DNA of 64,000 nt, from contig MGUA01000009.1 in NCBI GenBank assembly GCA_001799735.1, forward strand, positions 1 through 64,000. The letters run 5' to 3'. This DNA comes from Elusimicrobia bacterium GWB2_63_22 (GTDB lineage Bacteria > Elusimicrobiota > Elusimicrobia > Elusimicrobiales > UBA9959). Made by a program: the position numbers and the translations under genes. How positions within the stretch are numbered: the first letter of the stretch is position 1; each line of letters opens with the position of its first letter. Under the pieces are notes generated by a model. The model had not been told where the DNA came from. It did not search any database and saw nothing but the letters and a program-made list of their open reading frames with translations. Positions 1 through 64,000 of this stretch are shown piece after piece.

Positions 1-1
1 C

Positions 2-304
2 GGCGCGCAGGCGCTGTCCAAGTTCCGCCCCGGCGTGCCGATCTACGCCTTCACCCACCACGAGTCCCTGTGCCACCAGCTGGCGCTTAACTGGGGCGTC
101 AAACCGTTCCTGATCGGCAACCCCGACGACCAGCTGTTCAGCGAGGTGGCCCGCAAGACCATGGACGAGCTGCGCGCCTCCGGCCTGGTCACCAACGGCG
201 ACCGGCTGGTGTACATGGCCTCGAGCCCGCTGGGCAAGCGCCTGCCTACCAACACCATACGCTGCGAAGTGGTGGGCGACGCCGCCTTCCACGACGAGCC
301 CTGA
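2..304 (+). CDS. pyk: Pyruvate kinase, C-terminal fragment
   Basis: Only the last 100 residues lie in the window; the first complete codon is at base 2. The sequence is typical of the pyruvate kinase C-terminal alpha/beta domain, with VPIYAFTHHE near the start and the closing strand GDRLVYMASSPLG followed by TNTIRCEVV. The enzyme makes pyruvate and ATP from phosphoenolpyruvate and ADP in the cytoplasm; this domain forms part of the tetramer interface and the effector region. About 370 residues, including the catalytic barrel, lie upstream. The TGA stop is followed 28 bases later by a strong intrinsic terminator, so the gene ends its transcription unit. Assignment rests on the fold-specific motifs alone. 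Confidence 0.85.
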   Translation, partial: GAQALSKFRPGVPIYAFTHHESLCHQLALNWGVKPFLIGNPDDQLFSEVARKTMDELRASGLVTNGDRLVYMASSPLGKRLPTNTIRCEVVGDAAFHDEP

Positions 305-331
305 CCTCAGGGGCGGCAAGGAGCGCGCGAA

Positions 332-360
332 CCGCCGGGCAGCCCCGGCGGTTCTGTTTT
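332..360 (+). terminator. Intrinsic terminator after pyk
   Basis: CCGCCGGG (332-339), loop CAGC, CCCGGCGG (344-351), then a T-rich tail TTCTGTTTT. It is the first member of the stereotyped terminator family seen throughout the window. Confidence 0.85.
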
Positions 361-387
361 GGCGCGGGGGCGGTCTTTTTGTATCAT
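359..387 (+). promoter_or_regulatory. Promoter of the TPR lipoprotein gene, leaderless type
   Basis: TTGGCG (359-364), 17-base spacer, TATCAT (382-387). The ATG at 394 begins 6 bases after the -10 hexamer, where transcription should start. The -35 element overlaps the T-run of the preceding terminator. Confidence 0.6.
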
Positions 388-393
388 AGGTTT

Positions 394-1095
394 ATGAGAA
401 AGAATTTCGGCTTTTTACTGGTTTTAGCGCTGCTGGCCGGCTGTGCCGGAACGCAGAAGTCCGGCTCCCCCGCCGACGAACCGCAGTTCCCCCGGGTAGA
501 GTCCGGCGTCGCCGCGCCTCCGGCCTTCGCCCTGCCGGGTGTGCCTTTGAAGAGCGATTTTGAAGCGGAGCTGAAGGTGAAAACGCCCCCCGACGCCGCC
601 CCGGCCGCCGAGGCCGGCCCCCAGGCCGCGCCGGCCGAAGTTAAGCCCGCCGCGCAGCCCGCCCCCGCGGCGGCCGCGCCCGCCACGGGCAACGACCTGG
701 AGTTCCACCTCGGGGCCGCCAGGCGCTACGCCGCCCGCAGGCAGTACCGTTCGGCCGCGGCCGAGTACGGCGCCGCGCTGCCCTTTCTTCCCGCCGGGGA
801 CGCCCGGGCGGTCTACCTGCTGGAGCGGCAGGGCGCCATGGTCTTAAGGGCCGGCAGCGGGGCCAAAGCCCGGGAGCATTTCCTCGCCGCCATCACCAAA
901 GCCGAAGAGCTTAAAACCGCCGGCAACGACCTGGCCAATGCCCACCTCGGCCTCGGCTACTGCCTGGAGAAAGCCGGGGAGCTGCCCGCGGCTATAGCCA
1001 GTTATGAAAAAGCCCTGGAGCTGTCAGCCAGCCCCAAGGTGAAAGCCAGGCTCGCCGAGACAATAAGCGGCCTGAAAAAGACACCGGCCAAATAG
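394..1095 (+). CDS. TPR-repeat lipoprotein
   Basis: 233 residues. The N-terminus MRKNFGFLLVLALLAGC is a lipoprotein signal with a clear lipobox (LAGC), so the mature protein should be lipid-anchored in the envelope. A proline/alanine-rich linker (about residues 25-100) separates the anchor from a helical C-terminal region with TPR character: YRSAAAEYGAAL, then an ALGYCLEKAGELPAAIASYEKALEL-type motif near residues 195-220. Such proteins usually scaffold protein complexes; the partner here is unknown. A TTG five codons upstream is in frame, but the ATG at 394 sits ideally behind the -10 element and gives a normal signal peptide. It is followed by another gene 47 bases on. Confidence 0.7.
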   Translation: MRKNFGFLLVLALLAGCAGTQKSGSPADEPQFPRVESGVAAPPAFALPGVPLKSDFEAELKVKTPPDAAPAAEAGPQAAPAEVKPAAQPAPAAAAPATGNDLEFHLGAARRYAARRQYRSAAAEYGAALPFLPAGDARAVYLLERQGAMVLRAGSGAKAREHFLAAITKAEELKTAGNDLANAHLGLGYCLEKAGELPAAIASYEKALELSASPKVKARLAETISGLKKTPAK

Positions 1096-1142
1096 GCCCG
1101 GGGGCCTTTGCCGCGTGCGGCCGCATTCTGTAAAAAGGCGCG

Positions 1143-1790
1143 ATGTCTAAACTGGAAAATCAGACCATGCTGGTCACCGCCCTGCGGGCTTTCACCGGCG
1201 CGCTCCCGCCCGGCTACACTACCGAGAAAGAATTCTTCCTGACTTCTCTGACGAACATGGAGGAGTACCTGGGCGAACTGCAGAGGGAGACCCTGGCGGA
1301 GGCCTGCGGGAGCTTCCTGCGCCGGCTGGACGCCCGGCGGGTGGGGCCGGCGGAGATAGACGCTTTTAAGGCGGCGGTGGACCACCTCCTTTCCAACGAG
1401 GATTTCCGGCTGGTCAGCGCCGGCATGGCGGGCAGCCCCGACTTTATCCGGCAGCGCCTCTCGGGCGTACGGCCGGTTTCGCTGCTGCGCGCCGCCAAAA
1501 AAGGCGGGGTGCTGCACCCGGAAACGGCGCGGCGCCTGGACGCGGTCTATTCCCGGCTTAACTTCCCCGCCCTCGTCCGCCAGGTGGAGGCCGCGCCCAA
1601 CGACCTCGCCGCCAACGCCGCCCTCGGGAGGGCACGGGAGGAAGTGGCGGAATACTGCGTGCTCTACCGCGTCCAGGCGGGGGCGGCCGACACGCTTACG
1701 CCTTTTTCCCTGGCCACCGTGGACGCCGCGCTGGCCGCCAGCTACCTGCTGTTCCGCAACATAGGCAAGGCCACCGGCCGGGCGCTGTAG
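1143..1790 (+). CDS. Hypothetical protein, 215 aa
   Basis: Not recognised. A soluble, mostly helical protein with no signal peptide or membrane segment. It contains a region of charged helices (residues 25-90) and a Leu/Ala-rich C-terminus ending in AASYLLFRNIGKATGRAL. It lies 47 bases after the TPR lipoprotein gene with no terminator between, so co-transcription is likely. A strong terminator follows 32 bases after the stop. Coding status is supported by the long ORF with strong third-position GC bias typical of neighbouring genes. Confidence 0.6.
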   Translation: MSKLENQTMLVTALRAFTGALPPGYTTEKEFFLTSLTNMEEYLGELQRETLAEACGSFLRRLDARRVGPAEIDAFKAAVDHLLSNEDFRLVSAGMAGSPDFIRQRLSGVRPVSLLRAAKKGGVLHPETARRLDAVYSRLNFPALVRQVEAAPNDLAANAALGRAREEVAEYCVLYRVQAGAADTLTPFSLATVDAALAASYLLFRNIGKATGRAL

Positions 1791-1821
1791 GGCGCGGGGC
1801 CGCCGGGTCTGCGGTCCTTCT

Positions 1822-1850
1822 CCGCCGGGTTTTCCCGGCGGTTTTTTATT
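1822..1850. terminator. Intrinsic terminator between convergent genes
   Basis: CCGCCGGG (1822-1829), loop TTTT, CCCGGCGG (1834-1841), then TTTTTT. It lies between the 1143-1790 gene and the convergent histidine kinase gene. Confidence 0.85.
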
Positions 1851-1858
1851 TTGGCTGT

Positions 1859-3865
1859 TTACTTGGGCTTCGGCGGCGGCGCCGGCGGGGGAACGTCGGC
1901 CTTAAGGGGGATGTGGAAGAAGAAGCGCGAGCCTACTCCGAGTTCCGACTCTATGCCCATCTCGCCGCCGTGCCGCTGCACGATCTCGCGGGCGATCTTG
2001 AGGCCCAGACCGAAGCCGGCCTTGCGCATGCCCATCGCTTCCTTGGTCTGGAAGAACCGCTCCCACACGCGGGGCAGGTCCTCTTTGGAAATACCGATAC
2101 CGGTGTCGATGACGCTGACCTCCACCCGGTCGGGCTTGAGCTCGGCCTTGATGGTGATCTTGCCGCCTTCCTTGGTGTACTGGATGGCGTTGGTGCAGAG
2201 GTTCTGCACCACCTGGCCCACCCGGGCGTCGTCGCCGGCCAGCGGCGGCAGGACGGGCGGCACTTCCAGGGTCATATTGAGCTTGCGGGTCGCCGCGGCT
2301 ATCTTGACGCGCTCGTACACGTCGTTCATGACGGCCAGCAGGTTCAGGTTGGTTATCTCCACGCGCAGCTTGCCCGACTCCATGGCGGCCAGGTCCACCA
2401 GGTCGCTGATGAGCACGTTGAGGGTCTTGGCCGAGGTCTGGATGTTGGCGGCGTAGCGCCCCTCGCTGGGCATGGCCTTGAGCTTGTTGGTCAGCACCTC
2501 GGCGTAGCCGAGGATGGCCGTCAGCGGGCTCTTTACGTCGTGCGCGACGGTCGCGAAAAATTTCTTCTGAAAGCCGTTGACCAGCTCCAGCTGGTTCTTC
2601 TGCTCCTGGGTTTCCTTGAACAGGCGGGCGTTCTCCATCATCAGGAAGCGCCGCTCCAGGGCCTTCTGCACGGAAAAGATCAGGCGCGAGGGTTCCACCG
2701 CCCCGGTGGTTTCCTTGAGCAGCGCGTCGTCCAGGCCCAGCTCCACTACCTGGCTGACGCCCTGCAGGGCCGCCTTGAGCGGGTACTGGTCCACCATGAA
2801 AATAATGCGCATGTCCGGGTCGCGCTCGCGCATCTTCTGCGCCAGCTCGGCCCCGGAATACTGCGAGGAGGCCGCCGAGGTGCCGATGACGGCCAGGTGG
2901 AAGGCGCCCTTACGGCACAGGCCCAGGGCGTCGTCGCCGCTCATGGTGGGGGTGACCTCGTAGCCGGAGCTCATCAGGGCCTGGCCCAGCGTGGTGAGGG
3001 CCGGCTTGAAAGTGTCGAGCAGCAGGATGCGCTCGGGCTCCCGCTGCTTCAGGCGGATGTCGGCGCCCTCGGTGCTCTCCACCAGGATGGCGGCCACGCG
3101 CCCGGCGTGCTCCCGGGGCAGGGCCACGGGGTCCCCGTCCTTGATCGCCTGCAGGGCGTAGTGGGCGGTGTCCATGCCCGAGACGAAATAGCAGACGGCT
3201 TCGGGGGAAACTTTGCGGATGGCGGCGTCCAGCAGGTAGGCCCCGGCCAGCGCCCCGGCGAACTGGGCCACCATGATATTGCCGGGCAGGATGGCGGCCG
3301 GCGTTTCAGACTCGTCGGAACCGCCCAGCAGGGACCAGCCTTTCTTCGGCTTGTTGGCCTGCGCGGCGGCTCGGCGGGCCTCGTCGCGGCTGCGGATGAA
3401 TTCCGGCAGTTCGCCGGCGGATTCCACGGTCTCCGCCTGCACGCCGGACTGCTGCAGGGCGGCCTGCACGGCGCCGGTACTAAAGAGCACCTGGTCGGCC
3501 AGGATCACCAGCGGGCGGGCGATGACCCGGCACTGGTCCCCGAAGCCCATGGGCAGCGGCCAGCTCAGGCGGCGCAGCGGCGAGCTGAGGGTGGGGGCTA
3601 TGCTGGCGGTAGACTCCAGCAGGAACATGTGTACTTTCGGATATTGTTTGTGCAGGGCGAGGAAGGCTTCCCGCTCGGCGGGGGGGACCTTGCTGAAGTC
3701 CACCACTATGGCGGTGCAGTCGCCGGCGGCCAGGCGGTCGGCGGCGTATTTAAGTGTGGGCACGCAGAGCGCCTCCATCTCCCTGCCGGAGATGGACGGG
3801 GTCATCTCGTCCAGGAGTTCCCTCCCGGTGGAGACCAGCAGTACGCGGCCCTTGGTTTCACCCAT
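1859..3865 (-). CDS. Hybrid histidine kinase with degenerate receiver domain
   Basis: 668 residues, cytoplasmic, no membrane segment. Order: an N-terminal receiver-like region (about 1-130); a middle region holding a conserved-looking stretch (about 195-270); a second receiver-like domain (about 280-400) that starts ERILLLD but has Gly-Thr where the phospho-accepting Asp should be (HLAVIGTS); a short coiled coil; then HisKA with the phospho-acceptor His442 in AHDVKSPLTAILGYAEVL; then HATPase_c with N box CTNAIQYTKEGG, G1 box DTGIGISKED and G2 box GFGLGLKIAREIV. It should autophosphorylate at His442. No cognate regulator is adjacent; a stand-alone receiver protein is encoded at 43809. The ATG at 3865 lies 7 bases behind a TATAAT, better than the upstream in-frame start at 3907. 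Confidence 0.85.
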   Translation of the reverse strand: MGETKGRVLLVSTGRELLDEMTPSISGREMEALCVPTLKYAADRLAAGDCTAIVVDFSKVPPAEREAFLALHKQYPKVHMFLLESTASIAPTLSSPLRRLSWPLPMGFGDQCRVIARPLVILADQVLFSTGAVQAALQQSGVQAETVESAGELPEFIRSRDEARRAAAQANKPKKGWSLLGGSDESETPAAILPGNIMVAQFAGALAGAYLLDAAIRKVSPEAVCYFVSGMDTAHYALQAIKDGDPVALPREHAGRVAAILVESTEGADIRLKQREPERILLLDTFKPALTTLGQALMSSGYEVTPTMSGDDALGLCRKGAFHLAVIGTSAASSQYSGAELAQKMRERDPDMRIIFMVDQYPLKAALQGVSQVVELGLDDALLKETTGAVEPSRLIFSVQKALERRFLMMENARLFKETQEQKNQLELVNGFQKKFFATVAHDVKSPLTAILGYAEVLTNKLKAMPSEGRYAANIQTSAKTLNVLISDLVDLAAMESGKLRVEITNLNLLAVMNDVYERVKIAAATRKLNMTLEVPPVLPPLAGDDARVGQVVQNLCTNAIQYTKEGGKITIKAELKPDRVEVSVIDTGIGISKEDLPRVWERFFQTKEAMGMRKAGFGLGLKIAREIVQRHGGEMGIESELGVGSRFFFHIPLKADVPPPAPPPKPK

Positions 3866-3878
3866 TAAAACTATTATA
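3866..3878 (-). promoter_or_regulatory. -10 element of the histidine kinase gene
   Basis: Reading the minus strand, TATAAT (3878-3873) ends 7 bases before the ATG at 3865, with no Shine-Dalgarno site. This suggests a leaderless mRNA divergent from the GntR gene. Confidence 0.5.
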
Positions 3879-3914
3879 GCGGGAGGGGGGGAGGCGTTGC
3901 AAATCATTTAAGGC

Positions 3915-3943
3915 TTGACATTGTATTAATGTACTAGTACAAT
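3915..3943 (+). promoter_or_regulatory. GntR promoter with overlapping palindromic operator
   Basis: Consensus promoter TTGACA (3915-3920), 17-base spacer, TACAAT (3938-3943). A perfect 12-bp palindrome, TGTACTAGTACA (3930-3941), covers the end of the spacer and half of the -10. That is the usual size and AT-rich composition of a GntR operator and implies autorepression. Start codon at 3950 coincides with the predicted transcription start. Confidence 0.75.
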
Positions 3944-3949
3944 TAGAGT

Positions 3950-4354
3950 ATGGAGAGAGACAACAACGACCCGGTCCTGGCAGGGCTGAAGATAGACCAC
4001 CGCTCGGGCCGGCCCGTGTACGCGCAGATAACCGAAGGGATAAAGGCGCTGATCTACGGCAACCGGCTCAAGCCCGGCTTCCAGCTGCCCACGGTGCGCG
4101 CGCTGGCCGAGGCCCTGGACATAAACCCCAACACGGCCGCCAGGGCCTACCGCGAGCTGGAGCGTGACGGCGTCATTAATTCGCGCGTGGGCCGCGGGAC
4201 TTTTGTGGAGCGTCTGGATAAAGCGGAGGGGGAGAAGGCGGTGGAGTTGCGGCTTAAGGAGCTGGAGCTGGAGTTCCAGTCCCGCTGCGTGGAGCTGGGC
4301 CTCAATAAGGCGCAGTTCCTGGACTATATAAGGAAGGGGCAGGGAGGGAAATGA
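3950..4354 (+). CDS. GntR-family transcriptional regulator, YtrA type
   Basis: 134 residues. An N-terminal winged helix-turn-helix (about residues 20-85) carries the GntR signature: GRPVYAQITEGIKALI, LKPGFQLPTVRALAEALDINPNTAARAYRELERDGVI, then RVGRGTFV. Only about 45 residues follow, a short helical tail characteristic of the YtrA subfamily, which lacks a large ligand-binding domain and usually controls an adjacent transporter or membrane protein. The stop codon overlaps the start of the membrane-protein gene (ATGA), so the two are translationally coupled. The palindrome over its own -10 suggests that it represses the pair. Effector unknown. Confidence 0.88.
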   Translation: MERDNNDPVLAGLKIDHRSGRPVYAQITEGIKALIYGNRLKPGFQLPTVRALAEALDINPNTAARAYRELERDGVINSRVGRGTFVERLDKAEGEKAVELRLKELELEFQSRCVELGLNKAQFLDYIRKGQGGK

Positions 4355-5271
4355 TGAACAAGATAAAAGAAGCGTGGGCGATGGTAAAACTGAGCGGGCG
4401 GGTGCTGGGCAGGAACCCGTTCCTGGTGGCGTACATCCTGGCTTCGGGGCTGGGGGTTTCGGTCCTTTTCGGGGCCGCGCTGACCCCCGTGGCCTTGAAC
4501 CTGAACAGCGGCAATACACAGTTTCTCGAGCCCTACGCGAACGTCCTGCCGGCTCAGGCCGACAGGAAAAAACTGACCGACCGCATAGAGCCGCACTGGG
4601 CCCCGCTCGGGGCTACCGCGGCGGCGGTGTATTTCGCGGGCACGCTCATCATCGTGTTCTTTAATGTGGCCTTCCTGGCCAGCGTAAAGCGCATAATCAA
4701 CGGCAAGAAAGTCACCTTTAAAGAAGGCCTGGGCCTGGCCTGGGAGCGGCGCGGGGCAGTGCTGCAGTGGGCGCTGTTCTCCGCCACCGTCGGGGTGCTT
4801 ATAAACGCCCTGAAAGGTTACCTGGACAACTGGCTGGCCCGCCGCGTGCTGGGCCTGGCCGAGCTGGGCTGGCGGCTGGCCGTCTTCCTTGCGCTGCCGG
4901 TAGTCGCCGCGGAAGGGCTGACCCCGCTGCAGGCGCTGCGCCGGTCAGGGGACATCTTCCGCAAGACCTGGGGGCAGACCTTTGCCGGCGGTCTCGGCAT
5001 CGGCGCGTTCCAGCTGGCGGTCTGGCTGCTGGTGGGGGTTGTGCCCGGCATTGTGCTGTTCTACCTCGGCCTGTATAACACCGGCGCCAACTACGGCCTG
5101 GCGCTGGCCGGCGTCGGCTGGATGCCGCTGTCGCTGATACTGATAGGGCTGGTCGGCGAGTCCATGCTGATGGTCCTGCGCATGGTGCTGTACGTCTTCG
5201 CCGTGGAGGGCGTGGTGCCGGAGGAATACAAGGAGCAGGAATGCGCCTGGTTCGTGGCGCCGCGCGCCTGA
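4351..5271 (+). CDS. Multipass membrane protein coupled to GntR regulator
   Basis: 306 residues (or 305 from the second ATG at 4354). About six hydrophobic segments are visible: residues 22-48, 85-112, 130-150, 165-188, 205-240 and 250-285. The pattern of two-helix units, with a motif like AEGLTPLQALRRSGDIFRKTWG before the later helices, resembles DUF6159-type bacterial membrane proteins of unknown function. YtrA regulators usually control ABC transporters or membrane proteins that respond to envelope stress; no ATPase gene is present here, so the role is open. Translation starts inside the regulator's stop codon with an AGGGAGGG Shine-Dalgarno site upstream. A GAAA-loop terminator follows. 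Confidence 0.65.
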   Translation: MMNKIKEAWAMVKLSGRVLGRNPFLVAYILASGLGVSVLFGAALTPVALNLNSGNTQFLEPYANVLPAQADRKKLTDRIEPHWAPLGATAAAVYFAGTLIIVFFNVAFLASVKRIINGKKVTFKEGLGLAWERRGAVLQWALFSATVGVLINALKGYLDNWLARRVLGLAELGWRLAVFLALPVVAAEGLTPLQALRRSGDIFRKTWGQTFAGGLGIGAFQLAVWLLVGVVPGIVLFYLGLYNTGANYGLALAGVGWMPLSLILIGLVGESMLMVLRMVLYVFAVEGVVPEEYKEQECAWFVAPRA

Positions 5272-5293
5272 GCCTTGCCTGTTTTAGGCTCGC

Positions 5294-5325
5294 AACCGCC
5301 GGGGAAACCCGGCGGTTTTGTTTTG
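5294..5325 (+). terminator. Intrinsic terminator with GAAA tetraloop
   Basis: AACCGCCGGG (5294-5303), loop GAAA, CCCGGCGGTT (5308-5317), then TTGTTTT. Same family as the terminators at 332 and 1822. Confidence 0.85.
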
Positions 5326-5346
5326 GGCGGTTTTATGTTGTTTAAT
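5318..5346 (+). promoter_or_regulatory. Predicted promoter, leaderless type
   Basis: TTGTTT (5318-5323), 17-base spacer, TTTAAT (5341-5346), ending 7 bases before the ATG at 5354. The -35 again overlaps the tail of the preceding terminator. Confidence 0.45.
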
Positions 5347-5353
5347 TGTTACT

Positions 5354-6142
5354 ATGACTGACGCTGAAATGCCCGGACCGGGCGTAAAACTTTTCATAGC
5401 GGCGCTGGCGCTGCTCTCGCTGCTGCTGCCGGCGGCGCTGCTGCTGCTGCTGGCCGCCGGGGGGCTGCTGAAGACCGCCGCCGTCTCTTCTGACGCCGGC
5501 CGGCTCTGGGCCCTGGGCGCCGGGATGCTGCTGGGCGGGTTCGGGCTCTGCACCGCGCCCCTCGGCCTGCCGATAGTGCTGAAATGGCTTTTCGTCCCGC
5601 GGCGCGTGTACCTGTTCGTCAGCGGAGGCTTCGTCAGCGCGGTGGCGGGTTCCGCCGCGCTGATCGGCCTGGCCGTCTACGCCTGGCTGCGGCTGGCTCC
5701 GGCCGCCGCCGCGCCCGGCGCCCTGGACGGGCAGTGGCTGGCGCTCTCCGCAATGGCGCTGGCGGCCGGCGTGGGCGTGCGCGTCACGCTGGAATTCGGC
5801 CGGTTCCGCCGCCAGCTCCTGCTGGGCAAGGCAAGCCTGGACCCCGAAGAGCTGGTCTGCCGCCCGGGGGAAAAGGCGCAGGCCTGGCTGAACACGGAGA
5901 AAAAGGCGGTCACGGTTTCCGCCGAGCTGAAGCTTTACGACGCCGAGGCCGAGTTGAAGGCGTCGCGCGCCGCGCAAGTCGGGGAGCCGCAGGCCGCGCC
6001 CGCCGGCTGGCGCTACAGCCTCACCTGGACCCTGCCCGAAGAAGTGCCGGTACCTCCCGGCGGCTCGTGGGAGCTTTCGGTGGAGGCGCGCGGCCGCGGC
6101 GGGGCGGTCTACAACGATTCCATAATAGTGAAGGACCGGTAG
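5354..6142 (+). CDS. Membrane protein with C-terminal soluble domain, unknown
   Basis: 262 residues, not recognised. Four hydrophobic segments lie in the first 155 residues: 8-35 (very Leu-rich), 42-70, 80-105 and 125-145. The remaining 110 residues look like a soluble beta-rich domain (AWLNTEKKAVTVSAELKLYD, RYSLTWTLPEEVPVPPGGSWELSVEARG), similar in style to bacterial immunoglobulin-like folds. The start was set at the ATG 7 bases behind a -10-like hexamer rather than the in-frame TTG at 5318. The next gene begins 4 bases after the stop, so this probably delivers or anchors something used with the following metallopeptidase. Confidence 0.6.
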   Translation: MTDAEMPGPGVKLFIAALALLSLLLPAALLLLLAAGGLLKTAAVSSDAGRLWALGAGMLLGGFGLCTAPLGLPIVLKWLFVPRRVYLFVSGGFVSAVAGSAALIGLAVYAWLRLAPAAAAPGALDGQWLALSAMALAAGVGVRVTLEFGRFRRQLLLGKASLDPEELVCRPGEKAQAWLNTEKKAVTVSAELKLYDAEAELKASRAAQVGEPQAAPAGWRYSLTWTLPEEVPVPPGGSWELSVEARGRGGAVYNDSIIVKDR

Positions 6143-6146
6143 CCGC

Positions 6147-7493
6147 TTGCGCGCCGATTATCTGGTAGACCTGTCGGGGGCGGGTTCCGGCCTTGTGCGC
6201 TTCAGGGCGGAATTCTCCGGCCTGCCGCCCGGCTCGGCGCTGCGCCTGCCGGCCAGGCTGGCGAGGGTCGGCGTGGAGGTATGCGGTCTCCGCGCCGCGG
6301 ACGCTGCCGGCAAGCCGCTGCGGCTTAAAGCCCGCGGCGAGAGAATATCCGTCCCGGCCCGGGCCTTCGTCCTGGAGTACTCACTCCATATCTCCTTCAA
6401 AGAATGCGCCGGCACCGATAAAGAAATAGAGCTGCTCTATCCTTTCCTCAACGGCTCCGAGCTGTTCCTGGGTTCCGGGGCCCTGGCCTACCCGGAAGAC
6501 CTGCGCAGGCTCGCGCCGCGCCTGAAGGCGAGCCTGCGCGTGGAGGGCCTGCCGGCCGGCTGGCGGCTGTTCTCCAGCCTGGCGGAGGGCCCCGTCAGCC
6601 CGGCGGCGCTGGATTCTTTCTTCCTCTACTTTTCCAAAAGGTCCCCGCGTGCCCACGCCTACCGCGGGCTGGCCTGTGTCACTGACTTTTCCCTGCTCGT
6701 GCAGGCGGGCAAGACCATACCGCTCGGCGCCCCGGAAGTCTGGGCGTGGACGGACATGGTGATGGGGTCGCTGGAAAAATATCTTTCGCCGTACAGGGGT
6801 TTTAAAAAGCTCAGTGTCCTGCTGCTGCAATGCCCCGCCGATTTTGAGCAGCTGACCGGGGGGCGCGCTTTTGCCGCCGGGGAGAACGTGGCGGGCGGCA
6901 TTCTGGCCTATACGCCCAAGTCACCTGAATATATAAAGCGGCGCTACGGCTACACCAGCTACGCCTATCACCTGCGCGACGGCCTGGCGCATGAGCTGAC
7001 GCACTTTTATTCTACCGGGGCCTGGCAGGGCCGGTATAAATCCATGCTGTTCCCGGCCGAAGTCTGCCCCCCGCAACAGCGGCGGCTTATCGGCGAGGCC
7101 CTGACGGCCTATTTCCACAACGGCGTGATCCGCTGCCGCCCGGGGGCAAAGCCGTCCTTCATCTCCGGCAAAATTCTGCCCGCCCTGCGCGCGTGGGCGC
7201 TTAAGCCGGGCAAGCGCCCGCTGCTGGACCTCTTTCTGCTGGACCTGTGGCTGCGCGCCGGCGGGAGTTCCCTGGCCGGAGCCGTGAGGCTCCTCTTGCG
7301 GGAATACGGGGAGAAACACCGGCCCTACAGGTCGGCCCTGGCCCTGGTGCGGGCAGCCGAAGCCTGCCGAAGCGCGGCGCTGCCGGCCCCTCTTAAAAAG
7401 GCGATCCTGACGGAGTACGCGCCGGATTACGCCGGGGAGCTGGCGGGTTTCCCCGGCTGGAACAGGCCGGATTTCAGCCCGCTGCGCGGCTAG
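6147..7493 (+). CDS. Gluzincin metallopeptidase, M61/M1-like
   Basis: 448 residues from a TTG start, 4 bases after the previous stop. A zinc site of the gluzincin type is visible: His282-Glu283-Leu-Thr-His286 (HELTH) and, 31 residues later, Glu317 in IGEALTAYF, matching the HExxH...E arrangement of M61 glycyl-aminopeptidases and M1 relatives. The first 150 residues are beta-rich, as in the N-terminal domains of these families. No signal peptide or membrane segment is evident, though the partner gene encodes a membrane protein. Expected activity is peptide or aminopeptide hydrolysis; substrate unknown. The start is uncertain because TTG lacks a clear Shine-Dalgarno site. Confidence 0.7.
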   Translation: MRADYLVDLSGAGSGLVRFRAEFSGLPPGSALRLPARLARVGVEVCGLRAADAAGKPLRLKARGERISVPARAFVLEYSLHISFKECAGTDKEIELLYPFLNGSELFLGSGALAYPEDLRRLAPRLKASLRVEGLPAGWRLFSSLAEGPVSPAALDSFFLYFSKRSPRAHAYRGLACVTDFSLLVQAGKTIPLGAPEVWAWTDMVMGSLEKYLSPYRGFKKLSVLLLQCPADFEQLTGGRAFAAGENVAGGILAYTPKSPEYIKRRYGYTSYAYHLRDGLAHELTHFYSTGAWQGRYKSMLFPAEVCPPQQRRLIGEALTAYFHNGVIRCRPGAKPSFISGKILPALRAWALKPGKRPLLDLFLLDLWLRAGGSSLAGAVRLLLREYGEKHRPYRSALALVRAAEACRSAALPAPLKKAILTEYAPDYAGELAGFPGWNRPDFSPLRG

Positions 7494-7516
7494 GCTGCCG
7501 GCGCGACTAAAAAAAT

Positions 7517-7550
7517 AACGGCGGGGCCTTTGCCCCGCCGTTCTTTTTTA
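7517..7550. terminator. Bidirectional terminator
   Basis: AACGGCGGGGC (7517-7527), loop CTTT, GCCCCGCCGTT (7532-7542), then CTTTTTTA. An A-run upstream gives the minus-strand U-tract, so it can serve both the metallopeptidase and the convergent glutamine synthetase gene. Confidence 0.85.
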
Positions 7551-7560
7551 CTGTGCCCGG

Positions 7561-9012
7561 CTAGAACTTGTGCCAGAGCATCTGCGTGGTGACGTCGTGG
7601 TGGAACAGCACTTCCGAGGATTTAACTATGCTGCCCAGCTCCTTGGGATTGCGGTCCGCGGAGGCCTGCTTGTGGTGCGCGTATTTCTCGTGCGGCTCGT
7701 CCCCGATAAGCTTCTTCAGGAAGTCGCTGGCGCGGTACAGGCGCAGCGCGTCGTGGATGTTGCCCGGCAGGTAGCGCACGCGGTCGCGCTTGCCCTCGTC
7801 CTTGGTGAGCGGCTGGCCGTGCAGGGCGGTGCCGATGAGCGCGAACAGCGCCAGGTAGGGGTTGGCGTCGGGGCCCACCGAGCGGATCTCCAGCCGGGCC
7901 GAGCGCTCGTTGCCGGCCGGGATGCGGATCATGGCGCCGCGGTCCACGGCCGAGACCTTTATCTGGTTGGGCGCCTCGTAGTGCGGGTCCAGCCGGCGGT
8001 AGGCGTTGACGCTGGGGTTGAGCACCAGCGACAGCTCCTGCGCGTGGTTGAGCAGGCGCGAGACGGCGTCCCAGGCGGACCGGGACATGCCCTCCTCGCC
8101 TTTGGCGTCGTAGAAGATGTTCTTGCCGCCCTTGGAGAAGGACAGGTTGAGGTGCATGCCGCTGCCGTTCACGCCGGAGACTGGCTTGGGCAGGAAGGTG
8201 GCCGTCATGCCCATGTTGGCCGCCACCTGGCGGCAGACCAGCTTGTAGAGCTGGATCAGGTCGCAGGCGCGCACGGCGTGGGCGTGGGAGAAGTTGAGCT
8301 CGAACTGAGACGGGGCCACCTCGGGGTGGTCCTTCTCATTGCGGAAGCCCATCGCGCGCTGCGCCTCGGCCGCGGTGTCTATGAATTTCTTGAGCGGGTC
8401 CAGCGGCAGCGAATGGTAATAGCCGCCGGTGGAGATAAGCTCGAAGCCGCTGACCTGGTTGTAGCTCTGCTCGGCGTTCAGGCCTTTTACCAGGAAGCCC
8501 TCCACCTCGGCCGCCACGTTGGCGGTGAGGCCCTTGGATTTTTTCATCTCCCGGGCCAGCTCGGCCAGCCGGGCGCGGAAGTCGGAGTCATAGAGCGACT
8601 TGTCGCGGTTGAGCACGGTGCCGAAGATGATAACTTTTCCGGGCCCGAACACGTCGGAGGGCAGCCAGACTATGCTGCCCCAGTCTATGCCCAGGCGCAG
8701 GTCGGATTCCCGCTGGGCGGAAAAGCCGCGTATCGAGGAGCCGTCGAAGGTGAGGTTGTCGTTGGCCGAGAGAAAGAACTGCTTGTCGTAGTCCAGCATG
8801 TGGAAGCGGCCTTCTATGTCCGTGAAGCAGACCGTTACCGCCTTGAGGCGCTTTTCGCGGCGCAGGTAGTCGCAGTACTTCTTCTCCAGTTCGGCGGGGG
8901 AAAGCTTCTCCGCGGCGTCGGCCGCCTCCAGGTTCAGGGTTTCAAGTTCATCGTAGGGAATCTCAAGGAAGTTCTTCAGGCCGGGGGTGGGGATTTCGTT
9001 GTTTTTAGGCAT
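7561..9012 (-). CDS. glnA: Glutamine synthetase
   Basis: 483 residues, near the usual 440-480 of the type I family. Makes glutamine from glutamate, ammonia and ATP in the cytoplasm. Motifs: FDGSS at residues 89-93 (ATP/grasp signature with following IRGF), AAEVEGFLV (metal-binding Glu), NGSGMHLNLS (active-site His), and NERSARLEIR (phosphate-binding Arg). The region where adenylylated GS-I carries its Tyr-Asp-Leu-Pro-Pro loop reads instead RVRYLPGNIHDAL, so adenylylation control is doubtful. A GAGGAG Shine-Dalgarno site precedes the ATG and a consensus promoter lies further upstream. It stands alone, with no GlnB or NtrBC gene nearby. Confidence 0.93.
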   Translation of the reverse strand: MPKNNEIPTPGLKNFLEIPYDELETLNLEAADAAEKLSPAELEKKYCDYLRREKRLKAVTVCFTDIEGRFHMLDYDKQFFLSANDNLTFDGSSIRGFSAQRESDLRLGIDWGSIVWLPSDVFGPGKVIIFGTVLNRDKSLYDSDFRARLAELAREMKKSKGLTANVAAEVEGFLVKGLNAEQSYNQVSGFELISTGGYYHSLPLDPLKKFIDTAAEAQRAMGFRNEKDHPEVAPSQFELNFSHAHAVRACDLIQLYKLVCRQVAANMGMTATFLPKPVSGVNGSGMHLNLSFSKGGKNIFYDAKGEEGMSRSAWDAVSRLLNHAQELSLVLNPSVNAYRRLDPHYEAPNQIKVSAVDRGAMIRIPAGNERSARLEIRSVGPDANPYLALFALIGTALHGQPLTKDEGKRDRVRYLPGNIHDALRLYRASDFLKKLIGDEPHEKYAHHKQASADRNPKELGSIVKSSEVLFHHDVTTQMLWHKF

Positions 9013-9053
9013 AATCTCCTCTTTTTAAACTAAAATTGCAAATGGATACTATA

Positions 9054-9081
9054 AATATAGCATAAACTATCATAAAGTCAA
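9054..9081 (-). promoter_or_regulatory. Promoter of glnA
   Basis: On the minus strand TTGACT (9081-9076), 16-base spacer, TATATT (9059-9054). The leader is about 35 nt and contains GAGGAG (9021-9016) before the ATG at 9012, unlike the many leaderless genes nearby. Confidence 0.65.
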
Positions 9082-9112
9082 TACCTATTTGGTCAGCATG
9101 TGCCTGGCGGGA

Positions 9113-9141
9113 TTGACTTGGCGGTCTATGTCTGGGAGAAT
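9113..9141 (+). promoter_or_regulatory. Predicted promoter, leaderless type
   Basis: TTGACT (9113-9118), 17-base spacer, GAGAAT (9136-9141), ending 6 bases before the ATG at 9148. No Shine-Dalgarno site. Confidence 0.55.
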
Positions 9142-9147
9142 ATAGCT

Positions 9148-9939
9148 ATGGAAGAAAGCGACAACGGAAGGGGCTGGATATTTTGGCTGCTGGTGGTGCC
9201 GGCCGCGCTGGCTACCGGGGCGCTGCTCACCAGGTGGGCGCTGCAGCGGCCCGCGCCGGCGCCGCAGGCGCAGGTGGCCGAAAGCGCTCCCCCCCGACAG
9301 CCGGCCATGCCGGCCGCGCAACCCGCGGAGAGCCAGCCCTTTGATCTGCCCGGCGACGAGCCGGACAGCGGTGAGCCCGCAGTGAGCTGGGGCAAGGAGC
9401 CCGCCGCCGCAACCGGCGCCGCTGGAGCGGCTTCAGCGGCGGGGGCCGCCGCCGATCCCGGGGAGTCCAAAAAGAGTTTCGGCCTGGGGCTCGCCTACGG
9501 CGCGCTGACGAAGGCTTCCGAAAAGCTTTTAAATAATCCCAAGGCGCTGGGCGCGCTGTTCAATAACGATTACGTGGTGAAAGGGTTCATGTCGAGGGAT
9601 ACGGTAAAGCAGGCTACGGCCAGCCCGGCCGCGCTGGCCGCCTACCTTAAAAACCCCGCCAACATGAACAAGTTCATGGCCAAGGCGCCGGTGCAGAGCG
9701 GCATGAATAACAGGGAGCTCGTGAACGCCGTGGCTTCCAGCAAGCTGGCGGGGGCCATGCTGGACACCCCGGGCGGCAAGGCGCTGCTGAAGGACCCCTC
9801 GGCCATGGCCGATATTCTGAAGGCCAATCCGGGGCTGATAAACGTGCTGGGCAACCCGGTGATGATAGAGGCGCTGATGAACAACCCCAAGACCGCAGGT
9901 GTGGTGACGCAGATAACGATGAGCGGCGCCGGCCGCTGA
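9148..9939 (+). CDS. Membrane-anchored protein with STI1-like helical repeats
   Basis: 263 residues. One transmembrane helix (residues 9-31) is followed by an Ala/Pro-rich linker to about residue 105. The C-terminal 155 residues carry short repeats built on Asn-Pro or Asp-Pro: LLNNPKALGALF, LKNPANMNKFM, LLKDPSAMADILKANPGLINVLGNP and LMNNPKTAGVV. The pattern of DP/NP-capped amphipathic helices resembles STI1 (chaperone-binding) modules, but homology is not established. The first reading-frame Met lies 16 codons further up, but the chosen ATG follows the -10 element by 6 bases. Function unknown; a periplasmic or envelope scaffold is possible. Confidence 0.6.
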   Translation: MEESDNGRGWIFWLLVVPAALATGALLTRWALQRPAPAPQAQVAESAPPRQPAMPAAQPAESQPFDLPGDEPDSGEPAVSWGKEPAAATGAAGAASAAGAAADPGESKKSFGLGLAYGALTKASEKLLNNPKALGALFNNDYVVKGFMSRDTVKQATASPAALAAYLKNPANMNKFMAKAPVQSGMNNRELVNAVASSKLAGAMLDTPGGKALLKDPSAMADILKANPGLINVLGNPVMIEALMNNPKTAGVVTQITMSGAGR

Positions 9940-9963
9940 GGGGGCGCGCTCTTCTTGTTTCCG

Positions 9964-9993
9964 CCGCCGGGCAGTCCCGGCGGTTTCGCTTTT
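9964..9993. terminator. Intrinsic terminator between convergent genes
   Basis: CCGCCGGG (9964-9971), loop CAGT, CCCGGCGG (9976-9983), then TTTCGCTTTT. Same family as the others. Confidence 0.8.
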
Positions 9994-10004
9994 TAAGGGG
10001 CTGG

Positions 10005-10682
10005 TCAGTCCTTGAACACGAAATCTTTTTCGTGCAGTCCCTGGCTTATGCTCCAGGGTACCATCTTGGCGAAGATGTCCAGGATGATCAGGGCGTTGTA
10101 GTTGGCGTCTTTCTGGGAGGCCTTCCTGACCCGGTCCACTATGGCCAGGTTCAGCGCCGTTATGGTCTCGTAGGCCTTGTTGAGGTCGTTCAGGTCCCAG
10201 TCGGGTTCCTGCCCGTTCTTCTTGCGGAAATACTGCTGCAGCAGGTAGGTGGAGACGGACCGGTAGATGGTTTCGTTGAGCGAGGCGAAAGGCAGGTGGT
10301 ATTTGGCCATCGGCTTGAGGAAGTTCATCTTCGGGCAGCCGCTGGTGGCCATGTACAGGCCTATGGCCGAGCTCAGCGCCCCCTGCAGGCTGATGTGCTT
10401 GAAGTATTCCCGCTCTTTCGAGATAACGCGCGCGTCCACCATTACCGTGGAGGCCTTGTCGGAAAAGGTCTTGGTTATCCAGGCCAGGTTCCGGGCGATG
10501 GGGCAGTATTTGTGCTGGGCGGCGGTGAAGGGGCAGATAGGGCACTTGCCGAATTCGAGCAGCGCCCAGTCCGGAAGATCGGTGTCCTTGTGCGGTATCG
10601 CCGTGTAGGTGGATGGGTCCAGCTGTATGTCTATGACCTGCTCTTCGCCGCTGTCGAACTTCAGGATGTATTTATAGGACAT
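10005..10682 (-). CDS. DUF6901-like Cys-rich cytoplasmic protein
   Basis: 225 residues, soluble. Cysteine motifs: KCPICPF near residue 47, KYCPIARN near 60, and SGCPKMNFLKPMAKYHLPFAS near 115-135, followed by NETIYRSVSTYLLQQYFR and DANYNALIILD. This pattern matches my recollection of the DUF6901 family, whose function is not known; the paired Cys/His groups could bind a metal. The ATG at 10682 lies 6 bases behind TAGAAT on the minus strand, so the mRNA is probably leaderless. It is divergent from yjbQ. Confidence 0.65.
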   Translation of the reverse strand: MSYKYILKFDSGEEQVIDIQLDPSTYTAIPHKDTDLPDWALLEFGKCPICPFTAAQHKYCPIARNLAWITKTFSDKASTVMVDARVISKEREYFKHISLQGALSSAIGLYMATSGCPKMNFLKPMAKYHLPFASLNETIYRSVSTYLLQQYFRKKNGQEPDWDLNDLNKAYETITALNLAIVDRVRKASQKDANYNALIILDIFAKMVPWSISQGLHEKDFVFKD

Positions 10683-10688
10683 TCTGAC

Positions 10689-10694
10689 ATTCTA
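10689..10694 (-). promoter_or_regulatory. -10 element, leaderless type
   Basis: TAGAAT on the minus strand (10694-10689), 6 bases before the ATG at 10682. No convincing -35. Confidence 0.4.
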
Positions 10695-10770
10695 TATAAT
10701 CTCTCCGCCCTTGCGCTCCGGGCCGAGCGAAATGTTAGAATCCAATTGCCGGCAGCGGGGGGGAGGATAC

Positions 10771-11169
10771 ATGGTGCACAAATTCAAAGTGAACACTCTG
10801 GCCAGGTCGGAGATGGCCGATATTACGCGCGAGGTGCAGGGCGTGGTCCGCGAGAACGGGCTGGAGGGCGGCGTCTGCCATATCTTCGTGCCGCATACCA
10901 CCTGCGGCCTGGGCATAAACGAGAACGCCGATCCTGACGTTAAGCGGGATATCATCGCCAAGCTCGACGACGCCGTCTCGGAGGACTTCGACTATCGCCA
11001 CGCCGAGGGCAACTCCCCGGCGCATATAAAGTCCGTGCTGGTGGGGCCGTCGCTGACGGTTTTTGTGGAAGAGGGCGGGCTGCAGCTGGGCACCTGGCAG
11101 GGGATCTATCTTTGCGAATACGACGGGCCGAGGACGCGCGAGGTCTGGGTTAAGCTGGTAAAGGCCTGA
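10771..11169 (+). CDS. yjbQ: YjbQ/UPF0047 family protein
   Basis: 132 residues, the typical length. The family signature is intact: CHIFVPHTTCGLGINENADPDV, then GNSPAHIKSVLVGPSLTVFVEEGGLQLGTWQGIYLCEYDGPR. Members bind a metal through His/Glu residues and some have thiamine-phosphate synthase activity in vitro; the physiological role is unsettled. The start was set at the ATG preceded by GGGGGGAGG, which excludes 20 unlikely upstream residues. It converges on gsk, with the two stop codons held in one palindrome. Confidence 0.88.
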   Translation: MVHKFKVNTLARSEMADITREVQGVVRENGLEGGVCHIFVPHTTCGLGINENADPDVKRDIIAKLDDAVSEDFDYRHAEGNSPAHIKSVLVGPSLTVFVEEGGLQLGTWQGIYLCEYDGPRTREVWVKLVKA

Positions 11170-11187
11170 GGGCCGGCCCTCAGGCCT
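11162..11187. terminator. 26-bp perfect palindrome spanning both convergent stops
   Basis: The two 13-base arms (11162-11174 and 11175-11187) are exact reverse complements, centred on GGCC/GGCC. The palindrome contains the yjbQ stop (11167-11169) and reaches into the gsk stop (11186-11188). There is no T-run, so whether it terminates or stabilises both 3' ends is open. Confidence 0.5.
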
Positions 11188-12484
11188 AGGCGTCCCAGTA
11201 GGCTTCCTGCAGGCTTTCCTCCCTCTCGGGCAGGCCGCGCATCAGGCGCGGAGAGTTCTGGGCCAGCACCTCGAAGCTGACGCGGTTGGCGTACTTGGAG
11301 ATCTGCGACATCGAGGAGTAGGTCAGCGTGTTGACCAGGTTCTTGGGGGATTTGGGGATCTTGGTCTGGTGGAATTTCCTCGCGCCCATGTCGTGCAGCA
11401 GGGCCGCCAGCGCGCCGTCGCCGGCGCCGTTGGTGTTCTTTATGATCTTCGGGCCGCCGAGGAAAGGGTTGATGTGGGTGTAGATCTTTATGGGCCGCCG
11501 GCAGTCGCTCCGGCGCATGGGGCGGCTGAACTCGTAGAGGTTATAGTCCACCAGCGACTTGGTGTGCAGCTTATGGGTGGTCTTGCGGGCGTGGTCCTCG
11601 TCCACCCAACCGGCCAGGTACAGGCCGTGCTCGCCAACGGTCAGCAGGGCCAGGTCGGCCATGGCCAGCGCGGCGTCGGCCGCCAGCAGCGGGTCCTTGA
11701 GACCGGTCAGCGCCAGCGCCTCCTGGTCGTTCATGGCCACGCAGGTCACATACTTCTCTATAAAAGAACGGAAGAAATCCCGCTTGGACTCGATGAGCGA
11801 GGCGGTGCCGAGTGTCAACACCACCGGCACGCGCGCCTTGAGGGCCGTCTCGCAGGCTTTCACCGTGGAGCTGAAGATCGGGTCCTTCTCCTCGCGCAGC
11901 AGGTAGGCCGAGATCAGCAGGGCCGAGGCTTTTTCAATGACTTCAGAGGGGATATAGTCCGGGGCCAGGTCGTTCATGCAGCCCTTGCTGATGCCGAAGG
12001 TGCGTTCCCCGTCGGGCGTGACGAAGCAGATGGCCCGGCCCATGGCGTTCTCCGAGGGCTGCAGGTAGGAGAGGTCCACCTTGGCGCTGGTGTTGCGGAT
12101 GTACTTGAAAGCGTAGTCGCCCACGGTGATGTTGCGGGTGATGGCGCCCAGCGCCACGGAGCGCTCTTCTGAAAGAATGGAGTAGTTGTGCAGGGTGTTG
12201 CCCACCGAGCCGCCGGCGTATTCGCCGCGTATTCTGTCTCCGGTTTTGAGTTCGCGGTAGACGTCCTCGGCGGTCCGGTCCGCGAGGATCTGCGACTCGC
12301 CCTTCTTAAGGCCATAGCGGTCCAGGAAGCCCTGGTCCACGGAACATTCGATGTCCACCAGCAACTGGTCGATGCCCACCAGGTAGAACGGTTCCGTCTC
12401 CAGGAAATGCGGGTCGGCGCTTTCGCGGCCTTTCTGGGTGACGGGGAAGTAGTGTTCGCTCTTTCTTTTTCCGGGGAATTTCAT
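11186..12484 (-). CDS. gsk: Inosine-guanosine kinase
   Basis: 432 residues, the length of the enterobacterial enzyme (434). A PfkB-family kinase that phosphorylates inosine and guanosine in purine salvage. The N-terminus MKFPGKRKSEHYFPV and the C-terminus SPRLMRGLPEREESLQEAYWDA match Escherichia coli Gsk nearly residue for residue from memory; internal blocks VGIDQLLVDIE, AGGSVGNTLHNYS and TNGAGDGALAALLHD also agree. Asp356 in GAGD is the catalytic base. The start is the Met of MKFPGK; the open frame continues upstream to 13222 only as antisense of the next gene. TATCAT lies 12 bases before the ATG. Close similarity to proteobacterial enzymes suggests transfer. Confidence 0.93.
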   Translation of the reverse strand: MKFPGKRKSEHYFPVTQKGRESADPHFLETEPFYLVGIDQLLVDIECSVDQGFLDRYGLKKGESQILADRTAEDVYRELKTGDRIRGEYAGGSVGNTLHNYSILSEERSVALGAITRNITVGDYAFKYIRNTSAKVDLSYLQPSENAMGRAICFVTPDGERTFGISKGCMNDLAPDYIPSEVIEKASALLISAYLLREEKDPIFSSTVKACETALKARVPVVLTLGTASLIESKRDFFRSFIEKYVTCVAMNDQEALALTGLKDPLLAADAALAMADLALLTVGEHGLYLAGWVDEDHARKTTHKLHTKSLVDYNLYEFSRPMRRSDCRRPIKIYTHINPFLGGPKIIKNTNGAGDGALAALLHDMGARKFHQTKIPKSPKNLVNTLTYSSMSQISKYANRVSFEVLAQNSPRLMRGLPEREESLQEAYWDA

Positions 12485-12556
12485 GTTCTTTCTACTATGA
12501 TACAAAGTAAGCCCGCCGGCCCGCCAGAAGGCCGCGCCGGCCCCACGCAAAAAAGT

Positions 12557-12562
12557 TAGAAT
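12557..12562 (+). promoter_or_regulatory. -10 element before a GTG-start leaderless gene
   Basis: TAGAAT (12557-12562), 6-base gap, GTG at 12569. No Shine-Dalgarno site and no clear -35. Confidence 0.4.
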
Positions 12563-12568
12563 AGCGTT

Positions 12569-13354
12569 GTGAACGACAACCTCATTCTCCCCCTGCTGCT
12601 GGTCACCGGCGGCATAGTGCTGCTGGTCATCGGCTGGCTCAAACGCAGCAAGTCGCAGTTCTTCGGTACCGTGCCGCTGCGGCTCACGGGCGGCCTGATG
12701 CCGGACGAGACGCAGTTCATCACCGGCACGGCGCAGAGCTTTGTTAAAGTGACCGCGCCCGCCTCCAGAAGAGAGTGCGTCTTTTATCTCGAAGAAGTGG
12801 AGCGCCTGCAATCCGGCTACGGCCGGCACGGCAACAGTGCGCGCTGGGTTTCGGAAGGGTACACGCCCTACGGCGCCTTCTTCCTGAAGGACATGGACGG
12901 CGGGGCCTTTGTGCTGCCGGGGCGCCTCGGCCTGGACCTGAAAACCCCCAGGTTTTCCGATAACGAGGACCTGCTCCCCGGCATGGCCGCCGCCGGCGCT
13001 ATCCGGCGCACCGAGCAGATAATACCGGAGGGCGAGACCGTTACGGTCCTCGGCGTGCCGCGGCCGCTCAGCGAGCTTATGCGGTATCTCCGCTCCGGCC
13101 AGGATTTCGGGCTGCCCGCCGACCTGGTAAAACGCCTGGCCGACATGGAGAAGGACCCCGCCTACGCCCGCCTGCCCTGCTTCTTCGGCGACGGCCTGCG
13201 CGCTCTCACCGACCGGCCGCATGCGGAGTATGTAGAAGGCACCGCCGCCGCAGGCGCCAACTACCTGCAGCTCGGCGCCCTCCTGCTCGCCGGCGGCGTT
13301 GCCGCCCTCCTCTACATGCTCAAGAGTTCCCTGCCCCCCAGCGACCCCTACTGA
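12569..13354 (+). CDS. GIDE-domain membrane protein
   Basis: 261 residues from GTG. A transmembrane helix at each end (residues 6-24 and about 232-250) brackets a soluble domain that resembles the GIDE domain of MULAN-type proteins: an early Pro-Leu-rich strand with a GTAQ motif, RRECVFYLEEVERL, an aromatic patch (RWVSEGYTPYGAFFLKDMDGGAFVLP) and RTEQIIPEGETVTVLGVPRP. In bacteria GIDE proteins are often near LemA; no lemA gene is seen here. Function unknown, perhaps membrane stress. The RING domain of the eukaryotic relatives is absent. It is divergent from gsk. Confidence 0.65.
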   Translation: MNDNLILPLLLVTGGIVLLVIGWLKRSKSQFFGTVPLRLTGGLMPDETQFITGTAQSFVKVTAPASRRECVFYLEEVERLQSGYGRHGNSARWVSEGYTPYGAFFLKDMDGGAFVLPGRLGLDLKTPRFSDNEDLLPGMAAAGAIRRTEQIIPEGETVTVLGVPRPLSELMRYLRSGQDFGLPADLVKRLADMEKDPAYARLPCFFGDGLRALTDRPHAEYVEGTAAAGANYLQLGALLLAGGVAALLYMLKSSLPPSDPY

Positions 13355-13393
13355 GCTGTCAAGCCCCTATTAAAGATTTAATATTTATTTGAC

Positions 13394-13422
13394 TTGCCAT
13401 CCGGCGGTACGCCTGTTATATT
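13394..13422 (+). promoter_or_regulatory. Promoter of the giant secreted protein
   Basis: TTGCCA (13394-13399), 17-base spacer, TATATT (13417-13422). A short leader of about 14 nt carries GGGTGGAG (13425-13432) before the ATG at 13443. Confidence 0.55.
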
Positions 13423-13442
13423 ATGGGTGGAGCTGCTGCCGT

Positions 13443-16400
13443 ATGCTTAAGCCGGTTCAACTGTGTCTCTCTATCCTGTTCGGCGTCCTGGGCGCCGCCG
13501 TGCCCGCTTTTGCCCAGGACTTGACGCCGCCCACGGTGGGCGTTGTCGTCCCCGCCGGCTATTCCCACGTTAACTCCCTGGCCGAAGTTTCCGGTACGGC
13601 TCACGACGCTTCCGGAGTTTCGGACGTGCAGCTCAGCCTGGTCCGCCTTTCCGATGAGTACTACTGGGATGGCGCCGCCTATACCGCCACGCCGAGTTTC
13701 CTTACAGCTTCGGTCTCCTCGCTCACCTGGACCTACGCCACGCTGCCCGCCTTTGTTAACGGGGCCGCCTACAGCGTTTCGGCGCGGGCTCTGGACCTGG
13801 CCTCCAACTGGTCGGTGGTCTACTCCACCGCCGTCTTCTACTACGACTCCAACGAGCCGGTTTCCGACGTTGCCTACCCTGTCAGCGGGTCCGTGATCTC
13901 AACTTTTACAGGTATCAGCGGCACGGCCTGGGACGCGGAATCCTTCGCCCCGCAGGTCTGGGTGCGGGTGATCCGCGCTGCGGATAACCAGTTCTGGAAC
14001 GGCGCCATCTCTCAATGGACCGCTGCGGAAGCCTGGAATCTGTCCGTAGGCAGCGTTACCTGGACGTATTCGGGGCTGGCGCAGGGCGACCTCACCACGG
14101 GCGCCACGTATTTTGTCCTCTCCCGCGCCGCCGACCTGGCCGGCAACGTGCAGGCGCAGGTAGTGAACAGCAGCACTTTCGTCTATACGGGCGCCGCGGC
14201 CGGCGCCGGCTTCACCGGGGACTTCTCCCAGCCCGGCGGCGCGGCGTTCGACGGGGGGGCGGACGACGCCGCGACGGACATTGCGATAGACACTGTCACA
14301 TTTGGCGGACCCTATCTGTATGTCCTTGGCTACTCGTCCAGGGGGCCGACCATGGATTCCCTGGTGGTTAAGTACAACTCTTCCGGCGTGCTTGTTTCCT
14401 CCGCGATCTTCGACAGCGGGTTCAACGACAGTCCGGAAGGGATCGCGGTGGATGGTTCGGGGAATGTGTTTATAACCGGCAGCGGCAACGCCTGCGTTAC
14501 CGTAAAATACGACTCCACGCTGGTTTTACAGTCGACGGCCTCCTATCCCGCCTGCGTGGCCCAGGACCTCGCCATAGACCGGGCGGGAAACGTTTTTGTG
14601 GCTGGCTCCAAGGACGACAACGCCCTGGTTGTAAAGTACGACAACAACCTTTTGATACAATCCACGGCCGTTTATGACGGCGGAGATGCCGATGTGGCGG
14701 TCGGGGTTGCCGCCGACGCTTCCGGAAATATTTTTTCAGTTATCGGAACCCCGCTTAACGGCGCCGGCGGAAATTATCTCACCATGAAGCTAAGCAACAG
14801 CCTGGTCATCCAGGCTACCGCCGTTTACAACGGAGGTTTCAGGGATTGGCCCGAAGCGATAGCCGTAGACGCTTTGGGCAACGTGTATGTGACCGGGGAG
14901 TCCGGCAATGGTCTGGATACCGACGCTTTGACCGTTAAATACAACAACGCCCTGCTGTTCCAGTCTTCGGCCGCCTATAACGGCGGGGCGGACGATTCCT
15001 CGCTTGGGGCGGCGGCCGACAACCTTGGGAATGTTTATGTCGCCGGCTGGTCCGGCAACGGTTCCGACAACGACCTCCTGCTGCTGAAATACTCTTCCGG
15101 CCTTATGCTGTTGTCCACCGCCGCCTACAATGGCGGCGCCGAGGATTGGGCGGCCGGGGTGGCGGCTGGGAGCAGCGGGTATGTTTACGCAGCCGGCGGT
15201 TCGGGCAGCGGCGGGGATTCCGATTTTAGCGTCCTGCGCAGTTCTATGGCGGGCCAGGCGCCCCAGGACCTGCCGCCGCCGGCGCCGGTGATCATACAGC
15301 CGCCGCATAACTCGGTGGTGAATTCCATGCCGCAGCTCTCGGGCACCGCTATCGACGACGTGGCGGTCTCCTCGGTGGTGCTCTCCATACGCCGCACAGC
15401 GGACGGCCTGTTCTGGGACGGCGCCGCCTGGGCTGCCTCCCAGACCTGGCTGAGCGCCGCTACCACCGGGTACTCCTGGTTTTACGGCGCAGTGCCGGCC
15501 TGGACGGACACCTCCACTTACACCGTTAACGCGCGCGCCATGGACAGCTCCGGCAGCTGGTCCGCCGCCTACTCTACCAGCACCTTCGTGTTCAACAGCG
15601 CCCTGCCGTCGGGCTGCGCGCAGGCCTTTAACGTAAAACTCGACGGGTCCATGGAATACCAGGGTATCCAGGCCGCGCTCAACGCCCTGCCGCAGAGCCT
15701 GTCCGGCAATGCCTGCGTGGTGCTGCGCGACGCCGCCACCTATAACGAGCAGGTGACCGTGCGGAATTTTGCCAACAACGGCTACCGCATAAAGATCATG
15801 GCCGACCCGTCTTTCGTCAGCTCCGCGCCGGCGGTCAGCCCGCCCGCCCTCTCCACCGCCGCCTTCCTTATCTTCAACGACAGCGTGACGCTGCAGGGGA
15901 TAAATATAAGTCCCGCCAACCCCGTCGCCTACGGAGTTCTTTCTTCTTCGGCCGGCCTGACCCTTGCCGGAGTTAATGTGGCCGCGGGCGGAAATATCTT
16001 CACCGCGGGCGTCTCGCTCTCCAGCGGCAGCGTCATCTCCGGTTCCGGCATCGCGGTGCAGGATGCCGAGGGCGTCATGCTGACCGGCACACTTAGCTCT
16101 GTCGGCCAGAGCACCATAACCTGCGACACCTCCCGCTATTCCGCCCTCACTTTCTCCGGCGCGTCCTCCAATACCGTGACCGGGAGTTTTCTCTCCAACC
16201 CCAACGGCCGCGTGGTGTATGTTTCCACCAGCGCCAACGGTAATGCCATCGCGCAAAGCGTCATTGCCAGCGATTCTAACGCCATAGGCATGTTCGCGGC
16301 GCTTTACGTCCGGGCTTCTTCCTCCAACACGGTTTCGGATACGGTCATCAATAATCCGTCGGGTGTGGCGGCCTATCTCGGCGTCGGCGCTAACTACAAC

Positions 16401-19400
16401 TCCATAATTCGCAGCACCATGACCAGCGTGAGCACCGGCTACCAGGCCCTGCGCATCTCCGGCGGGGCGTACAACACGGTGGCCGGCAGCTACATGTACA
16501 CCACGCTCGGCTACGCCCTGTCCATCGGCGTGAACTCCGGCTCCGACTACAACACAATAACCCAGAGCACCATGGCCAGCAATTCCATCCCGCTGTCCGC
16601 CCTCTATGTTTACCGCGCCTCGGGCAATACGGTGGACGGCTGCGTCATCTCCAACCCCTCCGGAGACGGCGCGTACCTCTGGGATAATTCCAATAACAAC
16701 ACGATCAGCCGCAGCAGCGTAACCAGCAACGCGGCCGGCAAATACGCCATGCATTTCTCAGGGTCCTCTGGTAACCAGGTGCAGGACAGCTACCTGGCCA
16801 ATCCTCCCGGCTACGGCCTGCAGTTCGCCGGCGGCGCCGTCAATCAGCTGCTTCGCAGCACGGTCAGCGTCAATTCAATTTACGCCGCGTTCACGCTGGA
16901 CAATTCCACCGGGAACACTGTTTCGCGCAGCGTTATCTCCAACCCTTCCGGCTACGGCGCCTTCCTGGGCTTCGGGGCGAACCATAACACTGTCGACTTC
17001 AGCCGCATTTCCGCCGACGCGGCGGACTATTTCGCGTTCAAGATACAGAGTTCCTCTTTTAATATCGTTTACGATAACTTCATCTCCAACCCCGGCGGGG
17101 TGGCTTATACCAGCGTGTTCGGGACAGGCAACGTGCTGGGCCGCAGCACGGTCACCAGCGGCGCCTGGCCTTACAGCGCCGTGTTCATAGACGCCTCGGA
17201 CTATCACGGAGTGAGCTATTCCTACATCCAGGGCGCCGATGCGCTGTTCGTGCGGGATTCCACCGGCACCGGCGTGGCTTACAACGTTCTTGCGGCAACC
17301 AACATGGCGGGCACTGGCTTGCGGCTGGATAACAGCGCGGGCCTGTTTTCTACCGCAAACCGCATCTCGGCGGGAGGCACCGGGACGCTTATCAACGCCG
17401 GCTGCTCCGGGGTTATTGCTGTAACTTCCGACACCGTGAGCGGCGCGGCCCGCGGTTTCAGCGCGGATGCGCTGGCCGACGGCGGTTCATTGGCCATGTC
17501 CGGAGTTATTTTTGAATCACTGGCCCCCGGGGCCACCGCCATCAATTTCCTCGGCGGCACCTTCGTCTCCACCATCGCTTACGCCACCTTTAACGGCACA
17601 GGCCCCCTGGTGAACGTGGACGGCAGCCTGCTGGCGCCCGGTTCCGCCGTGACCATGCGGGATTATTTCGGTCCGCGCGCCGGCCCCGCCTACGAGACCG
17701 ACCCCGGCAACCGCGTCTTCTGGTCCGCCGAGGACAGCGCGGCGCCTACCGCGGCCATACTGCAGCCGGCGAACAATTCTTTCCTCAACGCCCTGGGAGC
17801 GGTTTCCGGCACCGCTGCCGACGGGATGGCCGTGTCTTCGGTGACGGTTTCCGTGTACCGCAACGATACCGGCCTGTTCTGGGACGGCGCCGCCTGGGCC
17901 GCCGGACAGGCCTGGCTGAACGCCGCGGTATTCCCCTCGTCCTGGACTTTTACCGCCCTGCCCGCCCTGGTGGACGGCTCTTCGTACACTCTCAGCGCCA
18001 GAGCCATGGACAGCTCCAATAATTGGTCGGGGGCCGTCAACAGCGTGTTCACCTATGACGCAACGGCGCCGCTTTCGGCCGTAGTCCAGCCGGCCAGCGT
18101 ACAATCCGCGACCTTTACTTATATTTCCGGCACTGCGTTCGACGCGCACGGGCTGATGCAGGTGCAGGTGGGCGCCAGGCGCGTAGCCGATGCCGCCTAC
18201 TGGAACGGGAGCGTCTGGGCATCCACGCCGGCCTGGAACCTCGCCTCCGGCACTACTGTGTGGCTGTATGCGGGCATAAGCAGCGCGGCGCTGTCGGACG
18301 GGGCCACCTACCAGTTCATGGCCCGGGCCTATGACGCCGCCGGCAACGTTTCCGATCCCTTCGCCTCGGTCAGCACCTTCACGCTCGTCATCCCGCCGGA
18401 AGGCGTGTTCAGCCCGGCCCCGTTCAGCGGGATCGGCGCCGCGGCGCTCACCGTAAATTGGGGAACCACCTATCCCGCCGGAAAACTCTATTATGTGCGG
18501 CTCTCCAGCCACTCCGCCGCAACGCCGTCTGTGGGCTTCGCCACCGCCACAGCTTCAGCCTACGCGTTCGGCGGCCTGGCCCCCAACGCCCGGTACTACG
18601 GCTTCGTTTCCACCATGCCGGTTTCCGGCTTCCTGCAGACCGGCAGCGCCGTCACGCTGGCGGTCGCGCCTTCCTCCGCGGCCTTCTCGGGAGTGGCGTA
18701 CTCCAGCGCGGCCCTCACCTGGGCGGCGGGGGGCAACCCGGCGGGCACGGGCTACCAGTACGAGGTCGCCGTTTCTTCCTCTTTCGGGGTTATTGCCAGC
18801 AGCGGTTCCGGCACGGCCGCCGGCGGCTGGCTGACGGGGCTGGCGCAGGGCGCCACCTACTACGGCCGGGTGCGGGCTATTAACGGCGAAGGGACGCCTA
18901 CCGCCTACGCCTATGCGTCTCCGGCGGTAACGCGGGCGCTGCTGCCCACCGGCCTGGCGGCCGGTCTTGCCGGTTCCGTCTTTGGCGGCAACTCTATAAT
19001 CTGGTCCTGGACTTCCGGCACGCTGGCTGCCGCCGACTACCTGGCGGTCTACCATAACGGCGTCTTCGCCGGCACGGTCCCCTACTCGGCCTCCGGCACG
19101 GACCTGCAGGAGGAGCTGGCCCCCAATACCGCGCACACGCTGGGCATAGCCGGGCGCAATAGTTACGGCGAGGGGCCGCTGGCCCTTTCCGCGCCGGTCT
19201 ACACCAACGCCGCCGTCCCCGCCGGGCTGGCCGCGCAGCGGGTGGACGTCAGCAGCGCTGTCCTGGCCTGGACGCTCAACGGCAACTCGGCCGGCACCAC
19301 GGCGCAGCTCTGGCGCTCGGCCGACAACGTTACTTTCTCCAGCGTGTTCACCGGGGCGGCGCTCTCCTACACCGATACCTCCGTAGAGGAATGCTCTACC

Positions 19401-20894
19401 TATTACTACAAGGCCCGCAACCGCAACGGCGCGGGGGTGTATACCGGCTACACGGCCGCCGTCGCCTTCACCACGCAGGCTTCCACACCCGCGGCGCCCA
19501 GCGGGCTTTACGCCGAGGCGCTTAACGGCGCGCGCATAGCGCTGGCCTGGGATTTCTCGCCCTGGCCCGGCGTCACACAGTACAACCTCTACTACGACAA
19601 CGCCACCGGGGCAATAAATTATGCGTCACCCTACGCCGTATTCACCGCTACCGGGGCGTCCTACGTAACGCCGGCCCTTGCCGCCGGCAGCAGCTACAAA
19701 TTCGGCCTGCGTGCCGTTAACCGCTGCGGCATAGAGGAGAAGAACACAACCATCTCCGCCTCCGCCCAGGCCGTGGGCGTGCTCAGCGGCGTGCGCGCTG
19801 CCATAAAGGCGCCGCAGACCGGCAAGAAGATAAAAGGCAACAGCGTCACTATAGTGGCCGAGATCATACTGGGCCTGCCCTCGCAGATAAAGCAGGTGCG
19901 GTTCCAGTACCGGCTGGCCGGCGCCGTGCCCTGGACTGACGTTGCCCCGGCTAACGCCAACCATTCCAACCCGGACACCGAGAGCCCCTATTTCGTCCAT
20001 TGGGACGCAGACGCCATGGCGCCCGGTACCTACGAGCTGCGCGCGCTGGCCACCGATATATACAATACCGACGACCCCGCCCCGCCCGTGGTGACCGTGG
20101 TGATAGACCCGGTGGATTACGACACCAATGAGACGGTCTCCGGCGGCGTAATACAGAAGGAGCAGAAGATCAATAACGCCGTCACCAGCACGGTGCAGGC
20201 CGCCGACGACACCACCGCCCTGCTGACCAAGCTGGTCATTCCCCCGGGCGCGGTGGACGTGACCACCGTGGCCGTCACGCTGGTGGCCAACCCCGCCTCC
20301 CGGCCGGTCCCGCCCTCCGGCTCCGAGGAGCTGAGCCTGGCGGTGAAGATAAATCTTTCCAGCGGCCAGAGCCTGCTGTCGGGCGGCAAGACCGCGGCGG
20401 TGACGCTGAGCTACAAGGACGACAACGGCGACGGGATAGTGGACGGCACCAATGCGCCGCTGGACAGGCTGCGGATGTACTCCGCCCCCGACGGCGGCGG
20501 CGCCTGGACCGAAATGGCCACCTCGGTGGACCGGGAGAAGAAGACCATCTCCGGCGTTACGGCGCATTTCAGCTTCTTCTCGGTGTTCGCCTCGCCTTCC
20601 TCCACGCTGGGCGGCATCAAGGCCTATCCTAACCCGTGGCAGCCCGGCGCGGGCGGCAGGTTCGACGCCGCGGCGGGCATAACCTTCGCCAACGTGCCGA
20701 CCGGCTCCAGGATAAAGATCTTCACGATAATGGGCGAACTGGTGCGGCAGCTCGAAGTGACGGCGGCCGACGCCAATACCAAGCTTTGGGACGGCAGGAA
20801 CGCAGAGAGCCACAAGGCGGCCAGCGGCGTCTACATAGTGCTGGTAAAGTCCGGGTCCGCGGACAGAACGTTTAAAATAGCGGTAGAAAGATGA
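13443..20894 (+). CDS. Giant modular secreted protein with YWDG repeats, beta-propeller, beta-helix and type IX-like C-terminal domain
   Basis: 2,483 residues. Order: signal peptide (1-25, ending AFAQ); two Ig-like repeats with a (Y/F)W(D/N)G motif (about 35-255); SBBP/NHL-type propeller with DGSGNVFITGSGN-like repeats (258-603); a third YWDG repeat (620-720); a right-handed parallel beta-helix with SGNTVSRSVISNPSGYGAF-like turns (725-1405); YWDG repeats four and five (1433-1650); fibronectin III-like modules (1650-2115); an Ig-like module; a Ca-site-like strand DDNGDGIVDG within a further domain (2223-2385); and a final domain (2386-2483) with AYPNPWQPG, MGELVRQL, LWDGRNAESHKAASGVYIVLV. That last domain matches FlgD-like/type IX secretion C-terminal domains. 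It is coupled by ATGA to a PorV/PorQ gene. Probable cell-surface adhesin or polysaccharide-binding protein. Confidence 0.85.
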   Translation: MLKPVQLCLSILFGVLGAAVPAFAQDLTPPTVGVVVPAGYSHVNSLAEVSGTAHDASGVSDVQLSLVRLSDEYYWDGAAYTATPSFLTASVSSLTWTYATLPAFVNGAAYSVSARALDLASNWSVVYSTAVFYYDSNEPVSDVAYPVSGSVISTFTGISGTAWDAESFAPQVWVRVIRAADNQFWNGAISQWTAAEAWNLSVGSVTWTYSGLAQGDLTTGATYFVLSRAADLAGNVQAQVVNSSTFVYTGAAAGAGFTGDFSQPGGAAFDGGADDAATDIAIDTVTFGGPYLYVLGYSSRGPTMDSLVVKYNSSGVLVSSAIFDSGFNDSPEGIAVDGSGNVFITGSGNACVTVKYDSTLVLQSTASYPACVAQDLAIDRAGNVFVAGSKDDNALVVKYDNNLLIQSTAVYDGGDADVAVGVAADASGNIFSVIGTPLNGAGGNYLTMKLSNSLVIQATAVYNGGFRDWPEAIAVDALGNVYVTGESGNGLDTDALTVKYNNALLFQSSAAYNGGADDSSLGAAADNLGNVYVAGWSGNGSDNDLLLLKYSSGLMLLSTAAYNGGAEDWAAGVAAGSSGYVYAAGGSGSGGDSDFSVLRSSMAGQAPQDLPPPAPVIIQPPHNSVVNSMPQLSGTAIDDVAVSSVVLSIRRTADGLFWDGAAWAASQTWLSAATTGYSWFYGAVPAWTDTSTYTVNARAMDSSGSWSAAYSTSTFVFNSALPSGCAQAFNVKLDGSMEYQGIQAALNALPQSLSGNACVVLRDAATYNEQVTVRNFANNGYRIKIMADPSFVSSAPAVSPPALSTAAFLIFNDSVTLQGINISPANPVAYGVLSSSAGLTLAGVNVAAGGNIFTAGVSLSSGSVISGSGIAVQDAEGVMLTGTLSSVGQSTITCDTSRYSALTFSGASSNTVTGSFLSNPNGRVVYVSTSANGNAIAQSVIASDSNAIGMFAALYVRASSSNTVSDTVINNPSGVAAYLGVGANYNSIIRSTMTSVSTGYQALRISGGAYNTVAGSYMYTTLGYALSIGVNSGSDYNTITQSTMASNSIPLSALYVYRASGNTVDGCVISNPSGDGAYLWDNSNNNTISRSSVTSNAAGKYAMHFSGSSGNQVQDSYLANPPGYGLQFAGGAVNQLLRSTVSVNSIYAAFTLDNSTGNTVSRSVISNPSGYGAFLGFGANHNTVDFSRISADAADYFAFKIQSSSFNIVYDNFISNPGGVAYTSVFGTGNVLGRSTVTSGAWPYSAVFIDASDYHGVSYSYIQGADALFVRDSTGTGVAYNVLAATNMAGTGLRLDNSAGLFSTANRISAGGTGTLINAGCSGVIAVTSDTVSGAARGFSADALADGGSLAMSGVIFESLAPGATAINFLGGTFVSTIAYATFNGTGPLVNVDGSLLAPGSAVTMRDYFGPRAGPAYETDPGNRVFWSAEDSAAPTAAILQPANNSFLNALGAVSGTAADGMAVSSVTVSVYRNDTGLFWDGAAWAAGQAWLNAAVFPSSWTFTALPALVDGSSYTLSARAMDSSNNWSGAVNSVFTYDATAPLSAVVQPASVQSATFTYISGTAFDAHGLMQVQVGARRVADAAYWNGSVWASTPAWNLASGTTVWLYAGISSAALSDGATYQFMARAYDAAGNVSDPFASVSTFTLVIPPEGVFSPAPFSGIGAAALTVNWGTTYPAGKLYYVRLSSHSAATPSVGFATATASAYAFGGLAPNARYYGFVSTMPVSGFLQTGSAVTLAVAPSSAAFSGVAYSSAALTWAAGGNPAGTGYQYEVAVSSSFGVIASSGSGTAAGGWLTGLAQGATYYGRVRAINGEGTPTAYAYASPAVTRALLPTGLAAGLAGSVFGGNSIIWSWTSGTLAAADYLAVYHNGVFAGTVPYSASGTDLQEELAPNTAHTLGIAGRNSYGEGPLALSAPVYTNAAVPAGLAAQRVDVSSAVLAWTLNGNSAGTTAQLWRSADNVTFSSVFTGAALSYTDTSVEECSTYYYKARNRNGAGVYTGYTAAVAFTTQASTPAAPSGLYAEALNGARIALAWDFSPWPGVTQYNLYYDNATGAINYASPYAVFTATGASYVTPALAAGSSYKFGLRAVNRCGIEEKNTTISASAQAVGVLSGVRAAIKAPQTGKKIKGNSVTIVAEIILGLPSQIKQVRFQYRLAGAVPWTDVAPANANHSNPDTESPYFVHWDADAMAPGTYELRALATDIYNTDDPAPPVVTVVIDPVDYDTNETVSGGVIQKEQKINNAVTSTVQAADDTTALLTKLVIPPGAVDVTTVAVTLVANPASRPVPPSGSEELSLAVKINLSSGQSLLSGGKTAAVTLSYKDDNGDGIVDGTNAPLDRLRMYSAPDGGGAWTEMATSVDREKKTISGVTAHFSFFSVFASPSSTLGGIKAYPNPWQPGAGGRFDAAAGITFANVPTGSRIKIFTIMGELVRQLEVTAADANTKLWDGRNAESHKAASGVYIVLVKSGSADRTFKIAVER

Positions 20895-21877
20895 AGAACA
20901 GGAACACCATACTTATAGCCCTGTGGCTGGCCCTGCCGGCAGGGGCCCTCGCGGCCGACAACGGCACGGTGTCCGGGCTTTTCCTGCGGCTGCCGCCGGC
21001 CGCGGCGGGCGCGGGCATGGGCGACGCCGGCGTGGCGGTGGTGGCGGGTTCCCCGGCTATCTTCGTCAACCCGGCTGGCCTGGCCGGCGTGAAGGGCGGC
21101 TACGCCTCCTTCTCGCATTCCTCCTGGGCGGATTCGCTGACCTACAACGTGGTCAGCGCCGCCGTAAAAACAAAGAATTCAGGCGTGTTCGGCGTGGGCC
21201 TGCGGTACCTCTCCTACGGCGAGATGGCCGCCATGGACAATACGGGCGCGGCCGCCGGCAGCCTGTCCCCGAGGGATATGTCGGCCGAGGCCGGCTGGGC
21301 TACCGACCTGGACTGGGACAGCTCCCTGGGTTTCTCCTTCAAATACGTCAGCTCGCGCATACTGCGCAGGGCCACCTCCTTCGCCGCCGACATCGGCTAC
21401 ATGAAGCGCGCGGGCAACGCCTTCTTCGGCGCCGCGCTGCAGAACTCTGGCAGCGGCCTGAAGTACGGGGACGAGGCCTACCCGCTGCCGCTCAACCTGA
21501 AACTCGGTTTGGGGGTGCCCTTCGGCAGGAATCTGCTGGGCGTTTTCGACCTTAACGTCACGCGCGGCGCCAGCCCGTGGGTGGCCGCCGGCGCCAAATA
21601 CACCCTGCCCGTGCGCGACGACATGGCCATGTCGCTGCGCGCCGGCTACAATACCGCCTCCGCCGACACCGGCGGGGTCAACGGCTTCGCCGCCGGCTTC
21701 GGCCTGGCCGGGGAAAGGCTGGCGCTGGACTACGCCCTGCGCACCATGGGCGAACTCGGGATAACCCACCACCTGGGGCTGAGCTTTAAATGGGATATGC
21801 CGGGCCTCAAGGTTACCAACGTGCGCGAGTACCCGCCGGCGCGCAGGGAGCAGAAGAAGACTTTCCGGTTCAAATAA
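20891..21877 (+). CDS. PorV/PorQ family outer-membrane protein
   Basis: 328 residues with a signal peptide (1-21, ALAAD). The sequence [22 protein letters not shown] followed by [12 protein letters not shown] is the hallmark of PorV/PorQ (UPF0164) proteins, and the rest is a run of amphipathic strands with Gly/aromatic turns, consistent with a beta-barrel. In Bacteroidota, PorV shuttles type IX cargo to the cell-surface sortase. The start codon overlaps the stop of the giant protein (ATGA), and that protein ends in a type IX-like domain, so a cargo/partner relation is likely by inference. No sortase PorU or PorLMN gene is in the window. Confidence 0.8.
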
Positions 21878-21938
21878 AGTGCCGAGCTCCGGAGTATTTT
21901 GTTATCATAAGCGGAACGCGGCAATAAAGGAGATCCTC

Positions 21939-22286
21939 ATGTCAGAAGAAATTACCCTTAAATCCGGACTCAAGTATATAGATGTGGAAGTCGGCGAAGG
22001 TTCCGCGGCGGTCAGCGGCAAGGAAGTGACCGTGCACTACACCGGCACCTTCCCCAATGGCAAAAAATTTGACAGCTCGGTGGACCGGGACGAGCCTTTT
22101 ACCTTCCAGCTCGGCGCCGGGCGCGTGATAAAGGGCTGGGACGAAGGCGTGGCCGGTATGCGCATAGGCGGCAAGCGCAAGCTGATCATCCCTTCCGACC
22201 TGGCCTACGGCAAAAGGGGCGCGGGTTCCGTGATCCCCCCGGACGCCGTCCTGCACTTCGACGTGGAGCTGCTCGGGGTGGAATAA
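21939..22286 (+). CDS. FKBP-type peptidyl-prolyl cis-trans isomerase
   Basis: 115 residues, the size of a minimal single-domain FKBP. It isomerises Xaa-Pro peptide bonds. Motifs: [57 protein letters not shown] and [14 protein letters not shown], with active-site Tyr, Asp, Phe and Trp in the expected places. No signal peptide, so cytoplasmic. The ATG follows AAAGGAG; upstream residues in the open frame are not supported. It lies 61 bases after the PorV/PorQ gene with a possible -10 (TTATCAT) in between. Confidence 0.92.
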
Positions 22287-22300
22287 CCGCGGCAGGCAAA

Positions 22301-22336
22301 AAAAAGGACCGCCGGGGCTTCCCGGCGGTCCTTTTT
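22301..22336. terminator. Bidirectional terminator, 16-bp stem
   Basis: Arms 22301-22316 and 22321-22336 (A5 GGACCGCCGGG / reverse complement) with a 4-base loop GCTT. The A-run and T-run serve the FKBP gene and the convergent secreted-protein operon respectively. Confidence 0.9.
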
Positions 22337-22349
22337 TGCGCCCCGCTGG

Positions 22350-23168
22350 TCAGTAAGGCTTGGCCAGCAGGTCGGGCCGCAGTACCGTTACGCGGCCGTT
22401 CTTCTGGTAGCGCACTACGGTTATCGGGATGTCCAGGGCGTCCTGCAGGCCGCCCTCGCGGTCTATGCCCTTGAAGGCCAGCTCCATGCCGGAAGGCAGG
22501 GGCCCGCCGGCTTTCCATTTACGGTACTCGTCGGCGATCCACTGCTGAATTTTCATCGGGCAGGGGAACAGGTAGTTGCCCGGGGCCAGGTAGAGGGCGC
22601 CCATGCCGGGGTCCACCGTGAAATCCACGTAATCCGAATCCTGCTGCAGGCCCATCCACAGCTGGCCGGCCGGGAAATCCGGGGTGGTGAAGAAAACGCC
22701 GTGCAGGTCCTGGTAGTAGTCGGCGCGGTGCGACACCGGGACAATGTAGACGCGGGGGCCGGCCCTCAGCAGTCCGCTCTTAACTATCAGGTCCACTACC
22801 GGCACGCCGTTGGCCTGCGCGTTGGAGGTCCAGTGCCGCATAACTCCGGTCCGGGCCGGGGTCACCTGTCTTACCGGGGCGGGGGCGCCCCAGAAATAAA
22901 ACTGGTCCTGCCCGTTCATCCCGCCGTCGACAAAATTTATCTGCGTAAGTTTTCCGGCCATGTCGGCCAGGCGCTTTGCGTGGTAGGCGGTATAGGCCAC
23001 CGCGCGGTCCGCGGCGCTCCTGTTCTCCGGCGCGGGAGCGGGAGGGACCAGCGCCGAGGGGCCGGGCAGCGCGGCGCTGGTTTCAAGGGTTTCGTAGGCG
23101 GGGGCGGCAGAGGCCGCGGGGGAGAAGGCGAGCAGTAGAGGTAAAAGCCGTGAGTTTAAATATTTCAT
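22350..23168 (-). CDS. Secreted protein of unknown function, 272 aa
   Basis: Not recognised. A signal peptide (1-21, ASAAP) is followed by a Pro-rich stretch to about residue 50 and a compact domain with many aromatic residues: GQDQFYFWGAPAPVRQV, VPVVDLIVKSGLL, VYIVPVSHRADYYQDLHGVFF, GQLWMGLQQDSDYVDFTV, ALYLAPGNYLFPCPMKIQQWIADEYRKW. No catalytic motif can be named. It lies 12 bases downstream of the NlpC/P60-like gene with ACGGAG before its ATG, so the two form an operon and probably act together outside the cytoplasm. Confidence 0.65.
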   Translation of the reverse strand: MKYLNSRLLPLLLAFSPAASAAPAYETLETSAALPGPSALVPPAPAPENRSAADRAVAYTAYHAKRLADMAGKLTQINFVDGGMNGQDQFYFWGAPAPVRQVTPARTGVMRHWTSNAQANGVPVVDLIVKSGLLRAGPRVYIVPVSHRADYYQDLHGVFFTTPDFPAGQLWMGLQQDSDYVDFTVDPGMGALYLAPGNYLFPCPMKIQQWIADEYRKWKAGGPLPSGMELAFKGIDREGGLQDALDIPITVVRYQKNGRVTVLRPDLLAKPY

Positions 23169-23180
23169 CGTTTCTCCGTC

Positions 23181-24458
23181 CTAGTTTCCGGCCGCTTTTA
23201 CCTGGTCCAGCGGCGAGCCTTCAAATTTGGCGTCTATGGCGTTCAAGGTTTTCTCCGCGGCGCCCTGGTCCTTGCCGTATATTTTAAGCAGGCGGCCGAC
23301 GATCTCCCGGGAATAAGCGTTGCGGGGCAGCCAGACGGCCTTGAGGATATTGTAGGCGTTGGACTGCGCGTGCGGCGAGGAGAGCAGCTCCACCTCTATG
23401 CTCTGGTTGGCCTGGTCGCGCAGGCTCTCGAGCCGGTGGTAGTAGGCCTTCAGCACCGGGTTGGAACTTTTGCCCAGCGCGCCCCAGTCGGAGACCAGGT
23501 TCTCCAGCAGGCGCTCCGTGAAATAGCCGAGCTCTTTGGCCAGGGCCCAGCGCGGGGCCTGCCGCTCTATATTTTCGGTCAGGAAAAGGATAGTGTCCAC
23601 CCGGGCCGTCTCTTCCGGCGTGGCGGCGCCGAAGCCGTAAGTCGCGCCTGAGGGGCGCCAGGCCTCGGTCTTGTCTATCTCGTCGGCGTCGTTAAAGGGG
23701 CTGCTGCCGTCGAAGGGGCCGGGCTTCCATTCTAAAGGCTCGGGGTAGTAGGCCTTCTCCAGGCGGGCGATGCGGTAGAGATGCTGCTTGAGAAAACTTT
23801 TCTTGTGGAAGATGAGGCCGCCGCCGAGGTAGTAGACCCCGTGGTCGCCGCCGTTGAGCACCAGCACGTCGCCAGGCTTGAGGGAAGAAGAGGGGACCTT
23901 CTTGAAATACATGGAGAGCAGCTGGTCTGCCTCCGGGTTGCCGACATGGCGCAGTTTGCCCGGCTCCATCAGCCCGGCGGCGGTGAAGGCCGCGTTAAAG
24001 CAGTTGGGCCCGCCGAAATTAGGTTCGCGGTTAAAGAGCGCCGCCACGTTGGCCGGCAGCAAGGCGTTGAGAGACACCACCTGGGCGCCCGGGTTGGCGG
24101 CGGCCAGCTCCAGCTCGGCCTTGGCTTTGGGCTGCACTGCGGCCAGCCTGGCGGAGGAGGGGGAACCGAAAGCGGAGCGCAGTTTGGCGGCCAGGGCTTC
24201 CTGGCTCTCCCCGGCGCGCAGCACCGCCAGCAGGGCGTTGCCGCAGCCTATATGGGGCACTATCACTTCCGCCCCGTTAACAGCGTAGGCGGCGTAGGAG
24301 GCGGCGGCCTTGGTTTCCGGCAGGCCCACTCGCCAGGGCGAAGGCGGGGCCGGGACCTGTACCGGCGGCAGCACGCCTGAAGTTATAGCGGGCAGTTCGA
24401 AGGCCGGCAGCGAGGACGGGAGCAGGAGGGACAAAAGGAGGAGCAGGGCTTTAGCCAT
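23181..24458 (-). CDS. Secreted NlpC/P60-like cysteine hydrolase candidate
   Basis: 425 residues with a signal peptide (1-19). The middle looks like a papain-fold (NlpC/P60/CHAP) catalytic core: Cys153 in FGGPNCFNAAFTAAG at the start of a helix, then LKPGDVLVLNGGDHGVYYLGGGLIFHKKS with His206, a spacing of 53 residues and a typical 'KPGDVL...H..YLG...FHK' strand pair. Such enzymes cut peptidoglycan peptides or act as amidases/transferases. Flanking regions (30-140, 260-425) are unrecognised. The ATG lies 7 bases behind TATACT on the minus strand, suggesting a leaderless mRNA. Transcribed with the downstream secreted-protein gene. Confidence 0.65.
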   Translation of the reverse strand: MAKALLLLLSLLLPSSLPAFELPAITSGVLPPVQVPAPPSPWRVGLPETKAAASYAAYAVNGAEVIVPHIGCGNALLAVLRAGESQEALAAKLRSAFGSPSSARLAAVQPKAKAELELAAANPGAQVVSLNALLPANVAALFNREPNFGGPNCFNAAFTAAGLMEPGKLRHVGNPEADQLLSMYFKKVPSSSLKPGDVLVLNGGDHGVYYLGGGLIFHKKSFLKQHLYRIARLEKAYYPEPLEWKPGPFDGSSPFNDADEIDKTEAWRPSGATYGFGAATPEETARVDTILFLTENIERQAPRWALAKELGYFTERLLENLVSDWGALGKSSNPVLKAYYHRLESLRDQANQSIEVELLSSPHAQSNAYNILKAVWLPRNAYSREIVGRLLKIYGKDQGAAEKTLNAIDAKFEGSPLDQVKAAGN

Positions 24459-24465
24459 TGTCTAT

Positions 24466-24471
24466 AGTATA
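24466..24471 (-). promoter_or_regulatory. -10 element, leaderless type
   Basis: TATACT on the minus strand (24471-24466), 7 bases before the ATG at 24458. Confidence 0.45.
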
Positions 24472-24582
24472 GAGGAACGCGGGCGGCGGCATAAGGGCCA
24501 TTGGGCTGTTTAAATTTCAGGTCTAAAGGCCCAGCCGGGCCGCTGTGCCAAAGCGGCCCGAAAAGGGTAAAATCTACCTTGT

Positions 24583-25452
24583 ATGGAGAACGTCCTTTAC
24601 GCCTTCGGGCTTACGCTGTTCGCCGGCATGGCCACGGGCATCGGCAGCCTCATCGCTTTCGCGGCCAAGCGCAGCAGCTACCGCTTTCTTTCCGTCTCCA
24701 CCGGGTTCTCGGCCGGCGTCATGCTCTATGTCTCTTTCGTGGAGATCTTCTACAAGGGCAGCGCGGCGCTGACCGCCGCCTACGGCGACAAGCTCGGCCA
24801 CTGGGTCAACGCCGGGGCTTTCTTCGGCGGCATGCTGTTCATCGGCGTGATAGACAACCTCATCCCCTCGGAGGAGAACCCGCACGAGATCCATAGCGCG
24901 GCCGAGGAGGCCCCGCTGCACGACCCCAAGGCCCCGCGGCCCCATTTCCCGGCCGCCGGGGGGCATGACCACGCCCACAATCACAAACTGATGCGCATGG
25001 GGCTGTTCACCGCGCTGGCCATAGGCATCCATAACCTGCCCGAAGGCCTGGCCACTTTCCTGGCCGCGCTCAACGACCCCGCTCTCGGCGTGGCCATAGC
25101 GGTGGCCATAGCGCTGCACAACATCCCCGAGGGCATCAGCGTCTCCGTGCCTATCTTCTACGCCACCGGCAACAGGCGCAAGGCCTTTATCTATTCCTTT
25201 CTCAGCGGTCTGGCCGAACCGGTGGGCGCCCTGGTGGCCTGGCTGTTCATCTACACTTTCCTGGGCAAGGACGGGGTTATCCCGCCGCAGGTCACCGGCG
25301 CGCTTTTCGCCGGGGTGGCCGGCATAATGGTTTACATCAGCCTGGACGAACTGCTGCCCACGAGCCGCGCCTACGGCAAAGGCCACGACAGCCTGCTCGG
25401 CCTGGTGGGCGGCATGATGGTGATGTCGCTGAGCCTGCTGCTGATGAAATAA
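24583..25452 (+). CDS. zupT: ZIP-family zinc transporter, ZupT-like
   Basis: 289 residues, eight predicted membrane helices. The two metal-site helices are clear: [16 protein letters not shown] and [16 protein letters not shown], both with the ZIP H-N-x-P-E-G signature, followed by [14 protein letters not shown] His-rich loop ([10 protein letters not shown], about residues 126-135) precedes the first site and may hold metal ions in the cytoplasm. Members take up Zn2+ and sometimes Fe2+ or Mn2+ across the inner membrane. TAAAAT lies 9 bases before the ATG, giving a leader of about three bases. No zinc-regulated operator (Zur box) was recognised. Confidence 0.9.
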
Positions 25453-25473
25453 CGAGGTCCGCACGGAGGTACC

Positions 25474-26115
25474 ATGCTTACTGAACTGGATGGAGTGGAA
25501 GCGCGCGCGCTTGGCTCGCTGGTGGAAAAGTCCCTGACCACGAGGGAGCAGTACCCGCTCACTTTTAACTCCCTGCTCAACGCCTGCAACCAGAAGACCA
25601 GCCGCGAACCGGTGATGGAGCTGGATACGGATACGCTCGGCCGCGCCGTGCAGTCCCTGGTAACCAAAGGCCTGGTGGAGCGCGTGCAGGCCCCCGGCGA
25701 CCGCGTGCCCAAGTTCAGGCACGACATGCACAAGCTGCTCAACAGCGACGATCCGAAGCTGATAGGGACCATAACTGTACTGCTGCTGCGCGGTCCGCAG
25801 ACCCCGGGCGAGATAAAAGGCCGCACCGACCGGCTGTGCGAATTTACCGGCACCGCCGAGGTGGAAGGCCTGCTGCAGGAACTGAGCGCCAGGGCCGAAG
25901 ACCCGCTGGTGGCGCGCATGCCGCGCCAGGCCGGGCAGAAAGAGAACCGCTATTACCATCTTTTCTCGGGCGCGGCGCAGCCGGCTCCCGCCGAGGCCGC
26001 TCCCGTCCCCGGCGCCGCGGCCGGACCGGACCGGCTGGGGCTGCTGGAGAAGCGCGTGGAGGCTCTTGAGGCCGCGCTTAAGGCGATCACGGAAAAAGAG
26101 CAGGCGCCGCAGTAG
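25474..26115 (+). CDS. YceH/UPF0502 family protein
   Basis: 213 residues. The DUF480 winged-helix core is intact: LTELDGVEARALGSLVEKSLTTREQYPLTFNSLLNACNQKTSREPVMELD at the N-terminus, then RVPKFRHDMHKLL and GPQTPGEIKGRTDRLCEF with VEGLLQELSAR. The C-terminus adds an Ala/Pro linker and a short coiled coil (LLEKRVEALEAALKAITEK). Function in bacteria is unknown; the double winged-helix fold suggests nucleic-acid or protein binding. It starts 21 bases after zupT with a strong GGAGGT site, so they are probably co-transcribed. Confidence 0.88.
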   Translation: MLTELDGVEARALGSLVEKSLTTREQYPLTFNSLLNACNQKTSREPVMELDTDTLGRAVQSLVTKGLVERVQAPGDRVPKFRHDMHKLLNSDDPKLIGTITVLLLRGPQTPGEIKGRTDRLCEFTGTAEVEGLLQELSARAEDPLVARMPRQAGQKENRYYHLFSGAAQPAPAEAAPVPGAAAGPDRLGLLEKRVEALEAALKAITEKEQAPQ

Positions 26116-26167
26116 CCGGGCGCCGGGCCGGATTTCGGTATAATAAAGTCGTATCTGGGAACTGCTT

Positions 26168-26944
26168 ATGAAAAAACTTGTGATCTTGTCCTGCATACTT
26201 CTTTTAGCGGCGGAAGTTTTCGCCGGCAAACTGGTGGAGAGGGAGTTTACCTGCCCTGTCTGTTCCGAGGCCTTTTACGCCAAGCTGGACGTCGAGCCCG
26301 GCCAGTACGACATGCGCCTGGACCTCAAGCCCATAGGCGACGCGCCCGCCCCCTGGCGCCTGCCGGACTGCCCCAAGTGCGGTTTCGTGATCTATGCCAT
26401 CTCCCTCTCCAAGGGAGAGGTGGCCGCCAATAAGCGGACCGTGGCTTCCGAAGAGTATAAAAAAAGTTTTACGCGCAGTTCCTATTACCGCCTCGGGCTG
26501 CTCTACGCCGGGCTGGGGCGCCCGGCTTTCCTGGTGGGCAACACTTTCCTGAAAGCCTCCTGGCAGGAGGAGTCGGCCCCGGCGAAGCTTAAGGAAGACC
26601 TGGAGCTCAGCCTGAAGTATTTCACCGCGGCCGCGGCCGACCCTAAAAGCCGGGTGGAGGAGCGCGAAAATTCGCAGGTGCTGATGGGCGAGCTGCTGCG
26701 CCGGCTGGGCCGCTTCGCCGAGGCCTCCGCGCACCTGAAAGCCCTGCGCGGGACCAAAGGGTTCACCAATAATTTCTTCGGGGATATAGTGGAGTTCCAG
26801 CTCAAGCGCTGCGCAAAGCAGGACGCGCGTATCTACGAGCTGGAGGACGTCAGGGCCTCCAAACGGCCGCTGCTGGGCCGTCTGAAGTGGCAGTATAAAA
26901 AATTCATGCGCAAATACGAGAAGAAGCCGGAGGTGCCGTCATGA
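26168..26944 (+). CDS. DUF2225-like protein with signal peptide
   Basis: 258 residues. A signal peptide (1-19, EVFA) is followed by a zinc-ribbon-like pair of Cys motifs: FTCPVCSEAFYAK (about residues 28-40) and LPDCPKCGFVIYA (about 69-81). The rest is helical with TPR-like helices (YYRLGLLYAGLGR, SQVLMGELLRRLGRFAEASAHLKAL). This is the DUF2225 layout, except that DUF2225 proteins are normally cytoplasmic, so export is unusual. A TATAAT at 26139-26144 precedes the gene. Overlaps the lipocalin start by ATGA. Confidence 0.72.
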   Translation: MKKLVILSCILLLAAEVFAGKLVEREFTCPVCSEAFYAKLDVEPGQYDMRLDLKPIGDAPAPWRLPDCPKCGFVIYAISLSKGEVAANKRTVASEEYKKSFTRSSYYRLGLLYAGLGRPAFLVGNTFLKASWQEESAPAKLKEDLELSLKYFTAAAADPKSRVEERENSQVLMGELLRRLGRFAEASAHLKALRGTKGFTNNFFGDIVEFQLKRCAKQDARIYELEDVRASKRPLLGRLKWQYKKFMRKYEKKPEVPS

Positions 26945-27471
26945 TGCGGGCGGCCTTGAAGGGTTTTTCCGCGGCGTTCTGCGCCCTGTTCCTGTCCGGC
27001 TGCGCCGGCATTCCTAAGGGCCTGCAGCCGGTGTCCGGCTTCGAGCTGGAGCGCTACCTCGGCAAATGGTACGAGGTGGCCCGCCTGGACCATTCCTTCG
27101 AGCGCGGCCTGACGGAAGTGACCGCCGACTACTCGCTGCGCCCCGACGGCGGGGTGAGGGTGCTGAACCGCGGGTTCAGCAAGGCCAAGGGGGAGTGGAA
27201 GGAAGCGGAAGGGCGTGCCTATTTTATCGGAGACAAAGGCGTCGGGCAGCTGAAGGTTTCTTTCTTCGGGCCTTTTTACGGCGGCTACAATATCATCGAG
27301 CTGGACAAGGAAGGCTACCAGTACGCCCTGGTCTGCGGGCCCAAACTGTCCTACTTGTGGATACTGGCCCGGACCCCGGCCCTGCCGGAAGCCGAGGAGA
27401 AGCGCCTGATAGCTAAGGCCGCCTCGCTCGGCTTCGACACCGGCAAACTGGTCTTCCCGTATAAACCTTAG
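26941..27471 (+). CDS. blc: Outer-membrane lipoprotein Blc-type lipocalin
   Basis: 176 residues. The lipobox LFLSGC at about residue 21 predicts lipid anchoring. The lipocalin GxW motif appears as YLGKWYEVARLDHSFERGL, followed by VTADYSLRPDGGVRVLNRG, and the barrel continues with AEGRAYF, GQLKVSFFGPFYGGYNIIELD and YALVCGPKLSYLWILARTP, all matching bacterial Blc. Blc binds fatty acids and lysophospholipids in the envelope. Translationally coupled to the DUF2225-like gene. Its stop codon overlaps the stop of the convergent doxX gene. Confidence 0.92.
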   Translation: MMRAALKGFSAAFCALFLSGCAGIPKGLQPVSGFELERYLGKWYEVARLDHSFERGLTEVTADYSLRPDGGVRVLNRGFSKAKGEWKEAEGRAYFIGDKGVGQLKVSFFGPFYGGYNIIELDKEGYQYALVCGPKLSYLWILARTPALPEAEEKRLIAKAASLGFDTGKLVFPYKP

Positions 27472-27905
27472 ATCTTTCCTTTAAAGAACAGCTGGTCCAG
27501 GCTCCAGCGCCCGCCCCCCGCCAGCAGCAGCGCCAGGAAGACGAACATCGCCTCGGCCGCGTGGGAGGCCTCTTTCAGGCCCTGCCCCATAGCCAGGTGC
27601 ATCACCGCCGCCACGAACATATTAAAAGTCAGCATGGCCGCCGCCGGGCGCGTCAGCAGGCCCAGCATTATCAGGGCGCCGCCGCCGCATTCGGCCAGCG
27701 CCGCCATGAAGCCCCAGAAGACAGGGGCGAAATGTATCCCCAGGTTGCCCATCGCCCCGCCGATCTTAAGCCAGAGCTCGGGCCCCGCCGTCAGCTTGGG
27801 CAGGCCGTGCACGTAGAAAAAAAAGAAGCCCACGCCCAGCCGCAGCGCCAGCAGCCCCGCATCCCGGCCCTGCGCCAGGATTTTTTCGTATTTTTCCATG
27901 TTCAT
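27468..27905 (-). CDS. DoxX family membrane protein
   Basis: 145 residues with four hydrophobic segments, the DoxX/DoxD fold. Typical motifs: ALRLGVGFFFFYVHGLPKL near the N-terminus, GIHFAPVFWGFMAALAECGGGALIMLGLLTRPAAAML in the middle, and an Asp-rich end (WSLDQLFF). The family includes quinone-linked oxidoreductase subunits and redox-stress proteins; activity here is unknown. The start was placed at the ATG preceded by GGGGGGAGG rather than the longer frame to 27950. Its stop overlaps that of blc by three bases, with no terminator between. Confidence 0.82.
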   Translation of the reverse strand: MNMEKYEKILAQGRDAGLLALRLGVGFFFFYVHGLPKLTAGPELWLKIGGAMGNLGIHFAPVFWGFMAALAECGGGALIMLGLLTRPAAAMLTFNMFVAAVMHLAMGQGLKEASHAAEAMFVFLALLLAGGGRWSLDQLFFKGKI

Positions 27906-27936
27906 AAAAACCTCCCCCCGGGCGGCCGGCGGCCTT

Positions 27937-27967
27937 TTGACCCCGGCCATACCAATAATTATATAAT
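27937..27967 (+). promoter_or_regulatory. Promoter of the alanine aminotransferase gene
   Basis: TTGACC (27937-27942), 19-base spacer, TATAAT (27962-27967), which ends 6 bases before the ATG at 27974. The spacer is longer than ideal. Confidence 0.5.
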
Positions 27968-27973
27968 GAAAAT

Positions 27974-29407
27974 ATGGTTAAACTCTCCGATGTTAACGCC
28001 AAACTTCTCAAAGCCCATTACGCCGTGCGCGGCAAGATAGTCATCCGCGCCCAGGAACTGGAAGGCCAGGGCCGCAAGGTCATTTACTGCAATATCGGCA
28101 ACCCGCAGGCCCTCAAGCAGCGGCCCATAACTTTTGTGCGGCAGGTGCTGAGCCTGCTGGAATATCCGGCGCTGATGGACGCCCCCGGCATGGACAAGCT
28201 GTTCCCCGCCGACGTCATGGCGCGCGCCAGGATGATCCTGGAGAAGAACCCCACCGGCACCGGCGCCTACACGCAGAGCGCCGGCATCCCTTTCATCCGC
28301 CAGGCGGTGGCGGACTTCATCGCCCGGCGCGACGGCATCCCGGCCGACCCCAACCGCGTGCTGCTCACCGACGGCGCCTCCAAGGGCGTGCAGGCCGTGT
28401 TCACCCTGCTCACCAACAAGCCCAACGACGGCTACATGATCCCCATCCCGCAGTATCCGCTCTACAGCGCCACGATAGACCTTTACGGCGCGCGGCAGGT
28501 GAACTATTTCCTCGACGAAAAGAACAACTGGCAGCTCAACGAGCATGAGCTCGAGCGCAGCCTGGCCGAGGGCCGGGCCAACGGCGTGAACCCGGTGGCC
28601 ATAGCCGTCATCAACCCCGGCAACCCCACCGGCGCGGTGCTCTCCAAAGAGAACATCCGCATGATCATCCGGTTCGCCAGGGCCAACAAGCTGGCCATCC
28701 TGGCCGACGAGGTGTACCAGGAGAACGTCTACGGCGCGGGCCTGAAGTTCCACTCTTTCGCGCAGGTCATGCACGAGTTGGGCGAGAAGGAAGTCACGCT
28801 GTTCAGCTTTCACTCGGTCTCCAAGGGGTTCCTGGGGGAATGCGGCCACCGCGGCGGCTACCTGGAGATCCGCAACATGTCCGACGAAGTGTACGCCGAA
28901 ATGATCAAGCTGCAGTCCATCGGCCTCTGCTCCAATACCGACGGGCAGATAGTGACCTACCTGATGGTGGACCCGCCCAAGCCCGGCGACGAGAGCTGGC
29001 CGCTCTATGAGAAAGAGCGCAACGCCATCCTCGGCGACCTGAAAGAGAAAGCCGAGATCCTCGGCCGCGGGCTTTCGGAGATAGAGGGCATGCATACCCA
29101 TATCCCGCAGGGCGCGATGTACGCCTTCGTGCGCTTCGACCTGCCGCACCCCAAGGGTATTGACCCGGAGACCATGAGCGCCGACGAGCGGCACAAGTAC
29201 GAGGCCGCCCGCGACTCCAAGTACTGCCTGCGCCTGCTGGAAGATACGGGCATCTGCGTGGTGCCGGGGTCCGGCTTCGGCCAGCAGCCCGGCACGCTGC
29301 ATTTCCGCACCACCTTCCTGCCGCCCAAGGCGGATATCCTGGCGCTGGTGGAGAAGATGAAGCGTTTCCACGCCGCCTACGTGGAGAAGATAAAGAGCGC
29401 GGTCTGA
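27974..29407 (+). CDS. Alanine aminotransferase, eukaryote-like type
   Basis: 477 residues. A PLP-dependent class I/II aminotransferase interconverting alanine and 2-oxoglutarate with pyruvate and glutamate. The PLP lysine is Lys284 in SFHSVSKGFLGECGHRGGY; that stretch, with the N-terminal IYCNIGNPQALKQRPITFVRQVLSL and the NPTGTGAYTQSAGIPFIR block, is the signature of plant/animal alanine aminotransferases rather than the shorter bacterial AlaA/AspC types. NPGNPTGAVL and the ADEVYQENVY strand complete the cofactor site. Pyruvate kinase at the start of the window makes one of its substrates. Leaderless start; terminator follows. Confidence 0.88.
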   Translation: MVKLSDVNAKLLKAHYAVRGKIVIRAQELEGQGRKVIYCNIGNPQALKQRPITFVRQVLSLLEYPALMDAPGMDKLFPADVMARARMILEKNPTGTGAYTQSAGIPFIRQAVADFIARRDGIPADPNRVLLTDGASKGVQAVFTLLTNKPNDGYMIPIPQYPLYSATIDLYGARQVNYFLDEKNNWQLNEHELERSLAEGRANGVNPVAIAVINPGNPTGAVLSKENIRMIIRFARANKLAILADEVYQENVYGAGLKFHSFAQVMHELGEKEVTLFSFHSVSKGFLGECGHRGGYLEIRNMSDEVYAEMIKLQSIGLCSNTDGQIVTYLMVDPPKPGDESWPLYEKERNAILGDLKEKAEILGRGLSEIEGMHTHIPQGAMYAFVRFDLPHPKGIDPETMSADERHKYEAARDSKYCLRLLEDTGICVVPGSGFGQQPGTLHFRTTFLPPKADILALVEKMKRFHAAYVEKIKSAV

Positions 29408-29428
29408 ACTTCGCGGTTCCCGCGCCCA

Positions 29429-29457
29429 GCCGCCGGGCAGCCCCGGCGGCTTTTTTA
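29429..29457 (+). terminator. Intrinsic terminator abutting the next start codon
   Basis: GCCGCCGGG (29429-29437), loop CAGC, CCCGGCGGC (29442-29450), then TTTTTT (29451-29456). The T-run ends 3 bases before the ATG at 29460. Confidence 0.85.
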
Positions 29458-29459
29458 TA

Positions 29460-30818
29460 ATGACTAAACTGGACTGCCTTTTTGTCTATCCCGGCGCGCC
29501 CGCCGGAAAGAAGAACCTGCTGCCCATCATGCCGGCGGGGCTTCCCGTTATGGCCGCCTACCTGGCCAGGCATAAGGTCTCTTCCGCTGTGGTCAGCCTG
29601 CCCACCGCCCGCCCCGGCGAGTTTAATTTGCCGGCCCTGATAAAGGCGCGCGGCGTAAAGCTGGTCTGCATCCCGGCCCACTGGCACCGCCAGACCGGCG
29701 GCGCGCTGGCGTTGGCGGCCAAACTAAAAAAAGCCGTGCCCGGGGTCAGGATAGTTCTTGGCGGCTATACCGCCTCCTATTTCGCGGCCGCCATCCTTAA
29801 CGATTTCCCCGCCGTGGATTTTGTCGTGCGGGGCGACGGGGAACTGCCGCTGCTGCGCCTGCTGAAGGCCTTCGGCGCCGGGCCGGCGGCTTTGAAGCGC
29901 GTCCCCAACCTGGCCTGGCGCTACGGCGCGGCCGTAAAACTTAACCCGGTTTCGTACGCCGCCTCCTCGGCGGAGCTGAGCGCCCTGGGCATGGAGGGGC
30001 TGGGCCTGGTACTCAACCGGGACCTTAAACCCCGCCGCGGCATGTTCTGCGAGGACGGCATGTTCACCTATCTCCAGGCCCGCGGCTGCGCGGACGCCTG
30101 TTCCGCCTGCGGCGGCGGGCGGGATTTCCAGCGCAAGCACTGCGGGAGAAAGGGCGTGGCCGTAAAAAACCCGGCCGCCGCCGTGCAGGACATCTCGACG
30201 CTGATGGGCAGCGGGTTTCGCCGGATACAGCTGCCCCTGGACCCGCTGCCTTCTGAAAAATACTGGCTGGACGTGCTCGCGCTGCTGAAAAAAAAGGGCC
30301 TGAAGCCGGAGCTGAAGCTGGAGCTCTGCGGCCTGCCCTCGCAAAAACTCCTCGCCGCTTTCGCCGGGGCCGCCGGTCCGGATTCCCGCATGACGCTTTT
30401 CGCCGGCAGCGGTTCCGAACGGGTGCGCCGGTTCAACCGGGGCCGTTTCTACACCAACGACGCGCTGCTCGCCGCGCTGAAGGCCGCGGCCCGGTTGTAC
30501 GTGAATATCTGGGTGACGTTCACCACGGGGCTGCCGTTCGAAACCCGGGCGGATTTTCTGGAAACCGACGGGCTGATACGGCGGATGCGCCGGGAATTAA
30601 GGATGGAGAGGGCCGGAGTTTACGTATTCTCCGTGGAGCCCGGTTCCCCGCTTTTTGAAGCCCCCGAAAAATACGGCGTAAAGCTGCGCCGCCGCGTGCT
30701 GGCCGGTTTCCTGGCCCAGCGCGGCCGCTACGATATGGGCTACGCCACGGAACATTTTACGGAGGCCGAGATAGTGCGCAACCTGAAATCCCTGGAAAGG
30801 ACAGCGCGGGGCCGATGA
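29460..30818 (+). CDS. B12-binding-like radical SAM protein
   Basis: 452 residues. The N-terminus (LDCLFVYPGAPAGKKNLLPIMPAGLPVMAAYLARHKV, then VRIVLGGYTASYFA and VDFVVRGDGELPLLRLL) resembles the cobalamin-binding Rossmann domain of B12-dependent radical SAM enzymes, without an evident DxHxxG box. The [4Fe-4S] motif is CADACSAC with Cys210, Cys214 and Cys217 (CxxxCxxC), and the downstream barrel includes VNIWVTFTTGLPFETRADFLETDGLIRRM and YVFSVEPGSPLFEAP. The substrate is unknown. The ATG lies 3 bases beyond a terminator T-run and no -10 is obvious, so expression may depend on readthrough. The next gene overlaps by ATGA. Confidence 0.75.
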   Translation: MTKLDCLFVYPGAPAGKKNLLPIMPAGLPVMAAYLARHKVSSAVVSLPTARPGEFNLPALIKARGVKLVCIPAHWHRQTGGALALAAKLKKAVPGVRIVLGGYTASYFAAAILNDFPAVDFVVRGDGELPLLRLLKAFGAGPAALKRVPNLAWRYGAAVKLNPVSYAASSAELSALGMEGLGLVLNRDLKPRRGMFCEDGMFTYLQARGCADACSACGGGRDFQRKHCGRKGVAVKNPAAAVQDISTLMGSGFRRIQLPLDPLPSEKYWLDVLALLKKKGLKPELKLELCGLPSQKLLAAFAGAAGPDSRMTLFAGSGSERVRRFNRGRFYTNDALLAALKAAARLYVNIWVTFTTGLPFETRADFLETDGLIRRMRRELRMERAGVYVFSVEPGSPLFEAPEKYGVKLRRRVLAGFLAQRGRYDMGYATEHFTEAEIVRNLKSLERTARGR

Positions 30819-31480
30819 AAAGACCGGAGATCGCCGCCCTGATAGCGGGCTCCGGCCTGCCTGAAGGGCTGAAAACTTACCTGGCCTCCGCGCTCCGGCG
30901 CGGCAGGCCTTTTTCTTTTACCGCCGCCCTTAAAAAGGAGCCCGCCGGTTTTGTGGGCGCTGTCGCCCGGCTGCTGGCCGGCGCCGCGGCCGCGCTGGGC
31001 CGCCCGCCCGGGGAGGTCCTTTTCGCCACCGGCTTCGACGGCTCCAACCTGGCGCCGCACAGGCTGGAGGCGGCCCTCGCCGAGCTGCTGGCCGTGCTGC
31101 TGCTGCGGGAACAGGGCTTCTCGGAGCTGCAGCTGATAGGCACCAACAGCGGCAGGACCGCCGACATCGCCGCGCGCAAGGACGGACTGCGCTGGGCTTT
31201 CGAGGTGCGCTGCCTTTCGGCCGGAGGAAAACTGGACGGAGAATTGCTGGGGGGGAAGTTCGACAGGAAGCTGCCGCAGGCCAGGAACGCCATGAAAAAA
31301 TACGGCTTTGACAGGGCCGCGGTGGTGCTGGCCAGGGAACCCTGGCGCTTTGCCGGCTTTGAGCCGGACCCCGCTCTCGCGGCGCTGGCGGCAGCGGCCC
31401 GCCCGCCGGGGAAAAGACAGGCGGCGGTACATCTCTGCCTGGCGGACCGCGGGCGCTTCGGGGTCTATCCCTGTTGGTGA
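30815..31480 (+). CDS. Hypothetical protein with possible PD-(D/E)XK core
   Basis: 221 residues, not recognised with certainty. The middle section LLREQGFSELQLIGTNSGRTADIAARKDGLRWAFEVRCL resembles the core of PD-(D/E)XK nuclease-fold proteins: a helix, then a strand ending in Asp (ADIAA), a turn, and a strand with Glu-x-Arg (FEVRC). Arg in place of the usual Lys makes activity uncertain. No signal peptide. Its start overlaps the radical SAM gene's stop (ATGA), so the pair should be made together. It could be an accessory or nuclease subunit; the evidence does not decide. Confidence 0.55.
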   Translation: MKRPEIAALIAGSGLPEGLKTYLASALRRGRPFSFTAALKKEPAGFVGAVARLLAGAAAALGRPPGEVLFATGFDGSNLAPHRLEAALAELLAVLLLREQGFSELQLIGTNSGRTADIAARKDGLRWAFEVRCLSAGGKLDGELLGGKFDRKLPQARNAMKKYGFDRAAVVLAREPWRFAGFEPDPALAALAAAARPPGKRQAAVHLCLADRGRFGVYPCW

Positions 31481-31494
31481 ACCCAAGCTATTTT

Positions 31495-33231
31495 TTAATC
31501 TTTTGAGAGCTTCCGCGGCCGGCAATCCAGGTCCGCGGGGGCTTTTTCCTTATTGCCGCTCGCGGCGCGGGCGCGGCAGAGCAGATCCAGGGCGTAATCG
31601 GAGCGCTTCCGGGCCAGGGCCAGCTCGAAGGCCGCAGCAGCGCGCGCGGGTTCCCCGCCATAGAGGCGCAGCAGGCCCAGATTGATCAGCGGGCCGTCGC
31701 CGGTGATCTCTATGGCCGCGGACCTTTCGAAAGCGGCTGCCGCTTCTTCTGTCCGTCCCAGCCCGGCCAGCGCGGCCCCCAGGGCATTCCACGCTTCGTG
31801 GTTGAAATCCCAGGCTTGCAGCGAAGCGCGCGCCAGGGCTTCGGCCTCGGCGCTCCGGTTTTCCGTCAGCGCGGCCTGCGCCAGCGCGCCCAGGGTATGT
31901 GAGCGCAGGGCTTTGGCGGGGTTCAGCAGCAGCGCCTCGGTGAGGAGTCTCTCCGCGTCCGCGATCCTGCCCGTCTGCAGATAGTGCGTGCCCAGCATGT
32001 AGCGGGCCCAGGGGCTGCCGGGGTTCAACCTTGCCGCCCTGGTCCAGACGCCGGCCTCGTCGCGCCACAGCAGCTGCTGCTGTATCGACAGCAGCGCCAG
32101 CCCGGAGAAAATAACTGACGCCGCGGCCAGGGTGCGGCCGCTGCGCGGCAGGCCTTTAATCAGCGCGGCCAGCGCCAGCGCGGCGCCGGCCAGGGGCAGG
32201 TAGAGGTAGCGGTTGGAGGCAAAGACCGCAGAGAGGTACTCGGCCAGGTCGAGCAGCGGCAGCACGTTGAGGTAGGGCAGGATTATCAGCGCGGCCAGCA
32301 GCAGCCCGACAGCGGCGGGGTTATACGGGCCCGGAGCCTTCCGCCCGGCCCGCAGGGCGGCCCAGGCCAGGGCCGCGGCGGCGGCCAGCGCGCCCGCTCC
32401 GGCGAAACCCGGAAAAAGCTGTTTGCCGTAAACCGGGGAGAGCCAGAAAGGCAGCAGCAGGGTTTTGGCGTAGGCCGCCAGGCGCGCCGGCAGGTAGGCC
32501 GGGTCCAGGCCGGCCAGGCCGAAGCCGGAGCCGTCCATGGCGTAGGCGCGCGCGGCCAGGGCCCCGCCCCAGACTGCCGCAAGGGCGGCAAGTTCAGGCA
32601 GGCGCCGCCGGAATTCGGCCGTGCCGCCGCGCAGCAGCGGCAGCAGCGCGAAGAGCAGCAGGCCGGGGAAAGTCCTTTCCTTGAAAAGCAGCGAGGCCCC
32701 GAAGAGCAGCGCCGTGGCCGCCGCGCCCGCGCTCCCGCGCCCGTCGGAAGCTATAAAGCGGTGCAGGGCGGCCAGGAAAAAGATGGACGAGAAGATGGTG
32801 CCCGAGAACATCGCCGCCGTCAGGGTTTCCGCCTGGGCCGGGTGCAGCGCGAACAGCAGGCCGGCGGCCAGCGCGGCCGCCCGGTCGGCGGTCAGCAGCA
32901 GGGCCAGCCTGAACACCAGGCCCGCGCAGGCCGCATGCGCCGCTATGGAAACGGCGTGGAAGCCCCAGGCCTGCCAGCCGAAAATTTTGCCGGCCAGCAT
33001 GAAGAACAGGTAGGTGAGGGGTTCGTAGCCTTCGTTGCGGAACACGGCCGAATAGGACGGGCGGAACAGGCTGGCGGCGTTGGAGAGGTCGCGCAGGAAA
33101 TTATTATTCTGCACCGCCAGCACGTCGTCAAAGACGAACGGCAGCGGCAGCAGAGGGGCGAAGACCGCGGCGGCCAGCGCGGCGAGCGCGGCGTAAATCA
33201 GGAGGTTTTTTCTAGCCCGGATATTTTCCAC
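31495..33231 (-). CDS. GT-C-type membrane protein with C-terminal TPRs (TMTC-like)
   Basis: 578 residues from GTG. About ten membrane helices (residues 10-365) precede a TPR region (about 385-565: LGTHYLQTGRIADAERLLTEALLLNP, AWNALGAALAGLGRTEEAAAAFERS). An acidic pair in the first loop (PFVFDDVLAVQNN, about residue 35) matches the catalytic Asp motif of GT-C glycosyltransferases, and GYEPLTYLFFML with a second His-rich loop (HAVSIAAHAACAG) fits TMTC/O-mannosyltransferase-like proteins. It would transfer a sugar from a lipid carrier to an exported substrate. TAGAAT on the minus strand (33243-33238) lies 6 bases before the GTG, so leaderless. Confidence 0.75.
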   Translation of the reverse strand: MENIRARKNLLIYAALAALAAAVFAPLLPLPFVFDDVLAVQNNNFLRDLSNAASLFRPSYSAVFRNEGYEPLTYLFFMLAGKIFGWQAWGFHAVSIAAHAACAGLVFRLALLLTADRAAALAAGLLFALHPAQAETLTAAMFSGTIFSSIFFLAALHRFIASDGRGSAGAAATALLFGASLLFKERTFPGLLLFALLPLLRGGTAEFRRRLPELAALAAVWGGALAARAYAMDGSGFGLAGLDPAYLPARLAAYAKTLLLPFWLSPVYGKQLFPGFAGAGALAAAAALAWAALRAGRKAPGPYNPAAVGLLLAALIILPYLNVLPLLDLAEYLSAVFASNRYLYLPLAGAALALAALIKGLPRSGRTLAAASVIFSGLALLSIQQQLLWRDEAGVWTRAARLNPGSPWARYMLGTHYLQTGRIADAERLLTEALLLNPAKALRSHTLGALAQAALTENRSAEAEALARASLQAWDFNHEAWNALGAALAGLGRTEEAAAAFERSAAIEITGDGPLINLGLLRLYGGEPARAAAAFELALARKRSDYALDLLCRARAASGNKEKAPADLDCRPRKLSKD

Positions 33232-33237
33232 AAATGT

Positions 33238-33243
33238 ATTCTA
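33238..33243 (-). promoter_or_regulatory. -10 element before a leaderless GTG gene
   Basis: TAGAAT on the minus strand (33243-33238), 6-base gap, GTG at 33231. Confidence 0.45.
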
Positions 33244-33306
33244 TCAATTCCCCGCGGCGGGCCGTCCTGTGTGCATGGAACTTGACACGGCAGGCCCAGA
33301 AGGCTA

Positions 33307-33460
33307 GACCAATACACCGCAATAGACCCGCCCTCGTCTGAAGATTGATCCGCTAATCCCGCGCCGGCGTCCGACGTTGGGGGACCCCCGCGAAAAGATC
33401 AAAGAACTGGCCCGCTTTTTTGTATTATAGCGGAAAGAGCGCCGGTTTAAAAAATTCACG
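33307..33460 (+). repeat. Intergenic repeat Y, copy 1 (diverged), upstream of the caspase operon
   Basis: The first 42 bases (33307-33348; GACCAATAC...CAATAGACCCGCCC...CTGAAGATT) match 60805-60846 with few changes. After a diverged middle, a GTATTATA (33422-33429) stands at about the same distance as in the other copies (115 versus 119 bases), followed by a T/A-rich run. The 276-base gap 33232-33507 holds no other feature apart from the divergent -10 and a GGGGGGT Shine-Dalgarno-like site at 33497-33503. Confidence 0.6.
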
Positions 33461-33507
33461 TAAAGCTCTGCGATAAAGCTGGCGGCAGCCGCGTATGGGG
33501 GGTCTTA

Positions 33508-36500
33508 ATGCTAAAAAATGCTTTTGTGGTTCTCCTTTTCGCGGTGCCGTGTTTCGGCGCGGCTCCTAAACCGGCCAAATTCGGCATTTCACTGCAGCGG
33601 ACCAACGGTGCCTCTGACGACAGGAAATACTCCATAACCTTCTCCCCCGACAACGCCAGCGTGGCGCTGGGCGGCATGACCCTGGTCGTGTGGAGCAACA
33701 AAGGATACCTCATTCGGGAGGTTCTCCCTCCGGCGGGCGGACGCTCTTTCTACGGCTTCGGGCTGCTCCTGTTCTCTAAGGACGGGAGGGAACTCGTCTC
33801 TGCCTCCAGGAGCGAGAAGACCGTTAATATCTATGCCGCGGCTTCGGGGAAGATACTGCGCACAATAACCCTCGGCACCGAAGGTAACGCCAGTTGCCTG
33901 GCTTTTTCCGGGGACGGGGGTACGCTGGCCATAGGTACCACCGAGGGCGCGGTGGAACTGTGGGATTACAAGCGGGACCAATTACTGAAACGTGTACAGG
34001 TTACCGACAATACTATCGGCCAGCTCGCCTTCCTGCGCGACGGAAGGCTGGTTTATGGCGCCGTGCAACTCTATACCATAGTGCGCACCCCAACGTCCGT
34101 CAGCAAGACCATGAATAGCGGGGACGTCGGGTTCGAAGTGGGGTTCGTGGGCGCCGTCGGCCGCGGCGGGAAGAGTTTTAAGTGGCGCAATAAAGCCGGC
34201 AGCGAGTTGTTCTCCTTTTCGCCAGGGACAGAAAGACTGGCTGTGCACGACAGGAACACCATCTGGGTGCTGGACAGCGGCTTCAATGTGCTGAAAAGCA
34301 CCGCCTTGGTCTCCGGCGGCCAGCCCATGGAGGCGGCCAGGGCGCTTTTAAGCCCGGACGGTTCGGAGCTGGCGGTAATAACGGCCCCCGGCAGTTCGTG
34401 CCGGAGGATAGTCTATTCCCTGCCGGGCTTGGCCAGGCTGGCCGATTACCCCCTGCCGGACCACTGGGACGTGCAGGCGGCCTATACGCCCGATTCCAGG
34501 TTCATCGGTATCGCCGGCCTCGGCGAGTCCAACAGGCTTATCGATCCTCACACCGGCACTTTGCACCTGGGCCTCCACAAACACGCCGACACACCAGTGA
34601 CCGCAGATATCAGCCCGGACGGAAAACATGTAGCTTCCGGAGGCAGTTCGGTGAGCCTGTGGCCTATAGCAGGCGGGACCCCTAAAAATGTGCCGAGTCA
34701 GTTTCTCGTTTCCAAGGTAATCCTTGCCCCGGATGGGCGGCATATAGTGGTAAGCCGACGTTATGGAATAGAAGTGACGGAATTGGACAGCGGGGAAAGC
34801 CATGTGTTAGAGGCTGGTCAAATAAGTCCGGTGGCGCTTAGTGCTGATGGCCGGAAGATAGCTTATATGCCTCCCTGGACCGGGGTCCCCTCTTCAATGC
34901 GCCTGGTGGTGCGCGACTCCGTGTCGGACAAGATCTATAACGAGATACCGGTGAACTATTGCCCGGTGGAAAAGGTCGGGTTCAGTTCTTCCGGCAGGTT
35001 CCTGGTTTGGGGCCGCGGCCTATACGACCTGAAAACTAATAAGTTGCTGACTACCATGTCCTCCAACGTGGTGGACGTAGCCCGGAACCTGATGGCCGTG
35101 GCCGGCTACGAGAACGGGGTAGTGGTACGTACCCTGGCCGGCCGTGAAATTGGTTACCCGCGGATCGCTGGCAGGGCCACCGTGCTGCGTTTTGCTCCGG
35201 GGGAAAAGGCGATAGCCGTGGGGCTGGATAACGGAGGCATAGAGCTCTGGAGCGGGCAGGATTTTAAGCGGGGTAAAAGGCTGGCCGGTCACCAGCAGGG
35301 CATAACGGACCTGGAGTTCAGCAGCGACGGGCGGTTCCTGGTATCCTCCAGCAACGACAATACCACCAAGGTCTGGAACCTGCGGAATTTCAGGCACTAT
35401 ACCCGTTTTTCCGGAGGCGGAGAGTGGCTCATCTATACTCCGGACGGCTATTTTGACGCTTCTCCCAGGGGCGAGGGACTGGCCGCCATGGTCAGCGGAA
35501 TGAATGTTTTTGGGCTGGAGCAGTTCGCGGCGCGCAATAACCGCCCGGATATCATCCTGGGCAGGATGGGTCTCGGCTCGCTGGAAGAGGTGGCCCATTA
35601 TAAGGAACTGTACCTGAGGAGGCTTAAGAAAATGGGCCTTACCGAAGCCGACCTGAGCGGGGAACTTCACGCCCCGGAGGCGAAGGTGATTTTGACGCGG
35701 CGCGAGGGAAAATTCCTGACCGTGGATTTCCTGCTTTCCGACACCAAAGTCCCCCTGAAGAGTTACAACGTCTTCGTGAATAATGTTCCGCTGTTAGGCG
35801 CCGACGGAAAAAGCGTTTCTGGCGGCAGCTTCCGGGGGAGCGAACGGATAGAACTCGCTTCCGGAAAGAACAAGATAGAGATCTCCGTTACCAACGGGGC
35901 CGGGGTGGAAGCCTACCGCGCCCAGGCCTACGCCGATCACGGTGAGAAACTGAAAGGCAGTCTTTACTACCTGGCCTTCGGGGTCTCGCGGTACAAGCTG
36001 CCGGAACTGGCCTTGAATTACGCCGATAAGGACGCACGGGACCTGGAAGACGTGGTGATGAGAATGCGCCCCAAATACGACAATGTTTTCTCCAAGGTGC
36101 TGCTTAATTCCGAGGCTACCGCGGAGAATATAAAGAGCGCCAAGGCGTTCCTGGCCGGCGCTAAGACGGATGACACCGTGGTGCTTTTTGCGGCCGGGCA
36201 CGGCGGGTACAGCCGGGGCGCGGACCCGAAGTATTATTACCTGCCGTACGAGGGGGACCCGGCCAAACCGGAGACTACTGGCGTGACTTTCGAGGCCATA
36301 GAATCTATGTTGGACGGCATAAAGCCGCGAAAAAAACTATTCCTGCTGGATACCTGCGATTCCGGCGAGCTCGACGAGGAGACCTTCGGCCGGTACTACG
36401 CCGCAGCCAAGGCCAGGGGCATAACGCCGCGCAGCTACCGCAAGCCGCTGAAAGTAAGGGGGACAGAAGAGGCCGCCCCCAGGCCTTACCTGTACGAAAA

Positions 36501-36795
36501 GAACCGACTCATCTACAACGACCTCTCCCGGCGCACTGGTGCTATTGTCTTCTCTTCTTCGCGCGGCGGTGAAATTTCGTATGAAAGTTCTGACATTCAG
36601 AATGGTTTTTTTACTCACGAAGTGATAGCGGCCCTAAGCGGCCGGCAGGCTGACCAGAACGGAGACGGCAAAGTGTCCACCAAAGAACTCAGGGGCTACG
36701 TTTCCGCCGCGGTAAAGACCAGCACTAACGGGCTGCAGAACCCCGCCGTGGACAGGGATAATATTTTTCAAGAAATAGAATTCCCTCTGCCGTGA
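33508..36795 (+). CDS. Secreted WD40-repeat caspase-family (C14) protein
   Basis: 1,095 residues. A signal peptide (1-18) is followed by two runs of WD40-like propeller blades (about 25-660; clearest blade LAGHQQGITDLEFSSDGRFLVSSSNDNTTKVWNL near 592-625), a linker domain (660-810), and a caspase/metacaspase p20-like domain (816-1095). The dyad is His898 in AAGHGGYS and Cys950 in LLDTCDSGE. A loop with EF-hand spacing (DQNGDGKVSTKE, 1049-1060) near the end suggests calcium control. Caspase-fold proteases in bacteria act in signalling and programmed death, usually in the cytoplasm; export is notable. First gene of a five-gene operon; Y-repeat upstream. Confidence 0.88.
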   Translation: MLKNAFVVLLFAVPCFGAAPKPAKFGISLQRTNGASDDRKYSITFSPDNASVALGGMTLVVWSNKGYLIREVLPPAGGRSFYGFGLLLFSKDGRELVSASRSEKTVNIYAAASGKILRTITLGTEGNASCLAFSGDGGTLAIGTTEGAVELWDYKRDQLLKRVQVTDNTIGQLAFLRDGRLVYGAVQLYTIVRTPTSVSKTMNSGDVGFEVGFVGAVGRGGKSFKWRNKAGSELFSFSPGTERLAVHDRNTIWVLDSGFNVLKSTALVSGGQPMEAARALLSPDGSELAVITAPGSSCRRIVYSLPGLARLADYPLPDHWDVQAAYTPDSRFIGIAGLGESNRLIDPHTGTLHLGLHKHADTPVTADISPDGKHVASGGSSVSLWPIAGGTPKNVPSQFLVSKVILAPDGRHIVVSRRYGIEVTELDSGESHVLEAGQISPVALSADGRKIAYMPPWTGVPSSMRLVVRDSVSDKIYNEIPVNYCPVEKVGFSSSGRFLVWGRGLYDLKTNKLLTTMSSNVVDVARNLMAVAGYENGVVVRTLAGREIGYPRIAGRATVLRFAPGEKAIAVGLDNGGIELWSGQDFKRGKRLAGHQQGITDLEFSSDGRFLVSSSNDNTTKVWNLRNFRHYTRFSGGGEWLIYTPDGYFDASPRGEGLAAMVSGMNVFGLEQFAARNNRPDIILGRMGLGSLEEVAHYKELYLRRLKKMGLTEADLSGELHAPEAKVILTRREGKFLTVDFLLSDTKVPLKSYNVFVNNVPLLGADGKSVSGGSFRGSERIELASGKNKIEISVTNGAGVEAYRAQAYADHGEKLKGSLYYLAFGVSRYKLPELALNYADKDARDLEDVVMRMRPKYDNVFSKVLLNSEATAENIKSAKAFLAGAKTDDTVVLFAAGHGGYSRGADPKYYYLPYEGDPAKPETTGVTFEAIESMLDGIKPRKKLFLLDTCDSGELDEETFGRYYAAAKARGITPRSYRKPLKVRGTEEAAPRPYLYEKNRLIYNDLSRRTGAIVFSSSRGGEISYESSDIQNGFFTHEVIAALSGRQADQNGDGKVSTKELRGYVSAAVKTSTNGLQNPAVDRDNIFQEIEFPLP

Positions 36796-36831
36796 AGCGG
36801 CGCGGGGTTGTGTAGGGGAAGAGGGATAAAA

Positions 36832-39800
36832 ATGGGAAACGAACGGCTTAAAACTGCGGCGGCGCTATGCTGCGCCTTCAGTCTGCTATCGCTTTTGCCA
36901 GTGGGCCGGCTCTGCGCTAACACGCCGCAAGAGGCGGCGGCTGCCCTTGTGGAAGCTCTGAAAAGTGCGGATCCCGGGCTCTGGTACAGGCAATTGAGCA
37001 AAGCTGATGTGGATTCCTTGCATGAAATGATCGGGGAACACATGAAGAACGAATTTGAAAAGGAACGCGCTTACAGGGAAAGAGAGTTAGGGAAGAAGAT
37101 AGAAGATATCTACGAATTTAAAGGCGGTCAGTTGGCGCTTTCTTTGGGGCCCTACTCCAGGGATAAGGGGCAGGAGAAGCTGTTCGACCTGTTCTTCATT
37201 AAGGATATCCGCGTTTGGGGCGGGCAATATGCCGAAGTGACGCTTTTTTTGCCGGTAGCGATAAGAGGCGTTCTCCCGCCGGTACGGCTTTCTTTTATAA
37301 AGGAGGCGGGGGAGTGGAAATTCTGCCAGTCCCTTTCAACGGCGTATTTTGTCCATGGCCGGAACGGGGACTTTGACTATTTCGTAAACATGTACCTAAA
37401 CCTGTTCTACGGGCTAAAGCTGGACCGGACTGACTCCTCTAAAATAAAGAGAAAGAGTTTCCGCCTGTCGAAAGAACTGTCCGATAAATATTTTACTGCC
37501 TGGAAGAACATGAAGAGTTACTCCGCGAAAGATTTTCTCGCTATGTGGCTGCTGACCGGAGATAAAAAAGCCATTCGGGTATGGGAAGAAGAGAAAACCT
37601 CCGGCAAGAAGACCCTGACGGACAAGGAATTGGAAATGTACAAGGGGTTCCTGTCCGGGAAGACGCAACCGTCCCGCCAGCCCGTCCCTCCGCCCGCTTT
37701 AGAGTCAGAACAATATTTTCAGTACGTGAAAGGGGCCTTCTTCCGGGATATACTGGCCTACAAAAAACTGCTGCTGAAATTTCCGGGAGACGAAAAGATG
37801 TGCGCCAAGGCGAAATACCAGATAGCGGAGAACTACGAGTATGCCAGGGAATACGCCCTGGCGGAAATGGTTTACCTCGGTTTCTTGAAGAAATATCCGG
37901 CCGCTGAGGACGAACCGAAAGCGCAGGCTAACCTGGCCAAGCTTTACTGGGATAAACTTGGGAAACAGGATGAGGCCGTTAGAATATGGAAAGAGCTGGA
38001 CGCGAAGGGGAAACTGCCTGCGGACGCTCCTTATAAAGCGGCCGGCAGGTTAGTGCCCAAGACGCTGGTTCAGAATCTTGAAGCCGGGTATATGCGCGGC
38101 ATAGTGGATTTTGACATTGAGCAGGACGGAAAATGGACCGACGTGCTTTATACTTCCGGCTCGGTAAAAGTCGGGGGCAAGGAGTACGTCCCCGCGGAAA
38201 ACAAGCTGGTCAGGTACCTGGAGAGCGGCCAGGGCAGCGAAATATACAGTAAAGAGATAGACTACGGCGGACAGGACAGTCAAAGTCATTTAAGCTACAG
38301 GAAAATGCAGGCGACCCGCAACGGGATTTGGCTGTATACGGCTATGTGCAACGGCCATGCCCTCTTCCTGTCCCCGGAGGGTAGGCCGTTGGCTCGTTTG
38401 CGCGACGAGGGCGACGTGCTGGCCGACCTGCCTCTCGAAGGCCGGGAGGGGCCGTATCCGTGGAAATATACCAACGAAGAGCATCTGCGCAGTCCTTATT
38501 GGCAGGGGGTTCACTTCGCCGATAAATATGTTTACGTCTACGCGGCGAACTCGGTGGCGCTGAAGAAATACGATGCCAAGACCAAAAGCTTGATCTCAAA
38601 AACGGTCCCTGCTCCGGGGGCCAGTCTTGGGAATTATTCGGCGAATATGGCGCCATCCGCTAAAGGGACCATGTTCGTGGTTTCCCCAGAGGCCGGAGTG
38701 GTGCTTGAGTACAACGACGAAGGTAAGGTAGTCGGCACTATTAAGGACGTCCGGACAGGGGTGCAGTTCGGGAATATCAGGGATATGGCCTTCGACAAAG
38801 AAGGAAATATGTACGCGGCTTTAGAGACTGACCATCAGATTGCGGTATTTTCAAAGGATGGCAAACTTGTAAATTCCTTCATCGACGAAACCGTTACCCC
38901 CACCAGCGTGGCCGTGGATGGGGCCGGGGATATCTATGTGAGCGGCTATGGAATGTCCATGGGCGGAACAACGGTGAAGATATATGACCGCAACGGCAAA
39001 GCCAAAACCTCTTTCAGCACACTGCACCCCAAAGCGACCGTAGCCAATGTGGGAATAAGAGACCTGGCTGTTACTGATGACGGGTTTGTTTATGTGCGGG
39101 TGGACACCGTGGTGGAACGCTATACCACGAAAGGAGAGCGGGTGGACTATTGGGTCATCCCGAATTCCGGGCAGGACGCGGTCATGTTTGCCGCCGATCC
39201 GAAGCGCAAGAAATTGTTCATGCTGAAGGGCCTTGAAGTTTATGAGTATGGCGGGCCCGGGACAAAAAAAATAGCCGATCTGCGACTGCCCGAAAAACCA
39301 TACTCCCCGGTAAAGATGGTGGCCGCTTTCGGCGCGGACAAGCGGGGAAACTTGCAGGGGCATGTCAGCAATATCGGGGTATTCAGTTTTGATCCGGATA
39401 AGATCAGCGGCGGCACCGTCCCGCTCGGCATCGGCGGGGCCAAGTATGGCTCACAGATCTCGCTCGAGCGCACGGGCTTGGACCGGGACGGCAACATCTG
39501 GTCCTGTAATTCCAGGAACTACGGCAAGGGTCCCGTTATAGAAAAATACGGCCCGGACGGGAAGCAGGTTCTTAAAATACCTCAGGCGGAGGGGACCAGG
39601 AATTCATGGAAACCGGTAGATATTGTGAAGTCCTGTAAGGACGAACTTCTTGTGGCGGATTCCGCCAACCGGCGCATAGCGAAATACACCATGTCCGGGA
39701 AATACTTGGGGGATTTCGACCTTACGCCGTATATGAGCGGCTGGATACAGCGGCTGAGGGTGGACTCCAAAGAACGCTTGTATATACTTTCCAGCCAAAT

Positions 39801-39858
39801 GGGAAAGCAGTTTATTCTCCGCTTTGACGGAGTGGTTTTTAAGGAAACGCGGAACTAA
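36832..39858 (+). CDS. Secreted TPR and NHL-type propeller protein
   Basis: 1,008 residues with a signal peptide (1-29, RLCAN). An N-terminal domain (30-280) of unknown type; a TPR/YbgF-like helical region (about 293-395; CAKAKYQIAENYEYAREYALAEMVYLGFLKKYP); then a long beta-propeller (403-1006) with NHL/SMP-30-like repeats such as IRDMAFDKEGNMYAALETDHQIAVFSKDGKLV, TSVAVDGAGDIYVSG and ELLVADSANRRIAKYTMSGKYL. No catalytic site is evident; a binding or sensor role is likely. It starts 36 bases after the caspase gene behind GAGGGATAAAA. The in-frame TTG at 36808 was rejected. Confidence 0.8.
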   Translation: MGNERLKTAAALCCAFSLLSLLPVGRLCANTPQEAAAALVEALKSADPGLWYRQLSKADVDSLHEMIGEHMKNEFEKERAYRERELGKKIEDIYEFKGGQLALSLGPYSRDKGQEKLFDLFFIKDIRVWGGQYAEVTLFLPVAIRGVLPPVRLSFIKEAGEWKFCQSLSTAYFVHGRNGDFDYFVNMYLNLFYGLKLDRTDSSKIKRKSFRLSKELSDKYFTAWKNMKSYSAKDFLAMWLLTGDKKAIRVWEEEKTSGKKTLTDKELEMYKGFLSGKTQPSRQPVPPPALESEQYFQYVKGAFFRDILAYKKLLLKFPGDEKMCAKAKYQIAENYEYAREYALAEMVYLGFLKKYPAAEDEPKAQANLAKLYWDKLGKQDEAVRIWKELDAKGKLPADAPYKAAGRLVPKTLVQNLEAGYMRGIVDFDIEQDGKWTDVLYTSGSVKVGGKEYVPAENKLVRYLESGQGSEIYSKEIDYGGQDSQSHLSYRKMQATRNGIWLYTAMCNGHALFLSPEGRPLARLRDEGDVLADLPLEGREGPYPWKYTNEEHLRSPYWQGVHFADKYVYVYAANSVALKKYDAKTKSLISKTVPAPGASLGNYSANMAPSAKGTMFVVSPEAGVVLEYNDEGKVVGTIKDVRTGVQFGNIRDMAFDKEGNMYAALETDHQIAVFSKDGKLVNSFIDETVTPTSVAVDGAGDIYVSGYGMSMGGTTVKIYDRNGKAKTSFSTLHPKATVANVGIRDLAVTDDGFVYVRVDTVVERYTTKGERVDYWVIPNSGQDAVMFAADPKRKKLFMLKGLEVYEYGGPGTKKIADLRLPEKPYSPVKMVAAFGADKRGNLQGHVSNIGVFSFDPDKISGGTVPLGIGGAKYGSQISLERTGLDRDGNIWSCNSRNYGKGPVIEKYGPDGKQVLKIPQAEGTRNSWKPVDIVKSCKDELLVADSANRRIAKYTMSGKYLGDFDLTPYMSGWIQRLRVDSKERLYILSSQMGKQFILRFDGVVFKETRN

Positions 39859-39886
39859 GAGCGGCACAATAGCCGGAGGGGCACTA

Positions 39887-41002
39887 ATGGCCAGAATCTT
39901 GTACGGGGTTTCGGGAGAAGGCAGCGGGCACGCCACGCGCAGCAAGGAGATACTCTCCGGGCTGGTGAAGAAGCACCGGGTGAAGGTGCTGGCCTATGGC
40001 AAGTCCTACGACCTGCTAAAGGACTGCTTCGACACGCAGAAGATCTACGGCCTGCACCTCTATTACAGGGACGGCTCGGTGGATTACCTGCGCACGGCGC
40101 TTGCCAATCTGCGCCGGATGCCGGCCGAACTGGACGGCACCTTGGCCGGGGTGAAAGCCGTGATGAAGCGGTTCCGGCCCGAGGTGGTCATTTCGGACTT
40201 CGAGCCTGTCTCCGGGCTGCTGGCCAGGCACAACCAACTGCCGCTCATCTCGCTGGATAACCAGCATATCTTCACCAATTGCGACGTAAAATACCCGCGG
40301 CGTTTCGCGCGGGAGGCCGGGGTGAACCGGCTGGTGATAGGGGCCTACCTGCCGCGCATAAGCGAAACGCTCATAACCTGTTTCTACCATCCCCGGGTCA
40401 CCAGGCCCGATACTTATCTTTTTCCGCCCATACTGCGCCGCGCCATACTGGCGCAGAAGCCGCGCGCGGGGCGGCATGTGCTGGTGTACCAGACCGCCAG
40501 CGGGGATGACTCCATAGCGGGCGCGCTCAAGAACTGCCCCGGCGAGTACATCTTCTACGGCTGCAACAAGGACCAGCGTGACGGCAACATAACGTACCGC
40601 AAGTTCAGCGAGGAAGGCTTCATAAAAGACCTGGCCTCCTGCCGCGCCGTGGTTTGCAACGGCGGACTAAGCCTTATGAGCGAAGCCCTGCACTTGGGAA
40701 AGCCGATATTTTCCGTGCCCATCGCCGGGCAGTTCGAGCAGATAGCCAACGCCTATTACCTGGAAAAACTGGGCTACGGGCGCTACCGTCCGGCGCTTAC
40801 CGCCCTGGGCTTGCGGGACTTCCTGAAGAATATAGAGCTTTACTCGGCAAATCTGAAAAAATATCCGCGAGCCGACAACTCGGCCATTGCCGCCAAGCTG
40901 GAAGAGCTCATAGCTGCGCATGCGGGAAAGATAGCTCTGAAAAAACCGCGCCTCATAGGCCGGATGGCAGGAAAAATCCTGGGCTGGGAAAAAAAGAAAT
41001 GA
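39887..41002 (+). CDS. MJ1255/VC2487-family glycosyltransferase
   Basis: 371 residues, cytoplasmic, GT-B fold related to MurG/GT28. Signature regions: ARILYGVSGEGSGHATRSKEIL at the N-terminus, ISDFEPVSGLLARHNQLPLISLDNQH in the first Rossmann domain, and in the second VCNGGLSLMSEALHLGKPIFSVPIAGQFEQIANAYYLEKLGYG, which is the nucleotide-sugar donor site. It ends in a short basic tail. This family is uncharacterised enzymatically, but the donor site indicates use of a UDP-sugar, perhaps on a lipid acceptor at the inner membrane. GGAGGGG precedes the ATG; 28 bases separate it from the upstream gene, and the next gene overlaps by ATGA. Confidence 0.88.
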   Translation: MARILYGVSGEGSGHATRSKEILSGLVKKHRVKVLAYGKSYDLLKDCFDTQKIYGLHLYYRDGSVDYLRTALANLRRMPAELDGTLAGVKAVMKRFRPEVVISDFEPVSGLLARHNQLPLISLDNQHIFTNCDVKYPRRFAREAGVNRLVIGAYLPRISETLITCFYHPRVTRPDTYLFPPILRRAILAQKPRAGRHVLVYQTASGDDSIAGALKNCPGEYIFYGCNKDQRDGNITYRKFSEEGFIKDLASCRAVVCNGGLSLMSEALHLGKPIFSVPIAGQFEQIANAYYLEKLGYGRYRPALTALGLRDFLKNIELYSANLKKYPRADNSAIAAKLEELIAAHAGKIALKKPRLIGRMAGKILGWEKKK

Positions 41003-42078
41003 AATTCAAGCTTCCGCTGCTCACCGCGCTGGCTGGCTTTCTGGCCCTCTCCGCGTCGCCCCTGCCCGCCTGCGATATAAAGCCGGACGAAGAACTGGTG
41101 TTTTTCGGCAGCTACGGCTGGCTGGACCGGAAGTCGGGCGAGTGGAACGTCTCCGTACACGGCTGGATCTACGAGCCGGAGGAGGATTCCGCGGTCATAG
41201 GGACGCTGTCCAAGGCGTTCGGCAAAATGCTGGGCCTGAAGAAAGCAGACCTGGCCTCGTCTGTCTACGAAGAAAGGAGCCGCCGGTTCTTCGTGGATAA
41301 CGAAAGGGGCAAGGTTCTGCGCGTGGAAATAGCCGGGCTCGGGCCGTTTAAACTGGTTAAGTCCGCGCCGAATGGGCACATGCGCGATGTGGTGCGTATA
41401 AAGGACGGCGCCCCGGGATTTTCCGGCGGGGCGGTGAAGGTGCGCACGCTGTGCGCCCAGGGGCACAGGACCTTCGAGGGCGAGATAGCGCTGATAAGCC
41501 CTGAGGGTCTTTCCGTGGTGTCCGATATCGACGACACCATAAAGATAAGCGAAGTGCGCGACAGAACGGCGCTGGTGGCCAACACTTTTGTGAAACCGTT
41601 CACCGCGGCTCCCGGCATGGCCGGGCTATACGGCCGCCTGGCAGAAAAGGGCGCGTGGTTCCATTATGTTTCTGCCAGCCCCTGGCAGTTGTACGCGCCG
41701 TTGGCGCGGTTCATGGTCGAGAGCGGCTTTCCCGGCGGGACGCTGGAGCTTAAGACGTTCCGCTGGAAGGATCGGACTTTCCTTTCACTGTTCCAGAAAC
41801 CGGAGGCGTACAAGATCCCGGTTATAACTAAGCTGATAGAGACTTTCCCCGGGAGAAAATTCATCCTGATAGGGGATTCCGGCGAGAAAGACCCGGAGAT
41901 CTACGGCGCGATAGCCAGGCAATTCCCCGGGAACGTTTCCAAGATACTTATACGCGACGTTACCGGCGAGAAAGCGGACGCGCCGAGGTTCCTGGCCGCG
42001 TTCAAAGACCTGCCGGGGACCCTTTGGCGGGTTTTCGAAAAGCCGGACGGTGTAGACATGGGAGAGATGAAGCTATGA
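40999..42078 (+). CDS. APP1/lipin-like phosphatidate phosphatase, exported
   Basis: 359 residues with a signal peptide (1-24, LPAC). A first domain (30-165) matches the N-terminal part of APP1-type proteins (DEELVFFGSYGWLDRKSGEWNVSVHGWIYEP). The catalytic domain (DUF2183) has DxDxT as Asp176-Ile-Asp178-Asp-Thr180 (VVSDIDDTIKISEV), then FHYVSASPWQLYAPLARFM and KFILIGDSGEKDPEIYG, the HAD motifs II-IV. APP1 removes phosphate from phosphatidate or lysophosphatidate. The apparent signal peptide puts it in the envelope. The true start overlaps the glycosyltransferase stop; the frame upstream to 40654 is a shadow. Confidence 0.85.
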   Translation: MKFKLPLLTALAGFLALSASPLPACDIKPDEELVFFGSYGWLDRKSGEWNVSVHGWIYEPEEDSAVIGTLSKAFGKMLGLKKADLASSVYEERSRRFFVDNERGKVLRVEIAGLGPFKLVKSAPNGHMRDVVRIKDGAPGFSGGAVKVRTLCAQGHRTFEGEIALISPEGLSVVSDIDDTIKISEVRDRTALVANTFVKPFTAAPGMAGLYGRLAEKGAWFHYVSASPWQLYAPLARFMVESGFPGGTLELKTFRWKDRTFLSLFQKPEAYKIPVITKLIETFPGRKFILIGDSGEKDPEIYGAIARQFPGNVSKILIRDVTGEKADAPRFLAAFKDLPGTLWRVFEKPDGVDMGEMKL

Positions 42079-43598
42079 GGAACCTGAGGATATTTCTGCT
42101 TGCTGCGGTACTGCTGCCGCTGGGTTTTGAGGCCGGAGCCGGCAAAGAGACCGGCGGTCCCGCCCGTATAACCGCGGAGCAGGTGGATAGCGACCTGAAA
42201 ACGCTGGAGATCTGCCGGGCGGGGCTCAGGGCGCTCGACGGCTATGTGCGGTCCAGGGCGGGGCTTTACGGCAAGACCGCGGCGGATCGGATCTATACCC
42301 GGGAGGAAAAAGAAGAGGTCTGGGGTCTCTGGAAGTCCTACTTCGACTACCTTGTGACCCTAGACCGCCTGGGCAAGAAATACGGCGACTCGTACGACAA
42401 GCTGGAGAAGCCTCTCCGGCAGGGCGCTTTCCTCGCGGCCTACGGCGCTTTTATGGCGCAGTACAGTTCGGCGCTCACGGTGATAGAACAGCTGGAAAAG
42501 AACGGCGCCATAGACGTAATACTCAACGAGGATGTGCCGGAGGCCGGTATCCCTAAGGGCAGTTACTTTAAATTTAAGTTCCGGTTCCTCAACGCCGCGC
42601 GCGCCGCCGAATTCGTGGCGCTGGAGGTGCTGTACGCCCATTATAAGGACGTAAGCCATCCCGGTTCCAGGAAAGCGGCCGAAGAGGATGCGGGCTTCAT
42701 CTGGAAGCACGGCCGGGTGAAGGGGCAGGTTCAGACGCTGAGGAACGCCATGGCGGTGGTTAAAAAGGCCGGCTTCACCGCCTGGTTCCCGGTGCAGACG
42801 GAGGTTTCCGAATTCATGGGCGACGCTAAGGTTTACAGGCGGCACAGCTCCCTGATAACGCAGGAGCAGATAGCCCGGATAGCCCCGCTGCTGGAACCGG
42901 GGGACATCTTCCTGGAGCGGAGGGAATGGTATCTTTCCAATGTGGGCCTGCCGGGGTTCTGGCCCCACGCCGCGCTTTATGTGGGCGGACGGAACGAACG
43001 CGACGCTTATTTCAGCGGGCCTGAAGTGGTCGTCTGGGCCAAACAGCTGGACCCCGTCTGCGGCAGCCTGGACTGCGTGTTGAAGGGCAAATACCCCGAG
43101 GCTTATGAAACCAGCCTGCGGCCGTACATGGGGCACGCGCCAAAGGTGCTGGAGGCCATGAGCGAAGGCGTGACCTTTACCAGCCTGGAACATTCCCTGG
43201 AAGCAGATTCCATAGTGGTGCTGAGGCCCAGGCTCCCTAAAACGGAAAAGGCGCAGGCCATCCTCAAGGCCTTCCACTATTCAGGCCGGCCTTACGACTT
43301 CAACTTCGATTTTCAGACCGACGACACCATAGTCTGTTCCGAGCTGGTCTACAAATGTTACGAGCCTTCCCCGCGGATGAAAGGCATAAGGTTCGAGACC
43401 GAAAAGGTGATAGGGCGGCACGTAAGCCCGCCGAACCTGATGGCCAAGCAGTTCGACGTAGAGTACGGCACCGACAGGCAGCAACTGGACATGATATTAT
43501 TCCTCGACGGGCGCGAGTGGGAAAAGGCCGCTAAGGCGTCTACGTTGGAGGAGTTCCGTCGGAGTTGGAAGCGGCCGAAGTGGTACATCTGGCAGTGA
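42075..43598 (+). CDS. Exported YiiX-like permuted papain-fold enzyme
   Basis: 507 residues with a signal peptide (1-22). A helical N-terminal half (30-270) is unrecognised. The C-terminal domain is a circularly permuted NlpC/P60 (C92/YiiX) type: PGDIFLERREWYLSNVGLPGFWPHAALYVGG with His298, then ADSIVVLRPRL and, after a further 100 residues, TDDTIVCSELVYKCY with Cys421, reversing the usual Cys-before-His order. Members include lipid acyl-hydrolases/transferases and amidases. Coupled by ATGA to the phosphatase gene, which suggests successive steps on one lipid or glycolipid. Last gene of the operon; no clear terminator follows. Confidence 0.83.
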   Translation: MRNLRIFLLAAVLLPLGFEAGAGKETGGPARITAEQVDSDLKTLEICRAGLRALDGYVRSRAGLYGKTAADRIYTREEKEEVWGLWKSYFDYLVTLDRLGKKYGDSYDKLEKPLRQGAFLAAYGAFMAQYSSALTVIEQLEKNGAIDVILNEDVPEAGIPKGSYFKFKFRFLNAARAAEFVALEVLYAHYKDVSHPGSRKAAEEDAGFIWKHGRVKGQVQTLRNAMAVVKKAGFTAWFPVQTEVSEFMGDAKVYRRHSSLITQEQIARIAPLLEPGDIFLERREWYLSNVGLPGFWPHAALYVGGRNERDAYFSGPEVVVWAKQLDPVCGSLDCVLKGKYPEAYETSLRPYMGHAPKVLEAMSEGVTFTSLEHSLEADSIVVLRPRLPKTEKAQAILKAFHYSGRPYDFNFDFQTDDTIVCSELVYKCYEPSPRMKGIRFETEKVIGRHVSPPNLMAKQFDVEYGTDRQQLDMILFLDGREWEKAAKASTLEEFRRSWKRPKWYIWQ

Positions 43599-43640
43599 TC
43601 GGTGTTTGTCTGGATAGGGGCGGGGAACCTCGGGCCGTGG

Positions 43641-43660
43641 GGCCCAGACCGGTCTGGGCC
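43641..43660. repeat. Perfect 20-bp palindrome after the caspase operon
   Basis: GGCCCAGACC followed by its exact reverse complement, 43 bases after the stop. A near-copy (GGCCCAG, 6-base loop, CTGGGCC) is at 59548-59567. No T-run follows, so it is not a canonical terminator; it may mark an RNA 3' end. The rest of 43599-43808 holds only a weak GC stem with six Ts at about 43755-43777. Confidence 0.5.
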
Positions 43661-43808
43661 TAATAACCGCGCCCGCCTGGGCCCTGCGCCCCTGAACGCG
43701 GAGTGTATTCAATGTTACACTGTGTGTAAGGCGGCGGGATTTGTTTCATCCGGCCGCCCAGCCCGGGGGGGCTTTTTTGGTGGGGGCGCCGATTTGAAAA
43801 AGGGACGG

Positions 43809-44165
43809 ATGCCTAGAAAGATACTCGTAGCCGACGATGAGAAGGCGATGCTCAGCCTGTATTCCCGTCTTTTTTCGGGGACCGGTTACCGCCTGACCCT
43901 GGCCTCCAGTTTTGCCGAGGCCGCGGAGCTCATCACCAAAAATTCTTACGACCTGCTGGTGACGGACCTGACCTTCCCCGACGGGGTAGGCACGGAGCTG
44001 GTGAAAATCTTCAATGAGAAAAAAGCCGGGGCGAGAAGCCTGCTGGTGACCGGCTCCAATCCGGAGGACAGGCGGCTGGACCTGCCCTCTTCTTCCACTT
44101 ATTTCGAGAAGCCGTTCAAGGTGGACGCCTTCCTGGCGGCCGTGGAGCGGGCGCTGGCCGTCTGA
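43809..44165 (+). CDS. Stand-alone response-regulator receiver protein
   Basis: 118 residues, a single CheY-like domain. Acid pair VADDE near residue 8, phospho-acceptor Asp53 in LLVTDLTFPDG, conserved Thr/Ser at LLVTGS, and Lys in FEKPFK near residue 101. No output domain, so it must act by protein contact or as a phosphorelay intermediate; the hybrid kinase at 1859-3865, which lacks a working receiver of its own, is a possible partner. AGGGACGG precedes the ATG. The open frame upstream from 43602 is not supported. Confidence 0.88.
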   Translation: MPRKILVADDEKAMLSLYSRLFSGTGYRLTLASSFAEAAELITKNSYDLLVTDLTFPDGVGTELVKIFNEKKAGARSLLVTGSNPEDRRLDLPSSSTYFEKPFKVDAFLAAVERALAV

Positions 44166-44180
44166 GGCCTTGCGCCGCAA

Positions 44181-44208
44181 AAAAACCGCCGAGGTCCGGC
44201 GGTTTTTT
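44181..44208. terminator. Bidirectional terminator
   Basis: AAAAACCGCCG (44181-44191), loop AGGTC, CGGCGG (44197-44202) and T-run. It separates the receiver gene from the convergent gene ending at 44208. Confidence 0.85.
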
Positions 44209-44993
44209 TATGCCCCGCGGGTCGCCAGCAGGAGGCGGAACTCTTCCCTTTCCAGGTCCTCCAGCGAGTCGTACGGGAGGGCGGACAGGGGGCGGGACGC
44301 CAGCATGGCCAGCAGTCCCGTGTTCCTGGCCGCGCCCGGGGCGAAAGCGGCCGCCTCGGCGCAGAACAGGCGGAGATTTACCTGGCTCGAATAGGTCTTA
44401 TTGGCCTTCAGGCAGGAGAAATCGAAATCTTCCGGGGTCACGCGCAGCCGCCTGCCCTGCCGGTCCAGCAGCAGGTCCAGGCAGAAGGACATTTCCGAGC
44501 CCCGCACCTCCCGGTTCACTTCCTTGCTCTTGCCCATGCCTATCGGCAGCCCGGTGGCGGCCATTATACCCAGCCTGACCGCTTTTTCCCGGGAGGAAGG
44601 GCCCTCCGTGGTTTTAACCGAACGCAGGGTCTCCTGTTTTACCGGGGCGGCCGCGAGGACGGTGATGTCCCCGGGCGCCGCCTGCACGGCGGCCGCTCCG
44701 GACAGGGAGAATACGGCCGAGCCGCCGGCGAAGGAAACTGCCTTTACCTTCTCGGCCTCCGGCAGCGGTGGCTGGGGGCAGGGGAACCTCAGCGTCGCCA
44801 CGCCGAATTCGGCGCAGCGCGCCTCCAGCCCGGCGGCTGCGGCTTCTTCCAGGTCCCGGCCCAGCAGGCCCCAGCAGCGGCGCGCCGCTCCGGCGGCGGT
44901 GTCGCGGTCAAGGTTCAGGGCGGTGCTCAGAACCTGCGCCAGCACGGAAAATTCGGGGAGTTTTTCCCCTGCGGTTATTACCATAAAAGACAT
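44208..44993 (-). CDS. Hypothetical protein, 261 aa
   Basis: Not recognised. Soluble, no signal peptide. The first half is Ala-rich with VITAGEKLPEFSVLAQVLSTALNLDRDTAAGAARRCWGLL, hinting at a short ligand-binding or zinc-ribbon-free helical domain; the second half contains GIMAATGLPIGMGKSKEVNREV and a closing segment SLEDLEREEFRLLLATRGA. Its ATG lies 6 bases behind TAGAAT on the minus strand (45005-45000), so it appears leaderless. It is divergent from nfeD. Confidence 0.6.
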   Translation of the reverse strand: MSFMVITAGEKLPEFSVLAQVLSTALNLDRDTAAGAARRCWGLLGRDLEEAAAAGLEARCAEFGVATLRFPCPQPPLPEAEKVKAVSFAGGSAVFSLSGAAAVQAAPGDITVLAAAPVKQETLRSVKTTEGPSSREKAVRLGIMAATGLPIGMGKSKEVNREVRGSEMSFCLDLLLDRQGRRLRVTPEDFDFSCLKANKTYSSQVNLRLFCAEAAAFAPGAARNTGLLAMLASRPLSALPYDSLEDLEREEFRLLLATRGA

Positions 44994-44999
44994 GCTCCC

Positions 45000-45005
45000 A
45001 TTCTA
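45000..45005 (-). promoter_or_regulatory. -10 element, leaderless type
   Basis: TAGAAT on the minus strand (45005-45000), 6-base gap, ATG at 44993. Confidence 0.45.
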
Positions 45006-45089
45006 ACAAATCGCTGCCGCGCGGAAGGGGGGTTCCCCGGTCCGCCAAAATGTATAATGATAAAAGCGGTACCAAACTGGAGCGGACCT

Positions 45090-46436
45090 ATGAAAATAAA
45101 AACCATTTCCCTGCTGCTTTCGTTCTGCGCCTGCGCGGCCTACGCCGCCCCCGCCAAAAAGGCCGGCCCGGCGCGGGTCTACGAGGTGAAGTCGGTGCTG
45201 GTCGCGCCTTATTCGGGCGTGATCACGCCCGCCGCCGCCGAGTTCGTCTCGGACGCGGTGGACAAGGTTAACAAGGCCGGCGGCGCCGACCTGCTTGTTA
45301 TAGCGCTGGACACTCCCGGCGGCCTGGATTCCTCGATGCGCGAGATAATCAAGAAGATGCTGGCCTCCAAGAAGCCGGTAGCGGTGTACGTTTCGCCCCA
45401 GGGGGCGCGCGCGGCCTCCGCCGGGGTTTTTATCTCCATGGCGTCCCCGCTGGTGGCCATGGCGCCGGGCACCAATATCGGCGCGGCGCACCCGGTGGTG
45501 ATCGGCGGCCTGCCCGGCGGGATAGGCAAGGAAAAGGACAAGGCCGAGAAGAAAAAAGACCCGATGGACGAGAAGATGGTCAACGACGCCGCGGCCTACA
45601 TGAAGTCTATCACCGAGAAGACGGGCCGCAACGTGGACTGGGCCACCCGCGCGGTCACGAAGAGCGAGTCTATTTCCGCGGAAGAGGCCGTTAAGGAAGG
45701 CGTAGCCGATTTTATAGCCGCCGACATCAATGAGTTCCTGGTCAAGGCCGACGGGCGCAAGATAGGCGAGTTCGGCACCCTGCGCGCGGTGAAGCCGGCC
45801 GTGGATTATCTCCGGCAGACCCGCCGCCAGAAGTTCCTGGCCACCATAACCGACCCGAACATCGCCATGATACTGATGAGCCTGGGGGCGGCCGGGCTGT
45901 TCATAGAGCTCTATAATCCCGGGCTGATCCTGCCCGGAGTGGTGGGCGCGGTGTCGCTGGTGATGGCTTTCTATTCTTTCCAGACCCTTTCGGCCAACTT
46001 CGCCGGCGTAGCGCTGATCATGCTGGGCTTCGTGTTCTTCATCGTGGAGATCAAGGTGGTGAGCTACGGGCTGCTGACGCTGGCCGGGGCGGCGTCGGTG
46101 CTGATGGGCGGGCTGATGCTGTTCAACCAGCCTTCCATGGGGGGGCTTTCGATATCTATGAGCATGCTTCTTTCTACGGTGGTGGGTTTGATCGCGGTGG
46201 TGGCGGGCGTGGCGTTTATCGCGCTGCGCGCGCAGCTGCGCCGGGTGGTGACGGGGATAGAGAGTCTCGAGGGCCGCAAGGGCCTGGCCAAGACGGCGCT
46301 TGCGCCTAAGGGCACGGTGCTGGTGGAGGGGGAACTGTGGGAGGCCGAGAGCGTCTCCGGCGACATCCCCGCCGGCGCCGAAGTGATAGTCACCGCCGTG
46401 CAAGGCTTCAAGATCCGCGTCCGCATCTCAAAGTAA
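45090..46436 (+). CDS. nfeD: NfeD membrane-bound serine protease (ClpP class)
   Basis: 448 residues, the long NfeD1b architecture. A signal peptide (1-21) precedes a ClpP-like protease domain (about 30-235) with DTPGGLDSSMREIIKKML, the nucleophile Ser110 in GARAASAGVFISMASP, and APGTNIGAAHPV. Four membrane helices (about 250-365) and a C-terminal OB-fold NfeD domain (about 380-448; GTVLVEGELWEAESVSGDIPAGAEVIVTAVQGFKIRVRI) follow. Homologues cleave stomatin-like partners in the membrane; no stomatin gene is adjacent here. GGAGCG precedes the ATG; a TATAAT lies at 45053-45058. Confidence 0.9.
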   Translation: MKIKTISLLLSFCACAAYAAPAKKAGPARVYEVKSVLVAPYSGVITPAAAEFVSDAVDKVNKAGGADLLVIALDTPGGLDSSMREIIKKMLASKKPVAVYVSPQGARAASAGVFISMASPLVAMAPGTNIGAAHPVVIGGLPGGIGKEKDKAEKKKDPMDEKMVNDAAAYMKSITEKTGRNVDWATRAVTKSESISAEEAVKEGVADFIAADINEFLVKADGRKIGEFGTLRAVKPAVDYLRQTRRQKFLATITDPNIAMILMSLGAAGLFIELYNPGLILPGVVGAVSLVMAFYSFQTLSANFAGVALIMLGFVFFIVEIKVVSYGLLTLAGAASVLMGGLMLFNQPSMGGLSISMSMLLSTVVGLIAVVAGVAFIALRAQLRRVVTGIESLEGRKGLAKTALAPKGTVLVEGELWEAESVSGDIPAGAEVIVTAVQGFKIRVRISK

Positions 46437-46784
46437 CCTTTGCCGTCCAGGGCCGGCAGGGGCATGGGCCCGTCAGGCACGGCGTCGCGCACACCGTGCG
46501 CGCGCCTCGTCTCTCGCCCCTCGCGCTTATGCAAGCTCGGGGCTCCGAGACGGCCTTCCGAACCCATGCCCCTGCCGGCCCGGAAGTTGTCTCTCCTGTC
46601 GCTCGTCCCGCTATTATCACTCTTGCTGAAGACCGTCCGCGCCAGCCCCTTATCTATAATCATATAGTAGGGATTTGTAAAAGGACGCCAGTTGTGGCAT
46701 AATATTGGTTCGGCGCGTCTTATTTCGCCGAAGTTATTTATTTGTAAATACGATTTTCCGCTCTACTAATACGGAGGAACTACA
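46437..46784. other. Structured intergenic region between nfeD and clpC
   Basis: No gene seen in these 348 bases. A 19-bp perfect inverted repeat (46450-46468 with 46563-46581) encloses 94 bases that can fold further: GCGCAC-ACC-GTGCGC near 46486-46500 and CCGTC/GACGG (46470-46474/46549-46553). No T-run follows. Such a closed, GC-rich structure could be the 3' end of nfeD mRNA or a non-coding RNA; no known RNA family was recognised. The clpC promoter occupies the right part. Confidence 0.5.
46675..46703 (+). promoter_or_regulatory. clpC promoter
   Basis: TTGTAA (46675-46680), 17-base spacer, CATAAT (46698-46703). The leader is about 75 nt and begins with a 7-bp hairpin (TTCGGCG 46709-46715 / CGCCGAA 46726-46732). 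No CtsR heptad repeat or CIRCE element is recognisable. Confidence 0.6.
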
Positions 46785-49259
46785 ATGGGAACCAGGTTTA
46801 CCGACAGGGCTCAGCGCGTCATCCTTATAGCTCAGGAAGAGGCCAAGCGCCTTAACCACGACTACGTGGGCACCGAACATATTCTCCTCGGGCTCATCGC
46901 CCTTTCCGAGGGCGTGGCCAGCCAGGTGTTCCAGAACCTCGGCATAGACCTGCGCAAGGTCCGGGCCGAGATAGAAAAGATCGTGGGTACCGGCGACAAC
47001 ATGATGCTGCTGGGCGAAATACCCTTTACCCCGCGCGCCAAGAAGGTGCTCGAATACGCCGTGGAAGAGGCCCAGCACATGAGCCACTCCTACATCGGCA
47101 CCGAGCACATCCTGCTCGGCCTCATCCGCGAGGAGGAAGGCGTGGCCGCCCGCGTGCTTGAGAACCTCGGCCTCAAACTCGAGACCGTCCGCGAGGAAGT
47201 GCTCAACATCCTCGGCGAGATGGAACAGAAAGATTCTCCCAAAGAGTCTCAGACCCCGCCGGCCAAGGGCCACGCCCACTCCGCTGCCAAGGGCAAGACC
47301 AAGACCCCCATCCTCGACGAATTCGCGCGCGACATGACCCAGATGGCCAAGGAAGGCAAGCTGGACCCCGTTATCGGCCGCTCCAACGAGATAGACCGCC
47401 TGATCCAGGTGCTCGGCCGCCGCACCAAGAACAATCCCGTGCTCGTGGGCGAGCCCGGCGTGGGTAAGACCGCCATCGTGGAAGGCCTCGCCCAGAAGAT
47501 CGCCGCCGGCGAGATCTCCGACACGCTTATCGGCAAGCGCCTGCTCTCCCTGGACCTCGCGTCCATCGTGGCCGGCACCAAGTACCGCGGCGAATTCGAG
47601 CAGCGCCTCAAGGGCATCATCGAAGAGATCCGCAAGGCCAAGAGCAACATCATCATGTTCATCGACGAGCTGCACACGGTCATAGGCGCCGGCGCCGCCG
47701 AGGGCGCCATAGACGCCTCCAACATGCTCAAGCCCGCGCTCGCGCGCGGCGAGCTGCAGTGCGTGGGCGCCACCACCTTCGACGAATACCGCAAGCACAT
47801 CGAGCACGACCCCGCCCTGGAGCGCCGCTTCCAGATGGTCATCGTGGAGCCGCCCAGCGTGGGCGAGACCATCGAGATCCTCAAGGGGCTCCAGGAGAAG
47901 TACGAGAGCCACCACAAGTGCAAATATACCGAGGCGTCCATCTTCGCCGCGGCCCAGCTGTCCGACAAGTACATCACGGACCGCGCCCTGCCCGACAAGG
48001 CCATCGACCTGCTTGACGAGGCCGGCTCCCGCGCCCGCCTGAAGCTGTCCGTGGCGCCGCCGGAGTTCAAGGAGAAGGAAGCCGAGATAGAAGAGGCCTC
48101 CAAAGAGAAGAACGGCGCCATCTACGGCCAGGAGTATGAGAAGGCCGCCAAGCTGCGCGACCGCGAGAAGGAGCTGAAGAAAGCCCTCGAGGACGCCCGC
48201 AAAAAATGGCGCGAAGGCCGCGACAAGGTTTTCCCGGAAGTGACCGAAGAGGACATAGCCGGCATCGCCTCCAAGTGGACCGGCATCCCGGTCACCCGCA
48301 TGACGGAGACCGAGACCCAGAAGCTGCAGCACATGGAAGGCGAGCTGCATAAGCGCCTCATCGGCCAGGACGAGGCCGTCAAGATAGTTTCGCAGGCCAT
48401 AAAGCGCTCCCGCACCGGCATGAAGGACCCCAAGCGGCCCATCGGTAATTTCATCTTCCTCGGCCCCACCGGCGTGGGTAAGACGGAACTCGCCCGCGTG
48501 CTGGCGGACTTCCTGTTCGGCAACGAGGAGGCCATGGTCCGCATCGACATGAGCGAGTACATGGAGAAGTTCTCCGTGAGCCGCCTTATCGGCGCGCCTC
48601 CCGGCTACGTGGGTTACGAGGAAGGCGGCAAGCTTACCGAGATCGTGCGCCGCAAACCCTACTGCGTGGTGGTGCTCGACGAGATCGAGAAGGCCCATCC
48701 CGACGTGTTCAACATCCTGCTGCAGATCATGGACGAGGGCGTCCTGTCCGACAGCCTGGGCCACAAGGTCTCTTTCAAGAACACCATCCTCATCATGACC
48801 TCCAACGTCGGCGCCCGCCTGATCTCCAAGGGCAAGACGCTGGGCTTCATGCCCACCGAGGACAAGGAAAAAGATTACAAAGAGATGAAGGACACGGTGA
48901 TGGACGAGGTGAAGCGCGTCTTCAACCCCGAGTTCATCAACCGCATCGACGAGGTCATCGTGTTCAGGCCCCTCACCGAGGCCGACACCGAGAAGATCCT
49001 GGAGCTGAGCCTGGTGAAGGTGGCCAAGAAGCTCGAAGTGAAGGGCGTGAAGTTCGACATCACCCAGGCCGCCAAGACCTTCCTCGTCAAGAAGGGTTTC
49101 GACCCGAACTACGGCGCCCGCCCGCTGCTCCGCACCGTGCAGAAGTACCTGGAGGACCCGATGGCGGAGTTCCTGCTTAACAGCACGATGAAGCAGGGCG
49201 ACGTCCTGAAGGTGGACTATAAGGGCGAAGGCGACGCGCTCGAGCTTAAGGTCCAGTAA
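46785..49259 (+). CDS. clpC: ATP-dependent Clp protease ATPase ClpC
   Basis: 824 residues. Two Clp_N repeats (MGTRFTDRAQRVILIAQEEAKRLNHDYVGTEHILLGL, then FTPRAKKVLEYAVEEAQHMSHSYIGTEHILLGL); first AAA+ domain with Walker A GEPGVGKT (222-229); a UVR motif in the linker (YGQEYEKAAKLRDREKELKKAL), diagnostic of ClpC over ClpA/ClpB; second AAA+ domain with Walker A GPTGVGKT (560-567); and a C-terminal ClpB-D2-small domain. It unfolds proteins for ClpP. GGAGGAAC precedes the ATG. The usual partners ctsR, mcsA and mcsB are not next to it. Codon choice is strongly biased to GC-ending codons, suggesting high expression. Confidence 0.95.
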   Translation: MGTRFTDRAQRVILIAQEEAKRLNHDYVGTEHILLGLIALSEGVASQVFQNLGIDLRKVRAEIEKIVGTGDNMMLLGEIPFTPRAKKVLEYAVEEAQHMSHSYIGTEHILLGLIREEEGVAARVLENLGLKLETVREEVLNILGEMEQKDSPKESQTPPAKGHAHSAAKGKTKTPILDEFARDMTQMAKEGKLDPVIGRSNEIDRLIQVLGRRTKNNPVLVGEPGVGKTAIVEGLAQKIAAGEISDTLIGKRLLSLDLASIVAGTKYRGEFEQRLKGIIEEIRKAKSNIIMFIDELHTVIGAGAAEGAIDASNMLKPALARGELQCVGATTFDEYRKHIEHDPALERRFQMVIVEPPSVGETIEILKGLQEKYESHHKCKYTEASIFAAAQLSDKYITDRALPDKAIDLLDEAGSRARLKLSVAPPEFKEKEAEIEEASKEKNGAIYGQEYEKAAKLRDREKELKKALEDARKKWREGRDKVFPEVTEEDIAGIASKWTGIPVTRMTETETQKLQHMEGELHKRLIGQDEAVKIVSQAIKRSRTGMKDPKRPIGNFIFLGPTGVGKTELARVLADFLFGNEEAMVRIDMSEYMEKFSVSRLIGAPPGYVGYEEGGKLTEIVRRKPYCVVVLDEIEKAHPDVFNILLQIMDEGVLSDSLGHKVSFKNTILIMTSNVGARLISKGKTLGFMPTEDKEKDYKEMKDTVMDEVKRVFNPEFINRIDEVIVFRPLTEADTEKILELSLVKVAKKLEVKGVKFDITQAAKTFLVKKGFDPNYGARPLLRTVQKYLEDPMAEFLLNSTMKQGDVLKVDYKGEGDALELKVQ

Positions 49260-49283
49260 ACCCGGCCGCCCCGGAGCCACAAC

Positions 49284-50330
49284 TTGCAGCAGCATCACGG
49301 CCAGATGAAGCACCGTACCGCCCCGCCGCCGGCCCAGAGGCCGGCGGGCGGCGCTTTTAGCCGCCTCGCAAAACGTTTCCTGGCGGCGCTGCTGATAACC
49401 GGCGCCGGCTATCTGCTCTACCGCGGGGCCCTCTGGCTGAAAGAAGGTTTTGAGCCCCAGCCCGAGCCGCGCAAGGTCGTCGAGCAGCCTATGCGGGACG
49501 GCGAGTGGCAGGAGATGGTGGCCGACCTGGAAAAGGTTTCCCGCGCCTACCGGGGCCGCGTCGGCGTCTACATAAAGGACCTGGAGACGGGCAGGACCTG
49601 GGAATACAACGCCGACCGGCTTTTTCCGTCGGCCAGCCTGATCAAGGTCCCTATCATGGCGGCGGTCTTTGAAAAAATGCGGCTCGGCGCGTTCACTCTG
49701 GACACGCAGATCAAACTGACCCGCCGGGAGCGCGTGGGCGGCTCGGGTTCGCTGAAGTGGGTGCGCGACGGCACCTCCCTCTCCGTGATGGAGATCATCT
49801 ACAAGATGATCACCGAGAGCGACAACACCGCCACCAGGATGCTGATAGATTACGTCGGCATGGACTACCTCTCCGTGGCTTTCCGCGAGCTGGACCTGGA
49901 ACATACGAATATTACGCAGGAGGGGATGAGCCTGAAGTCAGGCCGGGTGGCCCGGGAGAACTATACCACCGCGCGCGAGATGGCTTCCCTGCTGGAGCGG
50001 ATCTACGCGGGGGAGCTGGTGAACCGGGAATCCAGCGAGTTCATGCTGGACGTGATGAAGCATACCAAGAGCCGCAGCCGGCTGCGCCGCGGCCTGCCGC
50101 TGGGCTGGGAGATCGGCCACAAGACCGGCCTGCTGCGCAAGGCGTGCCACGACGTGGGCATAGTTTTCTCCCCGCGCGGCGACTACGTGATAGCGGTGCT
50201 GACGTCGGAAGTGCCCAGCTACTCCAGCGCCAAGATCTTTATTTCTAAAGTGGCCAAGCTGACCTACCACTACTACAAAGTGGACGCCGACTACGCGCAG
50301 ATCTCCCAGGGCGCTCCGGGGCCGGTCTGA
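49284..50330 (+). CDS. Membrane-anchored serine beta-lactamase-fold protein
   Basis: 348 residues from TTG (GGAG 8 bases upstream); an alternative ATG is at 49305. A transmembrane anchor (about residues 30-50) precedes a class A beta-lactamase/DD-peptidase fold with Ser118-Leu-Ile-Lys121, Ser179-Asp180-Asn181, and Lys280-Thr-Gly282. The omega-loop ExxLN motif with the deacylating Glu of class A enzymes is absent: the region reads HTNITQEGMSLKSGRVAREN. So it is more likely a peptidoglycan-related peptidase or penicillin-binding protein than a resistance enzyme. TGATG overlap couples it to the next gene. Confidence 0.85.
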   Translation: MQQHHGQMKHRTAPPPAQRPAGGAFSRLAKRFLAALLITGAGYLLYRGALWLKEGFEPQPEPRKVVEQPMRDGEWQEMVADLEKVSRAYRGRVGVYIKDLETGRTWEYNADRLFPSASLIKVPIMAAVFEKMRLGAFTLDTQIKLTRRERVGGSGSLKWVRDGTSLSVMEIIYKMITESDNTATRMLIDYVGMDYLSVAFRELDLEHTNITQEGMSLKSGRVARENYTTAREMASLLERIYAGELVNRESSEFMLDVMKHTKSRSRLRRGLPLGWEIGHKTGLLRKACHDVGIVFSPRGDYVIAVLTSEVPSYSSAKIFISKVAKLTYHYYKVDADYAQISQGAPGPV

Positions 50331-50671
50331 TGCAGCGGCCTCGCCCCTCGCGCAAGTTCACGCGCCTGGTGCTGGCGCTCCGGCTGGCCTGGCTGCTGCC
50401 GGTCACGCTGCTGGGGCTGCATTACTCTTTCAGGAACCTGCATGAGCTTTCACGCCAGATGTTCATGCACCACGACTCCTGGGCCTCGCTCGCGAACCCC
50501 CTGGTCGGCGCCGCGGCCGGCGGAGCGCTGCTGTTCTTTACCTGGCGGATATGGCGGAAGACCTGGCTGATAATGACGGACAGGCTTTACCCCGAGAAAG
50601 CGGCCCTCACCTGGCAAATAGTCTGGCTGATATTGCTGGTGATACTGCCCTACTGGATATACCGTGGATAA
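50330..50671 (+). CDS. Small three-helix membrane protein
   Basis: 113 residues, not recognised. A basic N-terminus (RPRPSRKFTR) and hydrophobic helices at about 12-32, 53-72 and 92-110; the middle has a His/Met-rich loop (FMHHDSWASLANP). The ATG overlaps the previous stop (TGATG) and the next gene begins inside its last codons, so it belongs to this operon. Function unknown. Confidence 0.6.
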   Translation: MQRPRPSRKFTRLVLALRLAWLLPVTLLGLHYSFRNLHELSRQMFMHHDSWASLANPLVGAAAGGALLFFTWRIWRKTWLIMTDRLYPEKAALTWQIVWLILLVILPYWIYRG

Positions 50672-52481
50672 GAAACTTGAACTTTTAGCCCCTGCCAAAG
50701 ACCTGGCCTGCGGCATCGACGCCGTTAACTGCGGCGCCGACGCCGTCTACATAGGCGCGGAACGCTTCGGCGCCCGCGTCTCCGCCGGCAACACCGTGGC
50801 CGACATCGGCCGCCTGGCCGCCTACGCGCACCGCTACCGCGCCAAGGTCTACGTGGCCATGAACACCCTGCTGTCCGACGAGGAGCTGCCGCGCGCGCAG
50901 CGGATGGTGCATTCCCTCTGGGAGGCCGGGGCTGACGCCCTGATAGTGCAGGACATGGGCCTGCTCGAGACCGGCCTGCCGCCGATCCCGCTCATCGCCA
51001 GCACCCAGACGCATAACGTGACCCCCGAGAAGGTGCTGTTCCTGGAGAAAGCCGGCTTTAAGCGCGTCATCCTGGGCCGCGAGCTGACGCTCGAGGAGAT
51101 AAAGGCCATCAGGGCCAAGACCTCCGTCGAGCTGGAATTCTTCGTGCATGGCGCGCTGTGCGTCTGCTACAGCGGCCAGTGCTACCTCAGCTACTTCCTC
51201 GGCGGCCGCAGCGGCAACCGCGGCGAATGCGCCCAGCCCTGCCGCAAGCTCTACACGCTCAAGGACAATGCCGGCGACACCCTGGCCGTCAACAAGCACC
51301 TGCTCTCGCTCAAGGACCTGAACCTTTCCCGGCGCCTGTCCCACCTGGCCGCCGCCGGCATCACCTCCTTCAAGATAGAGGGCCGGCTGAAGGACCAGGA
51401 CTACGTGCGCAACATCGTCACCTTCTACCGCCGCGAACTCGACAAGGTAATGGAGAAAAAAGGCTACGGGCGCCCGTCCATCGGCAAAAGCCTGGCCGCC
51501 TTCGAGCCGAACCCGGCCAAAACCTTCAACCGCGGCTATACCGAGTATTTCATAGACGGCAACCCGGCCGACATCGCCTCCCCCGACACCCCCAAGTTCG
51601 TGGGCGAGCCGCTGGGCCTGGTGTTCGACATTAAGAACGGCTCGTTCAGGATCCATGGCGCGGACAAGCTGCATCCCGGCGACGGGATCTCCTTCTTCGA
51701 CAAGGCCGGCACGCTGTCCGGCTCGCTGGTCAACGGCGTGGTGGACGGCCGCGTGCGCGCCGACAACCTTAAGGGTATGGAGAACGGCACCGCCGTCTAC
51801 CGCAACCTCGACAAGGAATTCATGCGCGCCGTGCAGCGCCTGGGCGCCCAGCGCAAGTTCTGGCTGAAGCTGGAATTCTCCGACGTGGACGGCGGCTTCC
51901 TGCTGAAGGCCTCCGACGAGCGCGGCGCCGTGGCCCAGGCCAAGTGGCGCGGGGTAAAAGCCCCGGCCCAGAAGCCGGAGCAGGCCCTGGACACCATCCG
52001 CAAGCAGCTCTCCAAGCTGGGCGAGACGGAATATTACCTGGAGTCGCTGGAGCTGAAGCTTTCCAAACCTTATTTCATGCCGGTCTCGGCCCTCAACGAC
52101 CTGCGCCGCGAGGCGCTGGCCGCCCTGGCCGCCGAACTCCCGGCCGGGCCGCGCGAAGAGGCCAAGCTGGTCGCCAACGAATACCCGTATCCCGAAGAGA
52201 AGCTGGACTACACCGGCAATGTGCTCAACAGCCGGGCCGCGCGCTTCTACAAGCGCCACGGCGTAAAAGAGATCGGCCTGGCCGCCGAAGCCGGCGCCGA
52301 CCTGGCCGGCCAGCCGCTGATGACCACCAAGTTCTGCCTCCGCCGCCAGCTGGGCCTGTGCAAGAAAGGCAAAGAGGTGGAGCCGCTGTTCCTTGAGGAC
52401 GGCGAAGGCCGCCGCTTCCGCCTGGAATTCGACTGCGCCCGCTGCGTGATGAAACTGTACTTCAAGGGCGGGGAAAAATGA
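50664..52481 (+). CDS. rlhA: U32 peptidase-family protein, RlhA-like rRNA hydroxylase
   Basis: 605 residues from GTG, overlapping the previous gene by 8 bases. N-terminal U32 domain: LELLAPAKDLACGIDAVNCGADAVYIGAERFGAR, LIVQDMGLL, then the iron-sulfur/Cys signature VHGALCVCYSGQCYLSYFLGGRSGNRGECAQPCRKLY. A DUF3656-like region follows (about 370-480) and the protein ends with CARCVMKLYFK. This length and order match RlhA (YdcP), which hydroxylates a 23S rRNA cytidine, rather than the shorter TrhP (about 450 residues). The Cys set probably binds an Fe-S cluster. Symbol is by domain layout, not by experiment. Confidence 0.82.
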   Translation: MDKKLELLAPAKDLACGIDAVNCGADAVYIGAERFGARVSAGNTVADIGRLAAYAHRYRAKVYVAMNTLLSDEELPRAQRMVHSLWEAGADALIVQDMGLLETGLPPIPLIASTQTHNVTPEKVLFLEKAGFKRVILGRELTLEEIKAIRAKTSVELEFFVHGALCVCYSGQCYLSYFLGGRSGNRGECAQPCRKLYTLKDNAGDTLAVNKHLLSLKDLNLSRRLSHLAAAGITSFKIEGRLKDQDYVRNIVTFYRRELDKVMEKKGYGRPSIGKSLAAFEPNPAKTFNRGYTEYFIDGNPADIASPDTPKFVGEPLGLVFDIKNGSFRIHGADKLHPGDGISFFDKAGTLSGSLVNGVVDGRVRADNLKGMENGTAVYRNLDKEFMRAVQRLGAQRKFWLKLEFSDVDGGFLLKASDERGAVAQAKWRGVKAPAQKPEQALDTIRKQLSKLGETEYYLESLELKLSKPYFMPVSALNDLRREALAALAAELPAGPREEAKLVANEYPYPEEKLDYTGNVLNSRAARFYKRHGVKEIGLAAEAGADLAGQPLMTTKFCLRRQLGLCKKGKEVEPLFLEDGEGRRFRLEFDCARCVMKLYFKGGEK

Positions 52482-53464
52482 ACCCTGCCCTGAAGGCCGC
52501 ACTCCTGGCCGCGCTGTTAGGCGCGGTGCCGGGCTGCGGTCCCAAGGCCCCCGAGCTGCCGGCCCTCAACCGGCTGGAGTCTTACAGTTTCGATCCCGCC
52601 TCTCCCCTGGAAACCAGGATAAAACTCATTCCCGCGCCCGTGCTGGATTCTTTCCGGGCTTTGGACAGCCGCCCGGACTACGCCGGCTACGAACCTTCCG
52701 CCGCTGACCGCGCGCTGGTTATGGATTACTTGCGCCTGCTGCCGCCCGCCTATGAAAAAACTTTCAAGCAGCGCTGTCTGGGCGTCTACTTTGTGCCCGA
52801 CATGGTGGGCTACGGCCTGGCCGACTGGGTGGCCGGGCCCGGCGGGACCGTCTATTTCCAGCTCATCCTTAACGCGGCCGTCCTGAAAGAAAGCCTCTCC
52901 GAAACCCTGACGAACAGGGAGAAGACCTGTTTTATCCCGAGGGCCGGCTGGTCTGTGCGGGTCGACGCCGGCACCGGCTACAAGGGACTGCTCTACGCTC
53001 TCGCGCATGAGGGCGGCCACGGCCTGGACTACGCGGCTGGCCTGACCCCTTATACCGACGACACTATGCCCGCCTACTACAGGCCGCGCCGGCCGCTCTC
53101 CGGCGGCCTTTTCCCGCTGCGCTGGGCGGATTATGCCAAGCCCCGCCCCGAGTTCTCCTTCCCCGGCCGGGACCAGGTTACCTTTTACGGCTTCGGCGGC
53201 GGGCCCAAGCTGGATATCGGAGGGGCCGCCGACTTGTACCGGGGCATGCTGGGAGCGGGCTTTGTTTCGCTTTACGCCTCCAAGAGCTGGGCTGAAACGC
53301 TGGCCGACACGGCAACCTTCGGCGCGCTGGCCGGCCTGGGGCAGCCGTACCGGATAACGGTTGCCGGCCCGGGCGGCAGGCAGGAAGTTTTCGAGCCGAT
53401 GAAAAGCCCGGCGGCCCGGCAGGCCGCCGAAGTTATGGAACTGCTGGGGAAGATAAAAATATGA
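52478..53464 (+). CDS. HEGGH metallopeptidase-like lipoprotein
   Basis: 328 residues. Lipoprotein signal with Cys at about residue 20 (GAVPGC). A zinc-site motif His177-Glu178-Gly-Gly-His181 (LAHEGGHGLDY) is followed 92 residues later by Glu273 in KSWAETLAD, a candidate third ligand. The remaining sequence contains aromatic strands (QVTFYGFGGGPKLD) and no recognised family match. If active, it would act in the envelope. ATGA overlap with the U32 gene upstream and with the YaeQ-like gene downstream. The second glutamate assignment is inferred from spacing. Confidence 0.65.
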   Translation: MNPALKAALLAALLGAVPGCGPKAPELPALNRLESYSFDPASPLETRIKLIPAPVLDSFRALDSRPDYAGYEPSAADRALVMDYLRLLPPAYEKTFKQRCLGVYFVPDMVGYGLADWVAGPGGTVYFQLILNAAVLKESLSETLTNREKTCFIPRAGWSVRVDAGTGYKGLLYALAHEGGHGLDYAAGLTPYTDDTMPAYYRPRRPLSGGLFPLRWADYAKPRPEFSFPGRDQVTFYGFGGGPKLDIGGAADLYRGMLGAGFVSLYASKSWAETLADTATFGALAGLGQPYRITVAGPGGRQEVFEPMKSPAARQAAEVMELLGKIKI

Positions 53465-53982
53465 CGCTTCGCTGCGAACTCAACATCAATGGCGGCAGCC
53501 GCCGCGTGATCATAGTGGGCAACGACGAAGAGACCCACGAGCACCTGGCCCTGCGCCTGACCGCGGCCATCCTCTTCTTCGACAAGGAACCCTGCGAGCC
53601 CGGGCCCAACGACCCGGTGCTGGCGGATATCGGTTTTGTGCCCGACCTGCTGGTGCCGGACGGCGTCGGCGGGGTGGCCGTCTGGGTGGAATGCGGCAAC
53701 GTGGCCGAGAACAAACTCGCCAAGGTCGCCCGCCGCATAAAAGAAGGGCGGCTGGTGCTGCTTAAAGAGGACGAACATGGCGGCCGCCGCCAGCGCGGGG
53801 TGGTGGATAAAGAAGTGCGCAATGGCGAGTGGGTGGAGGTCTGGGCCTGGCCCAGGGCCGAGTTCGCCCGCTGGAACGCCGCCATAAAAGAGACCAACTA
53901 CGTTTACGGCGAGGCCTCCGGGCAGAGCCTCAACCTGGTGCTCAACGACACGGCTTTCAGCGTGGACCTGGTCTCCTGCTAG
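53461..53982 (+). CDS. YaeQ-like PD-(D/E)XK-fold protein
   Basis: 173 residues, about YaeQ length (180). The central block EHLALRLTAAILFF, then VPDLLVPDG, VAVWVECGNVAENKLAKVARR and the closing GEWVEVWAWP resemble YaeQ, a PD-(D/E)XK superfamily protein. The key acidic pair would be Asp in VPDLL and Glu in WVECG, with Lys in ENKLAK. Function of the family is unknown, with reports on transcription antitermination. No signal peptide. Last gene of the 49284-53982 run; the next gene has its own promoter. Confidence 0.65.
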   Translation: MTLRCELNINGGSRRVIIVGNDEETHEHLALRLTAAILFFDKEPCEPGPNDPVLADIGFVPDLLVPDGVGGVAVWVECGNVAENKLAKVARRIKEGRLVLLKEDEHGGRRQRGVVDKEVRNGEWVEVWAWPRAEFARWNAAIKETNYVYGEASGQSLNLVLNDTAFSVDLVSC

Positions 53983-54023
53983 GCCTAGGTCCAAGGGGCA
54001 GGCGCGGGGGGGACTTCAGGCAC

Positions 54024-54052
54024 TTGGCGGGCCGGCGCGGGGCCTGTATACT
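54024..54052 (+). promoter_or_regulatory. Promoter of the alpha-amylase gene
   Basis: TTGGCG (54024-54029), 17-base spacer, TATACT (54047-54052). The leader carries ACGGAG (54075-54079 core) before the ATG at 54086. Confidence 0.6.
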
Positions 54053-54085
54053 ATGATCGTGGAATCTCGTTAAACGGAGAAAACG

Positions 54086-55531
54086 ATGCCGGCGAAAACC
54101 TTGCTGCGGCTGCTGCCTTCCTTTTTGATATTGTTAGCCCCGCTGTCGGCGCTGCGCGCCGCGCCCGCCCTGGACCTGCTTAAGGCCGAGGCCGGCGATC
54201 TCAACTTCGCCCTGCCCGAGCCTGCCGCCGGGCGCCTGGAAAACTCACCGCTCAGCCGGCCCCGCGCCGACTGGTTTAACGCTAAAAAACTTTATTCCGA
54301 CGCCGTCTTTAAACCCGGCAAGCAGCAGCGCGTGGACACCGAACACAGTAAACTCATCCTGCTGCAGGGCTTTCACTGGTACGCCGATAATTACTGGTTC
54401 CATCCGCCCCGCGGCTGGTGGGGCGTGCTGACCGACAAGGCGCCCGAAGTGGGCCGCGCCGGCTTCGACCTGGTCTGGTTCCCGCCGGTCTCCAACGGCA
54501 GCTATTATCCCAAACAGTGGTACGACCTGGATTCGCAGTGGGGCAAGCGCGAGGACCTGCTGAAGGCCGTGCAGGCCATGCACGCCTCCGGGGTCAAGGT
54601 GGTGGCCGATATCGTGCTCAACCACCGCAACGGCACCAAGGACTGGTACGACTTTACCACCCCCGACTGGCCGAGCACGGTGATCGTGCGCAACGACGAG
54701 TGGCAGGGATCGCCCAAGAGCCTCTACGACGACGAAGGCCAGGGCGACTTCGGCTGCCGCGACCTGGACCACCGCGACCCGCTGGTGCAGAACGATACCA
54801 AAATTTTCCTGCGCTGGCTCAAGAACACCGTGGGCTTCGACGGCTGGCGCTACGACATGGTGAAAGGCTACCCTGGCAGCTACGTCGGCCTGTACGACGC
54901 GGCTTCGGCCCCGGTCTTCTCCGTCGGTGAGTTCTACGACGCCAACCGCCAGCTGCTGGCCAACTGGGTGGACTCCACGGACCGCTCGTCCGACAAGAAG
55001 AACGCCTCCACCGTCTTCGATTTCACCACCAAGTTCAACCTGCTCTCGGCCATAGAGGGAGAGCGCTACGAGCTGATGAACGACGGCGGCCGCCCCTCCG
55101 GCATGATAGGCTGGTGGCCGGCCAAGACGGTCACCTTCGTGGAGAACCACGACACCTCGCCGCGCGACCCGACTTTCCTCCAGACCGCTTCGGCCGAATA
55201 CAGGACGCAGCGCCTGATGGGCTACGCCTACATCCTCACGCATCCCGGCATCCCGTCGGTGTTCTGGCCGCATTTTTTCGACTGGGGTTCCGACTACCGC
55301 GCCAAGCTGCAGGCGCTCATGAATGTAAGGAAGGCCGCCGGCCTGCATTCCACCAGCCGCATGGCCATCCTGCAGGCCACCAACGAGCTCTACGCCGCCG
55401 TGATAGACGGCGACAACAGCCGCGTGGTGGTTAAGATCGGCCGCAACTGGGGCTGGAACCCCGGCGCCGGCTGGACGCTGGCCGCCAGCGGCGAGCGCTA
55501 CGCCGTGTGGACGCAGCCGCTGCCGAAATAA
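54086..55531 (+). CDS. Secreted alpha-amylase, plant-type GH13
   Basis: 481 residues with a signal peptide (about 1-26, RAAPA). Catalytic residues of GH13: nucleophile Asp257 in GWRYDMVKGY, acid Glu282 in SVGEFYD, and Asp356 in FVENHDT; region I is VVADIVLNHR. KLILLQGFHWYADNYW and PPVSNGSYYPKQWYDLDSQWG near the N-terminus, and the C-terminal strand VVVKIGRNWGWNPGAGWTLAASGERYAVW resemble plant-type (GH13_6) enzymes with an Alpha-amyl_C2 domain. It hydrolyses starch-like alpha-1,4-glucans outside the cell. The next secreted HExxH gene starts 9 bases later. Confidence 0.9.
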   Translation: MPAKTLLRLLPSFLILLAPLSALRAAPALDLLKAEAGDLNFALPEPAAGRLENSPLSRPRADWFNAKKLYSDAVFKPGKQQRVDTEHSKLILLQGFHWYADNYWFHPPRGWWGVLTDKAPEVGRAGFDLVWFPPVSNGSYYPKQWYDLDSQWGKREDLLKAVQAMHASGVKVVADIVLNHRNGTKDWYDFTTPDWPSTVIVRNDEWQGSPKSLYDDEGQGDFGCRDLDHRDPLVQNDTKIFLRWLKNTVGFDGWRYDMVKGYPGSYVGLYDAASAPVFSVGEFYDANRQLLANWVDSTDRSSDKKNASTVFDFTTKFNLLSAIEGERYELMNDGGRPSGMIGWWPAKTVTFVENHDTSPRDPTFLQTASAEYRTQRLMGYAYILTHPGIPSVFWPHFFDWGSDYRAKLQALMNVRKAAGLHSTSRMAILQATNELYAAVIDGDNSRVVVKIGRNWGWNPGAGWTLAASGERYAVWTQPLPK

Positions 55532-55540
55532 AAACCAAAG

Positions 55541-57001
55541 ATGAAAAAGACCGCCGCTGTCATAACCCTGGTCCTGCTCGCCTCCGCCGCGCAGGCCCAG
55601 CGCGTCAACCTCAACTCTTCCGCTTTCCACGGCCTCGACCTGGCCGGGATAAAGGCCCTGAAGGCCGATATCCCCGCGCCCGTTTCCGACGTGGAAAAGG
55701 CCGGTCCGCGCGTTGCGCTGCTGTTGAACGCGGACGAGTCCAACCGCCGGGACCCCGTGTGGCCCGGCTACGACGTTTTCGGCCAGCCGGTGCTGCTCTA
55801 CGAGGCCGGCATCCGGTCTTTCCTGATAGCGCACCCGAACCCGCCCGCCGGCTACGCGCCCCTCTTTGCCGAGCCCAGGCCGGTCTTCGTGCAGCAGGGC
55901 CAGATACCCGGTTTTAATTTTACTTTCAGCTTTCATTTCCCGCTTAACGGGGTGGACACCTTCGCTTACCGCTATAAGGCGGAGGGCAAACCGGAGCAGG
56001 ATGTGCGCACCATGGTGCACGAACGCTTCCATGTCTTCCAGCAGACCGGCTTCAAACCGGCCCGTTACGCCAGGCGTGACAGCGAGCCGGATGGCGAGGA
56101 CCTGGCCATGGCCGCCCTGGAGCAGAAAACCCTTAAGAGCGCTCTCGCCGCGGAAGGGACGGAGGCCGCGGCCAGGTTTGTGCGGCAGTTCGCGGCCGTC
56201 CGCGAGGAGCGCTACGCCCGTTTCCCCGACGCCCGCCTGCCGGAAAGCCGCGAGGAGCGTTTGGAAGGCATGGCCAGATATGTGGACCAGGCCCTGATGC
56301 TGCGCGACGGACTGTCCCCGCAGCCCGGCGGCCAGGCTGCGCTGCTCTCCATGCAGCTGGACTGGTTCCCGGACGTGGACAAAATGGAGAAATCCCGCTA
56401 CTACGCCACCGGCGCCGCGCAGGGCCTGCTGCTGGACAGGGCCGGGCGGAGCGACTGGAAGGCGCTGGTAGCCGCCGGAGCTTTCCCTTACGAGGTTATC
56501 CGCCAGGCTTTCCCGCTTACGGACCCGGCGGCCGCGCTGGCCGAGGCCAGGCGCGAGCACGGTTACGCCGCGCTTCTCGCCACGGGCTTGCAGAAAGCTT
56601 CAGCTTTCCAGGCCGCCAAGACCGCGGCTATAGCCGCCTACGAGGCCCTCCCCGGGATAGAATGGTCGGTTCCGACCGGGCGCAATATGGGCTTCAGCGC
56701 CGCTTCTCCGGACTACCAGTTGAGCGGTACTGAAACCCTGCTGCCCGAGATGTACATGATAGACGCCAAGACGGAGGGCTACGCCCTGAACGTAACTGAC
56801 CGTCAGGCCGTGCTGGCCGATATGGCGGTCCGTTTCCACGCGCAGGCCGCCGTCCTGCTGGACGGGCGGGCGTTCACTCCGGCAGACGGGGTATACAGCT
56901 TTGAAACGCTGACCGTGACCGAGACCGGGCTGGACCTGAGGGTTTCCCGTCCCGGCACGCTGACCGTGACAGGCCGGAAGGCGGCGGTCTCTTTGGATTG
57001 A
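55541..57001 (+). CDS. Secreted HExxH metallopeptidase-like protein
   Basis: 486 residues with a signal peptide (1-19, AQAQ). A zinc motif His160-Glu161-Arg-Phe-His164 (MVHERFHVFQQTG) and Glu242 in ERLEGMARYVDQA, 78 residues on, look like a gluzincin-style site. The rest has no recognised family. The C-terminus (about 425-486) is a beta-rich domain. Starts 9 bases after the amylase stop, so co-transcribed and both exported. Biological target unknown. Confidence 0.65.
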   Translation: MKKTAAVITLVLLASAAQAQRVNLNSSAFHGLDLAGIKALKADIPAPVSDVEKAGPRVALLLNADESNRRDPVWPGYDVFGQPVLLYEAGIRSFLIAHPNPPAGYAPLFAEPRPVFVQQGQIPGFNFTFSFHFPLNGVDTFAYRYKAEGKPEQDVRTMVHERFHVFQQTGFKPARYARRDSEPDGEDLAMAALEQKTLKSALAAEGTEAAARFVRQFAAVREERYARFPDARLPESREERLEGMARYVDQALMLRDGLSPQPGGQAALLSMQLDWFPDVDKMEKSRYYATGAAQGLLLDRAGRSDWKALVAAGAFPYEVIRQAFPLTDPAAALAEARREHGYAALLATGLQKASAFQAAKTAAIAAYEALPGIEWSVPTGRNMGFSAASPDYQLSGTETLLPEMYMIDAKTEGYALNVTDRQAVLADMAVRFHAQAAVLLDGRAFTPADGVYSFETLTVTETGLDLRVSRPGTLTVTGRKAAVSLD

Positions 57002-57025
57002 AAAAGTAAGACGCAGCGGCAGTAA

Positions 57026-57050
57026 GGCCGGGGAGGGTTCCCCGGCCTAT
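57026..57050 (+). terminator. Hairpin terminator between convergent genes
   Basis: GGCCGGGGA (57026-57034), loop GGGT, TCCCCGGCC (57039-57047), then TATTCTATTTCTT. A weak T-tract; the stem overlaps the last base of the convergent MFS stop codon. Confidence 0.6.
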
Positions 57051-58306
57051 TCTATTTCTTCTTTGATGGCCGTCGGGGTGACGGCTTTTTTGCTGTCCTC
57101 TTTTAGGAACTTGCGAGACAGCAGCAGGGTGGCCGCCGAGTAGCAGGTGATGGTGATGAGGAAAGGCAGGGTGAAGCCGAAGTCCATCTGCAGGCGGCCG
57201 CTGAGGCGGGCGGCCAGGGCGTTGGAGAGGTTCCAGCCGGCGGTGTAGAGGGCGCTGGCGGCCTGGTGCTGGGCGGGGGGGAAATGGCCCAGCATGAAAA
57301 CGCTGTACACCGGCCAGCTGGCGTTCATCAGCATAGTGCGGGCGAAGGCGGCCAGTACTGTGGGCAGCAGGAAGCCGGAGAAGCCCATGGTGGCGAGGAA
57401 AGGTATGGAGAGCGACTGGAACATTATCATGGCCCGCACGCGGCCTACCCGCGTTACCAGCCAGGGGCCTATCAGCCCGCCGGCGGCCATGGCCAGCGGC
57501 ATGAGCGACATGAAAAAGCCCAGGCTGCCTATGCCGAGGTCGAACCCGGACTTGAAGAAGATGTTGAGGTAGGGCATGATCATGCCGGCGCCGAAAGAGA
57601 TGATGAGCTGGGGGGCCAGCACCAGCAGGGCCGGGCCGAGGGCCAGGGCGGAGAAGGCGGCGCTGCCCGACCGGTCGGCCGGGGCGGCGGGTTCTTTAAT
57701 TTTCAGGGCAGGGACTACGGCGGCCAGCAGCAGGGCGCAGGCGGCCAACAGGGTCACCCGGTAGGCCCCGGCGCCCTCGTGGCCGGAGAAGAGGGAAACC
57801 GCCCAGATGGCGCTCAGCCAGCCCGAGGCGAGGCTGCCGGCAAAGCCCGCGGTCATGGAGGCCGCGAACTGGAAGCTGAACAGGTGCTGGCGCTCTTTCT
57901 CCGAGGAGCTGCGGGCCATCAGCGGCATGGCGGTAATGGCGAACAGGGCCGCCGCCGCGCCGCCGACGAAAGCGAACAGCATCAGCATGCTGCGGCCCGG
58001 GAAGAAGGCCATGCCGGCCATGGAGGCGAAGCTGAGCAGCAGCGAGGCGATAAGCGTCCGCCTGGCCGGGAAGGCGGCGCAGAAGACCGCCAGCGGAATG
58101 GCCAGGGCCGCCACGGTGAGGCTGGGAATGGCGCCGAGTATGCCGAGAAAGTCGCGGGTGTAGCCGAGGTCGAGGATGTAGAGGTTGAAGACCAGGCTGA
58201 AGACGCTCTGCGCGAAGGACATCAGGAAAGTAAGCAGCAAAAAACGCCTGGCGTTGGGACTAAAATCCCTGAGCACCGCGGTGTAGTTTTTAAAAATATC
58301 TCTCAT
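57047..58306 (-). CDS. Major facilitator superfamily transporter
   Basis: 419 residues, about twelve helices. N-terminal FLLLTFLMSFAQSVFSLVFNLYILDLGYTRDFLGILGAIPSLTVAALAIPLA and the conserved loop motif R-rich region AFPARRTLIASL, a mid-loop KIKEPAAPADRSG and a second half beginning ALGPALLVLAPQLIISFGAGMIMPYLNIFF. This fits MFS_1 drug/metabolite transporters; substrate unknown. The start Met at 58306 (MRDIFKNYT) was chosen over the longer frame to 58366, which would add 20 residues overlapping a palindromic repeat; no clear promoter or Shine-Dalgarno site is seen. Confidence 0.85.
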   Translation of the reverse strand: MRDIFKNYTAVLRDFSPNARRFLLLTFLMSFAQSVFSLVFNLYILDLGYTRDFLGILGAIPSLTVAALAIPLAVFCAAFPARRTLIASLLLSFASMAGMAFFPGRSMLMLFAFVGGAAAALFAITAMPLMARSSSEKERQHLFSFQFAASMTAGFAGSLASGWLSAIWAVSLFSGHEGAGAYRVTLLAACALLLAAVVPALKIKEPAAPADRSGSAAFSALALGPALLVLAPQLIISFGAGMIMPYLNIFFKSGFDLGIGSLGFFMSLMPLAMAAGGLIGPWLVTRVGRVRAMIMFQSLSIPFLATMGFSGFLLPTVLAAFARTMLMNASWPVYSVFMLGHFPPAQHQAASALYTAGWNLSNALAARLSGRLQMDFGFTLPFLITITCYSAATLLLSRKFLKEDSKKAVTPTAIKEEIE

Positions 58307-58351
58307 GGTCTGGCGAACGGCTTTGGACACTTCGGTTGCAGGTGGGGCCGC

Positions 58352-58462
58352 GGGATTCCCCCGCAAACCCTTTGGGGAAGGGGGGGCCCCGCTTAATTTC
58401 CCGCGGGGGGGAAACCGCGCAACGGTTTCCCTGCGGCAAGCCAGGGTTTGCGGGGGAATCCC
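58352..58462. repeat. Palindromic element, 20-bp perfect inverted repeat
   Basis: GGGATTCCCCCGCAAACCCT (58352-58371) is the exact reverse complement of 58443-58462. Inside lies a second inverted repeat, GGAAACCG (58410-58417 region) with CGGTTTCC. There is no coding sequence. The phrase AACCCTTTGGGGAAGGGGGG has a near relative at about 62131-62150. It may be a small repeat element or a shared terminator of the two minus-strand genes. Confidence 0.55.
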
Positions 58463-58485
58463 ACGGGCACACCCTTAGCGTGTGA

Positions 58486-59493
58486 TTACTTTGAGGCTGG
58501 CGCGGTGGAAACAGCTACTTCCGGTTCGGGCTTGGGCGCGTGGTTGATGTACCAGATGTAGTTGGCCAGGTCCTTGTGCTCCTTGGGCATGGTCTCGGGG
58601 CACTTCTCCGCGTGCTCGGTGTAGAAAGAGGCCTGGCGCACGCCTTTAACCCGCGACTTGACCGAGGCCGGGATAGCGGCGTTGTGCAGAATGTGGCCGT
58701 TGCCCGCGATGACCAGCACCGAGTAGCCCGGGTTGGCGTTCAGGAACTCGGCCACCCTCGCGCCCATGCCCTCGTTCCACGCCGCCATGGAGGCCAGGTA
58801 GTTCTCAAGCGTGAACAACTTGGCCATGGGGGAATCCCCGTGGCCGGCGAAAGTGGCTTTAAGGTACTCGTTATATTTTTTATGCTGGGTTATCTCCACC
58901 TTCTCCGGCAGGAAGGACTTCTCCTCCGGGGTCAGGCTCTCCAGGCCGGTGCGGGCGATCTTGCCTACCACCTTCTTGGGCACGTTCAGGGCCAGGGCGC
59001 GCAGCTTGTTCTGCACTATAAAGTCGAGCAGCGGCTTGTACATGTTGAAGTCGAAGCCCCATTCCTTCTTCCAGTCCGCCTTCGCCAGGAATTCTTCCTC
59101 GGTAAGCCGGCCTTCGGCGTACTCGTTGAGCACCGCCTGCAGCGGCTGGCTGAGCATCTCGAAACCGACGGCGATCTTGGAGCCGCGGGCGATGCGCATG
59201 GCCTTGAGTGCCTCGAACTGGGCCAGGTGATCCAGGGGCTGGTCGTGGGTTTCGCCCACGTAGACCACGTCGTTCTTCCAGACCACGGACTTGAAGGAGG
59301 CCTCGCCCTGCTGGGGCTTGCCGGACTGGCCGCCAAAGAGGCAGAAGTTGGGCGTGGTGGTGGTAAGCACTATGGGCGCGTCAGCCGCGGCCGGCGCCTT
59401 TCTCTTTTCCACGTTAGCCTCGGGCTTCTTTACCGCGGCGGCCCAGGCGTTGAGGGGGAGCAGAAATATGAAGGAAAAGACTAAAGTTTTCAT
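58486..59493 (-). CDS. ChaN-like putative haem-binding/iron-regulated protein
   Basis: 335 residues. A signal peptide (1-19) is followed by an Ala/Pro/Lys linker and a domain with VVYVGETHDQPLDHLAQFEALKAM, FEMLSQPLQAVL, KADWKKEWGFDFNMYKPLLDFI, and VLVIAGNGHILHNAAIP, which matches ChaN/DUF399 (Tiki superfamily). Campylobacter ChaN binds haem. In this fold the GETH and NGHI motifs are the likely active or ligand sites. The ATG lies 6 bases behind TATAAT on the minus strand (59505-59500), so leaderless. Confidence 0.82.
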   Translation of the reverse strand: MKTLVFSFIFLLPLNAWAAAVKKPEANVEKRKAPAAADAPIVLTTTTPNFCLFGGQSGKPQQGEASFKSVVWKNDVVYVGETHDQPLDHLAQFEALKAMRIARGSKIAVGFEMLSQPLQAVLNEYAEGRLTEEEFLAKADWKKEWGFDFNMYKPLLDFIVQNKLRALALNVPKKVVGKIARTGLESLTPEEKSFLPEKVEITQHKKYNEYLKATFAGHGDSPMAKLFTLENYLASMAAWNEGMGARVAEFLNANPGYSVLVIAGNGHILHNAAIPASVKSRVKGVRQASFYTEHAEKCPETMPKEHKDLANYIWYINHAPKPEPEVAVSTAPASK

Positions 59494-59499
59494 ATTTTT

Positions 59500-59505
59500 A
59501 TTATA
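59500..59505 (-). promoter_or_regulatory. -10 element, leaderless type
   Basis: TATAAT on the minus strand (59505-59500), 6-base gap, ATG at 59493. Confidence 0.5.
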
Positions 59506-59523
59506 TTAAATTTAACAACCCGG

Positions 59524-59567
59524 CCCGGGAAACCCGGGGGGACTTAAGGCCCAGACGCGGCTGGGCC
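59524..59567. repeat. Two short hairpins upstream of the trypsin-like gene
   Basis: CCCGGG-AAA-CCCGGG (59524-59538) and GGCCCAG, 6-base loop, CTGGGCC (59548-59567). The second resembles the perfect palindrome at 43641-43660. Confidence 0.45.
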
Positions 59568-59623
59568 CTATAGGCGTTGCGCTTTGGGCTGGCGGGGGCT
59601 ATAACATTGTTGAAGGCGGCTAT

Positions 59624-60622
59624 ATGAAAAACTTCAACCTGATACTCACCGCGCTCCTGGCCCTCCCGGCCTCGTCATCCGCCCAGTTCGGCGATTTAGA
59701 CGAGAAGGTGATCTACGGCCTCGACAGCCGCAAAGAGTATTTTCAGGTTCAGCCCGAGATCCGGGTCCTGGCGGATTCCGTCGCCTCCCTCTGGTCCGAG
59801 AACGACCTGGAAGCCCTGCCCAACGGCAGCTTCCGCCTGACGGCCGGCAAGTTCTCCGAGATGAACGTCAACGGCGGCAAGGTCTGCGCCAACGAACCCT
59901 ACCGCGACCAGCCCGCCGGCGCCGGCTGCTCCGCCTCCCTGGTGGGCGAGGACCTGCTGCTGACCGCTGGCCACTGCGTGTCCAGCCAGGCCCAGTGCGA
60001 CAGGCTCCGCATAGTTTTCGGCTTCAACATCTCCGTCATAGGCGGGGAGGCGCCGACCACTTTCCCGGCCTCGGACGTCTTCTTCTGCAAGGAGATTGTG
60101 AAGAGCGCCTTTGAATCCAGCGACGGCGAAATGGCCACCGACAGGGATTTCTCGGTAATCCGCCTCAAGCGCAAGGTAGAGGGCCGCAGCCCCCTGCGCC
60201 TCAACCGGGCCGGCGGCCTGGCCAAGAACGACCCCGTTTTCGTCATCGGCCACCCGATGGGCCTGCCGGTCAAGATAGCCGACGACGCCACGGTGGTGAA
60301 ACTGGACGAGAAGGCCCTGTTCTTCGAGGCCAACCTGGACACCTACGGCCGCAATTCCGGCTCCCCGGTCTTCAACGGGCGCACCAACCTTATAGAAGGC
60401 GTGCTGGTGCGCGGCAACAAAGATTTCAACCGCAGCCCCGAGGGCTGCATGCTCTCCAACGTGGTGCCGCAGAACATAGACGACGGCGAGGACGTCACCA
60501 AGACCTCGGTGTTCGCCGAATTCGTCACCCCCACGGCCGAGGAGGCCGCCGCCGGCCCCGTGCCGGTGGATTCCAGCTCCATAACGGTAGCCCCCTCCGG
60601 CAGGTCCTTCTCCTTCGACTGA
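59624..60622 (+). CDS. Secreted trypsin-like serine protease
   Basis: 332 residues with a signal peptide (1-20, SSAQ). Catalytic triad of clan PA: His117 in LLLTAGHCVS, Asp175 in DRDFSVIRL, Ser245 in GRNSGSPVF. Cys pairs around the His loop (VCANEP..GCSAS..GHC..AQCD) suggest disulfides in an oxidising compartment. A short C-terminal tail with acidic and Ser residues (about 305-332) ends SFSFD. GAAGGCGG lies before the ATG. The last codons, the stop and the terminator are duplicated at 62320-62378. Confidence 0.9.
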   Translation: MKNFNLILTALLALPASSSAQFGDLDEKVIYGLDSRKEYFQVQPEIRVLADSVASLWSENDLEALPNGSFRLTAGKFSEMNVNGGKVCANEPYRDQPAGAGCSASLVGEDLLLTAGHCVSSQAQCDRLRIVFGFNISVIGGEAPTTFPASDVFFCKEIVKSAFESSDGEMATDRDFSVIRLKRKVEGRSPLRLNRAGGLAKNDPVFVIGHPMGLPVKIADDATVVKLDEKALFFEANLDTYGRNSGSPVFNGRTNLIEGVLVRGNKDFNRSPEGCMLSNVVPQNIDDGEDVTKTSVFAEFVTPTAEEAAAGPVPVDSSSITVAPSGRSFSFD

Positions 60623-60669
60623 CCCCCGCGCCAGCCGCGCAGGACGGGCCGCGAAAGCGGCCCGTCTTC
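60611..60669 (+). repeat. Repeat X, copy 1 (protease 3' end and terminator)
   Basis: These 59 bases, from the last protease codons (TCC TTC GAC stop) through the terminator, recur at 62320-62378 with about five changes. The intervening 60670-60804 holds a TATACT-like sequence and G-runs but no gene. Confidence 0.75.
60643..60669 (+). terminator. GAAA-loop hairpin after the protease
   Basis: GACGGGCCGC (60643-60652), loop GAAA, GCGGCCCGTC (60657-60666), then TTCAG. A strong stem with a weak T-tract. Confidence 0.65.
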
Positions 60670-60804
60670 AGTGCGTAGCGGCTGCCCCTTCCCGACACGC
60701 CCTTGACGGGTTGGCCTGCTATACTATTTTCCACGGCAGTATGTTCACGGGGGGGGGCGAAACGTGGCCCGCCCGAAGAAGATTGCCAGCTTAACCCGCT
60801 AGCG

Positions 60805-60975
60805 GACCAATACGACTCAATAGACCCGCCCTCGCCTGAAGATTAACCCTGCTACTCACCAGCCCGGCGCCCCGCCGGGCGGAAATAACCTGCCCGAATT
60901 TTCAAAAAATCGGCCGGTTTTTAGTATTATAAATAAAACGGGTGGCGCTCACGCGAAAATTTTAAAAAAACGCGC
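60805..60975 (+). repeat. Repeat Y, copy 2
   Basis: Bases 60818-60975 (158 bp) align without gaps to 62159-62316 with seven differences (151/158). The first 42 bases (60805-60846) also match 33307-33348. A GTATTATA box (60924-60931) and an A/T-rich run near the end are conserved. No ORF. The repeats are in direct orientation, 1,341 bases apart. Confidence 0.85.
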
Positions 60976-61045
60976 CCGGGGAAGGAAAAAAAGCAGGGGG
61001 GAACTGCCGGTAACCGCGCTCATGTCGCCTACAGTTAGTCAAAGA

Positions 61046-61132
61046 GGGACGCTGCTTCCTGGCTTCCTAACTCAATTTACCGGGGCATCACGGTTCGGTC
61101 GGAAAAGATAGGAAGATAGGAAGCAGCGTCCC
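61046..61132. repeat. REP-like imperfect inverted repeat
   Basis: Arms 61046-61069 and 61109-61132, each 24 bases, pair at 22 of 24 positions; the arm begins GGGACGCTGCTTCCT. The 39-base loop is unstructured. The unit recurs once more in direct orientation at 61146-61170 in a diverged form (GGGTACGCTGATTCCT). Such palindromes are typical of REP elements linked to IS200-like TnpA enzymes; none is encoded here. Confidence 0.6.
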
Positions 61133-61145
61133 TTGATACTATTAC

Positions 61146-61170
61146 AGGGTACGCTGATTCCTGATTCTTA
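61146..61170 (+). repeat. Third REP-like unit, diverged
   Basis: AGGGTACGCTGATTCCTGAT... resembles the arm at 61046 (GGGACGCTGCTTCCTGGCT...) with an inserted T and several changes. Confidence 0.4.
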
Positions 61171-61236
61171 AAGCCTTGGGTTAATATCTTAAAATTAGGA
61201 ATGAAAAAATCACTAAACAATTAAATTAGGTGAGCC

Positions 61237-62061
61237 ATGGCAAAACAAAAGAGCCGAGTAAAATTGATATTGTTGGAGATTTGCGGATCTGCGTTTTACG
61301 CTGCGCTACTTTTTTTCATTGCCAGCACTTGCTGCTATGCAACGGGACCTGGCAACACGTTTACTCGCGGGGGAAAGAGCCTCCCTGGTTGTGCTGTTAC
61401 CATCAACTCAGATCCGGGAGTCTGCCTTTCGGACGTAATATTAAAGTCGCCGAACGGAAAGACCATACGAACATTTAGAACGGTTTATCCCGACTATAGT
61501 ACTGAGTCTAGTACTCAGACTGAACAAATAGTCCGCATCGTGGGTGATGGGAAGTACTGCTTAGTCGCCACAATGCTTCCCCTCCCGCCAGACCACTACT
61601 CAGATGGGGAAGGAGCACCAGTGCCTTGGAATGTTCAGATCTATGGGCTCGATGGGAATATCTATGTGTCGCGGTCTCCGGTCTGGGCCAACTTCTATGA
61701 TTACGCGATGTCCCCTTCTGGGAATTTTATACTCATAGATGGTATATTCTACAACCGCGATTTAGAGCAAATATATATCGTCCCGACTCTTTGCAACAGC
61801 GAAAAAGTCTTATTTGCGCCAGACGACAGGCACGTTTTAATCCCAGCTATGATGTGGAAGGATGGAAAGGTAGGGCCTGGTGGCGATGCGGGGTATCGTC
61901 TTTATCTCATCTGGATCGACCTAAAGGAGAAGGCTTGCACAAGTCTTTTCACTGATTTGCCATATTCTGTCTGGCGGAAATGTCTAATTGCCAAGGACAC
62001 GAAAGCGGCGATTTGCGACAAACACGTGTTCCGATTTTCTAAATTCAGTGACTGCAAGTGA
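61237..62061 (+). CDS. AT-richer secreted orphan protein
   Basis: 274 residues, not recognised. A long N-terminal region with a hydrophobic segment (about 9-33, ending TCCYATG) suggests export. The mature part has about nine cysteines, likely disulfide-bonded, and strands such as AFYNRDLEQIYIVP, EKVLFAPDDRHVLIP and YRLYLIWIDLKEK that suggest a small beta-propeller or jelly roll. Base use is clearly lower in GC than every neighbour, and AGGTGAG precedes the ATG. It lies between two copies of repeat Y and next to REP-like palindromes, so it was probably acquired. Function unknown. Confidence 0.65.
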   Translation: MAKQKSRVKLILLEICGSAFYAALLFFIASTCCYATGPGNTFTRGGKSLPGCAVTINSDPGVCLSDVILKSPNGKTIRTFRTVYPDYSTESSTQTEQIVRIVGDGKYCLVATMLPLPPDHYSDGEGAPVPWNVQIYGLDGNIYVSRSPVWANFYDYAMSPSGNFILIDGIFYNRDLEQIYIVPTLCNSEKVLFAPDDRHVLIPAMMWKDGKVGPGGDAGYRLYLIWIDLKEKACTSLFTDLPYSVWRKCLIAKDTKAAICDKHVFRFSKFSDCK

Positions 62062-62158
62062 GGTATCTCCTTCTTAATTATGTGAATAACTTTGGGAAAA
62101 TTGGAGGCGGGCGGGTGGGGGATTGGCGAACGCACCCTTTGCGGAAGGGGGGGGGCAG
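62062..62158. other. Spacer after the orphan gene
   Basis: Nothing coding. A run near 62121-62150 (AACGCACCCTTTGCGGAAGGGGGG) resembles part of the palindromic element at 58352-58462. Confidence 0.4.
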
Positions 62159-62316
62159 CAATAGATCCGCCCTCGCCTGAAGATTAACCCTGCCACTCAC
62201 CAGCCCGGCGCCCCGCCGGGTGGAAATAACCTGCCCGAATTTTCAAAAAACCGGCCGGTTTTTAGTATTATAAATAAAACGGGTGGCGCTCACGCGAAAT
62301 TTTTAAGAAAGCGCGC
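62159..62316 (+). repeat. Repeat Y, copy 3
   Basis: Gap-free match to 60818-60975 (151 of 158 bases). It precedes repeat X copy 2 and the alpha-2-macroglobulin gene, and carries the same GTATTATA (62265-62272). Confidence 0.85.
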
Positions 62317-62319
62317 TAC

Positions 62320-62383
62320 TCCTTCGACTAAAGCCCCGCGCCAGCCGCGCAGGACGGGCCGCGAAAGCGGCCCATCTTCTTTT
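62320..62383 (+). pseudogene. Remnant of a trypsin-like protease 3' end and terminator (repeat X, copy 2)
   Basis: TCCTTCGAC followed by TAA, then the same GC-rich spacer and GAAA-loop hairpin (62353-62376) as at 60611-60669, with a better T-tract (TTCTTTT). Only the last few codons remain. The order Y then X is opposite to that on the left side (X then Y). It may be what is left of a deleted protease paralogue. Confidence 0.5.
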
Positions 62384-62386
62384 ATA

Positions 62387-62392
62387 TATAAT
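62387..62392 (+). promoter_or_regulatory. -10 element of the alpha-2-macroglobulin gene
   Basis: TATAAT (62387-62392); the leader of about 14 nt has AGGGG (62402-62405 region) before the ATG at 62413. It lies just past the terminator of the protease remnant. Confidence 0.5.
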
Positions 62393-62412
62393 GGACGGAC
62401 AAGGGGTTGTCC

Positions 62413-64000
62413 ATGATAAAAACTATTTTAGCCGTCTTTTCCTTCCTGGCCGTTTTCCCGGCCGGCGCCGGGGCGCAGGTGCTGCTGGTCTCTAAAACGC
62501 CCTACGGCCCGGTGGCCGACATGGGCGCGGTACGGGCGATAACCGCCACTTTCAGCCGGCCCATGTCCGCGCTGACCTCGGCCGAAAAAATGGGGGCGGC
62601 CTGCCCGCTGGAAGTGTTCGAGGTGCGGGACACGCTGACCCCGGAGAACTACCCCTCTTTTTCCTCGGTGAAGATCGCCGATTTTAAGGACCTGAAGGCG
62701 GTGGAGGGGCGCTGCCGCTGGCAGGGCACCCAGGCGGTTTCCTTCGAACCGGCCTCGCCGCTTGGAACGGCCTCCCTCTACGCGGCGCGCGTACGGCAGG
62801 GTTTTACTTTCGGCGGCCAGACCCTGAGGGAGGACGCGGAATGGTTCTTTGAGACCCCGCGGCCGGCCCTGACGCACAGCGCCCCGGAGAATAACCAGCG
62901 CTGGCTGCCCAAGGATACGATCTTCTTCGCCGCCTTCAACCTGCCTATGGCCTCGGCCCGGGCCAGGGACTCCATTAAACTCGAAGAACGCGCGCCGGAC
63001 GGCTCGGTCCGGGAGATTCTCGCCGGCGTGCGCCTGGCCAAGGACGAGGAAGTTAAGAAGCTCTGGCCTTACGAGTGGCAGAACGTTTCCACGGGCACGG
63101 TGATAGCGGTACGCCCGGCCTCGCTCCTAAAGCCCGACCACGCCTACCTGCTGCGTTTCGGCCAGGGCCTGCTGCCGGCATCCGGTAACCTCGGCCTGGC
63201 CGCGGAACGCGTCATAAACGCCGAGACCTACTACACCTTCCGCCTGAAGGAACTCCCCAGGAGCAGTTGCCTGCCCGGCGAGTTCAACCTCGGTTTCTCC
63301 AACCCGGTAAAGTTGTCCGAGCTTTACGCCCATATGTCGGTGGAGCCGTCCACGGCCATGCCGCCTCTGCGGGCGGGGAACAATAACTACGAGGGCTACC
63401 GCGACAGCCAGGCGCGTACCGCCTACCAGCAGCTGCCGCGCGCCCTGCTGCCCGCCACCACCTACGCTTTCCGTCTCTCGCCCGACCTGGCCGACATCTT
63501 CGGCAACCGGCTCGGCGAGGCGGCCGCCTTTCAGATCGGACCGCTGGATTACTGCCCGTACTGGACCATGCCGTCCGGTTTTGGCATCCTTGAGGGCTAC
63601 CTGCCTGCCAGGCACCCGTTCACCGTCCTCAACGCGGGTCCACTAGCCGTGGTGAAAGGCCGCGTCAGCGAGGAGAACCTGATCCCGTTCTACCGCGGAA
63701 GAATGGAGGACGAAAGCCTCCTTGCCGACGGCATAACCAAGACCTGGGACCCGTCCGGCGGCCAGCGCAACTTCCGCCTGCTGACCTTCCTGGACCACGG
63801 CGACAATTTCGGCCCGGAGCAGGGCGGCTTCGGCTACCTGCGCGCCCCCGGCATGCACGATTATCCCTACCGCGCGCTAGACAATATAACGCGCATAGGC
63901 CTTACGCTCAAAAGCTCCCAGGACGCCACCCTGGTCTGGACCAGCTTCCTCAAGACCGGCCGCCCGGCCGCCGGGGTGCCCGTGGAGATACGCAGCGACG
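62413..64000 (+). CDS. Alpha-2-macroglobulin family protein, N-terminal part
   Basis: 529 codons are in the window with no stop; the gene continues beyond the end. A signal peptide (1-21, AGAQ) leads into Big_5-like/MG domains: ITATFSRPMSALTS, a second SAPENNQRWLPKDTIFFAAFNLPMASA, and RSSCLPGEFNLGFSNPVKLSELYAHMSVEP. The last visible part (ATLVWTSFLKTGRPAAGVPVEIRSD) is an MG-type strand typical of bacterial alpha-2-macroglobulins (YfhM-like, about 1,500-2,000 residues). These trap proteases in the envelope. Whether a thioester CxEQ is present cannot be seen. No penicillin-binding protein PbpC gene is visible nearby. It lies beside a trypsin-like protease gene. Confidence 0.85.
   Translation, partial: MIKTILAVFSFLAVFPAGAGAQVLLVSKTPYGPVADMGAVRAITATFSRPMSALTSAEKMGAACPLEVFEVRDTLTPENYPSFSSVKIADFKDLKAVEGRCRWQGTQAVSFEPASPLGTASLYAARVRQGFTFGGQTLREDAEWFFETPRPALTHSAPENNQRWLPKDTIFFAAFNLPMASARARDSIKLEERAPDGSVREILAGVRLAKDEEVKKLWPYEWQNVSTGTVIAVRPASLLKPDHAYLLRFGQGLLPASGNLGLAAERVINAETYYTFRLKELPRSSCLPGEFNLGFSNPVKLSELYAHMSVEPSTAMPPLRAGNNNYEGYRDSQARTAYQQLPRALLPATTYAFRLSPDLADIFGNRLGEAAAFQIGPLDYCPYWTMPSGFGILEGYLPARHPFTVLNAGPLAVVKGRVSEENLIPFYRGRMEDESLLADGITKTWDPSGGQRNFRLLTFLDHGDNFGPEQGGFGYLRAPGMHDYPYRALDNITRIGLTLKSSQDATLVWTSFLKTGRPAAGVPVEIRSD

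Follow-up and report, generated by a model that had tools for sequence, protein, structure and literature searches.

In F. johnsoniae, as set out in the available sections of PMC12618676, a common PorV takes cargo with type A C-terminal domains (CTDs) from SprA, and type B CTDs depend on cognate PorP/SprF barrels whose genes often come immediately after the cargo gene; some CTDs are orphans, and there is some crosstalk. According to passages of PMC9143113, the surface retention of PG1035 and SprB is presumed to depend on their PorP-like barrel, and the CTD of PG1035 appears to be uncut. Type IX secretion (T9SS) is described as exclusive to Bacteroidota in the text available from PMC12618676, and as exclusive to the Fibrobacteres-Bacteroidetes-Chlorobi group in that of PMC11205867. 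A literature search whose range left out most subscription journals and all preprints found no description of a type IX-like system, or of CTD/PorV pairing, in Elusimicrobiota.

The locus studied here shares with the type B scheme (PMC12618676 and PMC9143113, in the parts available) a cargo gene followed by its own barrel gene, many paralogous pairs per genome and some orphan CTDs; an uncut CTD and anchorage on the barrel have also been proposed there. It differs in that the Elusimicrobiota signal is type A-like and the barrel belongs to the PorV/PorQ family: at E up to 0.1, the type B CTD model TIGR04131 does not match the cargo of the window, nor does the PorP/SprF model TIGR03519 match its barrel. 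With the type A route of Bacteroidota, as covered by the accessible portions of PMC10994853, it has in common the CTD fold, the PorV-type barrel and a SprA homologue. There, one PorV serves type A cargo and PorU removes the CTD in Porphyromonas gingivalis, whereas in the little-studied Elusimicrobiota a PorV paralogue lies beside most cargoes and no C25 peptidase was found in the source genome and its relatives. By analogy, the layout in Elusimicrobiota resembles the type B/PorP-SprF scheme transposed to type A CTDs and PorV, with a common SprA-like pore, and suggests a route with private receptors per cargo instead of one common receptor.

The layout is not confined to Elusimicrobiota, since on the Rhodothermus marinus plasmid pRMAR01 (NC_013502.1) a CTD-ended protein is encoded directly upstream of a PorV/PorQ-family gene, with a 29 nt overlap. 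This pair differs in its phylum, Rhodothermota, and in its CTD, which matches our own CTD profile (E 6.3e-15) and scores 13.4 bits with TIGR04183, under the cut-off. Searched with the window PorV, the plasmid collection gives three matching records, and with the Rhodothermus PorV two. Two neighbourhoods were inspected, those of Rhodothermus and Parabacteroides; the Parabacteroides porQ lies beside cmk, with no CTD match in its neighbourhood. The Elusimicrobiota would possess a phylum-wide T9SS relative with a divergent SprA, many cargo-paired PorV paralogues and almost no C25 sortase, in contrast with the described range of T9SS and with its one PorV for type A cargo. With about 21 natural pairs in one genome, the coding of CTD/PorV specificity becomes directly testable, as does the question of which machine parts (motor, sortase) are dispensable or later additions.

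The cargo gene and the barrel gene

The window, i.e. the whole stretch of 64,000 nucleotides that was analysed, lies on contig C9 of a source genome of 3.06 Mb in 45 contigs. The features of the pair are the following.

13443..20894, + strand: giant cargo gene (ORF, 2,483 aa), repeat-rich surface protein with a CTD end; Pfam Beta_helix, SBBP, fn3 and Big_7 over cut-off
13443..13514, + strand: Sec-type signal sequence of the cargo, about 24 aa; translation inspected by eye
14424..14492, + strand: beta-propeller (SBBP) repeat, best stretch; Pfam PF06739, 43.4 bits
16476..16925, + strand: right-handed beta-helix region, best stretch; Pfam PF13229, 49.8 bits
18666..18896, + strand: fibronectin type III domain, best stretch; Pfam PF00041, 40.1 bits
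19800..20045, + strand: bacterial Ig domain (Big_7), best stretch; Pfam PF17957, 39.7 bits
20625..20885, + strand: type A T9SS-like CTD; TIGR04183, seven-strand model with pLDDT 82.5, top fold match the PorZ CTD 5m11
20891..20894, + strand: stop codon of the cargo and start codon of PorV, overlapping as ATGA; kept in related pairs
20891..21877, + strand: outer-membrane barrel of the PorV/PorQ family (328 aa), put forward as dedicated receptor/anchor for the cargo encoded upstream; NF033709, model nearest F. johnsoniae PorV, tied with FadL
20891..20953, + strand: signal sequence of the PorV-like protein, about 21 aa; translation inspected by eye

An in-frame TTG at 13389 could make the cargo 18 aa longer. 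A sigma-70-like site at 13394-13422 was discarded, its score being at chance level. No Rfam family exceeded its threshold in the window, and a tRNA search there found none.

The first-pass annotation had seen here a giant protein with a type IX-like CTD, followed by a gene for a PorV/PorQ barrel with which it shares an ATGA, and both assignments are confirmed by curated models. The cited motifs YPNP, GELVRQL and SGVYIVLV do stand at the end of the cargo, and the ATGA overlap is confirmed too. Cargo residues 2395-2481 score 23.5 bits with the NCBIfam model TIGR04183, marginally over its curated cut-off of 23, and this type A assignment is backed by the predicted seven-strand model and by its likeness to the CTD of PorZ. 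The latter is the best solved match of the model (Foldseek E 4.6e-6; Z 10.6, 2.4 A, 86 residues, 34% identity), and the CTDs of PorU, mirolase and RemA are also among the fold matches. With the PorZ sequence model, the last ~104 cargo residues reach 44.2 bits (E 9.4e-12), well short of the 260-bit cut-off. TIGR04131 matches two other cargo CTDs of the same genome, below its cut-off. Kinship of the cargo end with FlgD was considered and rejected: Pfam FlgD_ig scores 21.2 bits, under its cut-off of 27, and FlgD structures are weaker Foldseek rows. Among the ORFs inspected, in part of the window, no flagellar genes stood out.

The barrel scores 154.7 bits with the PorV_fam model NF033709 (cut-off 90), and the PorV and PorQ equivalog models match it under their own cut-offs. 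Its predicted model (pLDDT 78.7) is nearest to F. johnsoniae PorV in translocon structures (8gl6_F and 6h3i_F; Z 31.9 and 31.8, 3.6-3.7 A, 272 residues, 24% identity). FadL is tied with PorV as a fold match (Z 30.9, 2.9-3.1 A, 263-265 residues), and the FadL fold of the barrel is non-discriminating since PorV has the same fold; it is therefore its sequence, not its fold, that marks the barrel as PorV-like. Phmmer searches of the window PorV and of the SprA-like protein described below against PDB sequences gave nothing useful.

Pairing in the source genome and across the phylum

The PorV_fam model gives 36 matches in the source genome. Thirty PorV-family loci were oriented and examined, with start codons set by a simple rule and upstream ORFs inspected; the weak matches C37:29150 and C12:81904 were left out. 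At 21 of the 30, a CTD gene lies upstream on the same strand, at -4 to +73 nt from the PorV start (18 from the 25 loci over the curated cut-off, three from the five below). At L018 the CTD gene is 418 nt upstream, and at eight loci (L003, L006, L007, L019, L023, L026, L028 and L030) it is absent. PorV-family genes of this genome are found most often in such a CTD/PorV pair, and the idea that the pair of the window is unusual among them finds no support.

A survey of the PorV neighbours of other CTD genes, as the first-pass annotation had proposed, was run with a profile built from 22 CTDs of the source genome (E<1e-12, three weaker matches dropped). Besides its training members, which match by construction, it brings the total to 29 CTDs, 21 of them adjacent to a PorV gene, one at 418 nt and seven without adjacent PorV. 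The coupling of CTD cargo with PorV is predominant, and the idea that it is strict does not hold. Because the training members match by construction, the independent model TIGR04183 is the fair test: it finds 16 places in the source genome, 11 of which are directly followed by a same-strand PorV-family gene, versus 0.10-0.14 such adjacencies expected under gene shuffling with an assumed 2,400-3,200 genes and an assumed strand fraction. The recurrence of the pairs excludes pairing by chance. Within the source genome as a whole the ATGA overlap is rare (3 of 22 pairs).

The CTD gene upstream of L018 (L156/L157) is an uninterrupted ORF of 11,836 codons (G000:C1:108771-144278, - strand). An ATG first occurs 13 codons into the frame; the translation shows a signal sequence by eye and ends in a CTD. 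Its exceptionally large product is probably a giant surface protein. At the other extreme of size, L089 and L092 (G000 C5:125885 and C33:39559) are small CTD proteins, in frames of 185 and 195 aa, with no PorV directly behind them; the one on C33 has the top TIGR04183 score of the source genome, and further genomes of the genus also have frames of about that size. These could possibly be machine parts rather than cargo.

Homologues of the window PorV are present in all 32 genomes of the genus, seven others having 63-70% identity. In the other genomes of the genus a CTD gene lies just upstream of PorV at 28 of 29 loci, the 29th PorV being at a contig end. Among 22 named related loci, a set that overlaps the previous one, 19 have the upstream CTD gene, two are cut at a contig end and the most distant (L122) lacks it; the labels of 17 of the 22 read Elusimicrobiota, Elusimicrobia or Elusimicrobiales, those of the other five just 'bacterium'. 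Of 37 related pairs, 36 have retained the ATGA overlap (17/18 and 19/19, from overlapping sets). In the eight closest relatives the CTD has 62-71% and PorV 63-70% identity, versus 34-54% for the cargo body, an upper estimate since repeats align many ways. The genes flanking the pair vary among relatives. A downstream FKBP gene, considered as a T9SS isomerase and member of the unit, was rejected, as it has no signal sequence by eye and follows the pair in just 3 of the 21 named loci searched.

To describe the phylum, the single best-scoring PorV of each of 29 genomes was taken, which is not a random draw. A CTD gene lies at most 400 nt upstream at 17 of these 29 loci and at 440-490 nt at two more; the remaining ten have no upstream CTD, and L135, among these, adjoins a masked stretch. 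Rather than being a one-locus curiosity, the arrangement holds as a tendency across the phylum, with exceptions. At L136 and L137 a small ORF, resembling by eye a four-helix-bundle or S23-type protein, lies just upstream of PorV; in L137 it stands between PorV and the CTD gene.

Sequence distances between CTDs are correlated with those between the neighbouring PorV proteins. For the paralogous pairs of the source genome r is 0.53 (p 1e-4, 22 pairs), and for non-redundant subsets 0.40 (p 0.0026, 17 pairs) and 0.37 (p 0.016, 12 pairs). For 33, 26 and 17 non-redundant pairs from many genomes, r is 0.45, 0.39 and 0.31 (p 2e-4, 6e-4 and 0.037). This shows a long joint inheritance; alone it is no proof of binding specificity, as joint duplication without specificity gives the same result.

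SprA, C25 and GldM

Contig C39 encodes a Sov/SprA-like protein of 1,783 residues (L039:5435-10786, - strand) that aligns with the model over three stretches, at 124.7 bits (E 2.1e-36) and below the cut-off of 200. Judged from these matches, it is a clear though divergent homologue. Such matches are found in 21 of 21 genomes of the near set and in 181 of 198 genomes of the phylum, none of the 198 being over the equivalog cut-off of 200 bits. PorV_fam matches occur in 192 and TIGR04183 matches in 138 of the same 198 genomes. The six genomes without any PorV are all without SprA. In genus g38, SprA is absent from 9 of 21 genomes, and those nine have neither PorV at E<1e-10 nor a TIGR04183 CTD; among the 12 with SprA, PorV is present in 11 and a CTD in 10 (SprA/PorV association, Fisher p 3.4e-5, genomes treated as independent). 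By these profile matches, SprA is lost together with PorV and the CTDs in this genus. Five genomes (G079, G138, G154, G179 and G215) have CTD and PorV and no SprA match, and 48 have SprA without a TIGR04183 CTD, many belonging to family f2. In genus g3 of this family, many genomes combine SprA and 1-6 PorV matches with no TIGR04183 CTD, which could mean either divergent CTDs or else another use of the translocon.

The PorU-type peptidase C25 (PF01364) has no match in the source genome or in 20 relatives. Its single match among the 198 phylum genomes is an internal positive control of this search, which a divergent PorU could escape. The GldM model matches 0 of 21 near-set and 0 of 198 phylum genomes; having matched nowhere, it is without positive control. 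The proposal of a type IX-like export pair is upheld in part: the cargo/PorV overlap, the Sov/SprA homologue and the kept CTD speak for it, and a full Bacteroidota-type T9SS is not established, with no C25 match in the source genome and, by a search without positive control, no GldM match. A genome devoid of Sov/PorU homologues, with orthologues lacking the CTD, had been named as the outcome that would overturn the proposal; instead, the SprA homologue is present, and the CTD is retained in all relatives whose sequence reaches upstream, except the distant L122.

Proposed export route and its alternatives

We favour, with a probability of roughly 65%, the reading that the pair is a cargo/receptor unit of a T9SS-related route widely used by Elusimicrobiota, one that gives most cargoes a PorV-type receptor of their own. 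We infer that the cargo is bound by the PorV-like barrel, secreted and anchored. Sec would bring both proteins into the periplasm, and the cargo would pass through a common SprA-like pore, where its own PorV-like barrel would capture the CTD and draw it out sideways. Because no PorU-type sortase was found, the CTD may then stay uncut and the cargo surface-bound on its own barrel. This anchor step is less secure than the preceding ones, and the odds that the cargo is permanently held by an uncut CTD on the barrel are about even. Each displayed cargo would then need a barrel to itself, a situation also proposed for type B CTD proteins and PorP/SprF, and this would explain the co-encoding and the gene overlap. 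Several observations count against the favoured reading: 9 of the 30 PorV-family genes have no CTD gene within 73 nt and 8 of the 29 CTD genes have no adjacent PorV, and to these are added the five SprA-less genomes with CTD and PorV, the g3 genomes without CTD, the SprA scores below cut-off and the FadL tie. A broader reading, which is speculative and against which we would lean, sees a sortase-free and perhaps GldLM-free relative of T9SS in which every displayed giant protein has its own PorV-type barrel as both receptor and permanent anchor. The Rhodothermota pair would then suggest that 'one cargo, one barrel' is the old layout, and the recycled PorV and the PorU of Bacteroidota would be derived.

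It is unlikely, in our opinion, that the Elusimicrobiota possess an ordinary Bacteroidota-type T9SS with interchangeable PorV shuttles, in which adjacency reflects co-regulation or dosage and a divergent PorU and motor were missed. About 30 PorV-family genes in one genome, the correlated divergence of CTD and neighbouring PorV, and the single C25 match among 198 genomes, which itself shows that the model works, all argue against such a system. It would accommodate the seven CTD genes without neighbouring PorV, which must share a shuttle if they are exported, and the GldM search has no positive control to set against it. In F. johnsoniae, moreover, type A CTDs use one PorV via plastic, mainly hydrophobic contacts, according to the available parts of PMC12618676 and PMC10994853.

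We give little chance to an export in which each PorV-like barrel is the pore for its own cargo, without SprA. Local cargo/barrel pairing resembles two-partner secretion, and the five genomes with CTD and PorV in which no SprA was found would fit. However, the window barrel matches no two-partner transporter family at E up to 0.1, its closest solved relative is PorV, a partner of SprA, and SprA, PorV and CTD are lost jointly in genus g38. It seems very improbable that the barrel is a FadL-like small-molecule transporter placed by chance after a surface protein whose end is Ig-like or FlgD-like. The near equality of the folds (Z 30.9 versus 31.9), the FlgD structures among the CTD matches and the weak FlgD_ig score are what such a view could invoke. 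Against it, the PorV_fam, PorQ and PorV models of NCBIfam match the window barrel and no FadL sequence model does at E up to 0.1, whereas the FadL-type gene of the same genome, L030, scores 139 bits with the FadL model; in addition, the pair recurs at 21 of 30 loci, and the CTD matches are led by PorZ and include PorU and RemA.

Elsewhere in the window, positions 33508-36795 (+ strand) encode a secreted-looking protein with repeated WD40-like stretches and, by eye, a caspase-like C-terminal part. Caspase-like peptidases belong to the same clan as C25, and this protein might be a processing enzyme. Between 36000 and 40000 the G+C content is 0.53-0.55 versus about 0.63 around; this stretch runs from the last part of the WD40-like gene, across a large gene with a secreted-looking product, into the first part of a glycosyltransferase-like gene, as recognised by eye.

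Follow-up and report, generated by a model that had tools for sequence, protein, structure and literature searches.

A caspase that appears to be exported and is encoded just upstream of lipid-type enzymes raises the question of whether the five genes concerned work as one conserved system in which, as the original prediction had it, the sensor/effector role falls to the caspase and propellers. The locus lies in Elusimicrobia bacterium GWB2_63_22, and the window considered here is the whole stretch of 64,000 nucleotides that was analysed. Five open reading frames on the + strand were confirmed. They encode a WD40-caspase (gene 1, 33508-36795), a TPR and NHL-type propeller protein (gene 2, 36832-39858), an MJ1255/VC2487-family glycosyltransferase (GT; gene 3, 39887-41002), an APP1/lipin-type putative phosphatidate phosphatase (gene 4, 40999-42078) and a long-form YiiX/YaeF-like enzyme of the C92 permuted papain-like type (gene 5, 42075-43598). 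Genes 1 and 2 are separated by 36 bp and genes 2 and 3 by 28 bp, while the ends of genes 3/4 and 4/5 overlap, each reading ATGA, so that the predicted single-strand layout held on the coordinates of the reading frames. With this spacing the five genes are likely expressed jointly. By eye, a hydrophobic signal-like N-terminal segment was seen in every product except the GT, in agreement with the four signal peptides that had been proposed, and these four are putatively exported. A terminator pattern scan returned 21 sites versus 13 in shuffles, mostly within genes, and an Rfam search of the window gave no match. The GC3 of the operon genes is 0.65-0.77, compared with 0.80-0.89 in most flanking genes. 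Elsewhere in the window, a PMT-like membrane protein with TPR repeats (31495-33231, - strand) is encoded divergently from the caspase. A 2501-aa open reading frame (13389-20894) contains beta-helix, SBBP propeller, fn3 and Ig-like domains and a C-terminal FlgD-Ig-like segment, and its end overlaps a PorV-like gene that starts at 20891; this pair resembles a large surface protein and its outer-membrane partner.

Profile matches and alignments confirmed the domain names and catalytic residues that had been assigned to all five genes. The caspase combines a WD40 propeller with a Peptidase_C14 domain (PF00656, E 1.3e-12) and has the His/Cys dyad of a C14 orthocaspase, His898/Cys950, which was kept in 7/7 aligned sequences (the window's own and orthologues from six other genomes). 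The EF-hand-like loop near residue 1049, which was part of the same claim, fared less well, since its match is weak (E about 1e-3) and it is only partly conserved, varying among the orthologues. Gene 2 gave matches to NHL/SGL-like propellers and to YbgF/TPR, all of them weak. A reading of the locus as anti-phage defence was rejected, as PADLOC returned weak caspase and HEAT matches only, and none for the other four genes. The GT belongs to the Glyco_trans_1_3/MJ1255 family, with 209.7 bits for TIGR00661 against a cut-off of 195.9, and had no significant match among solved structures. Its identification as an MGDG synthase or diacylglycerol glucosyltransferase was rejected, because it is without the PF06925 domain and has only a weak profile link to the MGDG-type GTs (hhalign 63%, C-terminal 129 columns). 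A separate PF06925 GT is present on another contig (C5) of the same genome.

The last two genes gave the clearest structural results. Gene 4 matched APP1_cat with an E-value of 1.2e-46, and the DxDxT motif of HAD phosphatases (DIDDT at residues 176-180) was conserved in 11 sequences, in which D176, D178, D179 and T180 are invariant and I177 varies. Loss of the caspase Cys/His or of DxDxT among relatives had been named beforehand as evidence against the original prediction, and on inspection both were kept. The AlphaFold2 model of gene 4 (pLDDT 89.4) has the lipin fold, an Ig-like plus a HAD domain, and matched Nir2 LNS2 with phosphatidic acid (3e-11) and lipin (1e-9) best, over most of its length and with a prob of 1.00; from this likeness we infer that the protein may act on phosphatidate. 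Gene 5 was assigned to Peptidase_C92 (E 3.8e-16; PF05708, 60 bits versus a cut-off of 27) and has the features of this family, i.e. a permuted papain fold in which His precedes Cys, together with Glu and Tyr. His298, Tyr407 and Cys421 were invariant and Glu360 was kept in over 90% of 48 sequences. In the model of gene 5 (pLDDT 89.8), a helical N-terminal domain (about 34-250), for which we found no convincing match among solved structures, precedes the catalytic domain (about 265-500), and the C-terminal half matches E. coli YiiX (2if6) with a prob of 1.00. Gene 5 as YiiX itself was rejected, since it reached 30.2 bits with the equivalog model NF007458, where the cut-off is 216, and it is thus called YiiX-like only. 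Among other YiiX-like sequences, paralogues were seen in which the catalytic His is replaced (L057) or His and Cys are both replaced (L060), and these are likely inactive copies judging from their residues.

Of 341 genomes of the phylum, none besides the window's own had all five genes as a set. Across these genomes a YiiX-like match occurred in 14, a strong APP1 match besides that of the window in two (G065 and G180), and a strong GT match in one (G150); in the other same-genus genomes searched there were no close homologues of the GT, APP1 or YiiX-like genes. Caspase orthologues with 48-74% identity over the C-terminal part were present in at least five related genomes (G009, G028, G153, G007 and G230), where no close GT, APP1 or YiiX-like gene was found and the neighbouring genes look unrelated. 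Near the G028 orthologue there is a PMT/TPR-type protein (L167:2336-4186) that looks similar to the one beside the window's caspase, with no BLAST match between the two. In the Elusimicrobia genome G189, a distant caspase lies ~7 kb from a YiiX-like gene (L054:2-2281 and 9492-11024). Gene 2 has distant homologues only, in G014 (same genus) and, on a different contig from that caspase, in G189 (L171:1304-4216).

The sole near-identical relative of the locus, G150, belongs to another genus and is the one further place where the caspase-GT junction recurs. Its 4.3-kb contig ends within the GT, so that the comparison covers the caspase and the start of the GT, and not APP1 or the YiiX-like gene. 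This contig is 85% identical in DNA to 33498-36802 and then, after nine bases, 92% identical to 39872-40155, and its GT shares 96% identity over 90 residues, up to the contig end. Because G150 passes from caspase to GT within nine bases, the TPR/NHL gene, which is absent there, lies outside the shared caspase-GT unit and can be regarded as an optional insert. The common DNA begins at 33498-33507, just 5' of the caspase start codon; further upstream the G150 sequence is unrelated to that of the window and, on visual inspection, codes for the last part of an ABC-type ATPase, which means that the caspase-GT unit occupies different places in the two genomes. A broken caspase gene in G150 was considered and rejected, since the apparent frame change falls on a stretch of N in the sequence entry. 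As a rule the orthocaspase is solitary in these bacteria; in two genera it is followed by the GT.

A different picture emerged for the right-hand genes when the YiiX-like alignment was scanned against genome contigs. This gave 205 relatives, of which the best-scoring 80 were kept, a sample that is phylogenetically unbalanced. Around these 80 genes there were 16 loci with a PF06925 GT, 3 with an MJ1255 GT and 8 with an APP1, and the APP1 of L078, found with its own APP1 query, was counted as a ninth APP1 place. All 28 matches are on the same strand as the YiiX-like gene and 26 are adjacent to it (within 700 bp), many with overlapping ends. They fall in 23 loci from Elusimicrobia, Verrucomicrobia/PVC, Deltaproteobacteria (Geobacter, Desulfobulbaceae and others) and Betaproteobacteria, and the other 57 of the 80 had no such neighbour, some of them at contig ends. 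All three genes occur together in L053/L078, L122 and L157. Gene order is GT, YiiX, APP1 in Elusimicrobia and Verrucomicrobia (L053, L122, L157), YiiX, GT in Geobacter and Desulfobulbaceae, and GT, APP1, YiiX in the window. Among solved structures, the profile of the MGDG-type GTs matches diacylglycerol glucosyltransferase (2e-68) and the MGDG synthase of plants (1e-56). An alpha/beta hydrolase and, further along, an Aas-type acyltransferase/AMP-ligase are additional members of the L053 operon. In three Deltaproteobacteria/Desulfobulbaceae loci (L104, L114, L128) an MJ1255-family GT lies directly 3' of the YiiX-like gene, which offers a clue to the acceptor used by this GT family; a literature search found no paper on the subject, and for the window's GT gene position suggests that the acceptor could be a lipid. 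No caspase adjoined a YiiX-like gene among the best 80 of the 205 relatives, the only other caspase match being a weak one ~7 kb away in L140.

Judged by gene order, the last two or three genes form a module, and the idea that the last genes are lipid-type enzymes that belong together is supported both by their recurrent adjacency in distant bacteria and by the model matches of APP1. As for co-occurrence, which had been suggested as a check, the five families are scattered, against the proposal; the GT, APP1 and YiiX-like genes recur together, in its favour; and the caspase-GT pair was met once more, in G150. A conserved five-gene system was therefore rejected, on the absence of the set elsewhere, the solitary caspase orthologues and the missing gene 2 in G150, and the sensor/effector role foreseen for caspase and propellers was likewise not supported, given orthologues that stand alone and 80 YiiX-like relatives without a caspase alongside.

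The best explanation is that the locus was probably acquired horizontally as an operon of two parts, because its GC3 is lower, close homologues of the GT, APP1 and YiiX-like genes are absent from the congeners searched, and the flank in G150 is different. On balance, we favour a phosphatidate-to-glycolipid remodelling cassette that was acquired and joined downstream of an exported orthocaspase. The left part would comprise this orthocaspase, which in two genera has come to precede the GT and in one of them has gained the TPR/propeller gene, and the right part (GT, APP1, YiiX-like) would be a glycolipid or acyl-lipid remodelling module. Working on the outer side of the inner membrane, exported APP1, for which fold and active site are observed and substrate and place putative, would remove the phosphate from phosphatidate and so yield diacylglycerol. 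Diacylglycerol would then cross the membrane and the cytosolic GT would add a sugar to it; glycosyl-diacylglycerol is the presumed product because MGDG-synthase-type enzymes replace the GT in relatives. Finally, the exported YiiX-like cysteine enzyme may, by analogy with its family, remove or transfer an acyl chain of glycosyl-diacylglycerol or a related lipid. Since APP1 and the YiiX-like enzyme look exported and the GT cytosolic, this pathway needs a lipid to cross the membrane, which counts against it.

Several other explanations have to be weighed against this cassette. The YiiX-like enzyme could instead be an acyltransferase on lipoproteins or another lipid, with GT and APP1 only disposing of or reusing a diacylglycerol or lyso-lipid by-product. 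S. aureus LnsA, which is required for lipoprotein N-acylation, is likewise permuted papain-like (PMC7387801), and the YiiX-like gene is the most widespread member of the set, often without GT or APP1; however, a general neighbour survey, not specific to LnsB, recognised no LnsB-like (CPBP) partner among the recurrent neighbours, and a helical N-terminal domain sets the long form apart, so that we regard this alternative as rather unlikely. Less probable still is that the caspase truly regulates the lipid module, the propellers sensing an envelope signal and the protease activating or removing the exported phosphatase or YiiX-like enzyme. Although the caspase shares an operon with the lipid genes, adjoins the GT in another genus too, where the flanks differ, and carries the catalytic dyad and EF-like loop in its sequence, its five orthologues without lipid genes and the caspase-free surroundings of the YiiX-like relatives argue against such a role.

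Proteolytic control of lipid enzymes by the caspase is accordingly a conjecture, and the full version of it, in which an orthocaspase with propeller sensors switches phosphatase, glycolipid synthase and cysteine enzyme in signal-driven envelope remodelling, seems quite improbable to us; if functional, the link would connect caspases of bacteria with the remodelling of lipids. We give least credence to the five genes being chance neighbours after separate insertions, with only co-transcription in common. The absence of gene 2 in G150 and of the whole set from the rest of the 341 genomes would fit such an origin, but not the adjacency of GT, APP1 and YiiX-like genes in distant phyla, with 26/28 adjacent and 28/28 on one strand. 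For the favoured remodelling cassette, the recurring neighbourhood, on which we found no paper in a literature search for the YiiX/GT/APP1 set, gives YiiX-like enzymes a concrete, testable lipid pathway, and in the module, phosphatases of the lipin type that carry signal segments are neighbours of a glycolipid-type synthase.

Each part of the locus can be compared with known systems. A 2012 survey of prokaryotic metacaspases found WD40 to be the domain that most often accompanies them, and listed none of these proteins in Elusimicrobia (PMC3501461). The window's caspase resembles such metacaspases/orthocaspases in its C14 domain, His/Cys dyad and WD40 repeats, and differs in its signal segment, EF-like loop and place ahead of lipid genes. 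APP1 shares the DxDxT HAD core and preceding beta-sandwich of the APP1/lipin phosphatases (PF09949; lipin/Pah 7lhk; Nir2 LNS2 9jtz), whereas it is bacterial, carries a signal segment and has phosphatidate as a putative substrate. In relatives, the operon position next to the YiiX-like and APP1 genes is taken by processive diacylglycerol glucosyltransferases/MGDG synthases (PF06925), but the GT of the window belongs to the MJ1255/VC2487 family and is only weakly related to them by profile. Little is understood of what bacterial YiiX-like enzymes do physiologically (PMC7387801); a fatty acid was reported to be bound in E. coli YiiX (PMC3142127), and Tox-Act1, a permuted relative, acts as a phospholipase that cleaves phosphatidylglycerol and phosphatidylethanolamine (PMC12994826). 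Gene 5 shares the catalytic fold and the His/Glu/Tyr/Cys set of the YiiX/YaeF-like permuted NlpC/P60 enzymes (PF05708; 2if6), and is set apart by its ~220-residue helical N-terminal domain, a conserved C-terminal SWxRPKW segment and its place in an operon with GT and APP1.
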